Part shown: in pieces, positions 1 to 64,000 of the stretch | How the letters are laid out: each line of letters begins with the position of its first letter | Numbering within the stretch: position 1 is the stretch's first letter | Assembly (NCBI RefSeq): GCF_000003815.2 | Contig: NC_049991.1 | Span: 18,566,037-18,630,036, forward strand | DNA: 64,000 bases | Origin: Branchiostoma floridae | Lineage: Eukaryota; Chordata; Leptocardii; Amphioxiformes; Branchiostomatidae | Direction of reading: 5' to 3' | Program-made: the position numbers and the translations under genes | Notes under the pieces: model-generated | Database searches by the model: none | Seen by the model: the letters and a program-made list of their open reading frames with translations, nothing else | Told to the model about the DNA's origin: nothing

Positions 1-3000
1 ACTGCAAGGTTACCTTGCTACGGTCTGGCATGCCCTGGTTAGCCTTATACATCTAGACAACACAGAAATGTGACAAACAGAAATCCCATCTGCATCCCAG
101 CCCTGCCCGTGCAGTGAGAGTCCTTGCGTGACCACTACTGAAGTATGTGGTGTATATATATGGCACACCTATGTTTACCAAGGAGTAAAACCAGGCTGCA
201 CCCCACTCGTCAATGTCACAGTCATAATATTTACTCTCTGGAGGAGACTTGGGGAGTATCTTTCTTACTTATATGGTTGGATATGATGTAAGAAACGTAA
301 TTCAGGTTAATTTCAGCTGTTAACAAAACACTAGTCGGCCTTTAATTTCTATTTTGTAGAATTAGAATTTTTATGTTTTTTATGAAGGCATTTGAACCCC
401 AGATCTAAATGTAACCTCTATTCTTAAAAAAAGTCTTAACATTTGTCAAATAGCATTTATTGACCCCTCTGAAAAAATGAATCTACAGAGACCTGCATAT
501 CTAAACTACCTGAGGTGTGCTGTAAAATAATAGAGATATCTCAAACTTACTGTTTTTCAAAGTGGTGAATATATGTATTTACATGTAATAATAGTGGATA
601 AATGGCAGCAGATTAGCTGTTGTTTACTGACCACTTTAGCATCACAAAAGAAATTTACGCAATTCTCTCACTCTCGTACCGACCATACAAAAACATAGGG
701 CTGAAAGCAAGTTTCCTTACTGTTCGGTGGTATACTCTCCGATATAATGAGACAGTCAACTGCAGAAGAGAGTGGATGTCTGACCTTAAACCTGCGATCC
801 TTGCAGCAGAGACAGACGATGGTGAGCACCACCAGCGAGAGTAAGACTGCACCAGACACCCAGACTGCCAGCACACTCCCCTGGTCCAACATGGCTCCAC
901 TGGCTGAGGGGTCCACATCTGCACAGGAGAAAACTCAAATGTTTCAGCTTATATTTGTATAATTTACTATAATAAAGGTACATCTCTGATGACAGTAAAA
1001 TTACAGCAGACACCCAGGCTGCCAGCACACTCCCCTGGTCCAACATGGCTCCACTGGCTGAGGGCTCCACATCTGCACAGGAGAAATGTCAAATGTTTCA
1101 GCTTATATCTGTATAATTCACTATATAATAAATGTTCATTTCTGATGACAGTAAGACTGCACCAGACACCCAGGCTGCCAGCACACTCCCCTGGTCAAAC
1201 ATGTCTCCGCTGGCTGAGGCCAGTGACGGGTCCACATCTGCACAGGAGAAATGTCAAACGATAATGGCAGTCACTAACCCCTGTCCCGCTTCTGTTCAGC
1301 TTCTGATGCAAGTAAAACTTTTTCTGGTTCCATATTTTCTTTCTGAAATGACAATTATTTCCTTCTCAGGAATATTCAATCTGATAGAAATTACTTGTTT
1401 AAAATTCTGTACAGTTAAGGTCGCATACTATAGTCATACACTCTTGGCACCGCAACAGATTTTACTTGTGGCTTTTGTTGGTACATGACATTAACTTATG
1501 ATTAAGGAGGTTGATCAACCTCCTTGGTGGCATACATGTATGGAAAACACAGAACGTCCTAACGTCAATAATTCTTAAAGTTATGTGGTAATAGCATAAT
1601 GCTTGCATGTACATTGTACATGTAAGGTACACAGATTTTAAGATTTGATCCACTCACACAGTGAAAGATCCCTGCTCTTTTCAATAAGTGTGGGGGGTTC
1701 TTTTACATACAGGAAGTGTGGCTCTCCGCAAACACGGGACCTCCAGTAACATCCTGTCCGAGGGACGTCCCTTACCGAAGCTAGGGCACAACACCACGGC
1801 ATGTCAAGGGATTCAAACCAAGAACCAAGAGGTTTTGCGCCAAACAATTTAACTCTTACACCACACATGTGGGACCGCGTGGCGCAATCGGCAGCACGTT
1901 TGACTCAGGTCCAGAAGGTCCTGAGTTCAAACCCCGCCGTGTCACCGATCTTGTACCCTTGGGAAAGGCACTTTACACGACTTTCCCATATAGGCTACAA
2001 CAGTCTTCAGCAAATTGAAGTTGGTAGCCTCAAAAACGGAAGAAAAATCCATCACACAATACTACCTTACAAAGTTACAAATACTGATTGCCATTCTGTC
2101 CAGGATGTGTTATTAGGATGTGTTCTCATTATCTCCCAGCAAATCCTACAATGGCATAAGATAGCACCAAACTGGACAGGAAGTGTAGTCAGCCAAGAGG
2201 TGTACATTTGCTATGTAGGTAGCCCAACACACTCCGAGGTCGGCTTCACTCCTCTGGCTACCGCAGGATCCGCTTGGAGATGAGTGTTTTCACAGATAAC
2301 TCCATGAAACCCTGGAAATAGTCTACCATATCCAACCACCCTTCAAACTGATCCCGTTACAACACCTGAGGAATGGCCAATTATAAAACAGTAGTACTGC
2401 GCCCTGGGTGGATTGCCCCAACACTAAGGGGTGTTACCCTGTAACCATACATGAACAAGAACCCGGAAATCAGGGCCAGACGCTGACAGTAACAGGATCA
2501 TGCCAGGTCAGGATTTTCGCCTTCCGTCATGAAGAAACGCAAACACAACCTCGTGCTCGGGTCATCAAGATACACAGACAGGAAGGGTTGATCTACTCCC
2601 ACCGGGAAGGACCTTAGTAAGTTATAGTACTCTTTTGATAAGTGGTGGGATCTTTTATGTACAGGAAATGTGACTATCCTCAAACACAGGGCCTCCAGTA
2701 ACATTCCAATTTCCATCCAAGGGACATCCCTAACTGAAGCTAGGGCTCAACATCATGGCATGTCATCATGGGATCCAAACCTACAAACTTTAATATGCAT
2801 CAGGGTTCTGCGCCAAACAATTTAACCCTTACGCCAAATACTACAATACATTATGATGATAGCCGTTCCGTCCAGGATGTGTTATTAGGCTGTTTTATCA
2901 CAGATGACTCCATGAAACCCGGAAATCAGGGCCAGACGCTGACAGTAACAGGATAATGCCAGGTCAGGATTTTCCCCTTGCGTCATGAAGAAACGCAAAC

Positions 3001-3442
3001 ACAACCTCGTGCTCGGGTCATCAGATCGATGAAATATGCGGTACTAAAAACAGGTGCATCATTTTTGCACCAACGGGACGTTTGCGCTGCGATCGAGACA
3101 TAAACGAAGTGTAGCCTTTTCAGTGATTTGTATGATGTTTTCATATCTTCTCTGGTTTGTTTTACATGCCGCACAGGAGGAAAAAAATTTCTAGCGGTTT
3201 TTCAAACTCGCCTACGGATGATCACGTTCGATACGCAACATGCAAAAATCTCAGCCGTGTAAACGTTCGTTAGCCGCGGAACCACTGCGGGAAAATGAAA
3301 TCTTCAAACCTCCCCCCTACCCTACAGATGGTTTACCTTTCTTGTGAGGCAGAGCGGTCCCATCTGACAGTCCAGACAGAAGGAAGAACAGCGCGCACGC
3401 CACGGAAAAACTCAGGCGGGGAAAATTTCTTCCCGAAGCCAT
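1..3442 (-). CDS. Small type I single-pass membrane protein, 5' part of gene (unrecognised family)
   Basis: Exon 1 (3442-3337) encodes 35 residues starting MASGRNFPRL, followed by a hydrophobic core (VACALFFLLSGL): a clear signal peptide with probable cleavage near SDG-TA. It ends at donor G|GTAAAC in phase 1. The next exon (918-785) begins after a ttctcctgtgcag acceptor and joins in phase, giving DVDPSASGAMLDQGSVLAVW, then a membrane helix running into VCLCCKDRRFK. The mature protein therefore has an outer part of only about 20 residues, one helix, and juxtamembrane cysteines (CLCC) that could be palmitoylated. A donor AAG|GTCAGA leaves phase 0. A possible next exon is 52-1 (MYKANQGMPDRSK, acceptor ttgtctag, internal donor AAG|GTAACC), which would continue outside the window. 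Transmembrane adaptors (LAT or PAG type) share this plan, but no tyrosine motif is visible, so the family is not assigned. The signal exon and its in-phase partner are well supported; the exon at 1-52 is weak. Confidence 0.6.
780..1260 (-). repeat. Three tandem versions of the membrane exon
   Basis: Three direct copies, offset by about 155-165 bp, each carry the same acceptor (tgtgcag|atgtgga) and the start of the membrane exon (high ends at 918, 1072 and 1237). Only the copy at 785-918 has the full helix, the CLCC stretch and a donor. The other two diverge after AVILLS or AVLLS into AT-rich sequence (SSEM...) and would give truncated helices. The third copy has a small internal insertion (SLASASGDMF). 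They may be alternative last exons or dead duplicates. Confidence 0.75.
1650..1862 (-). repeat. Antisense SINE body fragment
   Basis: Read on the minus strand it contains gggacgtccctcgga, then gttactggaggtcccgtg and aaagaacccccc. This is the same body as in the full-length SINE at 61628-62120. The tRNA head is missing. A related antisense fragment lies at 2630-2845. Confidence 0.7.
1868..2035 (+). repeat. tRNA-derived SINE, head and central domain
   Basis: The tRNA-like head has an A-box-like tggcgcaatcggcagcacg and a B-box-like gagttcaaacc. It is followed by cttgtacccttgggaaagg and cactttacacgactttcc, a central motif shared with the copies at 41325 and 61628. The element degrades after about 2035. 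Confidence 0.8.
2040..3025. repeat. Repeat-derived spacer with a direct duplication
   Basis: About 115 bp (cggaaatcagggccagacgc to ctcgtgctcgggtcatca) occurs at about 2455-2572 and again at about 2907-3022. An antisense SINE body (2630-2845) lies between. The motif tccaggatgtgttattagg also recurs at about 2098 and 2870. No gene was seen. Confidence 0.65.
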
Positions 3443-4177
3443 CGCGATGTCGTAAGGGTCGCCTTTACTTGTAGGATTTCTTCACACACAGATCGCGCCT
3501 TAACGCCATGTCTTCGGGGTGTCTTCGAGGTCTTGAGAGCTTCGGTTTTCGTCCAGAAACAGCGATCTAACGACTCGAGGGAGTCAGAAAGAAGAGGTTG
3601 GAAACTCGGATGAATGGACGACACTTCCCTCCACAACAAATCCCGCCATCTTTGATTAGAGCATGACGGGATACTTATCACAAGACCGAGGGAAAGTGCG
3701 CTACGTATCCTAGGTGGTGGCAAAAAATGTATCAAACATTAATTTTAGACAATATCATTACTTATGAGCCTAATATTTCCAATACTTTATTGTTAAAATA
3801 CAACTTTTCATGGTATAAAGTAGCCTTTTTGTTCTTTTCAAGGCCATAGGCTTGGTAAAAGGAAGTTTTATAGACTGACTCCTTTACTGTGAACGGCCAG
3901 TCCCCTCAAGAAAGCATCACGTCTTCTGAAATCCTGGCAAATTGGGGCCCATTTCAGCACCTCTGTCTCGGGGGAACGGTAGAATTGATCTAATCGGAGT
4001 AAATCACAGAGGGAACGGATTAAAGCTGGCTTACGCCGGACAACCTGTCACGGTTTTATGGCAACGATCCATAAATTCTGCTCAAAAATAACGTTTGCAG
4101 GATTAAATTGATTATCATTTTCCCTGGCTTTCCTTTGAAACTCCACCGTATTGGAATATACTAAGAGTAACATACTC

Positions 4178-4244
4178 TCCAAGCAGAGGTTGGTGGGGAA
4201 AATTCGTGACCTTTTCCTTTAATGCCGGCTAATATTTTTGTTTT

Positions 4245-4279
<35 letters not shown>

Positions 4280-4471
4280 TTGTTTTTCGGATTTTCCTCT
4301 TTGTCTTCCGTCCTTTTTTTCTCCAATTTGGTTTCTCTTTCTTTCCCCCCCTCGTTTTTTTCTTAGTTTTCCTTACCCTTTTTCTTTTTTTCCCCCCTTT
4401 TTTTTCCTCCTTCCCCCCCCGTCTATTCCACAAGAGCGCCCTCGGTTTTTCCCCACCAACCTCTGCTTGGA
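4178..4471. mobile_element. MITE with 25-bp perfect terminal inverted repeats
   Basis: The left end tccaagcagaggttggtggg (4178 onward) matches the reverse complement of the right end near 4446-4471 over about 25 bp. The inside is almost pure pyrimidine (a T run of over 30 and TTTCC blocks), so the open frames there are compositional artefacts. No clear target-site duplication was found. Confidence 0.75.
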
Positions 4472-5499
4472 AAGTGATATTTTGACACTTCCAGAGGTAA
4501 TTTTGTCAGGAAGCGTATGAACCTCTACTCCTTACAAACAAGGAGGTTATCTGAAGAAAAGAAAAACAGAAAAGCTTATGTTAGCTTGAAGTCGCACAGG
4601 ACAAAAAGTGAAAAACGCCCATCAGGCATCACTTTTCGATCTCCGTTTGTAAGTGGATTTCTCAGGTTTACAACCCATCCTCAGCACTGATGGACTTCTT
4701 GGCTCGACGTCAAAAAAACACGCGTCCTTTTGCGCATCTGGCAGTCGTGAATTCTATTAAGGACTATCACAAATTGACGATCATTAACGTTCATGAAGGT
4801 TAGACATTCAGGTAAACAATTTTCAAATACAATTTAATCTCTACAACTGGATAAAAAACGGATATTTACTTCCGGACGTTTCGAGTGACATCCATCACTC
4901 TTCTTAGCGTCACAGGAATGAACTGGCAGAACAATTCAATACAAGTACAGCTAACTAGAAAAACTGGTTGAACCTCTATTAAACTCGTAGGGATCACATG
5001 CAAAAGTCACTCAAATTTTTATATCACAAATTAAATGTTTTACATTTACATTAAATATTCACAGGAGGTTGGCCCTCTAAAAACGATCGCAAAGTGTCCG
5101 TGGCAAGCTGAAAAGAAAACAGAATTTATTTTTTTCATTCAAAACTCACTTTCTTCAAAATAACATTGTACTTATAGGTACGTGCCTTGTGGCACGTGTC
5201 TCCTATTCAGCTTTACCCCTGTGGCCAATGTTTGTCTTTTATATCTGGACACGTTTTGAGTAATTATTTCGCTCCCTTGCGTGCAACAACGTGCCACGCC
5301 TACCCGATCACCAATACCAGCTGGTACCTGCAGTTTACAACCGAACCGCTAGGATACAATATCCACCTGTTCCCCGTTCAAGATGGCCGCCTGCTGCTAA
5401 CATTTTTGCACGATTCTCTCACTTTCTTGCCCTCTATACTCCTTTTTTCGCCTTCTTTGCTGCATCCCTGTAGTTCTGAGATGAGCTGACAAACGGACA

Positions 5500-8400
5500 A
5501 TGCCGAGGCCTATCAGAAGTAGAAGGTGAGTGCGTTGTGTTTTACAAAGTATGACTATCTGAAGTAGCGGTACAACACCCCCCTCCCCCTCACGGGTCGT
5601 TGCATATGATGCTGACAAGTGCATGAGAAATGTATGAGGAACTGAGGAGAGAAAAGGGGAACCCGTATAATAGAACACAAACTATTGTATAAATGTATGG
5701 ATTGTTGAGCATGTTCTAATACAAAGAAGCATTCTGGTTAAAATTACCCTATATGTAGACACTGTCACAAAACAAAATACTTATAAATAGAATCACTTTT
5801 AATACTTAATGTTTCCTTTCATACATTCATAATGGATACTTTGATATCACGTTTCATATATTCATAAATTCATATATAAGACCAGTGGAAAGCAAATGGC
5901 AAAGATTGCATGAGTCATTGTTGAGCATTAAAACATTCATTATCATCCATACAAATGTTGTAAGCATGAAAACATCAACACACAACAAAATGGTTCACCT
6001 TCTTCATACATTTGTGTCGTTACATCTAGTGTCCGTGGGGCCACCCCAGACAACGTCGCAGTGACTGCCAAGATAGTTGACCTGGAGAAGAGAAGAGGCA
6101 TCACCAACTACTATGTGAGAAGGAGTCTTAACAGGGCTCAGAATACTTTTTCTGCATACCTACACTGGTTAAAGAACCCACCACACTTATCTAAGAGAGT
6201 AATGGTCCTTCCCAGTGTTAAGAGGTAAAATAAAACTTGGCAAATAACCTCAAAACAAAGAAGAGGAGTACAATTGAAGTAACAAAAGTTCTTGTTTTTC
6301 CAGGTGTATGTGACTGAGGTGACCCTGAACAACGGCAGTTCGTATAAGATCTTCCGCCGGTACAGCCAGTTCGACGCCCTGCAGAGCGATCTGCTGGCCA
6401 GGTTCCCCATCGAAGCTGGAGACATCGATGAGAAGGACAGGGTCCTGCCTTCCCTGCCTGGTACTGGGGCTTGTTAAAATATCTAAATGTGTAAAATTTA
6501 TCAGAGCTACTCCATGTCTCATGAAAGACATGACTTGTGCTGATGTTTTAACTTTATGACTACGAGTGGAAAGGTAGCATTTGCAAGTGGTGGCTTGTTT
6601 TGTCCTGTGTTGCTTTGTACAGCTTCTTGCAGCTCTTGAATGCCTAATAAGCTTTGTCACTACAGTAAATGTAGTTTTCCAAATAGTAATGTGGCATAAC
6701 AGACACTGATACCAGTGCTGCAACTTTTGAGGACTGATCATATATATAAGTTTTGGCCATCCCATACCCTAAGGCATAGTTCAAACTTCCTGCCATTTTT
6801 TTATGTTTTGTAGTGAGTGTGATGGCATGGTTAACATGCTCCAAGTATACATTGAAGTACAAACTTCTTTTTAAGTGGGACTAATAAGTGCTTGCAATTA
6901 TTCTGTCTAGCTTTATACATAATGTATTCTATACAACAATAATTTTGTCTCCATTCCTGCAGGAAAGATCTACTTCGGCAGAAGTGCGATCCGCGAGGTG
7001 GCAGAGAGACGTAAGCCTGAGCTGAACAAGTACATGCAGGTAGGGCTGTGTACCTAAATACCATACCTATAAGATTGTTTAGGTACAGGTCCGGACCTAA
7101 ACATCTGTGTACCTGTACATGTACCTAAACACACTAAATTGCTATTAAACACCACTTTTTGAGACTACAGGGAGTAGTGATAAGTAAATCCCCCAAATCA
7201 AAGATGGCAATTTGATCATCTTGCAGTTGAAAATTAAGAAAACTTTGTTTTGAGGTTCAAATATCTAAATCCTCATATAAAGATGTCAATTTCTCACTAA
7301 AAAAGACAGTTGGCTACGTTTATAACTTACAGATGATTGATCAAACTTGTTTAGGTACAGGTAAAGGTCCGGACCTGTACCTAAACCCGTGTACCTGTAC
7401 CTGTACCTAAAATTTCTTTAGGTACACAGCCCTACATGCAGGTGTGGAGTAACATAAAGGGTAACAGTTTAATATACACTATGCATCATGTACACAAAAA
7501 GTCAAAGTCCTTCCCGCACCAGACAGTACATAGGGCGGTGCCCATCTCCGTTTCAGTAGCCCTGGGCCACACAACTTTGAGCGATCACTACAGCAGGGGG
7601 CTAGTCCACAGGTTATAGTGGTATCTGTATTCAACTTCCATACTCTTTCTCTAATGCTGAGTGCTAAGCAGAGAAAGCAGCATGTACCATTTTTAAGTCT
7701 TTGGTATGACTCCTAAGGGCACCCGCCCCAGGGGCAGGCCTAAAACTACACTAAGACGGACAGTCTTAGATGATGGAAGGAAAATGGGTCTCATGGAAAG
7801 CATGGCAGTAGCTGCTCAAGACCGCAACCTTTGGAGAAAGTATGCTTGACGAGTCGACCAATGCAACAGTGTTGCGGGAGGGTCTAAGGTAAGGTAAGGT
7901 ATGACTTAGCCCGGGATTGAACTCACGACCTACCAAATGCAGGGCAAACACCACCACTGGGTCATTGCAGGCCAGTGAACACCAATAGAAATCTGCACAG
8001 GCAATAATTTAGAAATGAGTAAGTTCAGGGTGTCATCATCTCATCCATGAACATCTACATCTACATTCAGTCTGATTTTTAAAAATTCCGACCAGCGGAA
8101 GTTGCCGCAGCCTTCAAATATCTTTGATTTTCATGACGTCATTTTAGGGACTGACCACTTCAAATTAGGGGTCAGCACAAGCCTAAAAAATAGACCAAAA
8201 CCTTGTTTTTTTTGCATTACCTGAACGTCTGCACCCTAAACTGTCTCACCAATATGAAATGTTTCTTACATTTTCCTATTACAAGTCAAAAATAGGCTAA
8301 AATACTGTATGGACTCGAAGTGGGCCTTCTGCGGCTGCGTCAGTTAGGGTCATTGCCCTGCAGTGACCTATTGTCTATAACCCCAGGAGCTGTTGTCCCT

Positions 8401-11400
8401 GGACCCTAAGATCTCGCGAGACCCGGACGTTCGGCTGTTCTTCGGCCAGACGGAGAGCGACGTTCTCGCGCTCGAGAACAGGGAGAAGCAGGGCATTGTG
8501 GGAAGTGCTCCTCATGCGTCTCTGAAACCCTCACTCAACTCCAACTCAGCAATCAAGACTTCTCCAAGGTATGGAGGGGAACTTGGGAGAGAACAAGCTT
8601 GTTTTTTTTATTACAGATTCAGATACAACAATATTGATGAACAAAACTATATTATCCAATTCATGGCAATGATCAAGCTTTCCATAAAGTGTGATACACT
8701 TTTTTTATTGTTGAAGTATCATGTAGTCATCTTTAGTCCAGATTACTAGTACAGAAGTGTGTATAAGTCTTGCAGAACTTGGCTTAGAGAGTTATTTGTT
8801 GTGCTACAGATTTTGATTCAACAATGTTGATAAAACAAGCTTCATTTGTATATTTTGTACACAATATATATCCATCTCCTGGGTATTTTCCAGACCAAAG
8901 GTGAAACCCTCCCGACCCAGACCACCTGTGCCCAGACGTCCCTCCAAGCCCCCATCCATTGTCAAGGGACCGAGGGCTAAGGTGAGTTACTTTCCTTTCA
9001 AAGTAGTCCTTAGCTTGGCTAGTCTCAGTTAGCTTTATGTTATGGCTCAGGTTAAAAGTAAATTATAATCAAAATCAGTAGTAGGTTTGTTGATATTATA
9101 GGTGAAACTTCAGTCCTGCAAACCTAATATCAATGTGCCAAGGCTTGCATATTTAGAGCTATGTTTTGGGTACCCGAAACGAGGAACAACACGACGTGAA
9201 GTTCCTCAAAACACGTCATTCCACACGAAACGTGCCATTTCTCAAACGCCGCTATCTTTGCACGGGTGCGGAGTTACTGTCGCGCGACGGAAACCGCACG
9301 CGTGTAAAGATAGCGTCGCTTGAAGAATAGCACGTTTCGTGCCGATTGACGAGTTTTGAGCAACTTCACGCAAACTCCGAACGCGTGCATTACCTCGCTC
9401 CGTGCTGACTTCGCACGCTTGGGCACAGAACGGACACGCATTTTCGTGGGCGCAAAAGCGACGGGCATAGCGGCGGACATTGCGCGTGCCGAGGTACCTC
9501 GCGTAGTCAACAGACACGTGCATGACCTCAAAGCAACCCGAATTGGCACGTAATCCATGTACACAAGAAGCGGAAAGCGGTGGCGTAAAACGGAGCGCAT
9601 TGATACGATGAGTGACGTGTCGCAAACGTCGGACTTGAAATGCGTAAATTTCCTTTAAAAAACAGGAGTTTACAGCGGTAGATTGGAACATCTGCCGCTA
9701 TTTTGCAACGCACAATGCTTTGCGAGGTCGGGCGTACAATTCCTCATTATAACCGAAAGTCGCACGACGTGCGTTTCCTCATTACAGAGCCCAAGATTTG
9801 CACAGCGTAAACAACATATTTTGTGTAAACAAACATTTTTGACGCAGCGATACCAAGCTAGTAGTAGATTTTTACTTATTTACAAAGAACTTACAACGAA
9901 AACTGATGATCTAGTTTGGTACTTTGGAGGAGCGAGTAGTAAACTTACAAACGATACGAGGAAATGCTCCGCCGACACCATACCATTTTCTACTATATCT
10001 AACCAATCTATTTACGGCGTACGTAGCTGAAAATAAATGATAAACATTACAAAACAGAATTCATACCTTGTACTATGTGTGACTAAACCACAGCTTCCCA
10101 AAGGCTGACTCGAAACAAGTAGTGACGCAGGTTGTAAATAAACGGCCCGACTGTAAACATGGTTGTTGTTTGAATGACGCGGCTAAACAAAATATGCACG
10201 CATGCGCGCTGCTTACCCACGTGTTACCTAGGCAACCAACAAGCGCAAAGCATCTCGGTCTGGGCGATACTATTTATTTTGAGGGGTGTCAGGTATACTA
10301 TAATACATGTAATAATGAATCTATTAGTATCGCTAAGGTTCTTTTTTAATCACCTTGGTATCGCATTGTGGCAAAATTGATGGACAGATTTCATCCTAAT
10401 CCCTGCTAAAAGAAATGATTTCATTGCTTTCAGTCCACACAAAAGTTAGTGTGATATTTATATTTTGCAAATAAAAAAAATATGGTTGAAATGAATAATG
10501 GATGATCCCAAGTTCGCCACTGTACCCTAACTTCGCCATGCTACTTTGTGTTTACTTCATTTTTAAGGTGGAAACTTGGAAGATTGTTGACTTATCGATC
10601 GAACGTACACAGCATTTCGGTAGTTCGATTTTCCAAGATTATGTCCAAGGAGATCCTACGGTAGCATAAGATAGTATCAAAAGCTGGCAGAGGAGTGGAA
10701 CCGGCATCGGAGTGTTTATGCGACCTGATTGGAGACTATTTGCAAAATATAGAATGGACTCAATGGAGACATAAAAAGGTAAGATCGTGTTACATTTTCT
10801 GTAGATAATCTGAGAAACCAAGTCAATAGATACTGTGTAACAATGTGGTAAGTTGTAACTTATGTCGATAACACTAATAAGGTTACATTTCTTGGGAAAA
10901 ACGACAGATTATAACCTGTTGGCTGCAACGTCGGGGGTAAATGTTGGCAAGGGAAATACAACGATAACTACAGTTTTCATTTCACATCCAGCCAAGAAAA
11001 CTCCCGAATATAGGAATAAGCATTACTTAATTCTATTTATACAAAATCTTAGCGGAAGGTGTTGCGACGTCGGGAAATTCATATGGAATTTTAATAGCTT
11101 CTTAATATAGGCTCTAGCCAAGCGATCGTAACAAAAAGATACGTATCATGTAGTTCTCTCCATCTGGCCGTTGTGTCACTTCACATAAGAGCCTGCCCTT
11201 GACGAATTCTTTGGGGTTTTTTTTCCGAACTACCACTTCAATCCGCGAGACTCCCTGGGACGAGTCACCTTTTTTTAACATTGTAAAATACTCCATTTCA
11301 CAATTTATTTACGGTTGATTTGATACAATTATTACCTCCCCGTCTATTTGGTAGAGATGTTTCATTTTATATCTATCTATAATCTTATATACATCTTATG

Positions 11401-14400
11401 TACGAACACTCGACTTAATTGTTCAGATGCCGGTCGTGTTATGGCAAAAAGAGAACCTACCGAATGTGTACTAGTAGTTTGGATGGGTGGAGACAATTTC
11501 ACCGCGTCGATCAATTTGAGTGACACATCCTGCACGAAACATTTTCTTTATCCTTGGTTGATTATTGGTGTTGTTAGCAGCTTATAATACAGAGTGATGG
11601 AAATCATTCTATAATGTCTTGAATATACGCATGTCTTTTGAATGAACTCCGTACGATGCGTTCTATCTCCAACATGTTCATGTCGGGGGAGACACGATCG
11701 GAGAATTCGGAAAGGACTTAAAACATTCATGATCCATTTGTTTTCAAACATGTCTCAATTTTCAAATTTGTATCAATTTACTTATGAATTTCTATCAAAT
11801 CATCAACGTACCGTGTTGCCGACGAGTGATGAACACCATTGTATAATGTATTAAGTATTTGCATCGGCAACGTTCTCCATGGCATGCAAATCAATGTCTA
11901 TCTGGCTGATTTGAATGAAGTACGATGTGTTCTATTTCCAACTTGCTCCTGTCGGTGGAGACACGATCAGAGAATTTGGAAAGGACTTTACATTCATGAT
12001 CCATTTGCTTTCCAATATGTCTCATTTCAAATGTATCAGTTTACTTGTAAATTTCTATATATTAAATTATCAACGTACCGTGTTTCCGACGAAATAGAAG
12101 TAGTTGCTGACGAATTATGACCATGGTATACACTTACCTTTGATGCTTCAAAAGTAACGACACTAGTATGTCGTGACGTACTGTACATGTACTAGTATAT
12201 GCACAGGTGTTGTTAATAAAAAAACAGCCTAGAACAGTTTTTAGACGTGTCAGAAATACATGTACATGTAATACGTACTAGAAGTAATATTAATTTATGC
12301 AAAGAGCCAGCGCCAACACAAATAACTTTTAATAAACAAGAAATGAAAACAAATTATTTTTAAAAAATGTCATTTTGAACCAAAGAGCTTTTCTTGAACA
12401 CAAACTCAACACAAATCTACCCAAGGCAATTTTCCCATTGTTGTTTCCAAGTAAAGCTGTTCTATTGTTATACTGACAAGCAGCTTTCATGGATGGTTGT
12501 TTTTTCTTTGGGCGCTTATCTTTATACTAGTAATTTACCGTATCTTGTTTATTCCGTACTTCGTATATTTTGAAATGGATCCAATGTAATAGTTAGTACG
12601 GAAAACAATGTGAAAGGAATATTATTATAAAGTTCCTACCACCAAATTAAATGAAGGGGTAACAAGGTCCAAATTTTAAAGAAAAACAGTTTGAATCTCC
12701 TTATTCGAAGGTGGAAAACGGAAAGAATCAACCATTAATTTGCAAGAAAAGACTTTTCGTTTTTCTTCTTGTTCCTCAAATGTCATTTATTGTAGGGTAA
12801 GTCAAGACGCAACTTGTGTTAGTAAAACCAAGCTCCTTGGTAAAACCGTTGTTCTGAACACAGTTAATAGAAGGTAAGTTTCAATCTTCATGCAAACCAG
12901 AACAGAAATTTTTCGTCAGAACAAGAAGTTGAAAGAGATCAACATACAAGTTAAACGGCGTGAGAAACTCTTCCTCTGACCAAGGAGGTTGTTTTTTTAA
13001 CCTCCTTGCTCCGACTTGTTCCGACAGTTCACACCGACCTACTTACATATAACAAAAGGTAAGTTGATAGGTGATAATGATGAATGAATGAAGACGTCTA
13101 TAGTGTAGTGTATTTCACGACCCGACGGTCAGACTGTACTGTCGGCTTTAACAACCGTTAGCGCTGATGTGTTGCAGGACATTTTGGACATTCAAGTCAC
13201 AGCGAGTTGTGAACAATAGAGTGTGCACCAGAGTCCTGGACGTGACATTCTAGACACAGATGTGTATTACAATCTTTGGCTTTTGTCTGTTTCGTGGCAA
13301 AATACAAGAAACCAACATTTACCCCCCCCCCTCCCGAGTTTGCCATAAAAAAACACCGTCCACGTTGTCACCAGTTAGCGAGATTGATTTGCTGATTAGA
13401 CATTAGTTCGTCAATCCGAACACCAGATGTTGTTTTGTTGTATAAAGGGCTAATTTTACAGGGACAGTGGTATTGGGATTTGACATTTCTAGTAAAAAAA
13501 ACTTTCGAATTTTCGAATAGCAGTATTTGAATTTATTTGGAAGTATTTGGCAATAATATTATACACAGGCTTCAGGCATTGGTGTTCTTGTTCTTGTGAA
13601 GGAGCGATATTACAATCTATATACTATAAAAGTCTATTCAATATTGTTACTGTATATAATTTATTGTATAAACTACTCTATATACAAAATGCGTCTTACT
13701 TAGTTGAAACCAGAAGGTTAGGATAAACGAAAGTAGTGTTAGGATTAACAAAATATCGTCAACAGAACTGAACGACACACACACACACATATATAGAACT
13801 GAACGACACACACAGATACATGCACACACTTCAGAACAACACAACTGCTGGCAGACTGTTCTTCCTTCGACCAAGGAGGCTATACTTGTAATTAACCTCC
13901 TGCTCCGACACTTCAAACCACTGAGCTTCGATATATTGTACCTGCGTATTGGAGAGAAAACAAACAGAAACTCATTATCCATCTCAAAGGTAGTTGACAA
14001 CATCTTAAAAACGGTAGGGTTTTACATGTAGGTTGAAATGAAATAACACTATATATAGCTGAGCGTAGATTTAATTTGTCAGAGGAATCTAGCCGTTTGA
14101 TCAAACCACACTTCCCAGACTTTTCCTTCTTTTAACCATTGTTTTAATAAAACTTCGTAGTCCATTTCAATCGCCGAACCAAAAACGTTATATCCAGTAA
14201 GAATTACCTTGTAACATGTGTTTATCGCTGAATTCGTCTGCGATTGCTGAATGAGATTAGATACAAGCCCCACATATTCTGTTAGTGTTATTTCGTGCAC
14301 CGTAACCGTGAGAAGTCTGCTACATTCAAGTTTTCCCGCACAGCCCGCGGAAGCCTTTGGTCATGCCGCCTCGGGCTCGCGACAAAGCGGTGGCGCCATG

Positions 14401-17400
14401 GTGTCTGGGAAGGACCATTCTCGCATGTTGTGGAAAAATTATTTGTAGTTTGAAAATATCTGGATAAACTAACACTGACATATATAGCCACAAACCGTGA
14501 CTTTCCTTGTCAAGTTTCGCAAACAACAGTTGATCTACTGAGTTTAACGGGATAAAGTCAATTATGAGATGCTTTATCAGAAATTGTGTTTCATTACTCT
14601 TTCCGACTTTGAGTCGTCTTGTCGGAGTTGTAACAATCGCACATATCAAAGCCATCTGTAATAAAATTCATTATTTACATGGCGTCACCTTTGTTTACAG
14701 AAGTGAACCACACTGGGCACTACGAGTCCGGTAGAATTTTCCTTTATGATATAAGACGTTTTACACACGATTAGATGCTACAAAATCTGTGACTACTGTC
14801 AATGTACCACTAAAATCGAGTACCGGTAAGCTACTGGCCATGGCACTTGAATTAACGGAAAGAAAATGTGCAAACTGCGATAATTCTACATAAAACAAAA
14901 TGGCGGCGATCTTTGTTTATAGTTTCACGCAATGATAACATTTACCGACGTGCCTATGTTCTCCGCCATGGCTTGGATACTTGTTCACTTGGTCAAATAC
15001 GCCTTGCAGCCATTTGGTATGCAGAAGCTTGAGTAGAGTCAGTTTCAAGTAAAGTCCAAACGGAGAGGACAAACTACAATGTTTCGCCGCCACCCAAGAG
15101 TACAAACAAATCATTACGGGAAATGGCGTCGGATTCGAGTTACGAGTTTGGCAATTCAAGTAGCAATGATAATTGTGTGATAGCCCAGTACGATAGCCAT
15201 TTTGCCCCGGGGAAGAATGATTGTCAGCGGAATTTAGCCGTCCGATCAGACCACACTTCCCTACGCTTTTTCTAGCTAACAAACCACACTTCCCCACGTT
15301 TTCCTTCTTTTAACAAACCTTCGAATTCGTAGTCCATTTCAATCGCCGGACCAAAAACGCTGTATCCAGAAAGAATTAGCTTGTAACATGTGCGTTGAGC
15401 GCTGAATTCGTCTCCGATTGTTGAGTGAGATCAGATATAAGCCCCACATATTTTGATTTCGTGCACCGTAAGCGTGAGAATTTCTAGTTGAACAAGTTCG
15501 CTGCATTCAAGTTTTCCCGCGCAGCCCGCGGCAGCCTTTGATCATGCCTCGGGCTCGTGACAAAGAGAGATCATCAATCAATTTTGACAAGGCGATGGCG
15601 TCATAGTGTCTGGGGAGAAACGACTTCGTGTGATGTCAAAAAATAATGTGTACTTTAAATTTTTTATTCATTTATTTATTAAACTTCACAGATCAGGTAC
15701 AATCTGAGGGGAACCGGCAACAGAAATCTATCCTGGGATAAACTAACACTGATATATATATTGCCACAAAAGCGTGACTGAGCTGTGGTTACTTCAGGCT
15801 CGTTACTTAGGTTGAAAAATTCACACAATTAGTATAAAAGCTATCTATTTGTAAAAAAATTCATTATTTACACAGCGTCAACTTTGTTTACAGAAGTAAA
15901 ACACACTAGGCACTACGGAGAATGAGAGTCCTTACAAGCGCTAGCCGTATTAAACAAGATTACATGCTACAAAATCTTGGACTACAATGTCAATCCCGAG
16001 CCGGCTCCCCGGGCCCGGCCCCGTGCAGACACTTGTAAAATTGAAGAAGTACACGGGCGGGAAAATGTAGCCGTGTTGCCCGGGCCGGCTCCCCGGGCCC
16101 GGCTCCGTGCAGACACTTGTAAAATTGAAGAAGCACACGGGCGGGAAAATGTAGCCGTGTTGCCCGGGCCGGCTCCCCGGGCCCGGCTCCGTGCAGACAC
16201 TTGTAAAATTGAAGAAGCACACGGGCGGGAAAATGTAGCCGTGTTGCCCGGGCCGGCTCCCCGGGCCCGGCTCCGTGCAGACACTTGTAAAATTGAAGAA
16301 GCACACGGGCGGGAAAATGTAGCCGTGTTGCCCGGGCCGGCTCCCCGGGCCCGGCTCCGTGCAGACACTTGTAAAATTGAAGAAGCACAGGGGCGGGAAA
16401 ATGTAGCCGTGTTGCCCGGGCCGGCTCCCCGGGCCCGGCTCCGTGCAGACACTTGTAAAATTGAAGAAGCACACGGGCGGGAAAATGTAGCCGTGTTGCC
16501 CGGGCCGGCTCCCCGGGCCCGGCTCCGTGCAGACACTTGTAAAATTGAAGAAGCACAGGGGCGGGAAAATGTAGCCGTGTTGCCCGGGCCGGCTCCCCGG
16601 GCCCGGCTCCGTGCAGACACTTGTAAAATTGAAGAAGCACACGGGCGGGAAAATATAGCCGTGTTGCCCGGGCCGGCTCCCCGGGCCCGGCTCCGTGCAG
16701 ACACTGTTAAAATTGAAGAAGCACACGGGCGGGAAAATATAGCCGTGTTGCCCGGGCCGGCTCCCCGGGCCCGGCTCCGTGCAGACACTGTTAAAATTGA
16801 AGAAGCACACGGGCGGGAAAATATAGCCGTGTTGCCCGGGCCGGCTCCCCGGGCCCGGCTCCGTGCAGACACTGCCACTGGTAAAATTGAGGAAGCACAC
16901 GTAATGGGCCTGCTTTGAGTGCCGAGTCTGGCGGGCGGGAAAATATAGCCGTGTTGCCCGGGCCCTGCTCCCCGGACCCGGCTCCGTGCATACACCGGTC
17001 GAATTTGAAGAAGCACACGGGCGGGAAAATATATCCATGTTGCCCGGCACACGTAATGGGCCTGGTTTGAGTGCCGAGTCTGGCGGGCGGGAAAATATAG
17101 CCGTGTTGCCCGGCCCCGGCTCCCCGTGCAGACAACGGTTAAATTGAAGAAGCACACGTGTTGCACGTCACCCAGGGCGAGAAAATATAGGCGTGCGGAC
17201 ATCGCTAAAATTGAAGAAGTGCACGTAATTGGCCTTTACCTGGGGCGAGCGTGCAAAGATAGCGGCACGCGAGCAATGGCACGTTTCGTGTTGATCCTCG
17301 TGTGAAGAGAAACCTCACGTCGTGTTATTCCTCATATCACTGTCCCCCTATATACCTGCTGAGAAAATGTCTTTGTAACAACGCTTACCACAAATCAACC

Positions 17401-19215
17401 ATAAATATTATACAATATGACAAGTACCTCCAATAGATAGATGATAAATGACAATGATAACTAACAGTAACTACAAAAGCTTGTTGTGAGCTGAATATAA
17501 GACAGCTACAGTGTTGTACTGTACCCCTCCCCACAGGTCCTGTATCCATTTGAGGCTAGAACCACAGATGAGCTGTCCCTGACAGCTGGTACTACAGTCA
17601 GCCTGCTGCACAGGGTCAACCAGGACTGGATAGAGGTATGTACAGCTTTAGATTTCTTATTAATATTAGCACAGTGTTGTAATCGACTGAATTTGGAATG
17701 ATACTGTGAAGCTTAAAAAATCTCCCTAACATCAAACCTGCAAATGGTGGACCAAGGCTTAATGTCCTGTCCAAAGGACTGCAACTCTTTCCAGTACCGT
17801 GCATTTCGAATGAGCAACAAAAGCCTGGTCAGGAATCAAATTCACAGCTTCTTGGTCTAGAGGATGGGCCGCTAACCACTGAACTACACCTAAAGATGTA
17901 TAATTATGCTGGTTGTTCTCTCTGTAGGGCAGGTACAACATGAAGACTGGGCTGTTCCCTGCAGCGTATGTGGAGATTGTGGAGGATCTGGATGAAGACC
18001 AGGAGGAAGGAGAGGTGAGAACAGCTGATTAAAGATCAACAGAATATGTCACTAAGGTCCCCTTTCTAGTAGACGCTGATCTCTAGGGGACAAAAACTGG
18101 ATTTATTATTGGAATGTATGTGATGCAAAAGATAAGAGGTTGTTTGCAAAAAAAATCTTTAGATTGTTACAAACAATCTGGAGATTGTTTAGAAAAATCT
18201 CAAGATTGTTAAATATTTTCCAGGATGAGTGGGATGACCCTGAGCCAGTAGCTGTGATCTGCTGTCACTACTCCGGCGGAGTCAGGTTAGAGTCATTGTA
18301 CCTGTGATTTCTCTTAGTGATATCTTTTTGTAAACAGGTTCCTTCACATTGTTAGCTTTCACTTCAATCTAGAATGGAATATATTACTCTAAGTGCATGT
18401 AAATGTCCATTAGATTTGCAACTTTTCAGAACTGGTGATACTATTTAGTGTTTTTGTATGTAAAATGGTGAGAAAAATTGATTGGGTGTCTCTTTTTATC
18501 AAATTCCTTGTTAAATCTTAATATGCCTTTGGAAAGAAACCAACTTGAAGGCACTATACCATTGTTTTTGCAGGGACATCGAGGTACATCCAACCTTTGT
18601 GGAGAAACCAGTATTTATGGAGCTGCTAACTCTAGTCAGGTGAGTTGTTTTGGTTTTGACTGACTTCAAGAAACATTTGTTGTAAGTAGACAGTACATGA
18701 TTAATCAGTTATAGTAAATCTTGACATTTGTGAAGCCAAGAGTGACATGTGATAAAAGATAAAAGAAAAATTATATGATATTATGCACAAAGTGCATTAT
18801 GATTATACTCTTCCAAATACACATTACCAAGATCAAAATCTCTTTTGTTGCATCAGAAAAGAAGTCACCTAAAGCTGAAAAGCTAAGATATTTGTTCCTC
18901 AGGTGGGTAAACGTTATGTTTAACATTTATTTTTACCTTCATACCTCCAGACAATCCTTGCAGCGGCAGGATCTGGTTCTGAACTACCTGGATCGGGAGG
19001 GAGATCTGATCCGAATCAAGGACCAGGACGACGTGGATCTGATGATCGACCGGTCGGAGAAGAAGACGTTACCACGGCAACTGAGCCGGCAGCTGAGCAG
19101 CAGCCAGTACGCTCCGTGGGAGGTCCACGCGACCTTGGAGAAGGACTATTCTGTTTATCATGTCAAGGACACGACTCCAAGGAGGTCGTACCTTCTCGCA
19201 ACCCAAAATCAATGA
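5500..19215 (+). CDS. NCF4: p40phox (neutrophil cytosolic factor 4), PX-SH3-PB1
   Basis: p40phox is a cytosolic subunit of the phagocyte NADPH oxidase. It binds PI3P through PX and p67phox through PB1. Coding exons: 5500-5525, 6030-6114, 6304-6460, 6963-7039, 8387-8568, 8894-8981, 17537-17635, 17928-18014, 18224-18285, 18574-18639, 18951-19215. All phases agree, giving 397 residues (human about 339). PX (about 15-130) has FRRYSQF (R55-R56) and the later ERRKPELNKYM. A proline-rich linker (PSRPRPPVPRRPSKPP) precedes SH3 (about 206-260; VLYPFEA, NQDWIEG, GLFPAAYVEIV). PB1 (about 270-375) carries the OPCA/PC motif around D324-D328 (NYLDREGDLI). The tail PWEVHATLEKDYSVYHV matches the human C-terminus in kind. 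The start ATG at 5500 follows an in-frame TGA at 5482. The first, 26-bp exon is the least certain part; the rest is strongly supported. Confidence 0.93.
7041..7434. mobile_element. hAT-like MITE at the exon 4 splice donor of NCF4
   Basis: Terminal inverted repeats tagggctgtgtacctaaa and tttaggtacacagcccta flank 394 bp rich in ggtacctgtacc motifs. The 8-bp target duplication CATGCAGG is present at 7033-7040 and 7435-7442. An 8-bp duplication and this type of terminus fit the hAT superfamily. The left junction creates the splice donor CAG|GTAGGG. Confidence 0.9.
7495..7965 (-). repeat. Antisense tRNA-derived SINE, interrupted
   Basis: On the minus strand a tRNA-like head (agtggtggtgtttgccctgc, B box gagttcaatccc) lies at about 7965-7907. 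The body is at 7702-7495 (accaaagacttaaaaatggt and gggcaccgccctatgtactg). The SINE is split by a LINE fragment at 7712-7897. Confidence 0.8.
7712..7897 (+). pseudogene. 5'-truncated LINE insertion, reverse-transcriptase C-terminus
   Basis: The frame reads PRGRPKTTLRRTVLDD, then AAQDRNLWRKYA and a stop. This is the typical C-terminus of non-LTR reverse transcriptases. It ends in an (AAGGT)n tail and is flanked by the 9-bp duplication ggtatgact (7703-7711 and 7898-7906). It was inserted into an older SINE. Confidence 0.85.
11640..12110 (+). repeat. Tandem duplication of about 265 bp
   Basis: The stretch tacgatg(c/t)gttctat through ggagacacgatc(g/a)gagaatt to tcaacgtaccgtgtt(g/t)cc occurs twice, starting near 11650 and 11918. 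One copy reads YDVFYFQLAPVGGDTIREFG and the other has a shifted frame. This may be a relic of coding sequence, but no family is recognised. Confidence 0.55.
12121..14070. other. No gene seen; simple repeats and hairpins
   Basis: AT-rich intronic DNA inside the large insertion. It contains two caaggagg(t/c)t...cctcctt hairpins (12980-13008 and 13871-13901), both followed by (t)gctccgac, and a short CA run (13770-13825). No coding signal is convincing. Confidence 0.6.
14080..15995 (-). repeat. Segmental duplication of about 0.75-kb units with decayed minus-strand frames
   Basis: The unit at about 14080-14800 reappears at about 15225-15995. Shared landmarks are gaccacacttcccacg-like sequence, agtccatttcaatcgccg, agccccacatatt, ttcaagttttcccgc, ggataaactaacactga and tttgtttacagaagt. 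In the first copy the minus strand has open frames (14300-14079, ending KEGKVWEVWFDQTARFL; 14655-14326). The matching part of the second copy has frameshifts. Either a decayed gene or chance; no family recognised. Confidence 0.55.
15998..17160. repeat. 84-bp GC-rich tandem array (about 11 near-identical plus 3 degenerate units)
   Basis: Units begin with acttgtaaaattgaagaagc at 16031, 16115, 16199, 16283, 16367, 16451, 16535 and 16619. Variant acactgttaaaattg units start at 16703 and 16787, and degenerate units follow. Each unit contains the strongly self-complementary gcccgggccggctccccggg. Because 84 is a multiple of 3, several frames stay open for 200-400 codons, but they encode only the repeat. 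The phrase gggcgggaaaatatagccgtg persists in the degenerate part. Confidence 0.92.
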
Positions 19216-19536
19216 TTGATCTTCTCCAAAGATGTAATCATTTTTGCCTCTTTTGCAGACCTTCTAAGTAAGGCATTTATTTTGGGGAGCATTGTATTTG
19301 CAAGATTCAACCTGAACATTCGTTTAAAATTACCCAAAATAAATGCAGGCCGCACCTAGAAGGTCTGTGAAGGAGGCTAACTTCTCATATCATATGGGCT
19401 ACAGTAAGTTAACTCTAACTGTATTTATTCCTGAAATAAAATTGGTAAGTAGTCCCTTGAGATGTCACAGATTCATTTTATAGGTAGCCATCACAGTTCC
19501 AGACACAGTGGAACATTTTAGTAACATTAGATAGAT

Positions 19537-19893
19537 TGACTGTCACAGTGATCTTCTATGACAAGGTCATATAGTGACTGTGACCTTCTATGACAAGGTT
19601 ATATAGTAACTGTGACCTGAAGCCTCTATGACAAGGTCATATGGTGACTGTGAACTTCTATGACAAGGTCATATAGTGACTGTGAACTTCTACAACAAGG
19701 TCATATAGTGACTGTGACCTTCTATGACAAGGTCATATGATGACTGTGACCTTCTATGACAAGGTCATATGATAACTGTGGCCTTCTATGACAAGGTCAT
19801 ACAGTGACTGTGACCTTCTATGACAAGGTCATACTGTAACAGTGACTGTGACCTTCTATGACAAGGTGACTGTGACCTTTGACAAGGTCATAC
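19537..19893. repeat. Minisatellite of about 32 bp with AGGTCA half-sites
   Basis: About 10-11 copies of tgactgtgaccttctatgac followed by aaggtcatatag lie about 320 bp after the NCF4 stop codon. Each unit has TGACCT and AGGTCA facing outward, and ACAAGGTCA, which resembles extended nuclear-receptor half-sites. The array is clear; any regulatory role is speculation. Confidence 0.9.
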
Positions 19894-21290
19894 ATAATCA
19901 ACAATTTGTGTACACGTACCTTCATATTTTCTGTGTTGATAAGTACCAAACCAAAGGCCAGTATCTCTTAATTACCATTATGCTTTTTTTAGTTCATACA
20001 TGTAGCAAACTGTGTTATTGTGGAGGTCCAAAAGAGCAAACGACAATCATGTCTTGAATGAAATCAAATTAATGTTATATTTTCCAGTCCATATAGCAAA
20101 TGCCAGTATCATCATTAAATTGGTTTGATTAGCTAGTAGGGATAGGAACTAACAGTTTCAGTCAAACAGATAGCATTTTATTTGTCCAGAATAGCAAATT
20201 GACACCAATATGATCTTAAAAACATTAGATAGATGTAAATAGAAGTATATTCTATGAGTCCAGTATAGCAAATACCATTACCAAAATGCAATATGTGAGG
20301 CTGTACTACTCGGACTAAACAAACAATTAAGAATAAGGAAAAGCGACTAATCTAAACTGTCAACCACTTCATAAAGAAAAGTGACTATACATATCATTAT
20401 ATCTTTTTATTCAAGCTGCATTGTGGCAATGATTGTGACTAACATGGAAGTTAATAGTAGGGAGCAACTGTCAAGAAATCCACAATAAACAATGTAAATG
20501 AATTCCATTTAATTTAAAGACTGACACATTAGGTAGTTTTATCAATCTGAAGTTGTGCAGTTGCCTTACAGGTGGTTACTGTTGTTCATTCATAGGACAT
20601 TTGTTGCAGTTTTCGCAACAACATTTAGCTCACTAACATGCACATGCTAGCTAATTTATGATGCCAACATTCTATTTATTAGACACCAGTGAAATGTGAC
20701 TGAGTTTTTCTCACTTATACATATCCCAACATCAATACATATCTAACGTTCTAAAGATGCATATCACTTTCTGTGTTTTTTTTACCATCATGTCAAATGT
20801 TTTATCATGTAACGTCAGGTATTTTCAGTTAGTTCCAGTATTGTGCATGGGTTAATAGTTTGCAGGCTGTACTGTATGTTGTAGGTCCGGTGTTATGATA
20901 ACTTCTCATTTATTTTGGATTTTTCTTTAGGTATTTTTAGTTTGAGACACAACCTTTCATTGCATGATTTGGAAATATTACCATTATTGTTAGTTGACTG
21001 TAAATGAATTGTCAGAAGATCTAAGGCTTAAGAGTATTTTCAATGCTCCCAACGCAACCAAAGGACCAATATGTGCATGTGCAAGATTATAAATTAGAGG
21101 AGTGTGATGCACCCTTCAAATAAAAGTATATACAAATGTATTATTAAGCAGTGTGAAATCTGCCTGATGTCTGTTTTTTGGTCAAGACTAGGCTTATTGA
21201 CAAGTTCACTAAGGAGCTGATAGTATCTTAGCCAGTATATTTGAAATTCTCTTGTAAGTGGAAATGTATCTCTTATTTTAAACCTTAAAA
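19894..21290. other. AT-rich intergenic DNA, no gene seen
   Basis: Region downstream of NCF4 with short repeats of the type agtccatatagcaaatgcc. No open frame with recognisable similarity, no RNA gene. Confidence 0.6.
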
Positions 21291-23800
21291 CGCTAATGTG
21301 GCAAGCATGTTTCTTCAATTGCGAGCCATGCATGCTTTGAACAAACACCTGCAAGAAATTTGTTCTATCGAAAGCGAGTTTTTGTTCAACTTCCTTAACT
21401 TGTTAGATTTCATGACTTCCCGTTTACCTCTTAATATAGCAAAACTTTTCTCCTATTGCCAACCATGCAGGGAGCAAAAACGATAGAACGTTATTCCTTC
21501 AAACGTGAGTTTTTGTTTAGCTTCCTTAACATCTTGATATTAACATCTTGGTATTATATTCCTTAACAACTTGTTATTATCTTCGCCAGCGAAGATTATA
21601 AGATTGCTTACTTGGGTCTGTATGTAGGTCAACAGCATATAAGTCGAGAAATTGTGGATGGAACTTTTTGATTTTTTGTAGGTGTGTAGCGGTTGTCGAA
21701 AGGCATGCCTAGTTTGAAAATGGTTTACCTGGCGTTTTCCTACGGTACAGCAGCGACCTTTGTATTTTTTCGAGGTTTGTTTCGAGAAGCATAACTCAAA
21801 ATGCAGCTGGGCGATTTCTACGATATTTGGCAGGTGTGTAGCGGTTGTGTAAAGGATTGTCATGTGCGAGAATGGTTTAGCTAGCTTTTACCTATGGTGC
21901 TGTAGCTGGCTTTGTATGTAATTGCGTTTGTCTGTTAACACGATAACTCGAGATGTTCTACATGGATGCTAATGATATTTTGTTGATAGGTAGGGGACAC
22001 AGAAAGGAAGGTCAAGTTCGATAATGGGCCTCCTAGCGACTTGTTTTGGTACTGCAAGTGAGCGTCAAAGCTTGCGCCTAAATTTTCCAGAAGTGCCATG
22101 TTCATGATTTTTAAGTGATGGATAGCTGTTGGGACTAGGAGTAAATGGTGTAATTTTGGGCCCCCTGGCAGCTTGTTTGGAACTGCAGTGGGTCTTATAG
22201 TTTGTAACTTTTAAAAAGGATAACTGCAGAGGGGATTGATGGATATTCTTTGCTTTTGGTAGGTAGGTACTTAGGGTGATTATCAACATAATGAGATGCT
22301 AATTATGTAAATTGCGATCTACTTAATATAATTACTTTGGGATTCTTATCATGGAGAGAACCACATCCCTTACAAAAGTGGTGTGCAGTGCAACATGACA
22401 CTGGCACCATTGTCACCCTAGTCCAGCACTAATGTGTGGACCATTAATCTTCATTTATCATTCAAGCCCTTCAGACAGAAGCAGAAGCCTGATCTCCTTT
22501 CCCTGACAAGGGCCAGTCACACCAAATTAACCCCCTGCCCTCATCAGTCTCCGGGTCTTAGCACAGACAAATCAAAGGTGGAGCAGAACTAATCGTCATG
22601 CCATGGCAGGGTGTTACACCCCTGCCCGTTTGAGGCATAAGACATGGTCACGTAAAAAAAGATTAAAACATCGCGGTGGGCCAAATCAGGCTGTCAAAGG
22701 TGCCAACGTAATCCTCATGAGTTGTTCGATCGCATACAGTACGCTTAATGATTCAAATACTATTTCGGGATGAGATTTGAAGAGTCAAAGTTGGCCTTCA
22801 AACTGGCTCTTTTTGCCTGATTTTGGCCTCGATTTCACACTGCATGGGGGTTTCCGTGCAACCGATTACGACAATATCATATACTTCCGGGTTGTACGAG
22901 TGCGGTCATAGAACGCGGGTGGTATCGTATCTTGTCTCGGTTTGTGCTAGGTTGTAGAGGAGGATCTAAGTAAGGCTTATGAATATACTAATACTTGGAG
23001 ATTAGCAATTACTATGCCTGTCAATCAGCTATTTTGTCTTTGCGGGGCTATGAATGGGGGGATCTGAGTAGCCTGACGTGATAGCCAGGCCAGGTAGACT
23101 GTGTAAAATACCTCTGACTTAACTCGCGATTGCAAAACTTTACTTACTATTTTCATGAGATGGACACAAACATTCACCAAGGCGGGGCCGTAACAATCCT
23201 TACGTATGACCCTTAGGTAACCCTTAGATGACCTATTATCTAATATATAGGCCAGTCACTCAAAGTTTGTTTATTATTTCTTTTTTTACGAAAAGACTGC
23301 AATGTACATTTTGTAGAGTGAAATCTTACATAAAACTAAAGACCTAGCCTAACCTAGCCTAACTAAAGACCTTATATCCAGCTTTGCTATATTAACATCT
23401 CGTATTAAGCTGTATTTGGTGCTTATCCGGCCCATTATAGCCATAATTACATACATTAATCATTCAAAAACAACGACCTTCGATAAAGAATGTTTATTTG
23501 GCGAAGATGTGTGTTCGAGGAACTCTAGTCATGAACTTAAACTCGTTTGCTAGCTCGTACGTCTACCTAAAAAAAACCGCTAATGTGGCAAACACGTTTC
23601 TCCCATTGCGAAGCTCGCAGGGAGCAAACGCGATAGAAAGTTATTCCTTCAATCGTGAGTTTTTGTTTAGCTTCCTTAACTTGTTATCATGAACTTAAAC
23701 TCGTTTGCAAGCTCGTACGTCTACCTCAAAAAAACGCTAATGTGACAAACATGTTTCTCCCATTGCGAAGCTTGCAGGTAACAAACACCAGGGAAACAAT
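21290..23800. repeat. Dispersed repeat cluster
   Basis: The phrases aacgctaatgtggcaa, tgtttctcccattgcgaagc and gagtttttgttcaacttcct recur at about 21290-21540, 23575-23690 and 23720-23790. At 21580-22260 lies an element starting ttcgccagcgaagattataa, with internal partial repeats (ggtgtgtagcggttgt twice). 22330-23270 shows no repeat partner or gene in this window. Confidence 0.5.
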
Positions 23801-24178
23801 GGCTGCCATGTGAACGGTTTGCACAGCGTGGTCGGGTCACCTGTTGACTTGTGACCGGGAACTAGCTACGGCCACTTGCGTACGGTGTCGTCTTGTTCTT
23901 ACGTACTTCCGATCTTTTCCTGCGACTTTCCGCGACTTTAAACGAGTAAAGCATCGCCGTTTCCGTCTTCAGAGACCTTTTCCAAGAATGTTCAAGGAAT
24001 TTTGACAACTATATCTACGAGTTATGATTGTGAATGGGACGAGGACGCGATGAAGGTCCTGATTTTCGACCTTGGAATCAAAGACGCGCGCGTTCTTCGG
24101 GAGGGAAGGACGTAGAGCAAGTCAGGAATTCCTTCATAAGATACATCTGAGTGTTTTGGAGGCGCTTGAGATTAAGTG

Positions 24179-24211
24179 ATGTCAGAAGGAGTCAAGCAGA
24201 AAGAAAACAAG
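24179..24211 (+). CDS. Candidate alternative first exon of the PIDD1-like gene
   Basis: A CpG-rich stretch (about 23800-24210), unlike its AT-rich surroundings, ends at a good donor (aacaag|gtgagt). ATG at 24179 gives MSEGVKQKENK in phase 0. Joined to an acceptor at 26680-26681 (cattcttcaag|cca), it would read on as PRPVKANKTDKFSGC into the main frame. Alternatively the stretch is 5' UTR spliced to the acceptor at 26650-26651, with translation starting at 26739. Confidence 0.4.
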
Positions 24212-24554
24212 GTGAGTGGAAGTCGTCATAAGACGAGGTCATGGTACCTTGAGACCTGTGTGTAGCGAGGCTTCTAACACCGACGCAAACACCCTAAAGA
24301 CTCGAGCAACTTGACGAGATTGACACAGCTGTCGGTCGATACTTTCCACCCCGCGGAGAAGTGCTCCCGTTGCCATATCAACGCGCGGTTGCCAAGGCTG
24401 TAGCGGGATAGATACACAGATTGTAGCGAGAGAGCACGTAATACAGCAATAGTCGTGTGGAGATGGGTGATAGGGGTGCTTGTGCGGAGTTGTGTCGTCT
24501 GCGCACCGCGGTAAGTGCACAGTAGTAGCTATAGCTGTCATTTTTATTATGAGA

Positions 24555-24815
24555 GATCATTATTGACACGACAAAAGTACAGCGACTTTCGTAAGGTCTA
24601 TAACAACTACCTACAGTACAACTAAATAGACATATATGGATATCTATAGGTATGAATACGTCAACATATTGGGTCTAGAATGTCATTTACACTATTGGTT
24701 CTATGGTATAAGCATTCGTGGATATATTTGTCTACTTGTACACAGTGAGGGTTATCGCCTCCCAGAATGTAGCTGAGTTTACCTATCGAACAGAGAGTAA
24801 CAAATTCTTAAAAAG
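24555..24815 (-). mobile_element. LINE 3' end (C-terminal codons and 3' UTR)
   Basis: The minus strand reads LSYILGGDNPHCVQVDKYIH, then a short tail, a stop, and a 3' region ending gctgtacttttgtcgtgtca. An inverted relative lies at 29845-30110 on the plus strand. Confidence 0.7.
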
Positions 24816-26738
24816 TTAATGTGAACAGCTTTGTGCGTTGATCATTATATCGTCAACAATCCATAACAAATAAAGTCTTCGATCTCATTAGGGTAGAATT
24901 ATGTCTCCAACGAGAAGCACGTCCTGCTATAGTGGATACAGTATGGGAGAATCTATAAGCAAACACCGTTGTTAGCACAACAGCACGGTTAATTTCAATA
25001 GATGTTTGGTCAACCTTTCAGGACTTCGACAAAGAAAAACATACAAGTTGTTTGTGTGGTGCGTTTATTTGTGTACGATTACAAAATAATGGGTTGTTTT
25101 GGAGTCCGGATCCGTCAAACAGAAAATGTTGCCTGAAGAAGTTGTTACTTTGATCAACTGCTGGTCGTTCAAAGCATTAATTTTAGATGGAGTGTTCCGT
25201 ATTTTGACATGTGTAAGATGTTGTAATGTATACACTATAGGCCTTCCCGTTAGAATATAGTCAAGTGTAACTTAACAAACGCCAGACATTCGCAATGAGT
25301 AACGTAGTGTTCCAGTATCTTGACACATTTGTTAAGTTGGAAAATGTTGCTCCAAGAAGCCATTACTAAAATAAGGCGTTTAAGACGCGAACATTGGTAG
25401 ACAATGCGCTTTTTAGTTGTTATTTAGTCAAATGCAACTTAGCAACTGTCAGACACTGGTAAATGAGTAATGTAGTGTTTGCCTCTTTTTGACACATTCA
25501 TTTATTGCATATTTGTCATCAAGATTTTTAAGATAGATATAAACAAATGCTGAGACATGTACGAAAAAACAAGGACGCAACTTCTGATACCTGCACTCTA
25601 TCGATAAGTCGTCACTAAGTTTTAAGTTTTTTTTCTGTAATCTGTAAAAGTTATTTCATTACCTTAATCCTACATTAGCGAGAGAAGTGAGTTGATTGTG
25701 TATCAGCGTGTTAAAACATGGCGACCGCACCATGGCAACGGAGTCCAGCGTTGCTATGGATCAAGTGTCCGGCCTCCATCAAAAATCGCTTTATCAAACA
25801 GCGTTCTCGCCTTACAACGTAGATGATGAGTCACTGCCATGGTTGCTTCGTCTTGTAGGAAAACATTAAGAACTTTTTTGGGGCCACAATTTCCTCAGGA
25901 TTATCTAAATTCTTTCTTCTTCACCTAACCCAGGTCGATTTCAGGTAAGAAAACAATCAGATAGAAGCTTTAGAGCGAGAGAGTTTTGAATGGGTCTCCC
26001 ACGTTAATCATGCCCATGCTGTGTTTGTTTTGCGGCGCGTAAGCCATGTGTACACACTTCTGAGCAGAGGGGTTATTTTGAAAGGAGAAACACTCAAAGG
26101 TTGATGCGAATAAGACAGATTTGTTGAAAACTAAGCAGGACTCGAAGACTTGGTTTGCAAATAACAATGATGACATTACATATTGTTTTACCTTCATTGT
26201 CGCTATGTTATGTTTTGCCGTCGGTTATCAATATCGTTCAAGGGTTCATATAGATTTTTCTTACCTCATAAAAAGTGGATGAAATTGATACGTCTTCTAA
26301 GCAACTTTGGAATAAGAAAATTCCAATTCGTACACCAATATCCATAAGAGGTCTAAAATAAAAGTTCTACACTACTAGGCAACTAACCGTGCTACCATTC
26401 TTAGTAGTGAACGCTGGCTCAATCCCATCGCTTGCTAACGGTGGTAACCAAGTAAAATTATAGCACGAACCAGCATTTACTACAGAGGATGGTACCTCAT
26501 TTGCTTGGCTGTACAATCATCCAAGGTTACCCAACTAGCCATTGGCCACTGTTAAGGGTTAACGTAATAGATATTGATAACAAAGCATAAAGTATAGGTA
26601 TATAGCCAAACATTACCAAAATAACATTATTATTTTTTACAATGTTCACAGTCTGATCTGTAAGCTGATACATTCTTCAAGCCACGCCCAGTGAAAGCGA
26701 ATAAGACTGACAAGTTCTCTGGGTGTGTCTTGCCGTAC

Positions 26739-29700
26739 ATGGGACCGATGACGCTGGCCCTGCGACCCCCTCGCGGCCCCCGTCGGCGGGCGGACAGCAT
26801 AGACTACAGCGGGAAGGGTTTGTCAGAGCTGCCGAGGCACATCTTCCGCAACACCGAGGTGAAACGCCTCCGCTTGCACGACAACAACATCACGGAACTT
26901 CCGCGAGAGATTAACACCTTAGTCTGTCTCGAACGTCTTACATTAAACAATAACGGTCTTAACGACATCATTGACGAGGTTTTCCTTCTGGAGAACTTGA
27001 GATGTTTAGATCTGAGTGACAATAGCTTGACGCAGCTCTCTGCGGCGGTGAGTAACTTGCGAGAGCTGAGGGAACTGCACCTGAACAAACTGGACCTGAC
27101 ATATCTGATAGAGGACATCGGGTGGTTACCCAAACTGGAGGTACTTTCCGTAGCGTATAACAAACTCACGGAGATTCCGGGTTCGATCTCACAACTTAAG
27201 AAACTGAAGGTGTTGATTTTGACGGGGAACCACTTCGACCACTTTCCGGATGAGGTTTGTTGTCCTCTTTTATTTCTTGAATGTTCCAACATTGGCAACA
27301 AGCTAACTATTGTAGCAAATATAGATATGAGACATCGCATAGAACACATATTTCAAAATTCCTTTATGTTAGAAACAGTATTATCGTAGCTTGTATGTAA
27401 TAAAATCCGACCTGAAATGTATGTAGACAGTCTGGTATTAGACGCTAATAGTATTATGATAACAAAATAAAATGTGTTTAATGTACAAAAGCATAACAAT
27501 GGCACGCTCTAGACTTTAGTTTGCTGCCATGACGTTTCTCTCTGACACTTCCTAATAAGGTGTGTGCAGTGACGTCACTGGAGACCATGAGTATCTCCAG
27601 TCAAGTGGGAGAGTCGAAAATCTGCTTCATCCAGGATAGCATAGGGAGGCTGAGGAACATGAAGGTAGGCTTTTTTTATTCAACATAGTAACTAAATTGG
27701 CTAACACCCTCATCAAAGATGATGAGATGTAAAGAAACTCAATCTTAAACAGGAGCTGAATCTGGAGAACAACATCGTTGATGAATAACACGAGTTTCAG
27801 TCTTTGACTTGACTTGACTTGACTTAGGTCAGGTGCCTCTCCCTCTCCGCCACCCGAACCATCAAGATGGTTCGGGTGGCGGAGAGGGAGAGATTGCATC
27901 CATCACAATATTGCATGGTCTTTCCATACTTTCCGGCTGTATTCATGTGCCCTTCTTCAGCACATCCAGGCATGTTAGAGGTGGTCTTTTCCTGATCTCC
28001 TTTTCCCATAACCTGGGAACCATAGGACTTCGTTGGACAATGCCTCATTTTTTGTTTCTAAAGCAGTACCCGGCAAACTGCAGCCTCCTTGCCCATATTC
28101 TATCAGACCTTAGTTTTTAATGTGACGCGTTGGATACACCCGATCCTAAGATCTCGGAAGTTAAGCAACGCGCGGCCCGGACAGTTCTTGGATGGGAGTC
28201 CCACAACCAAGGACGACCGGATTGCTGTAGCCGGACCAAGCATGGTCATTCCACGAAGTCGTCGTCCGGGAGGGACGTAAAACGGGGGTCCCGTGCTCGA
28301 GCAGGTGCCTCGACCACGTTAAACAGCCTCATTACTGATTGGGTACCTACTGGCTGGCAAAATGCACCAGATGATGATTATTATTATCTAATCGCCATGT
28401 ATAAAAAATAATCTTCTCTTCCAGGAGCTGTATCTGGAGAACAACACGATCTCCACCCTCCCGGAGACCATCCGTGAGATGAAGGAGCTGGAGGTGCTCT
28501 CCTGTTTCTCCAACCGTCTGGAGCAGCTGCCGGACTCACTGTGCACGCTGAAGAACCTCAGAGTACTGCTGCTACAGGTTAGGAACTACAAACATGGTCT
28601 TAACCCTTGTAGTGTAAGCATGAGTGTTTACAAGGGATAACAGTCATTCCGCAAGACTGTGGCAAATAAGTTTTTTTTTTTTTATTCATTTGTCAAGGCT
28701 TTACAGATTGAAAAAAATCTAGGAGCTTCGTAATGGTTTTTATAAAAGGCCGGCACCTCCGGCGGAAAGCAACTTATCATGAAACTAGACCAGACATCTA
28801 ACTGACTAATTAATCACAGTGATAAAAATGCAGTTATTAATAGGTTGTAAGCTAATTAGAAAATTGAGCTAAACATTGCAAGATTTGAAGTCACAGGACA
28901 GGAGAACAAAGTTTGTAAACTGTGCCCGAAGGACAAGTGAAGAATCAAGCCGAGAAAAGAAACATGCCAACGAAGGGCTCAGACGCCACGCACACACGTG
29001 GTCACCTTTGATTCTAAATTATTGAATACTTCAGTACAGACAGTATCTAATCCCTGGAACTGCTACTTGTGTTGAAATGTAATGAAACTAAAAGTAAAAG
29101 ACGTATCTACTAAATGATAACCTGCTCAATCTTCACAGCATAATTGACTATTAAATCTGCCCGACAATCTCGACCAGCTGCTCGAGATGAACCTGAGGTC
29201 ACATTTGATTCTGAACTTTTGAATACTTCAGTACAGGCAGCATCTAATTTCAGGGACTGTTTCTTGTGTTGTCTGTTGAAACGTAATGAACCTTAAAACA
29301 CGTATCCACTAAATGATAACCTGTACGTGTATGTTAACTCTGTACAGCATAACAGACTCTCGAAGCTGCCCGACAACCTTGACCAGCTGCTGGAGATGAA
29401 CTTGAAGGAACTGCGGCTGGACGGGAACCCCCACCCGTGCGGCAGTAAGGGCGCGGGGCTCAGACAGGTCAGGGACCAGCACAAACTGGCCAGGCTAGGT
29501 GGGTTTGTTTGTTTGTTTCTCTGTTTGCTTGTTTGTTTGTTTGTTTGTTTGTTTGTTTGTATTGCATACCCGGTAAACCATCTCAAGGCTTCACCCACCA
29601 GGTTTGTACTGAGGACTACAAGGTACATGTCCGGGCTGATTTATTTCACCCATTCACATCGGGATGGACCCCTTTTCTGTAAGTCTGGTGGGTGTGGCTC

Positions 29701-32700
29701 AACTCAAACACGGCCCTATCCGAGGGACGTCCGTAACCAAACATGGGTACTCATTTTCATCTCAGTAAAGAGAGGCCTAGGGAAGTCTTGAATAGTGCCT
29801 TTCCCAAGTGCACAACGTCGAAGCATATCCGCTAGCTCTAAAGAATCTGCTACTCTCTGTTCGATAGATAGACTCAACTACATTCTGGGAGGTGATAATC
29901 CACACTGTGTACAAGTAGGCAAATATATCCACGAATGTTTATACCGTAGAACCAATGGTGTAAATGACATGCAAGACCCTATATGTTGATTTATTCATAC
30001 CTATAGATATCCACATATGTGTGTTTAGTTGTACTGTAAGTAGTTGTTATACATGTAACGTTAGACCTTACGAAAGTCGCTGTACTTTTGTCGTGTCAAT
30101 AAAGATTATAAGGGGACCCCTATCGCGACGCCACTGAACAGGTGGGGCGATTTTTTGGCAAAGCGTCAGAGGCGGAGACGATTCTGTCTTTTCTCTGGCC
30201 TAAACCATTCTGCGTCTGTCTCATCTTTTGCATGTAATTGGCATTTTTCTACGACGAAAGACTTTCATCATTGCATTACCCATTTCAATTCCAATTTCAA
30301 TATGGTTTTGAATTGCGAATGATAATGATGATGATGAATGTTAAGTTGGCTTCATTTCTCTCTACTTTTACAGCCAGAATAAGCTCGTGTAACGCCAGCA
30401 CAATGGACTACAGATATATATTCAGGTAAGGGGTTGGATGTCTTTAGAAACAGTAATACACAGATAATTGGTTCATTGTAGTTTTTATCTCTTACACATT
30501 CTCGCACAGAAGCATTCTTAACGCGGAGACCCATTTTTCTCATAAGGATGCTTTCAGTATCTAGTGACTATCTACATTTATTGCACAAGACGAAGAATAG
30601 CATGTGAACTGTAAAGGGCACGTTTAAACTCAGTGATAGAAGATACATGTACGTCAATGATGGTTAGCCATCCACGTAATAAGGTAAGCCAAAAAGCAGC
30701 TACTTGAGTAACTTGATATGATTTTGGAAACGGTCAGTGTCACTGACAAAAGATGGTGGATGCTATCTGAAACCTTTCATTAGTGTCACAGAAGAACGAT
30801 CATAGTGGATGCTATGTGAAACGTCTGACCGTTTCCAAAATCATATCTAATTGCTTGAGTAACTGTTGTTTGGCATATCAATGATCGAACTTTTCCTCAG
30901 GTATCGTCTGAAGAAGTGGCTGCAGCAGGTCATCAACTTTCCCGCCAAGTGCAGCATCCGGGTTCCCAGCAAGGCCACGCCCATCGAGACCTCCCTGACC
31001 TTCAAACTGGTCAATCCCGACAAATCTTCGCTCACACTTTGCAAGGGCAGTCGCGAAATTTTGGTAGGTTAACGTTGTCAGAATTTAAGTATTAGAATGT
31101 TGCATCGTTGACTTCAAATATACATGTATATTATTATTAGGTGCGACATTTCTCTTGGTTTTCGTTCTCTGTGTTTCTATATATATCGTTATCATGTTTG
31201 CAGTTTCTACTTGTGTTGATCATGGTCTTTTTCAGTTATTGTGAAATTGAAATGCAAGAGGCGAGTAGAAATAGCCCCCTAGTCTCCCGGGATTCGAACC
31301 CGGGACCGCCGTCATATGTTCCGTTTTCTGTCCCACTAGAAAGTGCGGACAGAAAACGAGACATATTATGAAAAGGTCGCAATCTTCCCCACCATCCTCT
31401 TCTTCTAGAGTTATAGTTCAGTTCTGTTCATCCTCGTATGTACTACATGTATATGAACGATGCTCCAGACATCTCTGTCCAGTATGGCTGCCAGCAGGTC
31501 GCCGTCCAACTTCTTCCTCCAGCACTTTCTTGAGTGTTAGGTTAGGTCGTCTCATTCTTCTTGTTACGTCAGGTTGCCAGAGGCGGCCATCTCCTCATGA
31601 CGCACTGCATGGCCAGCAAGCGCCAATCGTCCAGGTGGAACTAATTGTGTATAAAATAATATAACGTGTATTGTCTCCTGCAGGTGAGCTATATTGTGGA
31701 GCTGGGCCCCAGGAACTACCCACTGCGCAAGCCCGTCACGCTGGCCATGACGCACTGGGCGGACCCGGCCGACAGGAGCCGCGAGATCGTGGTGAAGATA
31801 AACCCCTCACGAGCCGCGAACGTGAGAGCGCCATGGGTGGAGGTGCCTACAAAGGTGGGCAATGATCTTAGTATTCTATGATGCACACCTGTGGGTGTGT
31901 TGGGGATGGGGGACTCAGTGTAAATGAGATCGTGGTGAAGATAAACCCCTCACGAGCCGCGAACGTGCGGGCGCCATGGGTGGAGGTACCTACAAAGGTG
32001 AGGTAGAAAATTATTACATTTCAATACGTGGTGACGTCTTAAACGTGAAATAGGTAATTAATGTAAGTGAAACCAACCCGTCCCTTATTCGACCTACAAC
32101 AGTCGTAACAGAACCAATATTCATTTAGAAAGACATGCAGAATGAAACAAAATGCAAAAACAACTTCAAGATCTCATGTCGAAGTCAAAGCGTTACGCTT
32201 TTCAGGTGACGGACACTGCAATGCGCCTTTGCTACGACTCGCCTCAGACGATTTGATACGTGTGTTGGGTTCTTTACGTAAGATTAAATCAGATACAGAT
32301 ACGGGGGAAGATGGGTTTTACCACGTCCCACCCATTTCTCCCCAGGTTGCCGGCAGTCTAGTGAAGGCCCGTGTGCGCCAGTTTTCTCAGTTCGCCGTCA
32401 TCTCACGACTAAAGACTGACAAGTTCCGGGTGTCCAGCAGCCAGGGAGCAGACCTGCACTCCACCGCCCTGCATGACGTCACCGTCAAGGTGCCCAAACG
32501 GGGCGTGGTCGGGGACGCAGACGTGAACCTCAGGGTAAGGACTAAGGACGCTTTCGTTTGGGATGGAAGATCATCTGTTTTGACTTCAATACATTATACA
32601 GCAAGGAACGTTCCAATCACTTCTAAAAGCCGTTAGATTTGCCCTCGCCTGTACAGGCTTATTTCTAGTGCCTGAACATAGCTTAGCAGTTTGGTATTGC

Positions 32701-35663
32701 TCTTCTGCTTTTTGTATGGTATTCCTTTGAGACAGTGCGAATCCACTCCATTCAGCTACAATATTCTTTCTGATTTTTCATCATTTGGGCTAACTTTTAT
32801 CGGCATCCATGTTTCCAAAAATAAATTTTACATATACAAACCCATTCGTTCTAGCTGGATGGCCTTAAGACAAATCTTTTCACCCGCCTCTCCGTCCATT
32901 CATTCATCATTTCTACTGTCGCCATAAATTTTACCTCCCTTTATCCATCTGCGCCTGTCCCGTCCAGGTGAAACCCATAGTCCTTGGTGAGTACCCCCAG
33001 CACGTATACGGAGCGTCGCCGTTCGTCGAGGTGTGGCGCCCCGCTGCCGACAAGCGCACCTTCCGCCTCAAGGTGGCCATCTCCCTACCCGTCACACGGA
33101 AAGGTATTTTGGATGTTGTTTATTTGGCATGACCAACAAACAGCCTTTAGGGCACAACACGTCATTTTTATTTTTATTTTTGTACAGTAAGTACAAGCTA
33201 CGTGAAACGGAACTATGAGGTTTGATCAATATCATATTCATATCGTGAATCCTTTTTTTTTATAAATGATCTTTGTCGTGTTGGAGATCGGATTCTCCTC
33301 AAGCACAGGATTTCAGAGTTTTATTTTCAATTTCCGCCCCTTCTTGCTTAGACTTAGATCTTACCTTTTTGGAAATAAAATATGTAAATAAATGCAGTGG
33401 TTTATTGTCTAACATTGTATGCTGTTAGACCTATTATTAGTGACTTTGAATTAGGAACGTCGCACTCCTCTCTATTATTGATAAAAGCCATCTGTCCTTG
33501 AATGACCTTCAGGTGACTTCACCCCGTCTGACGCTGACCTTCACCTCCTGCTGCACGCTGAAGGTCAGTGGACGGACGTGACGTCAGAGGTCAGCCACAA
33601 GAAGAGCGAGGACGGGAAACTGCTGTTAGACACTAAGTACTGTGGAGGGTGAGTGTTGGCTCATGCTTAGGTCACATTTCCAACATGGGGCCCGGCCGGG
33701 CTGTTCGCCCAAACGAAAAATACAGTTGTGTAACAAGAAAAATTGTGATTTCGGGCCAGGCCCCGGTTTTGAAACGTGACCTAGGCATTATGGGTGGTTT
33801 ATGTGTAACGTTATACATTGTATCTCTGTCTGTCTGCCTGTCGGTATCAATCTCTCTGTTTCGCTCTCTGTCTGTTTCTCTGTCTTTTCCTTTCTCGTTC
33901 TTTCTCCCTTTCTCTCCAACTCTCTTTCTCTGTACATGTGTGCATGCATGTGTTGCAGTTAATTATCAAGATTCAGAAATGATTTTATGAAGAAATGTTC
34001 TTAATTCAATGCAAGATGGAGTAACGTGTATGTTACAGTTCATAATCAAAGTCCAGAGATGTTCCAATGTAAGATATAAGGCAAAATTGTATTAGTGAGT
34101 TTAATAGCGCTCCTTTTCTATGTTTTCATGCTTTCTTTCTTGTCAGTGATAAAGATGTCACGTCACTGCAGGTACATGGCGCTGGAGACCGCAGACGACC
34201 TTGACCTGAAGGACCTGTATGACCTAGCGGACGCAGTTTGGGAAGGGTCACAGGCCTGCCTCATCCTCAAGCAGAACCGGCGGGACCGCAGCCACGTGAT
34301 GATCACGTGCGTGCCACGTGAAATGGCCTCCGCGATCAGCAGGTGGGTGGCCAAACCTTGAGAGTTCTGTCTTATTACTGTAGCCTCGATACCATGGATA
34401 GTAGTTCGCTCTGACATTTAGTATATACTATAGACAGTCGCTTCTCGCTCCAACATTTATCATACACTATATACAGTCGCTTCTCTGCTATAGCAGAAGG
34501 GAACATAAGAGGGAACAACTAACCAGGCGCTGTATATCAACTCAGAATGTACCAAAACGTTTAATTTCACTTATTGTAGACAGCAATAAAGTCGTTTGAT
34601 AGCAGTTCAGCACCAAGGACTTAAGCATCGTGTCTTTAGTTTTGCATGCTGTAAAGCTCTGGGAAGTATTTGGGTGGATGAAACGTTAAGGGTTTGTGTG
34701 TAGTCACTGTAGATAGCAACAAAGTCGATTGATGGCATTTCAGCACCAAGGGCAAGGGCTGTGTCTTGAGTTTCTTACGGAGGTTTGAACAACAACGGCG
34801 AGAATATCAGGCTTTCGGTACGGTGTAACTGGTAGATGCTATGGACGATAACAAAGTCAACTGGTGGCATTTCAGCACCAAAGACAGCGACTCGAAAGTC
34901 TAATAAACCGAACAAGGTAGGTTGGTAACCTTATTAATCATAGCCATTTTCCTTTTTTTCACTTTTCTCCAGAGTTCTGGACAACAACGGCTGGACCGGT
35001 CCGGAGCCGACCGAGCCGGTGTTCCTACAGGACGGCCAGCCTGTGCAGGTGACGCTGGACGGGAACGTGCGGCCCCGCGGGACCTGGCCGGGGGACAGGG
35101 TCACCATCATATACAACTGCAGGTAAAGTCGGGCTAACACATGCGTATATTAAGTATACTAATGTCCATATAAGGTGGAGTTCTTATCCTCTATCAGGCT
35201 CCACAGGTTGTTGAAAAAAATAGCAGAAATTCTGTAAATATAGACACAACATGCCAAGGGAGGTATCTGTCCGATGAGTATGGTTCTCTCCCGCTCCACC
35301 TCTCTTATCTTTTCTCTCTCTCTCCCTCTATCTCCTTATCTGTGGGTGTATATGTAAGCATGTCCATAAATTTACCACAGTCCATTGTAGAGACGAAGAA
35401 TCATTCTTTCACCAGTGTAGGATATGACGTGATGACTCCTTACCCCTCTCTCCAGACACAAATGCCACCGTGAGTTCTTCGTACGGCCCCTGGAGACGGA
35501 GGAGGGCTATCCCGTGGCCGTCGCCATGGATACCGAGTACTACGTGGGAACGGCGGAGTTCAGCACCCCGCTGCACTGGAAACTGGGGGAGGGGGGCGAC
35601 ATCAGCAAGGGCATCCGGGCACTCAGCAGCCTGCCGATCAACTTACCGGTCGCTCAGAAGTAG
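26739..35663 (+). CDS. PIDD1: PIDD1-like protein (LRR-ZU5-ZU5-UPA) without death domain
   Basis: Vertebrate PIDD1 scaffolds caspase-2 activation and NF-kB signalling after DNA damage or centrosome stress. Coding exons: 26739-27254, 27560-27664, 28425-28577, 29348-29498, 30374-30425, 30901-31063, 31684-31854, 32346-32534, 32968-33103, 33513-33648, 34172-34342, 34973-35122, 35456-35663. All phases agree, giving 766 residues (human about 910). Leucine-rich repeats fill residues 23-300 (LRLHDNNITELPREI, LRCLDLSDNSLTQL). Two ZU5 regions follow, then a UPA region (CLILKQNRRDRSHVMITCVP, TGPEPTE, ALSSLPINLP) that matches human PIDD1 in order. The stop after LPVAQK leaves no death domain. The two positions equivalent to HFS are Q449-F450-S451 and K587-Y588-C589. 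An in-frame TAA at 26661 precedes the first ATG (26739). Paralogous LRR-ZU5 proteins are the main alternative. Confidence 0.85.
27837..27892. repeat. 27-bp perfect inverted repeat with 2-bp spacer
   Basis: The left arm (27837-27863, ctctccctctccgccacccg...) and right arm (27866-27892) are exact complements around aa. It is preceded by (tgact)n-like tgacttgacttgactt and lies in intron 2 of the PIDD1-like gene. It may be the join of two inverted element copies. Confidence 0.9.
28122..28388 (+). repeat. 5S rRNA-derived SINE
   Basis: The head resembles 5S rRNA: cccgatcctaagatctcgga, agttaagcaac, cttggatgggagtc and a terminal gctgtagcc. It is followed by a body (gagggacgtaaaacgggggt, cccgtg, ccacgttaaac) related to the tRNA-headed SINEs of this window. 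The tail is a short ATT/ATG repeat (gatgatgattattattatc). Confidence 0.85.
29000..29397 (+). repeat. Tandem duplication with a dead copy of PIDD1-like exon 4
   Basis: About 195 bp of intron 3 and the start of exon 4 are present twice. The first copy (29139-29203) keeps cacag|cataa...gacta and ctgcccgacaatctcgacca but has an in-frame TAA. The second continues into the real exon at 29348. Flanking intron phrases (ttgaatacttcagtacag, ccactaaatgataacctg) are duplicated too. Confidence 0.85.
29497..29562. repeat. (GTTT)n microsatellite
   Basis: Runs of gtttgtttgttt directly after the exon 4 donor of the PIDD1-like gene, interrupted by ctctgtttgctt. Confidence 0.9.
29585..29825 (-). repeat. Antisense SINE body
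   Basis: On the minus strand it carries gggaaaggcactattcaaga, gacgtccctcggatagggcc and ccacacccaccagactt. The order is the same as in the SINE at 61628-62120; the head is missing. Confidence 0.75.
29826..30110 (+). mobile_element. LINE 3' end
   Basis: Reads LNYILGGDNPHCVQVGKYIH, then a stop and a 3' region ending in gtacttttgtcgtgtcaata with an AATAAA. It is an inverted partner of 24555-24815. Confidence 0.7.
30655..30872. mobile_element. MITE next to the PIDD1-like exon 6 acceptor
   Basis: Inverted ends aactTgatatgattttggaa-acggtcag and ctgaccgtttccaaaatcat surround about 120 bp. The same family lies at 36965-37340. The right end is about 30 bp before the acceptor (cctcag, 30895-30900), inside the usual branch-point zone. 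Confidence 0.75.
31268..31360 (-). other. tRNA-like fragment: intact T-arm and B box, no D-arm
   Basis: The minus strand contains a perfect T-arm, cccgggttcgaatcccggg, and a short possible acceptor pairing (ctag with ctag). The part where D and anticodon arms should be is too short. Next to it is the hairpin gttttctgtcc...ggacagaaaac. Most likely a decayed tRNA or SINE head, not a working tRNA. Confidence 0.4.
31926..31999 (+). repeat. Partial duplicate of PIDD1-like exon 7 with its donor
   Basis: The last 73 bp of exon 7 (from gagatcgtggtgaagataaa) are repeated 144 bp downstream, almost identical, including a donor (aaag|gtgagg). No proper acceptor precedes it. It could act as a competing donor or be a recent dead duplication. 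Confidence 0.85.
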
Positions 35664-36960
35664 CGCAGAATTTTCATGTAGAACTTTTTTTTCTGTACAT
35701 CGTGCTGCGCTCTCACTGCGACCTAAATAGGATATGTGTATCCTTCAATTTCACACTGGGTATATCATACAAAATGTAAAAGTGTGACCGAGAAGACAGC
35801 AAAACACACAAAGTGTGAAAAGATTCGTTTTTTTTAAATGCAATTCGTTGAGCGATATGTCAAATTTTAGGTCGGAGAGAGAGCGTGGTGAGAGCGCCGT
35901 TCTAATGGAAAGGGGGTGTCATTTATAACTGAATCCTGTTAGACAAAGAACTACTTATAAGTATACTTGTAAGTTATTGTAGGCTGGCGTAAAATGTACT
36001 GTTACGAGTTTTCCAAGTAGACTCCAAAGAAACGTGTACAATCCCAGTCACACACGCCATCTGCTGGGTCCTTAATACATTATTATGTAAATATCCAAGA
36101 CATTTGCAGGGATATATATGTAAAGTTTAGGACTTTGAGTACTCTTGCCAGCTTGAGGGTTCAAGGCTTTGATGATCGCAAGCTCACTGGCCACCTATTT
36201 GTTATATTTTTCTCAGGATTCCACTATGATCCAAAGTACCCCAGGGCTACATTTTCTTTTAGTCTGTGTCCATTTTCTTTCTGGGGTTATAAGATAGTGA
36301 CAATATTAATGTTCACAAACTACCGTTGCTTTCACGGTCGCCTACGTTGATTAGCGCAATGTCGTTTTAAGAGCAAGCGCTGTTAACATCGCAATTTCGC
36401 TTCCGCTGAGTCATACTATGAATTAAGTAATGTATTATTGAAATAAGTGTGCTTTTGCGAAGTATCCATGAAGCATTAGTTACTATGATGACAAGCACTA
36501 TTTCATAATTTCCATTCTATTCTATCAGAAGCTACTTAATTTGTTGCACTTACTTGTTGGAAATAAATATATTGAATACCACGTCTTAAATTGTAGTTTA
36601 AGATATCACAAGTTGGGACTTTTCCGAGTAGCCTTTTTAACTTCTACTTCTCCTACTGGCTGATTTAGTCCTTACTATTTAATATATATATGTAAGTGAG
36701 CAGCTGAGCTGGTCTATATCATGATGTTTCGACGTAGGGAAAAGAGATGTTGTTACTTGTAGACTTTCTGAAACAGCGTTCTAGTCTTGTTACGTGGTGT
36801 CCATTTATTCAAAAAATTGAAAGAAGAATCGGAGATATCGATAAATCTATCTTACGTGACATTCTAATGACGTGACGATGACATTATACCACTGCCAATC
36901 AGCATTAAGCTTCTTTGTCTTTAAATTTCAAGGGGCAGTCAGTCATGAAAGTGAATGGAA
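35664..36960. other. Intergenic stretch after the PIDD1-like gene
   Basis: 3' UTR and spacer. Possible polyadenylation signals are present downstream of the stop (aaataaatat near 36560). No gene, RNA or repeat partner was recognised. Confidence 0.5.
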
Positions 36961-36964
36961 GCTA

Positions 36965-37340
36965 ATATGTGACGTCGATGTAGGTTAGACATCCAGGTAA
37001 TAAGATACGCCAAAAATAGTTACTCAAGCAACTGGATATGGTTTTGAAACGGTCAGACGTTTCGGAAAGAATCCACTTCCNNNNNNNNNNNNNNNNNNNN
37101 NNNNNNNNNNNNNNNNNNNNNNNNNNNNNNNNNNNNNNNNNNNNNNNNNNNNNNNNNNNNNNNNNNNNNNNNNNNNNNNNGTCTTCATTCATAGTTAGAG
37201 TAAAAAAGACCGTTTCTTGCAGATCACTTCAGTGTCACTGACGAAGGAAAGTGGATCTTTCCGAAACGTCTGACCGTTCAAAACCATATCCAGTTGCTTG
37301 AGTAACTATTTTTGGCGTAATATGTGACGCTTTTCCAGCT
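36965..37340. mobile_element. MITE with long inverted ends, containing an assembly gap
   Basis: The left arm (acgccaaaaatagttactca, gcaactggatatggttttga, cggtcagacgtttcggaaag) is mirrored on the right up to 37330, about 90 bp per arm. The centre holds 100 N (37081-37180), probably because the hairpin disrupted assembly. Confidence 0.85.
37081..37180. other. Assembly gap (100 N)
   Basis: A run of 100 N, probably of conventional rather than measured size. Confidence 1.
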
Positions 37341-38279
37341 TCCTTGGAATGCCGTTTGCAATGGGGAGGGGAGCTAGAAAAATATTTTACCGTCCAACAT
37401 CTGCTTTGAGATTACGTCACGCATACAAAGTGGGCAACTAAAGTGAAATGGAGTAAAACGAGTCAATTTTCAATACATTCTAATGGTATAGTCTTTATCG
37501 TTATATGGGCAGCACACACCCTTGTAACTTCGCTTGATCTATCCATGAATTGACAGATGATGAAACCTTATGTGTTCTGCTGCTTCAGTGGTCATCCTGT
37601 CGTGTACAACTACAGGGCACTGGACCATCCCTTACGTCCGAAAATGTCAGTATCCTGAGTATTCAGAATTGAAGAGCAGGCCAAACTGGAGTGGATACTC
37701 CTACCGGACTGAAAAACTCTACTCTACTCTACTCTACTCTAGAAAAACCCTGCAGTTTTATTGACAGTGTAGTTTGTTACATTCAGCAAAACAGTTCAGT
37801 CTCTTTGTTTCACTGATTTCCGATAACAACGCATTATACTGTTTTTGATATATCATTTTTTTCATACAAAATATAATCTTCTACATACAAAATCGGTATT
37901 GATACAAAATCGTAATCTAAGCAAAATCGGTGAAAGCGGCATATACAAGTATCGTTCATATAGTATGACGGGATAAACGCATGTTACAATGAAGTCCTCG
38001 TCTACTTGCGTGCAGCGTGACAATGATGCATGGGCACGGCAGCAAAGTCTGAAGCAAGCGTCGGTTGTGAGAAGAATGACGTGACTGTTCATGGTTGTAT
38101 TCTGTTGTCAAATTCCATTCGCTCAGTACTATATAACGTTATATTAGTAGTAGTAGTCCACTGTATTATATTAGCTAAATTCATCGCCCAAAACGGTCCA
38201 TTTCGGGTTCTAACGTTCACCTTAGTACATGTGGTTAAATTCCTTGGTGGCGGTGGTTCAACTCGCGTGCCCCACGGTT

Positions 38280-40060
38280 TCAGTAATCCTGACTTGCCGA
38301 GCTCAATTTTTTTCCCTGCCTGATCGACGTCTTCTTGGGCAGCAGTTGAGGCAAGATGTTTGGTAACACTCCGCCCTGGGCAATGGTCACTCCAGACAGC
38401 AGTTTGGCCAGCTCCTCGTCATTGCGGATGGCCAGTTGTAGGTGCCGGGGGATGATCCTATTCTTCTTGTTGTCGCGGGCAGCGTTACCGGCCAGCTCTA
38501 AAACCTGAAGAACACAACAACAAGAAAGAACAGTCGACGTAGTACTGTAAGTTCATTTAAGTTCGCGAGATTTTTAAGTTCGCGTATTTCGCTGAGACCT
38601 CTGCTTCGCGAAGTCATCTACTCGCGAACATGCATGTTCGATATCGTCCCCCTCCCCACATCCTCCGTCCAAAAGATCCAGTCTCTGCAACTACGTGTTT
38701 ACTATGATAGCAACTTATACCAATGACAAGACTCAATTGATAACAGACTATTTATTCTTTTCAAACCGAAATAAAAGTTGATTCAACACATATACGATAC
38801 ATGGAGTCATTATTGTATAGGAATGTGCCACTGGCGACCGGAGGAAAATTAAAGAAACATGTCGGCTTTGTTTACTAACAAAACTTTAACGTACACGCCG
38901 TGACATGGCTGCGATAATAATTTACTTAGTACATTATCCTAGTTTAACTAGATTTCTACAAGTTACAAACAAAACAAAAAATAAAACTGAGTAGTATTGG
39001 TTTTTACAAATACAAGTAATGGCTATGGAATTACAGCAACTAAGATTTACAACAAATATTATAATAGCGGGGAAATTTTCACGACTAGAAACGTGGCAAC
39101 AAAACTCCGCTTACATGTCGAAAAAAAAGACATTCGTTTCATAATTCTGAGTTAGAACTGCTGTAAATATAGGAGGGATAAACTCTTCACCTTCTTGTGT
39201 ACAATTTGTGTCCACAAATTACGCTGAAAGTTTAAAACTTAGCGTCGTCTTTCACGCCGAAAATATTTCAAAATGGCGCCCGCGTCGCTTGTGTTTGGCG
39301 TGGGTATCCCGTCAGCCTGTGCGGCAAATGTGATTGCGACATATCAGAGGTCATTGGCCCTGTTGCGTTCCGTGCGCTATCGTCAAATCACGGCCCAAAC
39401 AGGCCTAAATGAGCCAACAATGAGACAGTGGCTTGGTAGAAACACATTTTTTATTTGAGTACACCAACTTTAGACATTGTTTGAAGGGTAACTATGAACT
39501 CTAAGGCGTAAATGGCACCTTTGACGGCATGACTAGTGTTGCGGTGTGGGTGGGAGGGGGGCACTCGCTACCGTCATAGTACCGGAACGTAACTTTTGAA
39601 AAATAATTGAAACACCCGCTCGCGAACTCAAAGATCTCGCGAACTCCCGATTTGCTCAAACTCGCGAAATTAAGTGCTCGCGAACATAAATGAACTTACA
39701 GTAACCTTAGCAGGAATGCGAGAAAATCTGGAAGACGAAGCAAGCAGAGGGATGTGTATGCATGTGGCACTTTCTACATATGTAGAAGACACGAAAAGGT
39801 CTGCCAAGCAGGACTAAGAATCACTCCCAAACACACATAAGCAAAGCACCAGTGAAGGACAACAACAACAACAACACCTCGGCGGTGAGGTACTCCAGCA
39901 CGGCCGCCAGGTACACCGGGGCGCCCGCTCCAATCCGTTCGGCGTAGTTGCCGTTCCGCAGGAAGCGATGGACTCGCCCCACCGGGAACTGTAGACCGGC
40001 CCTCGCAGACCTACTCCTGGGTTTCGAGCGAATTTTCCCGCCTTTTCCCCGTCCGGACAT
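38280..40060 (-). CDS. H2AX: Histone H2A.X with one intron
   Basis: H2A.X is the H2A variant whose C-terminal SQ motif is phosphorylated at DNA breaks. Exon 1 (40060-39878) encodes [20 protein letters not shown] to EYLTAE (61 residues). The donor is GAG|GTGTTG. Exon 2 (38504-38280), after acceptor cttcag, encodes [20 protein letters not shown] through [12 protein letters not shown] and LLPKKTS, and ends [11 protein letters not shown] before TGA (74 residues). The total is 135 residues, against 143 in human H2A.X. The terminal S-Q-D-Y is the diagnostic feature. The intron (1,373 bp) is unusual for an H2A gene and holds a 1.16-kb transposon. No histone stem-loop was seen after the stop; an AATAAA lies about 520 bp downstream (minus strand, 37757-37762), which suggests a polyadenylated, replication-independent transcript. 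Confidence 0.93.
38545..39701. mobile_element. TA-flanked DNA transposon in the H2A.X intron
   Basis: Inverted ends ctgtaagttcatttaagttc and gaacataaatgaacttacag are flanked by TA on both sides (38543-38544, 39702-39703), as in Tc1/mariner insertions. Many cgcgaa repeats lie near both ends. A plus-strand frame (39273-39455) reads [20 protein letters not shown] and later [17 protein letters not shown], which has a helix-turn-helix look. It is too short for a transposase. Confidence 0.8.
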
Positions 40061-40085
40061 GTTGCAATGTTATCCTGAGGATGAT

Positions 40086-40283
40086 ATAACGCTGGTTCAC
40101 CTTTATCCGCCGGGTAACCTATATCCGTTGCTGTCAGAAACGGACGAGAGCTTCAAACTACAATATTTTGAACATATTACAGCTTGAAACCACTTCCATC
40201 CAGTTGATATCCCTTAATACCATGTTGGTAAACACAAGGAATATAGGCTACCCTGCGGATAGAGGTGAACTAGCGTTACCTTG
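40086..40283. mobile_element. MITE directly upstream of the H2A.X ATG
   Basis: Left end taacgctggttcacctttat and ccgccgggtaacctatatcc; right end is the imperfect reverse complement (ggctaccctgcggatagagg, tgaactagcgtta). The element starts about 25 bp from the H2A.X start codon, so it must carry the 5' UTR and probably the promoter. A partial relative is at 52130-52230. Confidence 0.7.
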
Positions 40284-40615
40284 CAATAAAAGAGCTGAAG
40301 ATTTGACGATGGATGTTTGGAAGCTTTTCCACATTCGGACTTGTGAGGAGTATCACGTCGACAACAGATGGCTGATCAGTAGACAGTAAGTACTTCACCT
40401 GTCGAGACCGAACCATGTACCATTATAGGGGTATGTCGGAATAACAACAATGGGGTGACAATTTGAGGTCGGTTTGTTTCCATAGTATACATAGCCATTT
40501 TGTTGTTGCACTTAAGTCTGCGAAAATTTGGCATAAAATTGGGCTTTGGGTTAAATTGAAAACTGACAGTGTCTGTAGTCAAATGTAAGATATTGTTTTT
40601 CGCCCAATTATTGTA

Positions 40616-41095
40616 TTGCTTTGTCTTCGTATTTATCTGCATAGAACACCTGTTGAATCCCTTCAGCTGACTGCATTTGAAAAACTGATTAAACCGAAGG
40701 CGGATTCCTGCGTAGTTCCTCGGGTCTGGAACGAAGACGCTTCTGGCGCGCTTCGTGAGCGGCGGTATCGCCGCGCGTCAAGCTCCACTACAATGCTAGA
40801 AGATCTGAAATGGAACAGTCTACAGAACAGAAGGAAGTCTGCCCGCCTTGGAATGTTGTATAAAATAAAACATAACGTTGTCTACACAGATGGGTTGAGG
40901 GGAAAACTACAGCCCGCCCCACCCCGAGCGAGACGTTCTCATGACAGGCAGTTGGTACAAACTGTCTGTAAGACACTCTACCGTAAGGCCTCCTTTTTGC
41001 CGCGTACTATCAGTGACTGGAACCTACTGCCACAAGTGGCGGTCGAAGCCATCACCATTGACACGTTCGTGTCAACGGTCTCCAAGCTGATGTGA
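40616..41095 (+). pseudogene. LINE reverse-transcriptase C-terminus
   Basis: The frame contains RRKSARLGMLYKIKHNVVYT, GLRGKLQPAPPRARRSHDRQ, LYRKASFLPRTISDWNLLPQ and VSTVSKLM before a stop. This is the standard ending of CR1/L2/jockey-type non-LTR reverse transcriptases. No catalytic domain lies upstream, so it is a 5'-truncated copy. Confidence 0.88.
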
Positions 41096-41324
41096 AAACC
41101 GAAACCTTGACCGGTGACCTTGACCCTTCACTCACAAGCGACAGAATAATCAGCACGTTGATTGTGGTCGCTTCAACAGGAAGATCAAACTTTGGATACA
41201 AGCCTTTACACAACAATTAGAAAAAAAAATTCTGAAAAAAAAGGTTTGAGTTAAAACAGTCAATTGGTACTTGGGGCCGGGAAGGTATCTAATAGTATAT
41301 TAGGTACTAGTACGGAAATATGCG

Positions 41325-41490
41325 AACCGCGTGGCGCAATCGGCAGCACGTTTGACTCAGGAACCCCAGAAGGTCCTGAGTTCAAATCCCGCCGTGTCAC
41401 CGATCTTGTGCCCTTGGGAAAGGCACTTTACACGACTTTCCTATATAGGCTACAAAAGTCTTCAGCAAATTGAAGTTGGTAGTCTATTGC
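41325..41490 (+). repeat. tRNA-derived SINE head and central domain
   Basis: Contains ccgcgtggcgcaatcggcag, gagttcaaatcccgccgtg, cttgtgcccttgggaaagg and cactttacacgactttcc. Nearly the same as the copy at 1868-2035, and likewise cut short after ttgaagttggtag. Confidence 0.85.
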
Positions 41491-42439
41491 ATACAAGAAT
41501 GACGGATGATGTATCAGCAAATCAATCAATCTTTATTCAAATCAATATGCCGTACACAATTTAACAATGCCGTAATCTTTCACAATGCAGAAAAAGTCAC
41601 TTTTATATAACTAAAAGTCTTCAAATTTCCATACTTTTTTGTTCTTTCCCTAAAATGTTTTTATCTGTGATTATACAGTTTCATTTAGATACGATAATAC
41701 GTGTTAACATAATGTCAAAACAACATGTTTGCTGCCAAGGTACTTATAATGAAAACTTCCTCTGAGCAAGCCATTTCGAAGTGTAGCATGAACTGACGAG
41801 ACTTTGAATTTTAACGTTTTTCATTCAGACTTTTAAAAGTGCTTGGTCTGTTTTCGATGTTGTTTATTTCTTGCTGATATTTTTATACTTCTACTCTTTC
41901 TTCACAAGCTTTCATGCAATTTTAGTTAAGCACAAGCAATATTTACAAGCAGTAGTTTTAGTCTTCCCCGGTACTTTTGTTACATCGCCGTGGTGGTCAG
42001 GCTTGGGTGCCTCTAGGATCCTGTGCTCTATACGGACTGGGAATAGAGTGTTCTGTTCTTACACATAAGAGTTTTGTAGATGACCAAAATCTTAATACGA
42101 GACACATGTGATATCACTTGACATTAAGCTTCCTTTGTTAAGATCAACCATAACAATCATAACTGCCCTTTTAGGTATTCAAAATACAACATGGTACTCT
42201 ATCACACCTGTTGCTATTTGGGCACGTTTCAAATATATACTGTAACATTATTTAACAGAATAATTAAAGCATTCATTAAATATCTATAAAACTCACACAT
42301 GGCAAATATACTGTACAAAGTATTATCAGAGCAGTACCTCCTGTACTGATGGCAGAGGTGGGGACATCATGATACATATCATGGACTAAATCACTAAGAT
42401 CATGCATCATATTAAAACATATCAAACAGTCATGGTGGA

Positions 42440-43700
42440 GCGATCACTTTTGTCAACATTTTGCCATGAGTCCTGAGATGACCAGACGAAATTTTCATCC
42501 CCCAGGGGTCATAGAAATCTCATTGATCTTTCCTCCCATCATGGGAACAAACAGCTACTTTATATCCTTGACTTCCAATGAATTAAGTTCACGCAATATT
42601 TACAAGCAGTAGTTTGTCTTTCTGACCGATATTTCATCAAGTGACACAAGTATCATTGCAAAGTTATTTACAAGTTTCTTTGTTGAGCATAATTGCTATT
42701 GTCATCAACATCATCCAGTCATCATCATCTATTTTAGACAGTCGAAAATAGAACTTGGTGATCTAACACACCAAGTCCTAAATTTTCTTGCTATTTGAAA
42801 ATATTTCAAAGACCAACACACAATAAAAGTTTTGACATTTGGCATCTATAAGATGTCTGGACGTACGTAACCAAGAATATCTACTGATAACAGAAGTAAA
42901 CTCATCTTAGGTCTTGGACCAAGTTTTGACAAGCACAGTCACATAAACAAGCAAAAAAATTAAATGATCAATCTAACGTTATGTCATGGAAGGAACCTAC
43001 TCCCCATGGCTCCAGAGATGTCCACACCAAATTTTCATCCTTGAGTGCTCATTAATGAGCTTTCGTTTACATCATGGGAACAAAGGCATTTTTTATCATT
43101 GACTTTTGATGAATTAAGTTCATGAAATATTTACAAGCATTGGTTTGTCTAAAATCTCATCAAGTGACAAAAGTATCATATTCATTGCACAGTTATTTAC
43201 AGTTTTCTTTGTTAAGCATAATTGCTATCATCATCATCATCATCATCATCCAGTCATTATCATCTATTTTAGACAGTCAAAAACAGAACTTGGTGATTTA
43301 ACACAACAAGTCCTGAAAGTTCTTGCTACAAATATTTCAAACACCTACATGTACACGTGTACATAATGATAGGTAAATGTACTTAAACATAGACTTTTGA
43401 AAACCAGAACAATTACTGATAATAGAAGAGACACATCTTTGACCAAATTGATACTATTACACACATGAACACGCAAAAAATTCAGATCTGATGACAGACA
43501 CATTGCCTGGACTCCTAGACTTAATTGTTAAACATATCATACACAGAAATACACAAAAAAATTGATCGGTAATCATGTAGGGATCAGTTCAACATTCATT
43601 TTGTCACCCCTCCGTAGACGACCACACCACGCTAGTCTTGTGCTTTAATTGATGCCCATCAGGAGAACAAAGAGCTATCCTTGATTCTTAGTGTCAATTA
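42440..43700. repeat. Tandem repeat, two full and partial further copies of a 540-600 bp unit
   Basis: Shared landmarks: gatgaattaagttca, aatatttacaagca, catcaagtgaca, tttgttaagcataattgct, atctattttagacagtc, gaacttggtgat. Copies start near 42450 and 42990, with fragments at 41930 and 43590. The array lies directly after the Ulp1-PHD stop codon and may form its 3' UTR. Confidence 0.75.
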
Positions 43701-43730
43701 GTCGTTTGAACACGGCAGAACAGTTTTTTC

Positions 43731-44802
43731 TTACACGCCGCAGTAACCACATGCCAATTTCCCATCACTGAAATGGCTGACTGGCAGGCAGTTGACGTGA
43801 AAGATCCTCCGGCATGCCTTGCAATTCTGCATCCTTCCCAGACGCTCCCCCTGCTGGCAGTAGCAGACCAGTGAGATTTGCTGTGCCTTGGTTGGACCAA
43901 CCTTCCTGCAGCTGGTCTTACGTGGAAATGGCGTGAGTTTGCCTTGTTCGAAGCACGTCTCCAAATGGCTCCTCATCTTCTTAACATCATACACAACCCT
44001 GCTCACGTCTTGCCCCTCTGCGATGTCCACAGCCCAGGCGATGGCAAACAGCCCGCAATCAAAGACGTTCTCCTGACGCTGTATGTCCGGTAAGATGACG
44101 GTTAGGACTTTTCTGGCTTGGTCAGCAAACGCGGCATATGACTGGTAAAGTTGGATTTGCAGAGATGGAGTCATGGCAACTCCGAGGCTGTCATACAGGC
44201 GCACCTGTCCGCCTGCACAAGATGATAGGACCCAGTGCTGGCTGCCGTTGTGGTGGATTTGTAGCCCTGTTCCTGTAATCTTGGCAAATCCGTCTTCACA
44301 GTGACCAACTGCAGGCGCCTCCAGTCCTTGGAGTGCCGGGTACTGGCGGCGAAGCAGAATCTGGACAGCCTGGATGTGGTTGTCTGTCAGCATCTCGCCG
44401 AATGCCAGAGTCGCCTTGTCATGGATGCTCAACTTGACACTTGGCCACTCCACTTTACGCTCCTCGGTGTGACGAACAAGAACAACCTGAGCAAAACGAA
44501 CTCTCCTGGTTGATGTCTTGTCACTTTTCCCACCTTTAGATAGGACAGACTTTATTTTTCTGACTTGTTTGGTTTGGTGGCTTTCCGGGGTGTCCTCCTC
44601 TTTTGCCGGGGACCTGGATGTCACCACCACTGGAGTCTTGCTCTCGGAGTGGGTCCCTTGACTGCCACTGTCTGTGCAGATGGTCGGGGAGGCAGCGCGG
44701 ACCTTGATGACGCGGTGGCGAAGTTCCACTGCTGCAGCATCGGGGGCATCTCTGACAGTAGGAACAAACTCCGGCTCTGCAGGGAGGTCTGCATCCTTCA
44801 TC
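43731..44802 (-). CDS. Ulp1-like cysteine protease with C-terminal PHD finger
   Basis: The frame has 356 residues. The protease part (about 120-300) resembles C48 (Ulp1/SENP) enzymes, which remove SUMO-like modifiers: His189 in QHWVLSS, Asp204 in RLYDSLG, a Gln at 241 or 243 in DIQRQENV, and Cys249 in FDCGLFAIA. The tail (313-354) has CYC-x11-C-x2-C-x4-H-x2-C-x12-C-x2-C, the C4HC3 pattern of a PHD finger. Residues 1-120 are polar and probably disordered. Such Ulp1-PHD proteins are, from memory, expanded in cnidarians and amphioxus, often with transposons. ATG at 44799-44801 is preceded by a good acceptor (tatcctcacag|g), so the frame may be a last exon rather than a complete gene. Phase fits the polycystin donor at 45605. 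Confidence 0.8.
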
Positions 44803-44924
44803 CTGTGAGGATAGAAGTGTTAACGCTTCTGAAGTTGTGCTGTCCAGAAACATAAAAACACTCGCACACTCACTCGCACACTCACACACATGCACACACA
44901 CAAACACACAAACGAACAAACACA

Positions 44925-44992
44925 CAGTAGGAACAAACTCCGGCTCTGCAGGGAGGTCTGCATCCTTGATCCTGTGAAGATGGAAGTGTTAA
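44925..44992 (-). repeat. Duplicate of the start of the Ulp1-PHD exon
   Basis: About 65 bp around the exon start (acceptor plus codons for KDADLPAEPEFVPTV) are repeated about 170 bp upstream. In this copy ATG became ATC, the acceptor is kept (atcttcacag|gatc), and the frame then runs into a GT-rich microsatellite. Confidence 0.85.
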
Positions 44993-45296
44993 TTAGCTAA
45001 TATCTTTAGAACCTCTTGTGTAGAGTGATTGCATCAACAATTATCACCATCAACTTTCCAGATTATCCTGGCTAGAACTAGAGTGTCACAAGCTCATACC
45101 TTTGCCACAAGCTCTACTAGTCGAAAATCATAACCAAAGCATATCCAGAACACAAGCTATAAAAACTGGAAGCTCCCCTGCATTACCATAGAGTACCACA
45201 AGGAGGCCAATTATCAAAGTTGACTTTTGTTTTCCCAACCTTACTCATACTCAACCTAATATCATACAGATCCATCCACAGCTTTTGCTCTCTGGA

Positions 45297-45431
45297 ATCA
45301 TACAAACACGCACACACACAGCACACACACACTCACACACATAATATGCACACACACACACTCACACACGCATGGCACACAGACACACACAGACACAGAC
45401 ACACACATACACTCACACACACGCACGCGTG

Positions 45432-45470
<39 letters not shown>

Positions 45471-45475
45471 CCAAA
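45297..45475. repeat. CA/TG microsatellite
   Basis: About 180 bp of (CA)n with interruptions and a gcgcgc core. A shorter relative lies at 44865-44925. Confidence 0.95.
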
Positions 45476-45604
45476 CAGTGCCATAGACATAAACCAATTG
45501 GTGAATGTAATTGTTGTGCCAGGAAAATCACTCCTTGCATATTTGAGGACATCTGATCAATCTTGACTGGTATTTCTGTATTTCTTGTAAGATGTTGTAC
45601 TTAC

Positions 45605-48600
45605 TTAAGGTTGAAGAGCGACTGTCTCTTCAGCCACAGTTTCTCCACTTTAATCTCGACCTCGATCAGGCTGTCATGTAGAGTGTCCATGGAGTCGTCA
45701 TCTGAGCAGATGTAAAATTAATGTAGTTTGTAAGTTTTCTTTAGTACGTACCACATAAAATAAACAGTGATTTGATCACAATGTGCAAATTAAAATGTGA
45801 AGCCCAGCTAGCTGGCAATGGGCCAAGGATGCCAAAGAGTAAGTTAGTAAGGATAAACAGGATATGAAATAACTTTGGACCTTACTCCTGGCCATCCTTT
45901 CATACCTGCGCATGCATTACAGCCCAATACAATGATTAAGCAAAGGTGCTGGGTTCAAGTCCCACACTCGTACCTAATATATACTAAAATGGACTGTCAA
46001 CTCAACTAGAAAGAGCTAATGCAGTAATATCAGGCACTTATTTCAATAACCTGTGACTTTGCAAAATTATCAAGACCCAAAAGATGATAGACTTTATTGT
46101 TTGGTTGTGCATTGTCTAGATGTAAAAAAAAAAAACATGCACATGAACCTGTGGCTGGCGCTTTCCAGAAGCCGAAGAAGGCCGTGAAGCGTTCCCACAA
46201 CCCCTGGATGAAGTACCGGTCCTCTTCAGGCATGTCGTGGTTCCGCATCTCGGGAAGTGCGCTGTCGATGATCGCCATGGCGATGTTCATCAGCACCAGG
46301 AAGATGATGCTGATGAAAGCGAAGAAGAAGATGGGGCCGAGGATGGGGGCTGCCTCCTGTAGCTGGTAGTAGTAGAAGTTTCCAAGAGACATCTGGAACA
46401 ATGTGGAGAAGGACTTGCTGATGGAGCTGAAAGATAACAAAAAATCAAATCGTTGTAATGAGGACAATTGGCGTGTTTTACTTCCAAGCACTCAGAATCC
46501 ATGTCCTTTTGTTAAAACGAGACATCATGATATTAAATTTTTTACCCACATTGATACAAGAATATGTTTTCTTACCTGTACTCTGTCACAGTAAGGCCGA
46601 ACATGAGATATGCGTAGACTCCGAAAGCTGACATCCAGAAGAAAAAGTAGAAGATGAAGGAGGAGAACTCTCCCGCCATCCCTCGGAACACGGACATCAG
46701 CTTGGCGAGGAACGGGTTGAACCTCAACAGCCGGAGGAGCTTCATCATGTTGACAAACGCCAAGAAGGCCAGGAACCAGCCGTAAACCTGGCTTATGTTG
46801 ACCGCAGATCGGAAATGGTGGACTTGATCTTTAAGAGAACAGTATTGCATATCATAAGTACAGTGTTAAATAACCACCTTGTAATACAATCAACTTGGCA
46901 TGCTTTCCAACATTGACAACATTGACATTGAGGGTTAAAGTGAAATTTTCATGAACATGTAAATACTACAGTAACTGTAACAATGCTTTTGCTGCTTTTG
47001 CATTGTGTTACAAATGTACCTTTCTCTTCCTTGATCGCCACCAGAGCCCTGGAGCTGTAGATTGCCTTAAAGCCATACAAGGCAATGACAATCAATGCCA
47101 AGAAGAAGTTGAAGATTTCAATAATATTCCATGCCCCCTTCAGGTAGGCCAAGCCGACTGTGCGTGCAGTTTTCACCTCTCTCCACAGAGTGTAGAGGAG
47201 AATGATGACATAAATGATTTCCAACAAGGCGTAGATGTACCCGATTGTACCAGGCCGTTGATGGAGTCGGAAGGTCTGCACGTGGTGACGGGAGAAAACT
47301 CCGGCCATCTCGGAGAATTCAAACACAACCGTCAGCGATGTGAACAGATCAACGTTTCCATTGTAGAGCATCGCTTCCAAGAAGATGACCCTCGTGTGCT
47401 TGTCGATCCAACGGTTTGCCATCAGGTCTGCTAGGATGCTGCGCATCTCGTCTGCTGATTTTCCAAGGTGCAGACCAAAGCCGTCTCCCCAATAGTGCGT
47501 TGTCACACCGTAGATGGGGAGACTGGGGTCGTTATTGGGGAGGTAGATCCATCCAGGGGCTGCTGATTCCACAGCTGATGTATTCCTGACCCTTTTCCAC
47601 CCCTCCTCAAATGCTCCGGTCTCCTTGGCGTGTTCATCATACGGTGATGAACATTCCTCAAACAAGTGCTGAATTGCCACAGGCACCACGCACGGCCCTA
47701 GTATGACAGGAAAAGAAAACATAATATACAAGTCAGTCGCATTCCCTTCACTTTTTTTAGGTACAAAATGTAGATGTCTTTCAAACATAGATCAATCCCG
47801 AATAGTTAGATAATGATCCTTTGAATTTCTTGAACGTAGCTTTCCACACTATTTCTTTTGGTATGGTAAGGCTGCTTGATTGTGGAATAACATTTGCAGC
47901 TGCCATGTAAGCCCTCGGCAAGTGTTCCATGAAAGTAGTTCCACCCACCTGGCTTTACACGGCCTTGGATCAGGCTAGGTGGGTAGACCAGGACTGTCTG
48001 CATGTCAGCTGTGAAGACCTTCTCAAACCAGCGGGGCTTGTCGCCATTGTAGGAAGTCTCTGGGTAGAAGCTCTGCAGAGCGGTCTCATTCAGCCAGGAC
48101 CAGAAGGTGAGAGGATCATTTACCTGTGGAGAAACAACGCCATGTGAGTTTATTTATTCCACAAAGTAATTGTAGATTCCTCATCGAGGGTGCAAATAAT
48201 GAATGTTATTATGATAATAATAAAAATCACTATCTATTTGTGTCAAGATGGCTTTCCACTGGCTTCAAATGTTTTCTAAAGTTTCACAGTCTACAGTTGC
48301 CGGGTAGACCCAGGAAACCTTGGCTGGAGTATGTCAGGAAAGACATCAAGGTGTACTGCGGCCTTGACAGTGTGAGCCCGCTAAACAGGGCCGCTTGGAA
48401 GCTGCCAACGCTAGAATCAGGGATCTTAGCAGCAAAATAATCAAATACTGGATTACTATGTAACAGTACTACATACTACTACCACTGCTGCCCACCACTG
48501 TGTCAGGGACCCACACAGCAGTTTAATCATTAAATACTTGATTCTACTATTACTACTACTGCATAATGTCTGATCAGATATATGTAGAGATTTAAAGATC

Positions 48601-51600
48601 TATCCCAATGCAAGGACCTGGTGTAAGGAACTCACGTCGTCCACAGACTGCAGGAAGGTGTTGGTTGTGCTCAGTGTCTGATGGAAACCCTCTGTGGTGT
48701 TGTGGTGCTCAATGGCGATGCTGAGCACGAGCAGGAGGAAACAGCAGAACCACGCGATGTCCCACACGGTTTCCCCAAATCTCCTGTCCCTGCGCTGCCT
48801 CATTCTTGCTTGTTTGATGTTGGCAAGGGACCTCATTGAAAGTCGCTCCATCTTCCTCCTCATGCGAAATGCATCGCCTTTAGTAAGCAAGAAAAATATG
48901 AAGAAGTCTATATGGTCTATGTGTATTTGTTTGAGGGTAAAAAATTACTCACAACCTGGACAAAAGACTGAAGCACGAAGAAATAAGAACAATTCAGAAT
49001 GCAGGGTATGGCTGGGAGCACACTGAAACTACACAAAATGGCTTTCTTTAAACAGCTTCGAACATGTGGTAACAAATTGTGCACAGTTTACTTGTTCGCG
49101 GTAATAGTTCTTTTCCACAAACTGATGAGCTGACACTTACAGTTGAAGTCTGTCTCCCTTTGTGAAGACACCATGCTAGCTTTAATCAGAGCGGGGCCCC
49201 GCTTCTTTTTAAACATCTTCTTGACGGCTTGCGTCTTACCAACAAAGCAAGTCACGATGGTGAGGAACAATATCTGTAAGATAAAAGCATTAGTTGGTGG
49301 AGTTTCTGACAGGTTGTGACTTCCGCATACAAAATGTTGTGACTAGGTCAGGTTCTATTAAACTAGCAAGAAATTGTGTTGATGGCCAGATACCTTATAC
49401 CACATCATGCAGCATACATTAATTCATGATTCCACCAGGTGAGGTGCCATAATAACGCCACCTCAAAAAACGTTGTTATAGAGGCCTTCTCAAGATTGTT
49501 TTCAACACCTAAATATCTGAATTGTATTACATTTAAGACATGTAACATTCGGTGTTCAAGACAACCTTAGTAAAACCTCTATACTTGTCTAACGTTTTTT
49601 TTTCAGGTGGAGGTATCATGGCTCCTGGTGGAATTATGAGAGTCGATGTTACAAGAAAATTCAACAGAGAACATGTCCTAATACCTTTCCTGGTTGCATG
49701 ACGAAGATATCCGCCCAAAATGCGATGAAGTACACAGACAGCCACCTCTCGGATTTGTCCTTGCCCCAGTACATGCTGTACAGCACCGTGAAGACAGCTG
49801 ACCCCACGGCAGACAGCACCACGAGCACCCAGGCAACGTAATTGCACCAGTGTGGCAGGCCCTTGGCTTGTCCTTGCTGCGTGGGTGCCTCTGGTGTGTC
49901 ACCTGTCTCCATGTCTCTGACCCGCCGGTCGCCCTTGTTGCTGGGTCGGCTGTACTGGAACAGCAGGACTATGGCCATGATGACGGGAAGGCAGGTGAGG
50001 CTGGCCATGATTCCCGTGTAGACTCCATTCAGGGTGAAGGAGAATGGCCCCAGGTTGACGGCCTGCACAACCTGGGTTTTTATTTCGTCCCTTAGCCACA
50101 TGGCGCTGGACACCATGGACACAAGGAGGAGACTCAGGCAGCAGCCGAGCCTCTGGCTGCGGGTGAACGTGCCACCTGGAAAGGAAACACAATTGACACA
50201 TTAATCAGCAAAACTAGTTGCTATCAAATGGAAGCAACAAAACCAGCAACAGACATTCATCAACCGTAACAGTTGCTCAAATTTTGTTCAGTAAAACTTC
50301 AGACAATCGTTGATATACATGATTGTATAGTCCGTTTAGATCCATCTAAGATAAAGATAAAGTGCAGAAATAGCAAAATAACTGTTACCTTCAGGTGTGA
50401 AAGCGACGGACAAAAAGAGGTGCTCCTCTATCAGATTACTCCGCAGAATTGCCGGGAACAGGAACCCGAAGGATCGCAGATCCTGCTCAGTGGCGACAGG
50501 AAAGGTCTTCACCACCTGCCCGTCCCCGCGGTCGGCTGCCAGCCACTCATTGCAGAAGAAATAGGACCTGAAGTTCCAACAAAGAGAAAACTGACCTATA
50601 GTGACATATCATAAAATATTGTGTAATTTCAGTCCCTCAATGACTCTGTGTTAATCTTTTATTATGTTTTCCCTGGTGAATAGATAAACAGACAAACAAA
50701 AAGGACCCTAGGCTTGTATAATCATGATTGGATGAAACTAAGACAGCCCCAAAAGCTCAAATTAACTCACGTTTTGCCAGTGGTGACATCCTCCACTGCT
50801 GCTCTGTCCACGTGCCACGATGCACGGCTCCCCTCCCCACTGTTGTCGTGCATGAGCTGCAGCTGCTCCACGTTACCCAGCTGTTCCACTATGCTGAAGG
50901 TCAGGGTCACCTGGCTGCCCTGGGTAAAAACCTAAAACAGCAACAAAATTCCACCTGTTAGGAACTGTCGTAAATGATTGTACTATAATTGAAGTCTTCA
51001 GTGGATACAGCAGCAGCAAAATAAATGATTGAGGATACACTTTCAGGGGAAAGTTGGGCGATGGAATGATTACATTAGAGGCCATTGCTAAATTTGACAT
51101 TCTAACCTTCTCAGCGATGTTGACCACTCTCACATCGGAGTTTGCGGCGTCTCCGACAAGCTTGAAGGTAACGGTAGACTCTGTCCCAGCATGCCTAGCT
51201 GCACCTGTCCAGACGAGAAGGCGGTACAGGTAGCCGTTCTGAAGGTCGTCCAACCTTACAGCATGATGTAACTGTAACAAAGTGTGAAAAAATAGACCAT
51301 AACAATAAATGTTCACATAATGTGATGATAACAACATGACACTGACATTTCCCAGCACACACAGTATAGTCTAATACTGCATGAAGACTGGGTACTTTCG
51401 GTAAGTCGCAAGTAATTGGTGAATCACACTTCGTGACCCTGCCCTTGTTGGTTAAGATTTATGAAGCACTAAATTGTGATAGACATCGCTCTTTTGGGCT
51501 AGCCTGCGAGCCCTTTTTATACTTATTTGTCTTTTCCTGTCAAACCAAGGCCACACCTATTTTATTTGATGTTTCTCGGACTTCCCGACACTATTTTTCC

Positions 51601-54600
51601 GATTTGAAAAAAAAAAAAATTTCAAATGGATGGCCACACCTCATGTTGACAAGATTTCACTGCCTCTCCTTTGATTCTCAAATTATAGATGTTCCTCAAA
51701 TTCCAGTAGCTGTACATGCCTATTTTGGATGGTACATTTATCATTTTTCTTCAAACTTTGTACTTTGCTAACAGGGACCCTCTAAATGCTAAAATGTTTT
51801 CATTTCTGTTGTGGAACTTGAGTAAGCCCCTCGATCTCTCCAACCCCTTACGTTTTGCAAAAGTTTTTAAACCGACCGACCCAATTTTTTTTTTTTAAAT
51901 CCGAGAAACAACAAATAAAATTGGTGTGGCCTTATGAATCGATAAATTTTTTAATGAATACTGGAAAACTCTAAGACTTACTCTAACTGACCTGTGGGAT
52001 ACCCTTTATCCATTGTATATGTACGTATTGTAAACAGGGCAATTTGGAGATACAATTAGGTAGCCGGATGGTGGTTTCAGATTGCAATTATTTCAAAACA
52101 TTGCTACAGTTTGAAACCAATATATTCTTTTACTTGATATCCCTAAATACCCTGTTTTAAAATGCAACGGATATAGATTACTCCACAGATGTAGGTGATT
52201 TCATCATTATGATAACAGCGTAATAAAATCATNNNNNNNNNNNNNNNNNNNNNNNNNNNNNNNNNNNNNNNNNNNNNNNNNNNNNNNNNNNNNNNNNNNN
52301 NNNNNNNNNNNNNNNNNNNNNNNNNNNNNNNNNNNNNNNNNNNNNNNNNNNNNNNNNNNNNNNNNNNNNNNNNNNNNNNNNNNNNNNNNNNNNNNNNNNN
52401 NNNNNNNNNNNNNNNNNNNNNNNNNNNNNNNNNNNNNNNNNNNNNNNNNNNNNNNNNNNNNNNNNNNNNNNNNNNNNNNNNNNNNNNNNNNNNNNNNNNN
52501 NNNNNNNNNNNNNNNNNNNNNNNNNNNNNNNNNNNNNNNNNNNNNNNNNNNNNNNNNNNNNNNNNNNNNNNNNNNNNNNNNNNNNNNNNNNNNNNNNNNN
52601 NNNNNNNNNNNNNNNNNNNNNNNNNNNNNNNNNNNNNNNNNNNNNNNNNNNNNNNNNNNNNNNNNNNNNNNNNNNNNNNNNNNNNNNNNNNNNNNNNNNN
52701 NNNNNNNNNNNNNNNNNNNNNNNNNNNNNNNNNNNNNNNNNNNNNNNNNNNNNNNNNNNNNNNNNNNNNNNNNNNNNNNNNNNNNNNNNNNNNNNNNNNN
52801 NNNNNNNNNNNNNNNNNNNNNNNNNNNNNNNNNNNNNNNNNNNNNNNNNNNNNNNNNNNNNNNNNNNNNNNNNNNNNNNNGTACCTTCCTTACCTTTCTT
52901 TTATCTTTACGCTCAGCGATCTTGATCACGGCTGATGTCAACGAGAACAGACAGAGCGCCACAATGATGGTTGTCAAAACGGCACCGTTGTCCACCAAAT
53001 CACTGAAATTCAAGGCCCCGAAGTCAAGGGTGTTTGGCGGAGTGGCGAAGTCAAGTCCGAAGGCCGTCAGATGGTTGCAGTGGCAGATGGTGCTGGTAAT
53101 GGTGGACTGCTCGCTTATCTGTGGAAAGCAGGAATGAGAGTCAAGTTGTTAGGATCACATTTTGCTGGTACAAACACTGGTTATTTTATTTATTGAAAGA
53201 CGCCAGCAACCTTGAGAGTCTGTTCACTGCTTTAGGCATTATTGATATACAGTCAAACCTGTCTATAGTGGCCACTCAAGGGACCGGACAAATTATAGAC
53301 AGGTGGCCTCTGTATAGAGGTGGCAACTTGTAGATAAAATACCCAAGGGACCGACAAAAAGTGGCCACTATGGACAGGTGGCCCCTCTGTAGAGGTGGCC
53401 CCTAATACAGGTTTGACTGTACAGTCAAACCTGTCAATAGTGGCCACTCAAGGGACCGGACAAATGTGGCCACTATAGACAGGTGGCCTCTGTATAGAGG
53501 TGGCAACTTGTAGATAAAATACCCAAGGGACCGACAAAAAGTGGCCACTATGGACAGGTGGCCCCTCTGTAGAGGTGGCCCCTAATACAGGTTTGACTGT
53601 ATTAAGAATATATTCAAGCCATGGATTTGAATTGCTTTTCTTGGCATATTGGCCTCTTTTCACTATAGCACAGATTGCGAACATTATATTGCAATTTTAG
53701 TTGTTTCGCCAAAACAAACATTTGACAACATTAACATCCAAAACTTTGTCTTTTGTATGTGGCCATTAAAAAAGTATATTGAGTAAACGTAGGTCATTAC
53801 AATTGTAGTTCCTGTGAATACTGAAAAGTAATTTAAAAGTTCTCCTGTAAATGTCAAGAAATGTACACACCGTGCAGCCGTCAGTCCTCCAGTCTTCCTG
53901 GGTCTCGCTCCAGTAGATGCAGCCCAAACGGACCCACTGGATCCGGTAGGCATAGAAGTCATTGCTGTCTGACTCCTTCATGTCAGTTTTCGTTTCCATG
54001 TCACACTCGGTCACTGGACCTGACAAAAGGAAGTTCGCACAGGTTCTGATAAGTTTATAACTACTGAGATTTTGCCAGTGATTCCTGTTGTCAACATCAA
54101 AAATGCAACATGTATCTTATTTTAAAGATATTCCAAACAAACAAACAAACAAACAAAAGCACAACATTGCTCAGTGGAACATCAACACTTTCTATTAAGT
54201 ATGTGAAATTCACATTATATCTTACACTAGACTGAGTGTAACAGTTTAGATTCTGATAAGTTTATAACTACAGAGATGTCGCCAGTCTGACTCCTATCTT
54301 CACTGTGCGCTCATTGGTTGATCCTGAATCACATGATTCTCACAACCATATAAGTACAAGGGATGATCACCCTACTGCCTCTTGTTGGATCCATCCGCAA
54401 CGCCGAGGTCGCCTGGCGATGGACGACCAGGTCTCCGCCGCTTGCGGTTCCACGACCACGTTTCTCGCCGCCGGGCGGGTTTTGTGCCAGAGGAGCACGC
54501 AGTGTTGCAGCCTAGACTCCAGCTTACCAGTTGGAGGAAGACAACTTCTGAGGTTTGGCTGTGCAGCAAGTAACGGCGGGGCGAGGGATCCAGAAGCTCC

Positions 54601-57600
54601 GGCGGACCTTGGGGCAGACCCTCTCCACGCATCGAAAGGACGGAAGAGTCCTAGTGTTCTACCTAGTGGGGTGAAATGTCAGGACGGTGGATATACGGCA
54701 GGTTTGGGTGGAAAATGCGGTAACATACGTTGTGGTATTTGTCGAATTCTGCTTTTCTGGGAACAATGGTCTGGGTGCCGTTTGTTCACGTGTTGTTTTG
54801 CATATCTTTGGGTCGAGCTTTCGCCCGGTTTGCACGTGCTTTATTTGCATTTGTTTGCTTTTAGTTGACTGGGTATTTTGTCGATATGCACACAGTACAG
54901 TGAGGCAGCATAGACTCCAGTTTGACAGGTCGAAGACAACTTCTGAGGTTCAGCTGTGCAGCAAGTAACGGCGGGGCGATGGAACCAGAAGCTCCGGCAG
55001 ACCTTGGGCAGGCCATCTCCACGCAGCGAAAGGACGGACGAGTCCCACATAGTGGGGGGAAAACTTCAGGATGGCTGAGATATGGCAGGTTTGGGTGGAA
55101 AATGCGGTAACGTACGTTGTTGTATGTGTCGAATTCTGTTTTTCTGGGACACTCGTTTGGGTGTCGTTGTTCACGTGTTGTTTTGCATATCTTTGGTGTC
55201 GGGTTTTCTCCCGGTTTTTACTGCTTGATTTGCATTTGTTTGCCTTAGTTGACTGGGTGGGATTTTCATTATCTTTTGTTTNNNNNNNNNNNNNNNNNNN
55301 NNNNNNNNNNNNNNNNNNNNNNNNNNNNNNNNNNNNNNNNNNNNNNNNNNNNNNNNNNNNNNNNNNNNNNNNNNNNNNNNNAGGAAGGGAGGGAAACTCG
55401 TGACAGGATCCCCTTTTGACCACGTGAACAGCGTGCCAGCGTGAATGCTCGAGTGGGGTTTAGCTGCTTTACTGTAGGTTCAGAATTTGTGGTCTGAACG
55501 TGTTGTTTTCTTAGCAGCTCAGCCCGGATTCCAGCTCTCCCAGGCCGAGGAAGGCGACTACCACAGCGCGACTGAGATGTAGCAAGCTCTGACAGACTTT
55601 TGGCGGCCTCTTCACATATTGAAAGGGCGGAAGAGTCCTACCTGGCGGGTCGAAACATCGGATGTTAAAGATACAGCAGGTTTGGGTGGAAAATGCGGTA
55701 ACAAACGTTTGTGTTTTTTGTCCAATTATGTTTTCCTGGGAACAATGGTTTGGGGTGGCTAATGTGTACACGTGTTGTTTTGCATATCTTTGGTGTCGGG
55801 CTTTCGCTCGGTTCGCTCGTGCTTGATTTGCATTTGCTTTGTCTTTAGTTGATACTTGTGTTCTAAACGTGTTGTTTTCTTAGCAGATCAGCCCGGTTTC
55901 CAGCTCTCCTGTGCCGAGGAAGGTGACTACCACATCGCGACCGAGGTGCAGCAAGCTGCGACAGAGCGTTGGAGCCAGCAAGCCGAGCATTCCCAACACA
56001 TACGGCAGTTCTTCGCGGCATCGACACTAGACGACAGCCGTCACGGAGCGCACGGCTTTGGTTTTTTCAGGGAGGCGTGCACGTTTTTGGTGACATCGAT
56101 ATTTTGTCTTTATGTCTGTTGTTGCTGTTTTGAAGTGTTTGGTTTCCCTCTAATTAGGGATATTTTCTTTTACCGTTGTTGTTTGTAAAGTTTTGCTTGT
56201 GTTGACACAGTGACGGCGACACAGACCTGGACTATTAAGGAATGCAGTCGTCTAAGGAACCACAGCCTGGCAGCAGCGTTGGCAGTTTCTATCGCTGAGG
56301 GGAGTCTCCTTAAATCACGAGGAAAGAAGGTGTGTTTTGGTCCGTTTTGTACTATATTTTGGAGAAAACAGCGCATGTACGGATCGTTCTCGGTCGCTCC
56401 TGCTTGGTGTTTGATGGTTCTTTTATACCGTGAGAACACCGAGTAGCGAGGTCCGGAGAGGTTTCGTGTTGGCGTGTTTTCTTTTCAGCTGGTGAAACGG
56501 CGCGCATGTGCGGGCCTTTCATCGTTTGTGCTTGGTGTTTGGTGCACTGTTAGTGTGCGATCACTGAGTAACGTTGATCAGAGAGTTTTTCCGCACATGG
56601 CGGGTGTTTTCATGGGGGTGAAACGGCGCGCATGTGCGGGCCTCCGATCGTTGGTGCTTGGTGTTTGATGCACTGTTAGGGTGCGATCACTGAGTAGCGT
56701 TGATCGGAGAGTCTTTCCGCACATGGCGGGTGTTTTCACAGAAATGAAACGGCGCGCATGTGCGGGCTTCTGACTGTGCTCGGTGTTTGCTGCACTGTTA
56801 GTGTGCGATCACTGAGTAGCGTTGATCAGAGAGTCTTTCCGCACATGGCGGGTGTTTTCATAGCCATAGGAATGGAACGGCGCGCATGTGCGGGCCTCTG
56901 ATGGTTGGTGCTCGGTGTTTGCTGCACTGTTAGTGTGCAATCACTGAGTAGCGTTGATCAGAGCGTCTTTCCGCACATGGCGGGTGTTTTCACAGAAATG
57001 AAACGGCGCGCATGTGCGGGCTTCTGATTGTGCTCGGTGTTGACTGCACTGTTAGTGTGCGATCACTGAGTAGCGTGGATCAGAGAGTCTTTCCGTACAT
57101 GGCGGGTGTTTTCACAGAAATGAAACGACGTGCATGTGCGGGCTTCTGAACGTTGGTGCCCGGTGTTTGTTGCACTGTTAGTGTGCGATCACTGAGTAGC
57201 GTTGATCAGAGAGTCTTTCCGCACATTGTGGGTGTTTTCACAGAAATGAAACGACGTGCATGTTCGGGCTTCTGAACGTTGGTGCCCGGTGTTTGTTGCA
57301 CTGTTAGTGTGCGATCACTGAGTAGCGTTGATCAGAGAGTCTTTCCGCACATGGCGGGTGTTTTCACAGAAATGAAACGACGTGCATGTGCGGGCTTCTG
57401 ATCGTTGGTACTTCAACCTGGTGTTTGTTGCACTGTTAGTGTGCGATCACTGAGTAGCGTTGATCAGAGAGTTTTTCCGCACATGGTGGGTGTTTTCACA
57501 GGAATGAAACGACGTGCATGTGCGGGCTTCTGATTGTACTCGGTGTTGGCTGCACAGTTAGTGTGCGATCATTGAGTAGCGTTGATCGGAGAGTCTTTCC

Positions 57601-60600
57601 GCACATGGCGGGGGTTTTCACAGAAATGAAACGGTGCGCATGTGCGGGCTTCTGATTGTGCTCGGTGTTTGTTGCACTGTTAGTGTGCGATCACTGAGTA
57701 GCGTTGATCAGAGAGTCTTTCCGCACATGGCGGGTGTTTTCACAGGAATGAAACGGCGCGTATGTGCGGGCCTCCGATTGTGCTCGGTGTTTGTTGCACT
57801 GTTACTGTGTGCGATCACTGAGTAGCGTTGATCGGAGAGTCTTTCCGCATATGGCGGCTGTTTTCACAGGAATGAAACGGCGCGCATGTGCGGGCTTCTG
57901 ATTGTGCTCGGTGTTTGCTGCACTGTTAGTGTGCGATCACTGAGTAGCGTTGATCAGAGAGTCTTTCCGTACATGGCGGGTGTTTTCACAGAAATGAAAC
58001 GACGTGCATGTGCGGGCTTCTGAACGTTGGTGCCCGGTGTTTGTTGCACTGTTAGTGTGCGATCACTGAGTAGCGTTGATCAGAGAGTCTTTCCGCACAT
58101 GGCGGGTGTTTTCACAGAAATGAAACGACGTGCATGTGCGGGCTTCTGATCATTGGTACTTGGTGTTTGTTGCACTGTTAGTGTGCGATCACTGAGTAGC
58201 GTTGATCAGAGAGTTTTTCCGCACATGGTGGGTGTTTTCACAGGAATGAAACGACGTGGATGTGCGGGCTTCTGATTGTACTCGGTGTTGGCTGCACAGT
58301 TAGTGTGCGATCATGGAGTAGCGTTGATCGGAGAGTCTTTCCGCACATGGCGGGGGGTTTTCACAGAAATGAAACGGTGCGCATGTGCGGGCCTCCGATT
58401 GTGCTCGGTGTTTGTTGCACTGTTACTGTGTGCGATCACTGAGTAGCGTTGATCGGAGAGTCTTTCCGCATATGGCGGCTGTTTTCACAGGAATGAAGCG
58501 ACGCGCAGGTGCGAGCCTCTAATTGTTGGTGCTCGGTGTTTGCTGCACTGTTAGGGTGCGATCACTGAGTAGCATTGATCAGAGAGTCTTTCCGCACATT
58601 GTGGGTGTTTGACAGGAATGAAATGGCGTGTATGTGCGGGCTTCCGATTGTGCTTGGTGTTTGTTGCACTGTTAGTGTGCGATCAATGAGTAAAGTTGGT
58701 CAGAGTCTTTCAGCGCATGCCGGGTGTTTTCATAGGGGTGAAATGGCGCGCATGGGCGGGCCTCTGGTCATTTGTGCTCGGTGTTTGTTGCACTGTTAGG
58801 GTGCGATTACTGAGTAGCGTTGATCAGAGAGTTTTCCCGCGAATGGCAGGTGTGTTCATAGGGAAAAAAGGGCATGCAGGTGGCAGGTGAGGGCCTCTGA
58901 TCGTTTGTGCTTGGTGTTTCTTGCACTGTTAGTGTGCGATCACTGAGTAGCGGTGCCGTTGGTCAGAGAGTATTTCCGCACTTGGCGGGTGTTTTGACAA
59001 GAAGAAAAGGGAACGCATGTTTGGGCCGCTGATCGGCTGTGCTTGGTGTTTGCTGCATGGTTAGTGTGAGTTCACTGAGTGGCGTTGTTCAGAGAGTCTT
59101 TCCGCACGTGGCGGGTGTTTCCAGAGTCCGGAAAGAAAATGGCACGCATGTGCGGGCCACTGATTGTTTGTGCTTGGTGTTTGCTGCTCTGTTAGTATGC
59201 GATCACTGAGTAGCGTTGATCAGAGAGTTTTTCCGCGCATGACGGGTGTTTCATAGGAAGAAGATGTCATGCGAGTTTCTAGATCTGGTCGTTTGTGCTT
59301 GGTATTGGCTGCACGGTTGATAGTGTGCAATTGCTGAGTAGCGTTGGTCAGAGAGTCTGATCGCACACGGCGGGTGTTTTCACAGGGAGAAAATGGTACG
59401 CGTGTGCGGGCTGCTGATGGTGCTGGGCGTTGGCTGCATTGTTAGTGGGTGCTTAGTGGGACTCATAGGAGTAGCGTGAGTCAGAGAGTCTGCGTCCTTT
59501 GCACATAGCGGGCGTTTTCACAGAAAGGAAATGGCGCGCATGTGTGGGTTTCTGGTCGTTCGTGCGTCGTGTTTGCTGCACTCAGTGTTAGTGTGCGATC
59601 ACTGCGTGACTAGTGGCGGTCAGGGAGCCTCTAATCGCGTACGATGGGAGTTTCATGCTGGGAAACGGCACTCGTGTATNNNNNNNNNNNNNNNNNNNNN
59701 NNNNNNNNNNNNNNNNNNNNNNNNNNNNNNNNNNNNNNNNNNNNNNNNNNNNNNNNNNNNNNNNNNNNNNNNNNNNNNNGATAAGAGAGGGTGTTTGAAG
59801 TTACGTGAGAAGGTGAGGTAGAGAGAAAATGGAGAATAAGGGAGGGGGTAAGAGATGTGAAATGTTGAAGTAGAGAGAACTTCAATGATAAGGAAGGGGG
59901 TAAAGTATAGGAGTTAGAGAATGTGTAGATTTATGAAGTAACAAGTTAGCATGGGGATAAGGTGAAGGTAAGCGACTTCGGCGCTATCCCCATAACTTAA
60001 TCACATATGAAGGATGATCCAATGAGTGCGCAGTGTGGATAGGGAACTATCTTCACTGTGCGCTCATTGGTTGATCCTGAATCACATGATTCTCACAACC
60101 ATATAAGTACAAGGGATGATCACCCTACTGCCTCTTGTTGGATCCATCCGCAACGCCGAGGAGCGCGTGGTGAGGTCGACCCAGGAAGTAACAGCTGGAG
60201 GGAGATTCGATGGGAAACAGGGTTTTCCCGAGGAGGGGATTTATCAGAAACCGAACCACCAACCCACCCTCCTTTATATTGGTGTACAGCTGGCAAGGGT
60301 TCCGTCTTCGCCGCGCGACTTCGGCGCTATCCCCATAACTTAATCACATATGAAGGATGATCCAATGAGTGCGCAGTGTGGATAGGAAACTGTTGTCAAC
60401 ATCATAAATGGATGATGTATTTTACTTCAAAGAGATTTGAAACAATCCAAATCACAACAGTGCACAGTGGGAAATCAATACTCTAAAAACTCAACACTTT
60501 CTGTAAGAAAATACCAAAAAAATCTCTAAAACATTTCAAACAAAATATACTTTTCCATCACAACAAAACAAAGTTTAATTATGATATCATCATTGACAGT

Positions 60601-63395
60601 ACAATATCACTTCATCTGATACAGATATTCACCTCAGTCTTATATTCTGTCAATCAGTCCAATTTTTATGAAAATACTCACCAAGTACTTGGACCTTGAT
60701 GTAGTAATCCGCAGGACCATCTCCTCCCAGGATGAATATCGTTGCCTCTGTCTTCTCTGTGTTTGTGTCTTCATCGCCACTGAGAGATTTCATCAAGGCA
60801 CACTCCTCAGGTAGGATGTACGTCTCCGTGGACATGTTGTAGTTTTGGTCATCAGGGCGGCCGCCGTACCTGCCCCACACGCCGTAAACCACGCTTGTGT
60901 TCAGTGGGGTGATGGTGACCAGGAATCCTTCTGCGGTGCTGTTGAGCTTTAGCAAATGGTAGCTTGAACTTTGGTTTCCTGGTGCAGGGAAGGTGATGGT
61001 TGTCGTCGCTGGTTTGTTTCCAGAGCCGCCCGGAATGGTGATGTTAAAGTCTTCAGTCAGGTTGTTGAAGGCCACGGGGATGTCGTTCTGCAGGAGTGAC
61101 AGTTCCATAACAGACGAACGTGCCTGGTACTCCCCGCGCCCCCAGGTGAAGGGGTTCTGTTGAAACTGCGTCAACTGATAAATAACAAAATCTTAGACTA
61201 GATAATTGACTTTTGAAACAAGTGGCCAGTATCAAAATTATTCTACTACTTACATATTCTATTCGTATTGGTAACTGTATTCAGGAATTTGTACCTCACT
61301 CATTCACGAAAAACATGATATATTTAATATGTAGATGAGTGAGTTGTAACAGGAACCTTCTTCACAATGACCTTATGTAATATGTAAAAATGCTGAGCAA
61401 TAACTCACGTAACTGTATCAACTTTCATATTGAGTCATATTTTTCAATGTGTCAATAGATAAATTATAAAGTTGGATAAAATTTATTGTATCAATTGTAA
61501 AACAGTTACTGCAACGTTGTTACTAACAGTTAATAAAAAATCTAATGACAAAAAATCAAAGTTGGAAAACAGACAAAAACAATCCTTAAAGAAAATATCA
61601 AGTTTAATTATTGAAATCATCACAAATTGTGACCGCGTGGCGCAGTGGTCTAAGCATGTGCGGATCTGCACCGAGAGGTTGCGGGTTCAAATCCGCCTGT
61701 CGTGCCACCGATCTTGTGCCCTTGGGAAAGGCACTTTACACGACTTTCCTCACTTTACTCAGGTGAGAGTGAGTACCTGGCTTTGGCTGGGGCCGTCCCT
61801 CGGATAGGACGTTAAATGGAGGTCCCGTGTATGGGGAGAACCACACCCCATGCACGTTAAAGAACCCCCACACGTGCGATGGTGCTATGTGGATGGAGCA
61901 AACCATTCTGTCTGGAGTTGGTGATTCACTACAAATCACCCGGACGGAGGCCTGGCGAACCTTCGTGTCGTATCAGCCACATGGTGATTACATCATTCAC
62001 CATGCCCCGGAGAGGAGATAGGCGCCGCCAGGGGACTAAAATGCCTATTGATACAGCACAACATGTTGTGCTGCCCCTACGGCTGATTAAAAGGCTATGG
62101 GACGAATGAAAAATGAAATGATCATCACAAATATAATATATATAAACGAAGAGAGACATTATTCGTTAATGATAAACCAGGACATGACATGACTCGTACC
62201 CTTATAGCGACGTTGTGCGGTGTATAGTCCGGGAACAGCGCTGCTTTAGATGGAAGATGAAAGCTCCCATCCTCCATCTGCACGACCCGGCCTCCAAACT
62301 GGTCACCCCAGACCCTCTCCGCACGGAGAGCAACCCCTCCCCTCTCGATGGTGACTGCCGGGGCTCCTGGACTCATGGAGCCCATAATGGCGTCGAACAG
62401 ACCATCCAGGACCCGGCGGCTTTCCTGGACATTTCTTCGTTTCTGTAAGTAACCGTAAAGACAATATTATGGATGAGCTACACCAGCTAATATGATCCAG
62501 GTATTTCCTCAATAACACATTCTATTAGACAAGACGTAGCACGCAGTATTTGTGCAATTTGTTCTGAAGAAAAAAGCTGTTTTATGAGAGATGCGAATCA
62601 TTTAAAAGGCAGGAAAAGAGTAAAATGTACTTTTGTTTCGTTTTAAAGACATATAGATATTTTAGTACATAGTAAGGTTAATTTGTTTATGTGATAGTAC
62701 GTAGTTCTGAAATCTTTTAAGTATGTGGGATTGAATGTTTCTAAGTTTAAGCCACACCATCACACATCTTTGGTGCATATATTGCATACTTCAGAAGCGC
62801 ATGTTTTGTTCAACATTAAATACAAGTCAAGTCAAGTCATGTACACATTAATATGTTAAGAAAATCAAGGAAGAACAGCTTGCAATGCATGTGATTTAAA
62901 TCACGATCTACGATGGAAAATGGTCTCTAACAAAAAACTAAAAATTAACTTCAAGCATCAAACGAAGCATAATGACTTTTTGTTACCTCGGCTTGTTTCT
63001 CCTCTTCCCTTTCTTCTGCCTTTTCAAGGCGCTCCTTTGGAGAGAGACTCTGGTCTTCCTCGAGATCAGATGCAAGCTTCCCATCATCCTCTTGTGTATC
63101 TCTCTCTGGTTCCTCAAGCAGAGAACCGACCGACTCCACCAGAGCTGCAGTAGAACAGAAGCAAATGTTACCAAAGTAATGAACACAGGAAACCAACGGA
63201 CTCCTCCAGAACTAATATGCATGATTAACACATGCACAATAAGACAATACAGATGTGGACAACTGAAATAGTTAGTACTGCAGAGTAATAGTTGGATTAC
63301 TTACATCCTCCCACGGACTGGACAGTGGCCGGGTCAGACATGTCCAGTTTGTCCAGGTTGCTGGTGATGGACTTCAAAACACCTACGGCGATGTC
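45605..63395 (-). CDS. Polycystin-1-like receptor-channel protein, C-terminal part
   Basis: Exons in transcript order: 63395-63305, 63144-62987, 62442-62200, 61174-60682, 54019-53871, 53118-52894, 51271-51107, 50931-50771, 50567-50389, 50175-49685, 49273-49141, 48877-48636, 48123-47949, 47697-47020, 46828-46576, 46426-46149, 45701-45605. All phases fit, giving about 1,403 residues. The N-terminal part seen is extracellular, REJ/GAIN-like. A GPS site (CHCNHLTAFG, with the HL|T triad) and TM1 (exon 53118-52894) come next. A PLAT domain follows (GYLYRLLVWTG, LQLMHDNSGEGSRASWHV, SYFFCNEWLAADRGDG), then multiple helices, the polycystin (TOP) domain (PGWIYLPNNDPSLPIYGVTT), the channel helices and a C-terminal coil (IEVEIKVEKLWLKRQSLF). 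More exons lie above 63395, and one may be lost in the gap at 52233-52880. PKD1L1, PKD1L2 and PKD1 types cannot be separated here. Confidence 0.92.
48290..48440 (+). pseudogene. LINE reverse-transcriptase C-terminal relic
   Basis: Reads LPGRPRKPWLEYVRKDIKVY, then NRAAWKLPTLES. The GRPRKPWLEYVRKD phrase is typical of LINE reverse-transcriptase ends. It lies antisense in a polycystin intron. Confidence 0.7.
52233..52880. other. Assembly gap (648 N)
   Basis: A run of N within the intron between the GPS/TM1 exon and the first PLAT exon. A short linker exon could be missing. Confidence 1.
53250..53599. mobile_element. Two MITEs inserted end to end, TA target sites
   Basis: Copies at 53250-53419 and 53422-53599, each with ends cagtcaaacctgtc and acaggtttgactg, flanked by TA and sharing the middle TA. 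Inside are palindromic gtggccacta and gaggtggcc motifs. Tc1/mariner-type features. Confidence 0.92.
54040..54293. repeat. Intron duplication split by the large insertion
   Basis: The phrase ttctgataagtttataacta is at 54051 and again at 54252. The sequence following the first copy (ctgttgtcaacatcaaaaat) continues the second only at 60390 (ctgttgtcaacatcataaat), after 6.1 kb of inserted DNA. This shows the insertion is younger than the duplication. Confidence 0.8.
55282..55381. other. Assembly gap (100 N)
   Basis: A run of 100 N inside the 5.7-kb element. Confidence 1.
56490..59650. repeat. Minisatellite of 122-132 bp units, about 25 copies
   Basis: Each unit contains gcactgttagtgtgcgatca, ctgagtagcgttgatcagag, agtctttccgcacatggcgg and gaaacggcgcgcatgtgcgg. 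Units are closest in the middle and degrade toward the 59.6-kb end, where a gap begins. The short open frames here only repeat the unit. Confidence 0.92.
59680..59779. other. Assembly gap (100 N)
   Basis: A run of 100 N at the end of the minisatellite. Confidence 1.
60047..60385. mobile_element. Short (339-bp) relative of the 5.7-kb element, inserted next to it
   Basis: Its first 117 bp match 54294-54410 almost exactly, and its last 70 bp match 59970-60042. It is therefore an internally deleted copy, four bases (ggaa) from the large one. Confidence 0.88.
61628..62120 (+). repeat. Full-length tRNA-derived SINE with 12-bp target duplication
   Basis: The head gaccgcgtggcgcagtggtc and tgcgggttcaaatccgcc has A and B boxes and nearly folds as a tRNA. 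The centre has cttgtgcccttgggaaagg; the body has cgtccctcggataggacgtt, aaatggaggtcccgtg and cacgttaaagaaccccc. The tail is gaatgaaaaatgaaatg. The duplication atcatcacaaat is at 61616-61627 and 62121-62132. Confidence 0.93.
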
Positions 63396-64000
63396 CTATG
63401 CGATGGGAAAGAATAAATGAAAGAACGAACGATTCATCCAAAGAACCAAGGAACCTTGGATGGTCATGTCTAAGCCATGAAGCTGGGCCGCAAGCAGCCA
63501 CGAGCGAGCGTGGTCCATTGGATTGGCTTGCCTCCTTAATGTTTGTGTACCCTTAGGGGTCAACTACTTATGATTATGGTCATTGTATCGAATGGTCATT
63601 ACTAATTTTGAGCTGTCATTCTCCATCAAAAAGAGGAAAGGATAAATGTTTCTTTTGAAAACGTGGTTAAAGATTTAAAAGCAACGCTTTTGTTGCTATT
63701 GGGGTTGTTGACCTCGGCACCTAATTACCCTAACGCAAGCTGTTCGCTAGTCAGACGCTCCGAGCGTATAGAACAGTCGTGATTCAGCAAACGATTTGCG
63801 TAATTACGCCACTGATTAGCAAACTCTGCTGATAACAGAATTGGGCAGCTGTTTAACCCTCGTCGAGACATAGCCTCTACCAGGCTCCACGGATCGGTGG
63901 TCTAATAGTAGAAATTGGACAAATAGAGTCTATAGTACGCTAGGGGAGTTAGTCGGCCAGACGAGTACGTTTCCTCACCGTTGGCTAATCAATACTTTCA
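63396..64000. other. Polycystin intron, nothing further recognised
   Basis: No exon with clear splice sites and no repeat partner in this window. The next upstream polycystin exon must lie beyond 64000. Confidence 0.5.

Follow-up and report, generated by a model that had tools for sequence, protein, structure and literature searches.

A polycystin gene of Branchiostoma floridae that may splice in frame into a Ulp1-PHD exon

Where does the polycystin gene end that occupies the minus strand of the window, a stretch of 64,000 nt of Branchiostoma floridae DNA? Its last readable exon runs into a TAA, and farther along the same strand there is an open frame resembling a Ulp1 protease with a PHD finger. 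A preliminary description proposed that the two are spliced into one protein.

The PKD1-like gene had 17 readable exons in the window, chosen by eye from the sequence, and all of them chained in frame on either side of an N gap. From exon reading and Pfam, six upstream exons (52894–63395, minus strand; 453 residues) included the GPS motif (PF01825, E=3.8e-11). Beyond the N gap, ten more upstream exons (51271–51107 to 46426–46149, minus strand) encoded the PLAT (E=5.1e-13), Polycystin_dom (E=1.6e-33) and PKD_channel (E=5.3e-29) domains, in that order. All four exceeded the Pfam cut-offs, and their order is the usual one of PKD1/PKD1L-type polycystins. The solved structures matching the polycystin part were PKD2, PKD2L1, PKD1L3 and PKD1; these matches stopped before the last polycystin exon and carry no information on the tail. 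That exon (45605–45701, minus strand; 97 nt), encoding the cytosolic tail, had a single open reading frame, entered in phase 1 and left in phase 2. We know of no protease or PHD finger on a polycystin tail.

The donor context was as first described. The last polycystin exon ends in TTAA followed by GTAAGT at 45605, and the unspliced reading is AAG TAA, with the would-be stop inside a full GTAAGT donor. Such a G-TAA-GT context is expected by chance at ~1.3% of TAA stops, as estimated from the base composition of the window. Entry at acceptor 44802 is likewise in phase 2, matching exon 45701–45605, and gives 356 open codons. The joined reading has 453 + 1,307 = 1,760 residues in the window, with the N gap within it. 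Donor, phase and joined length agreed with the preliminary description, and so did its caution that a phase match by itself has a 1-in-3 chance. We give about an even chance to the Ulp1-PHD frame being the 3′-terminal exon of the polycystin transcript, spliced from 45605 to 44802.

A second explanation, which we regard as a serious contender though less likely than not, is that of two neighbouring genes: the polycystin would stop with the 45605 TAA or in an exon that escaped recognition, and the Ulp1-PHD frame would be a separate gene, probably transposon-derived. Translation would then start from the ATG at 44801, with a promoter in the gap between the coding parts or a small 5′ UTR exon. The frame is indeed complete from ATG through stop, and this ATG is the first full codon after the acceptor. 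However, two genes leave the TAA within a full donor motif and would need a 1-in-3 coincidence for the phase match. The gap itself (44803–45604, minus strand; 802 nt) was TG-rich and non-coding, with 11–13 stops per frame, and contained neither AATAAA nor ATTAAA, which also argues against a polycystin transcript ending there. The motifs AATACA and AAGAAA do occur in the gap. A candidate poly(A) signal, ATTAAA, was found at 43644–43649 (minus strand), 82 nt behind the stop of the 356-codon frame, which favours the fusion; one AATAAA sits inside the frame, at 44556, and counts against it.

How good the acceptor is depends on the splice matrix. With a vertebrate-type matrix, nine acceptors scored at least 7 between 45600 and 40001, and the one followed by extended coding sequence in this phase was 44802 (357 codons vs 7–145 for the other eight). 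Its score was 10.5, ranking 3rd of 17. Matrices from the gene itself were trained on 16 other sites of the polycystin gene and inherit the choice of exons by eye. By these, 44802 ranked 16th of 17 (pooled) or 15th of 17 (per column), and an equally good acceptor arose in 1,990 or 1,999 of 2,000 resampled gaps, respectively. Its strength thus hinges on the matrix, good by the vertebrate one and poor by the own-gene ones. The donor at 45605 ranked 14th of 17 in the per-column own-gene matrix.

The acceptor at 44802 had been described as the next one downstream, which is wrong: 44971 precedes it. A 69-nt copy of the intron end and exon start, 96% identical, lies 169 bp upstream of the copy at 44802. 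The first copy (44924–44992, minus strand) would have its exon start at 44971, carries ATC instead of ATG and leads outside the Ulp1 frame; the second (44755–44823, minus strand) would have its exon start at 44802 with G ATG, as read from the sequence. With the vertebrate matrix the two acceptors tied, at 10.5 each. The Ulp1 frame is closed upstream by a stop just before 44819. The proposal of a fusion therefore has to be qualified: the sequence permits the in-frame junction, but there is an earlier twin acceptor, the frame has its own ATG, and the acceptor is weak by the own-gene matrices.

In a third explanation, the polycystin transcript crosses the Ulp1-PHD frame untranslated, through a kept intron or through 44971 or a farther acceptor, and the frame is a transposon relic in a 3′ UTR or intron. 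We consider this unlikely. In its favour, 44971 is the earliest acceptor scoring at least 7 and reads into a tail of 145 codons in a different frame, and the donors that could lead back in frame from the 44971 copy to 44802 were weak, the best scoring 2.2, although two accepted polycystin donors scored just 1.3 and 3.0 with the vertebrate matrix. The state of the frame points the other way, with 356 codons free of stops and the catalytic and zinc residues retained, so it is no old relic.

These residues were found in both domains of the 356-codon frame (43731–44801, minus strand; stop at 43733–43731), which is in phase from 45605. The Ulp1/C48-like region (43902–44456, minus strand) had His189, Asp204, Gln243 and Cys249 in the expected order, presumably the defining His-Asp-Gln-Cys residues of a Ulp1/SENP (C48) protease. 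The PHD-like zinc finger (43734–43871, minus strand) had a complete C4HC3 set (Cys313, 315, 327 and 330, His335, Cys338, 351 and 354). The labels Ulp1 and PHD draw on these intact catalytic and zinc residues and on Pfam and PDB matches that were all under cut-off. PF02902 reached 13.7 bits against a cut-off of 20.7 (E=0.056) with the 180-aa region alone as query, and was absent up to E=0.1 when the whole ORF was queried. For the finger, PF23011 gave 17.5 bits vs 27 and PF00628 13.8 vs 24, and its best PDB match was a CHD4 chain (residues 307–354, E=0.14). Up to E=10, the protease-like region matched only two PDB entries, a “ULP_PROTEASE domain-containing protein” (E=0.39) and OtDUB (E=0.47), and over the aligned segments these two are almost identical in sequence. 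A single-sequence structure model had a mean pLDDT of 32.5, too poor to judge a C48 fold.

Relatives of the Ulp1-PHD protein were searched by tblastn, and none was confirmed among 13 pattern stretches in viral contigs and 33 in genome contigs. A degenerate pattern for DCGLFAIA gave two loci in the viral contigs, both unrelated: at L001 the frame was short and the remainder of the domain was missing, and at L002 the matching frame lay opposite a 502-aa frame resembling a DNA methyltransferase. The PHROGs search with the ORF gave no match, and its single sub-threshold NCBIfam match was to an unrelated enzyme. The only other match of the ORF within the window below E=0.65 was its 16-residue start in the duplicated stretch.

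The frame is real and not a chance run: resampling the 1,301-bp region 2,000 times (first-order) gave stop-free runs with a mean of 118 and a maximum of 300, never one of this length. Its codon score was 0.13 bits per codon, below every one of the 17 polycystin exons (0.15–0.64, with their own sequence included in training), and this difference favours two genes. The first 112 residues scored 0.035 bits per codon in the correct frame vs 0.079 in another, as would fit an untranslated frame, but they still outscored introns (mean −0.32, sd 0.16 and maximum 0.129 over 161 windows), which speaks against it.

Two genes are also favoured by published work. Ulp1 and PHD modules occur in transposases (PMC2836005). 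In the sample of PMC6071037, lancelet orthologues differed in their domains because of faulty gene prediction; an example is a chordin to which a PKD_channel domain had been added in error. This pattern counts against a fusion as well. Among the matches listed, the titles and abstract openings described no polycystin-Ulp1-PHD fusion, although this does not prove its absence.

In the preferred reading, splicing of the donor at 45605 to 44802 would add the Ulp1-PHD frame as terminal exon. The predicted product is a PKD1-like channel whose cytosolic tail bears a protease-like domain of the C48 type together with a PHD finger. Because of the duplicated intron–exon boundary, some transcripts would be spliced to 44971 instead and finish with roughly 145 residues of unrelated sequence. 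The probable source of the exon is a Ginger1- or Mutator-type transposase gene. Such genes can contain introns and can encode Ulp1 and PHD domains at their end, so the exon may have arrived with an acceptor and a poly(A) site of its own. We think it improbable, if attractive, that this is a working polycystin whose transposon-derived last exon supplies a protease resembling a deSUMOylase and a PHD finger that reads chromatin. If such a tail were cleaved, as is reported for polycystin-1, it could pass a mechanical or chemical signal from membrane to chromatin, and the tandem acceptor copy would switch between the protease-PHD tail and an enzyme-free one. To our knowledge, no enzyme occurs on the cleaved polycystin-1 tail.

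If true, this would be an ion channel fused to a transposon-encoded part, a natural test of nuclear signalling by the polycystin tail, and a case against dismissing novel domain combinations in lancelets as mere annotation errors. If false, the locus neatly illustrates how matching phases and an apparently strong donor can mimic a fusion.

The combination had been called unfamiliar, which needs tempering, as the pair of Ulp1 and PHD is already known as transposase cargo (PMC2836005). In that paper, Ginger1 and Mutator transposases have Ulp1 and PHD as added C-terminal domains, similar to the lancelet frame. The Ginger1-9_HM transposase bears both and its gene has two introns; introns occur in some Ginger1 genes, and the lancelet frame would be a spliced exon. 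Mutator transposases with Ulp1 are reported from lancelet among others, and the sole B. floridae Ginger1 in the paper is without extra C-terminal domains. Because both modules are published in these transposases, the lancelet frame could be an exon captured from a transposon. Unlike the transposases, it has no integrase/DDE domain or terminal inverted repeat beside it. No such domain was found in the ORF by Pfam up to E=0.1, the 802-nt gap being non-coding, and no terminal inverted repeats were convincing in 42000–46200, the stretch covered, where inverted pairs of at least 20 nt were two and weak (27 nt at 70%, 25 nt at 76%).

PMC10502374 describes a fragment of the polycystin-1 C-terminal tail that is able to detach from the membrane and function in the nucleus; the likeness here is a polycystin tail with a possible nuclear role. 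The host-transposase fusion genes SETMAR, CSB-PGBD3 and KRABINER (PMC12062965) show a host gene taking a transposon-encoded part in frame, as proposed here. The same paper names GPCR among the domains often paired with domains of transposable elements or viruses, so a membrane protein as host is no novelty in itself. SETMAR, CSB-PGBD3 and KRABINER act in gene regulation, whereas the lancelet gene would combine a membrane channel as host with a protease-like and zinc-finger module as the captured part.

Chained frames, which have no stop on either side of the N gap, gave a PKD1-like gene of 17 exons on the minus strand, from 63395 down to 45605, the exons being chosen by eye from the sequence. 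Its product had GPS (Pfam E = 3.8e-11), PLAT (E = 5.1e-13), Polycystin_dom (E = 1.6e-33) and PKD_channel (E = 5.3e-29) domains. The channel part matched solved chains of polycystin-2, PKD2L1, PKD1L3 and polycystin-1; the best stretches stopped before the last exon, so these matches are uninformative on the tail. Behind 802 non-coding bases after this exon lay a 356-codon open frame (44801–43731, minus strand). Reading across both parts gave 453 + 1,307 = 1,760 residues in the window, the length stated in the preliminary description, which had proposed a single channel-protease-PHD protein.

Sequence-only fusion proposals in Branchiostoma begin with a low prior. In the available part of one study, lancelets were estimated to gain >10 domain pairs per million years, and transposons may play a part in this (PMC4284660). 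In that of another, the domain differences found among orthologues of four lancelet species in a re-examined sample were attributed to gene-prediction errors, including a chordin falsely lengthened by a PKD_channel domain; 24% of the sampled B. belcheri proteins had architectures without clear equivalents elsewhere, and therefore unusual lancelet architectures are not all to be dismissed (PMC6071037).

We give in-frame splicing from 45605 to 44802 an even chance; this and the other odds expressed here are judgements. The phase match held: the exon 45701–45605 leaves phase 2 ahead of GTAAGT, and the exon from 44802 enters in phase 2. The AAG TAA stop is not odd in itself, because any phase-2 exon ending in AA before GTAAGT shows the same when unspliced. 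If the polycystin and the Ulp1-PHD frame were separate genes, a possibility we take seriously and do not favor, the TAA would be a real stop; the chance of one in a G-TAA-GT context was ~1.3%, estimated from base composition. AATAAA and ATTAAA were absent from the 802-nt gap (45604–44803), which says little, because ~0.8 are expected there by composition. Weaker poly(A)-signal variants occurred in the gap (AATACA at 45582, AAGAAA at 45586), an AATAAA at 44556 within the open frame, and an ATTAAA 82 nt past its stop.

With a matrix of vertebrate-type splice frequencies, the donor at 45605 scored 6.9, mid-range compared with 1.3 to 11.2 in the other 16 (82 sites on the strand were as good), and the acceptor at 44802 was strong at 10.5, third of 17 (13 strand sites as good, including itself). 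Own-gene matrices, trained on the few sites of the 16 other polycystin junctions, ranked the donor 14th of 17 and the acceptor 15th (per-column) or 16th (pooled tract) of 17. By the pooled matrix, 352 of the 3,638 AG sites on the strand matched this acceptor in strength; resampled gaps held one as good in 1,990 (pooled) and 1,999 (per-column) of 2,000 cases. Its tract had an ordinary pyrimidine count (12 of 16; other acceptors 9 to 14) and was more C-rich than the gene's other tracts. Given these mixed rankings, the junction can be neither established nor dismissed on the strength of its splice sites.

The proposed fusion makes a reasonable lead, and one point in its description is clearly wrong: 44802 had been called the next acceptor downstream, and it is the second of two, preceded by an equal-scoring acceptor before 44971. 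The intron end and exon start are duplicated on the minus strand (44924–44992 and 44755–44823; 96% identity, 169 bp apart), and a TG-rich stretch separates the copies. This tandem copy may be a genuine feature, a polymorphism or an artefact of assembly. Since 169 does not divide by three, an exon from 44971 falls in a different frame, with 145 codons and then a stop; the Ulp1 frame is shut by a stop just ahead of 44819. The first copy has ATC at the place of the second copy's ATG. Ten of the 26 GT sites in the first copy's exon would rejoin 44802 in frame (best score 2.2), and the four scoring at least 3 (3.6 to 7.2) are all out of frame. Two accepted polycystin donors score just 1.3 and 3.0, so a weak in-frame donor there may be used.

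It seems unlikely that the Ulp1-PHD frame is left untranslated or that the polycystin is spliced to another acceptor. Its length was beyond chance (2,000 resamples; longest run 300 codons, mean 118). The whole frame had a coding score of 0.13 bits per codon; its protease and PHD parts scored 0.18 and 0.125, and its first 112 residues 0.035. Polycystin exons, their own sequences included in training, scored 0.15 to 0.64. The first third scored higher than introns, for which 161 windows gave a mean of -0.32 (sd 0.16) and a maximum of 0.129, and is only weakly marked as coding, because another frame scored higher over the first 112 residues (0.079 vs 0.035).

The Ulp1 and PHD labels stood on their residues and fell short on their scores. 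The residues that we take to define the two domains were present (His189, Asp204, Gln243 and Cys249, and the complete set of eight zinc ligands), but the Pfam C48 model scored 13.7 bits where 20.7 are needed, and the two PHD models 17.5 bits (cut-off 27) and 13.8 bits (cut-off 24). Up to E = 10, the catalytic part had only two PDB matches, a 'ULP_PROTEASE domain-containing protein' (0.39) and OtDUB (0.47), near-identical to each other where aligned and spanning the HWV and Q...DCG blocks. The whole frame matched a CHD4 chain best (0.14). An AlphaFold single-sequence model (mean pLDDT 32.5) was set aside. The frame is likely Ulp1-like plus PHD-like, as judged from its residues and not from a passed family test, with putative SUMO specificity. 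Functional use of the protease-PHD tail is improbable.

Elsewhere in the window, a two-exon histone H2A-like gene with an intron (40060–39878 and 38504–38280, minus strand, span 38280–40060) matched Histone_H2A_C (Pfam E = 1e-17), with the core histone model slightly under cut-off; its product ends in SQDY, like H2A.X. The plus strand carried a leucine-rich-repeat coding frame (26664–27389; Pfam LRR_8 E = 7.4e-20), a PB1-domain-like frame (18763–19215; E = 6.2e-05, 23.3 vs a Pfam cut-off of 23.6 bits) and a frame at 40589–41095 that matched no Pfam model at E ≤ 0.01 and that we take for the reverse-transcriptase C-terminus of a CR1-like element. The repeat-like stretch 15926–17235 was open over long distances in several reading frames, on both strands. 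Behind the Ulp1-PHD stop were direct repeats (42464–42818 and 43004–43349; 77% identical over 368 aligned columns, register spacings 522–540 bp).

The second frame could, by analogy, derive from a transposase gene. In this case, a gene of the Ginger1 or Mutator type would have supplied a Ulp1-PHD exon together with its acceptor and poly(A) site, and the upstream host gene would have captured it; this would account for the locus anatomy. We found no element ends in the form of inverted repeats in 42000–46200, no transposase domain with the open frame or gap and no second copy of the frame in the window, so the transposon origin is one that we infer. In the available part of PMC2836005, the sole B. 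floridae Ginger1 is without extra C-terminal domains, whereas other Ginger1 transposases have Ulp1 or OTU there, and some Ginger1 genes have 1 to 4 introns. The same source aligns Ulp1 and PHD across Ginger1 and Mutator transposases, and describes a lancelet Mutator with Ulp1 and a Ginger1-9_HM that carries Ulp1 plus PHD (PMC2836005).
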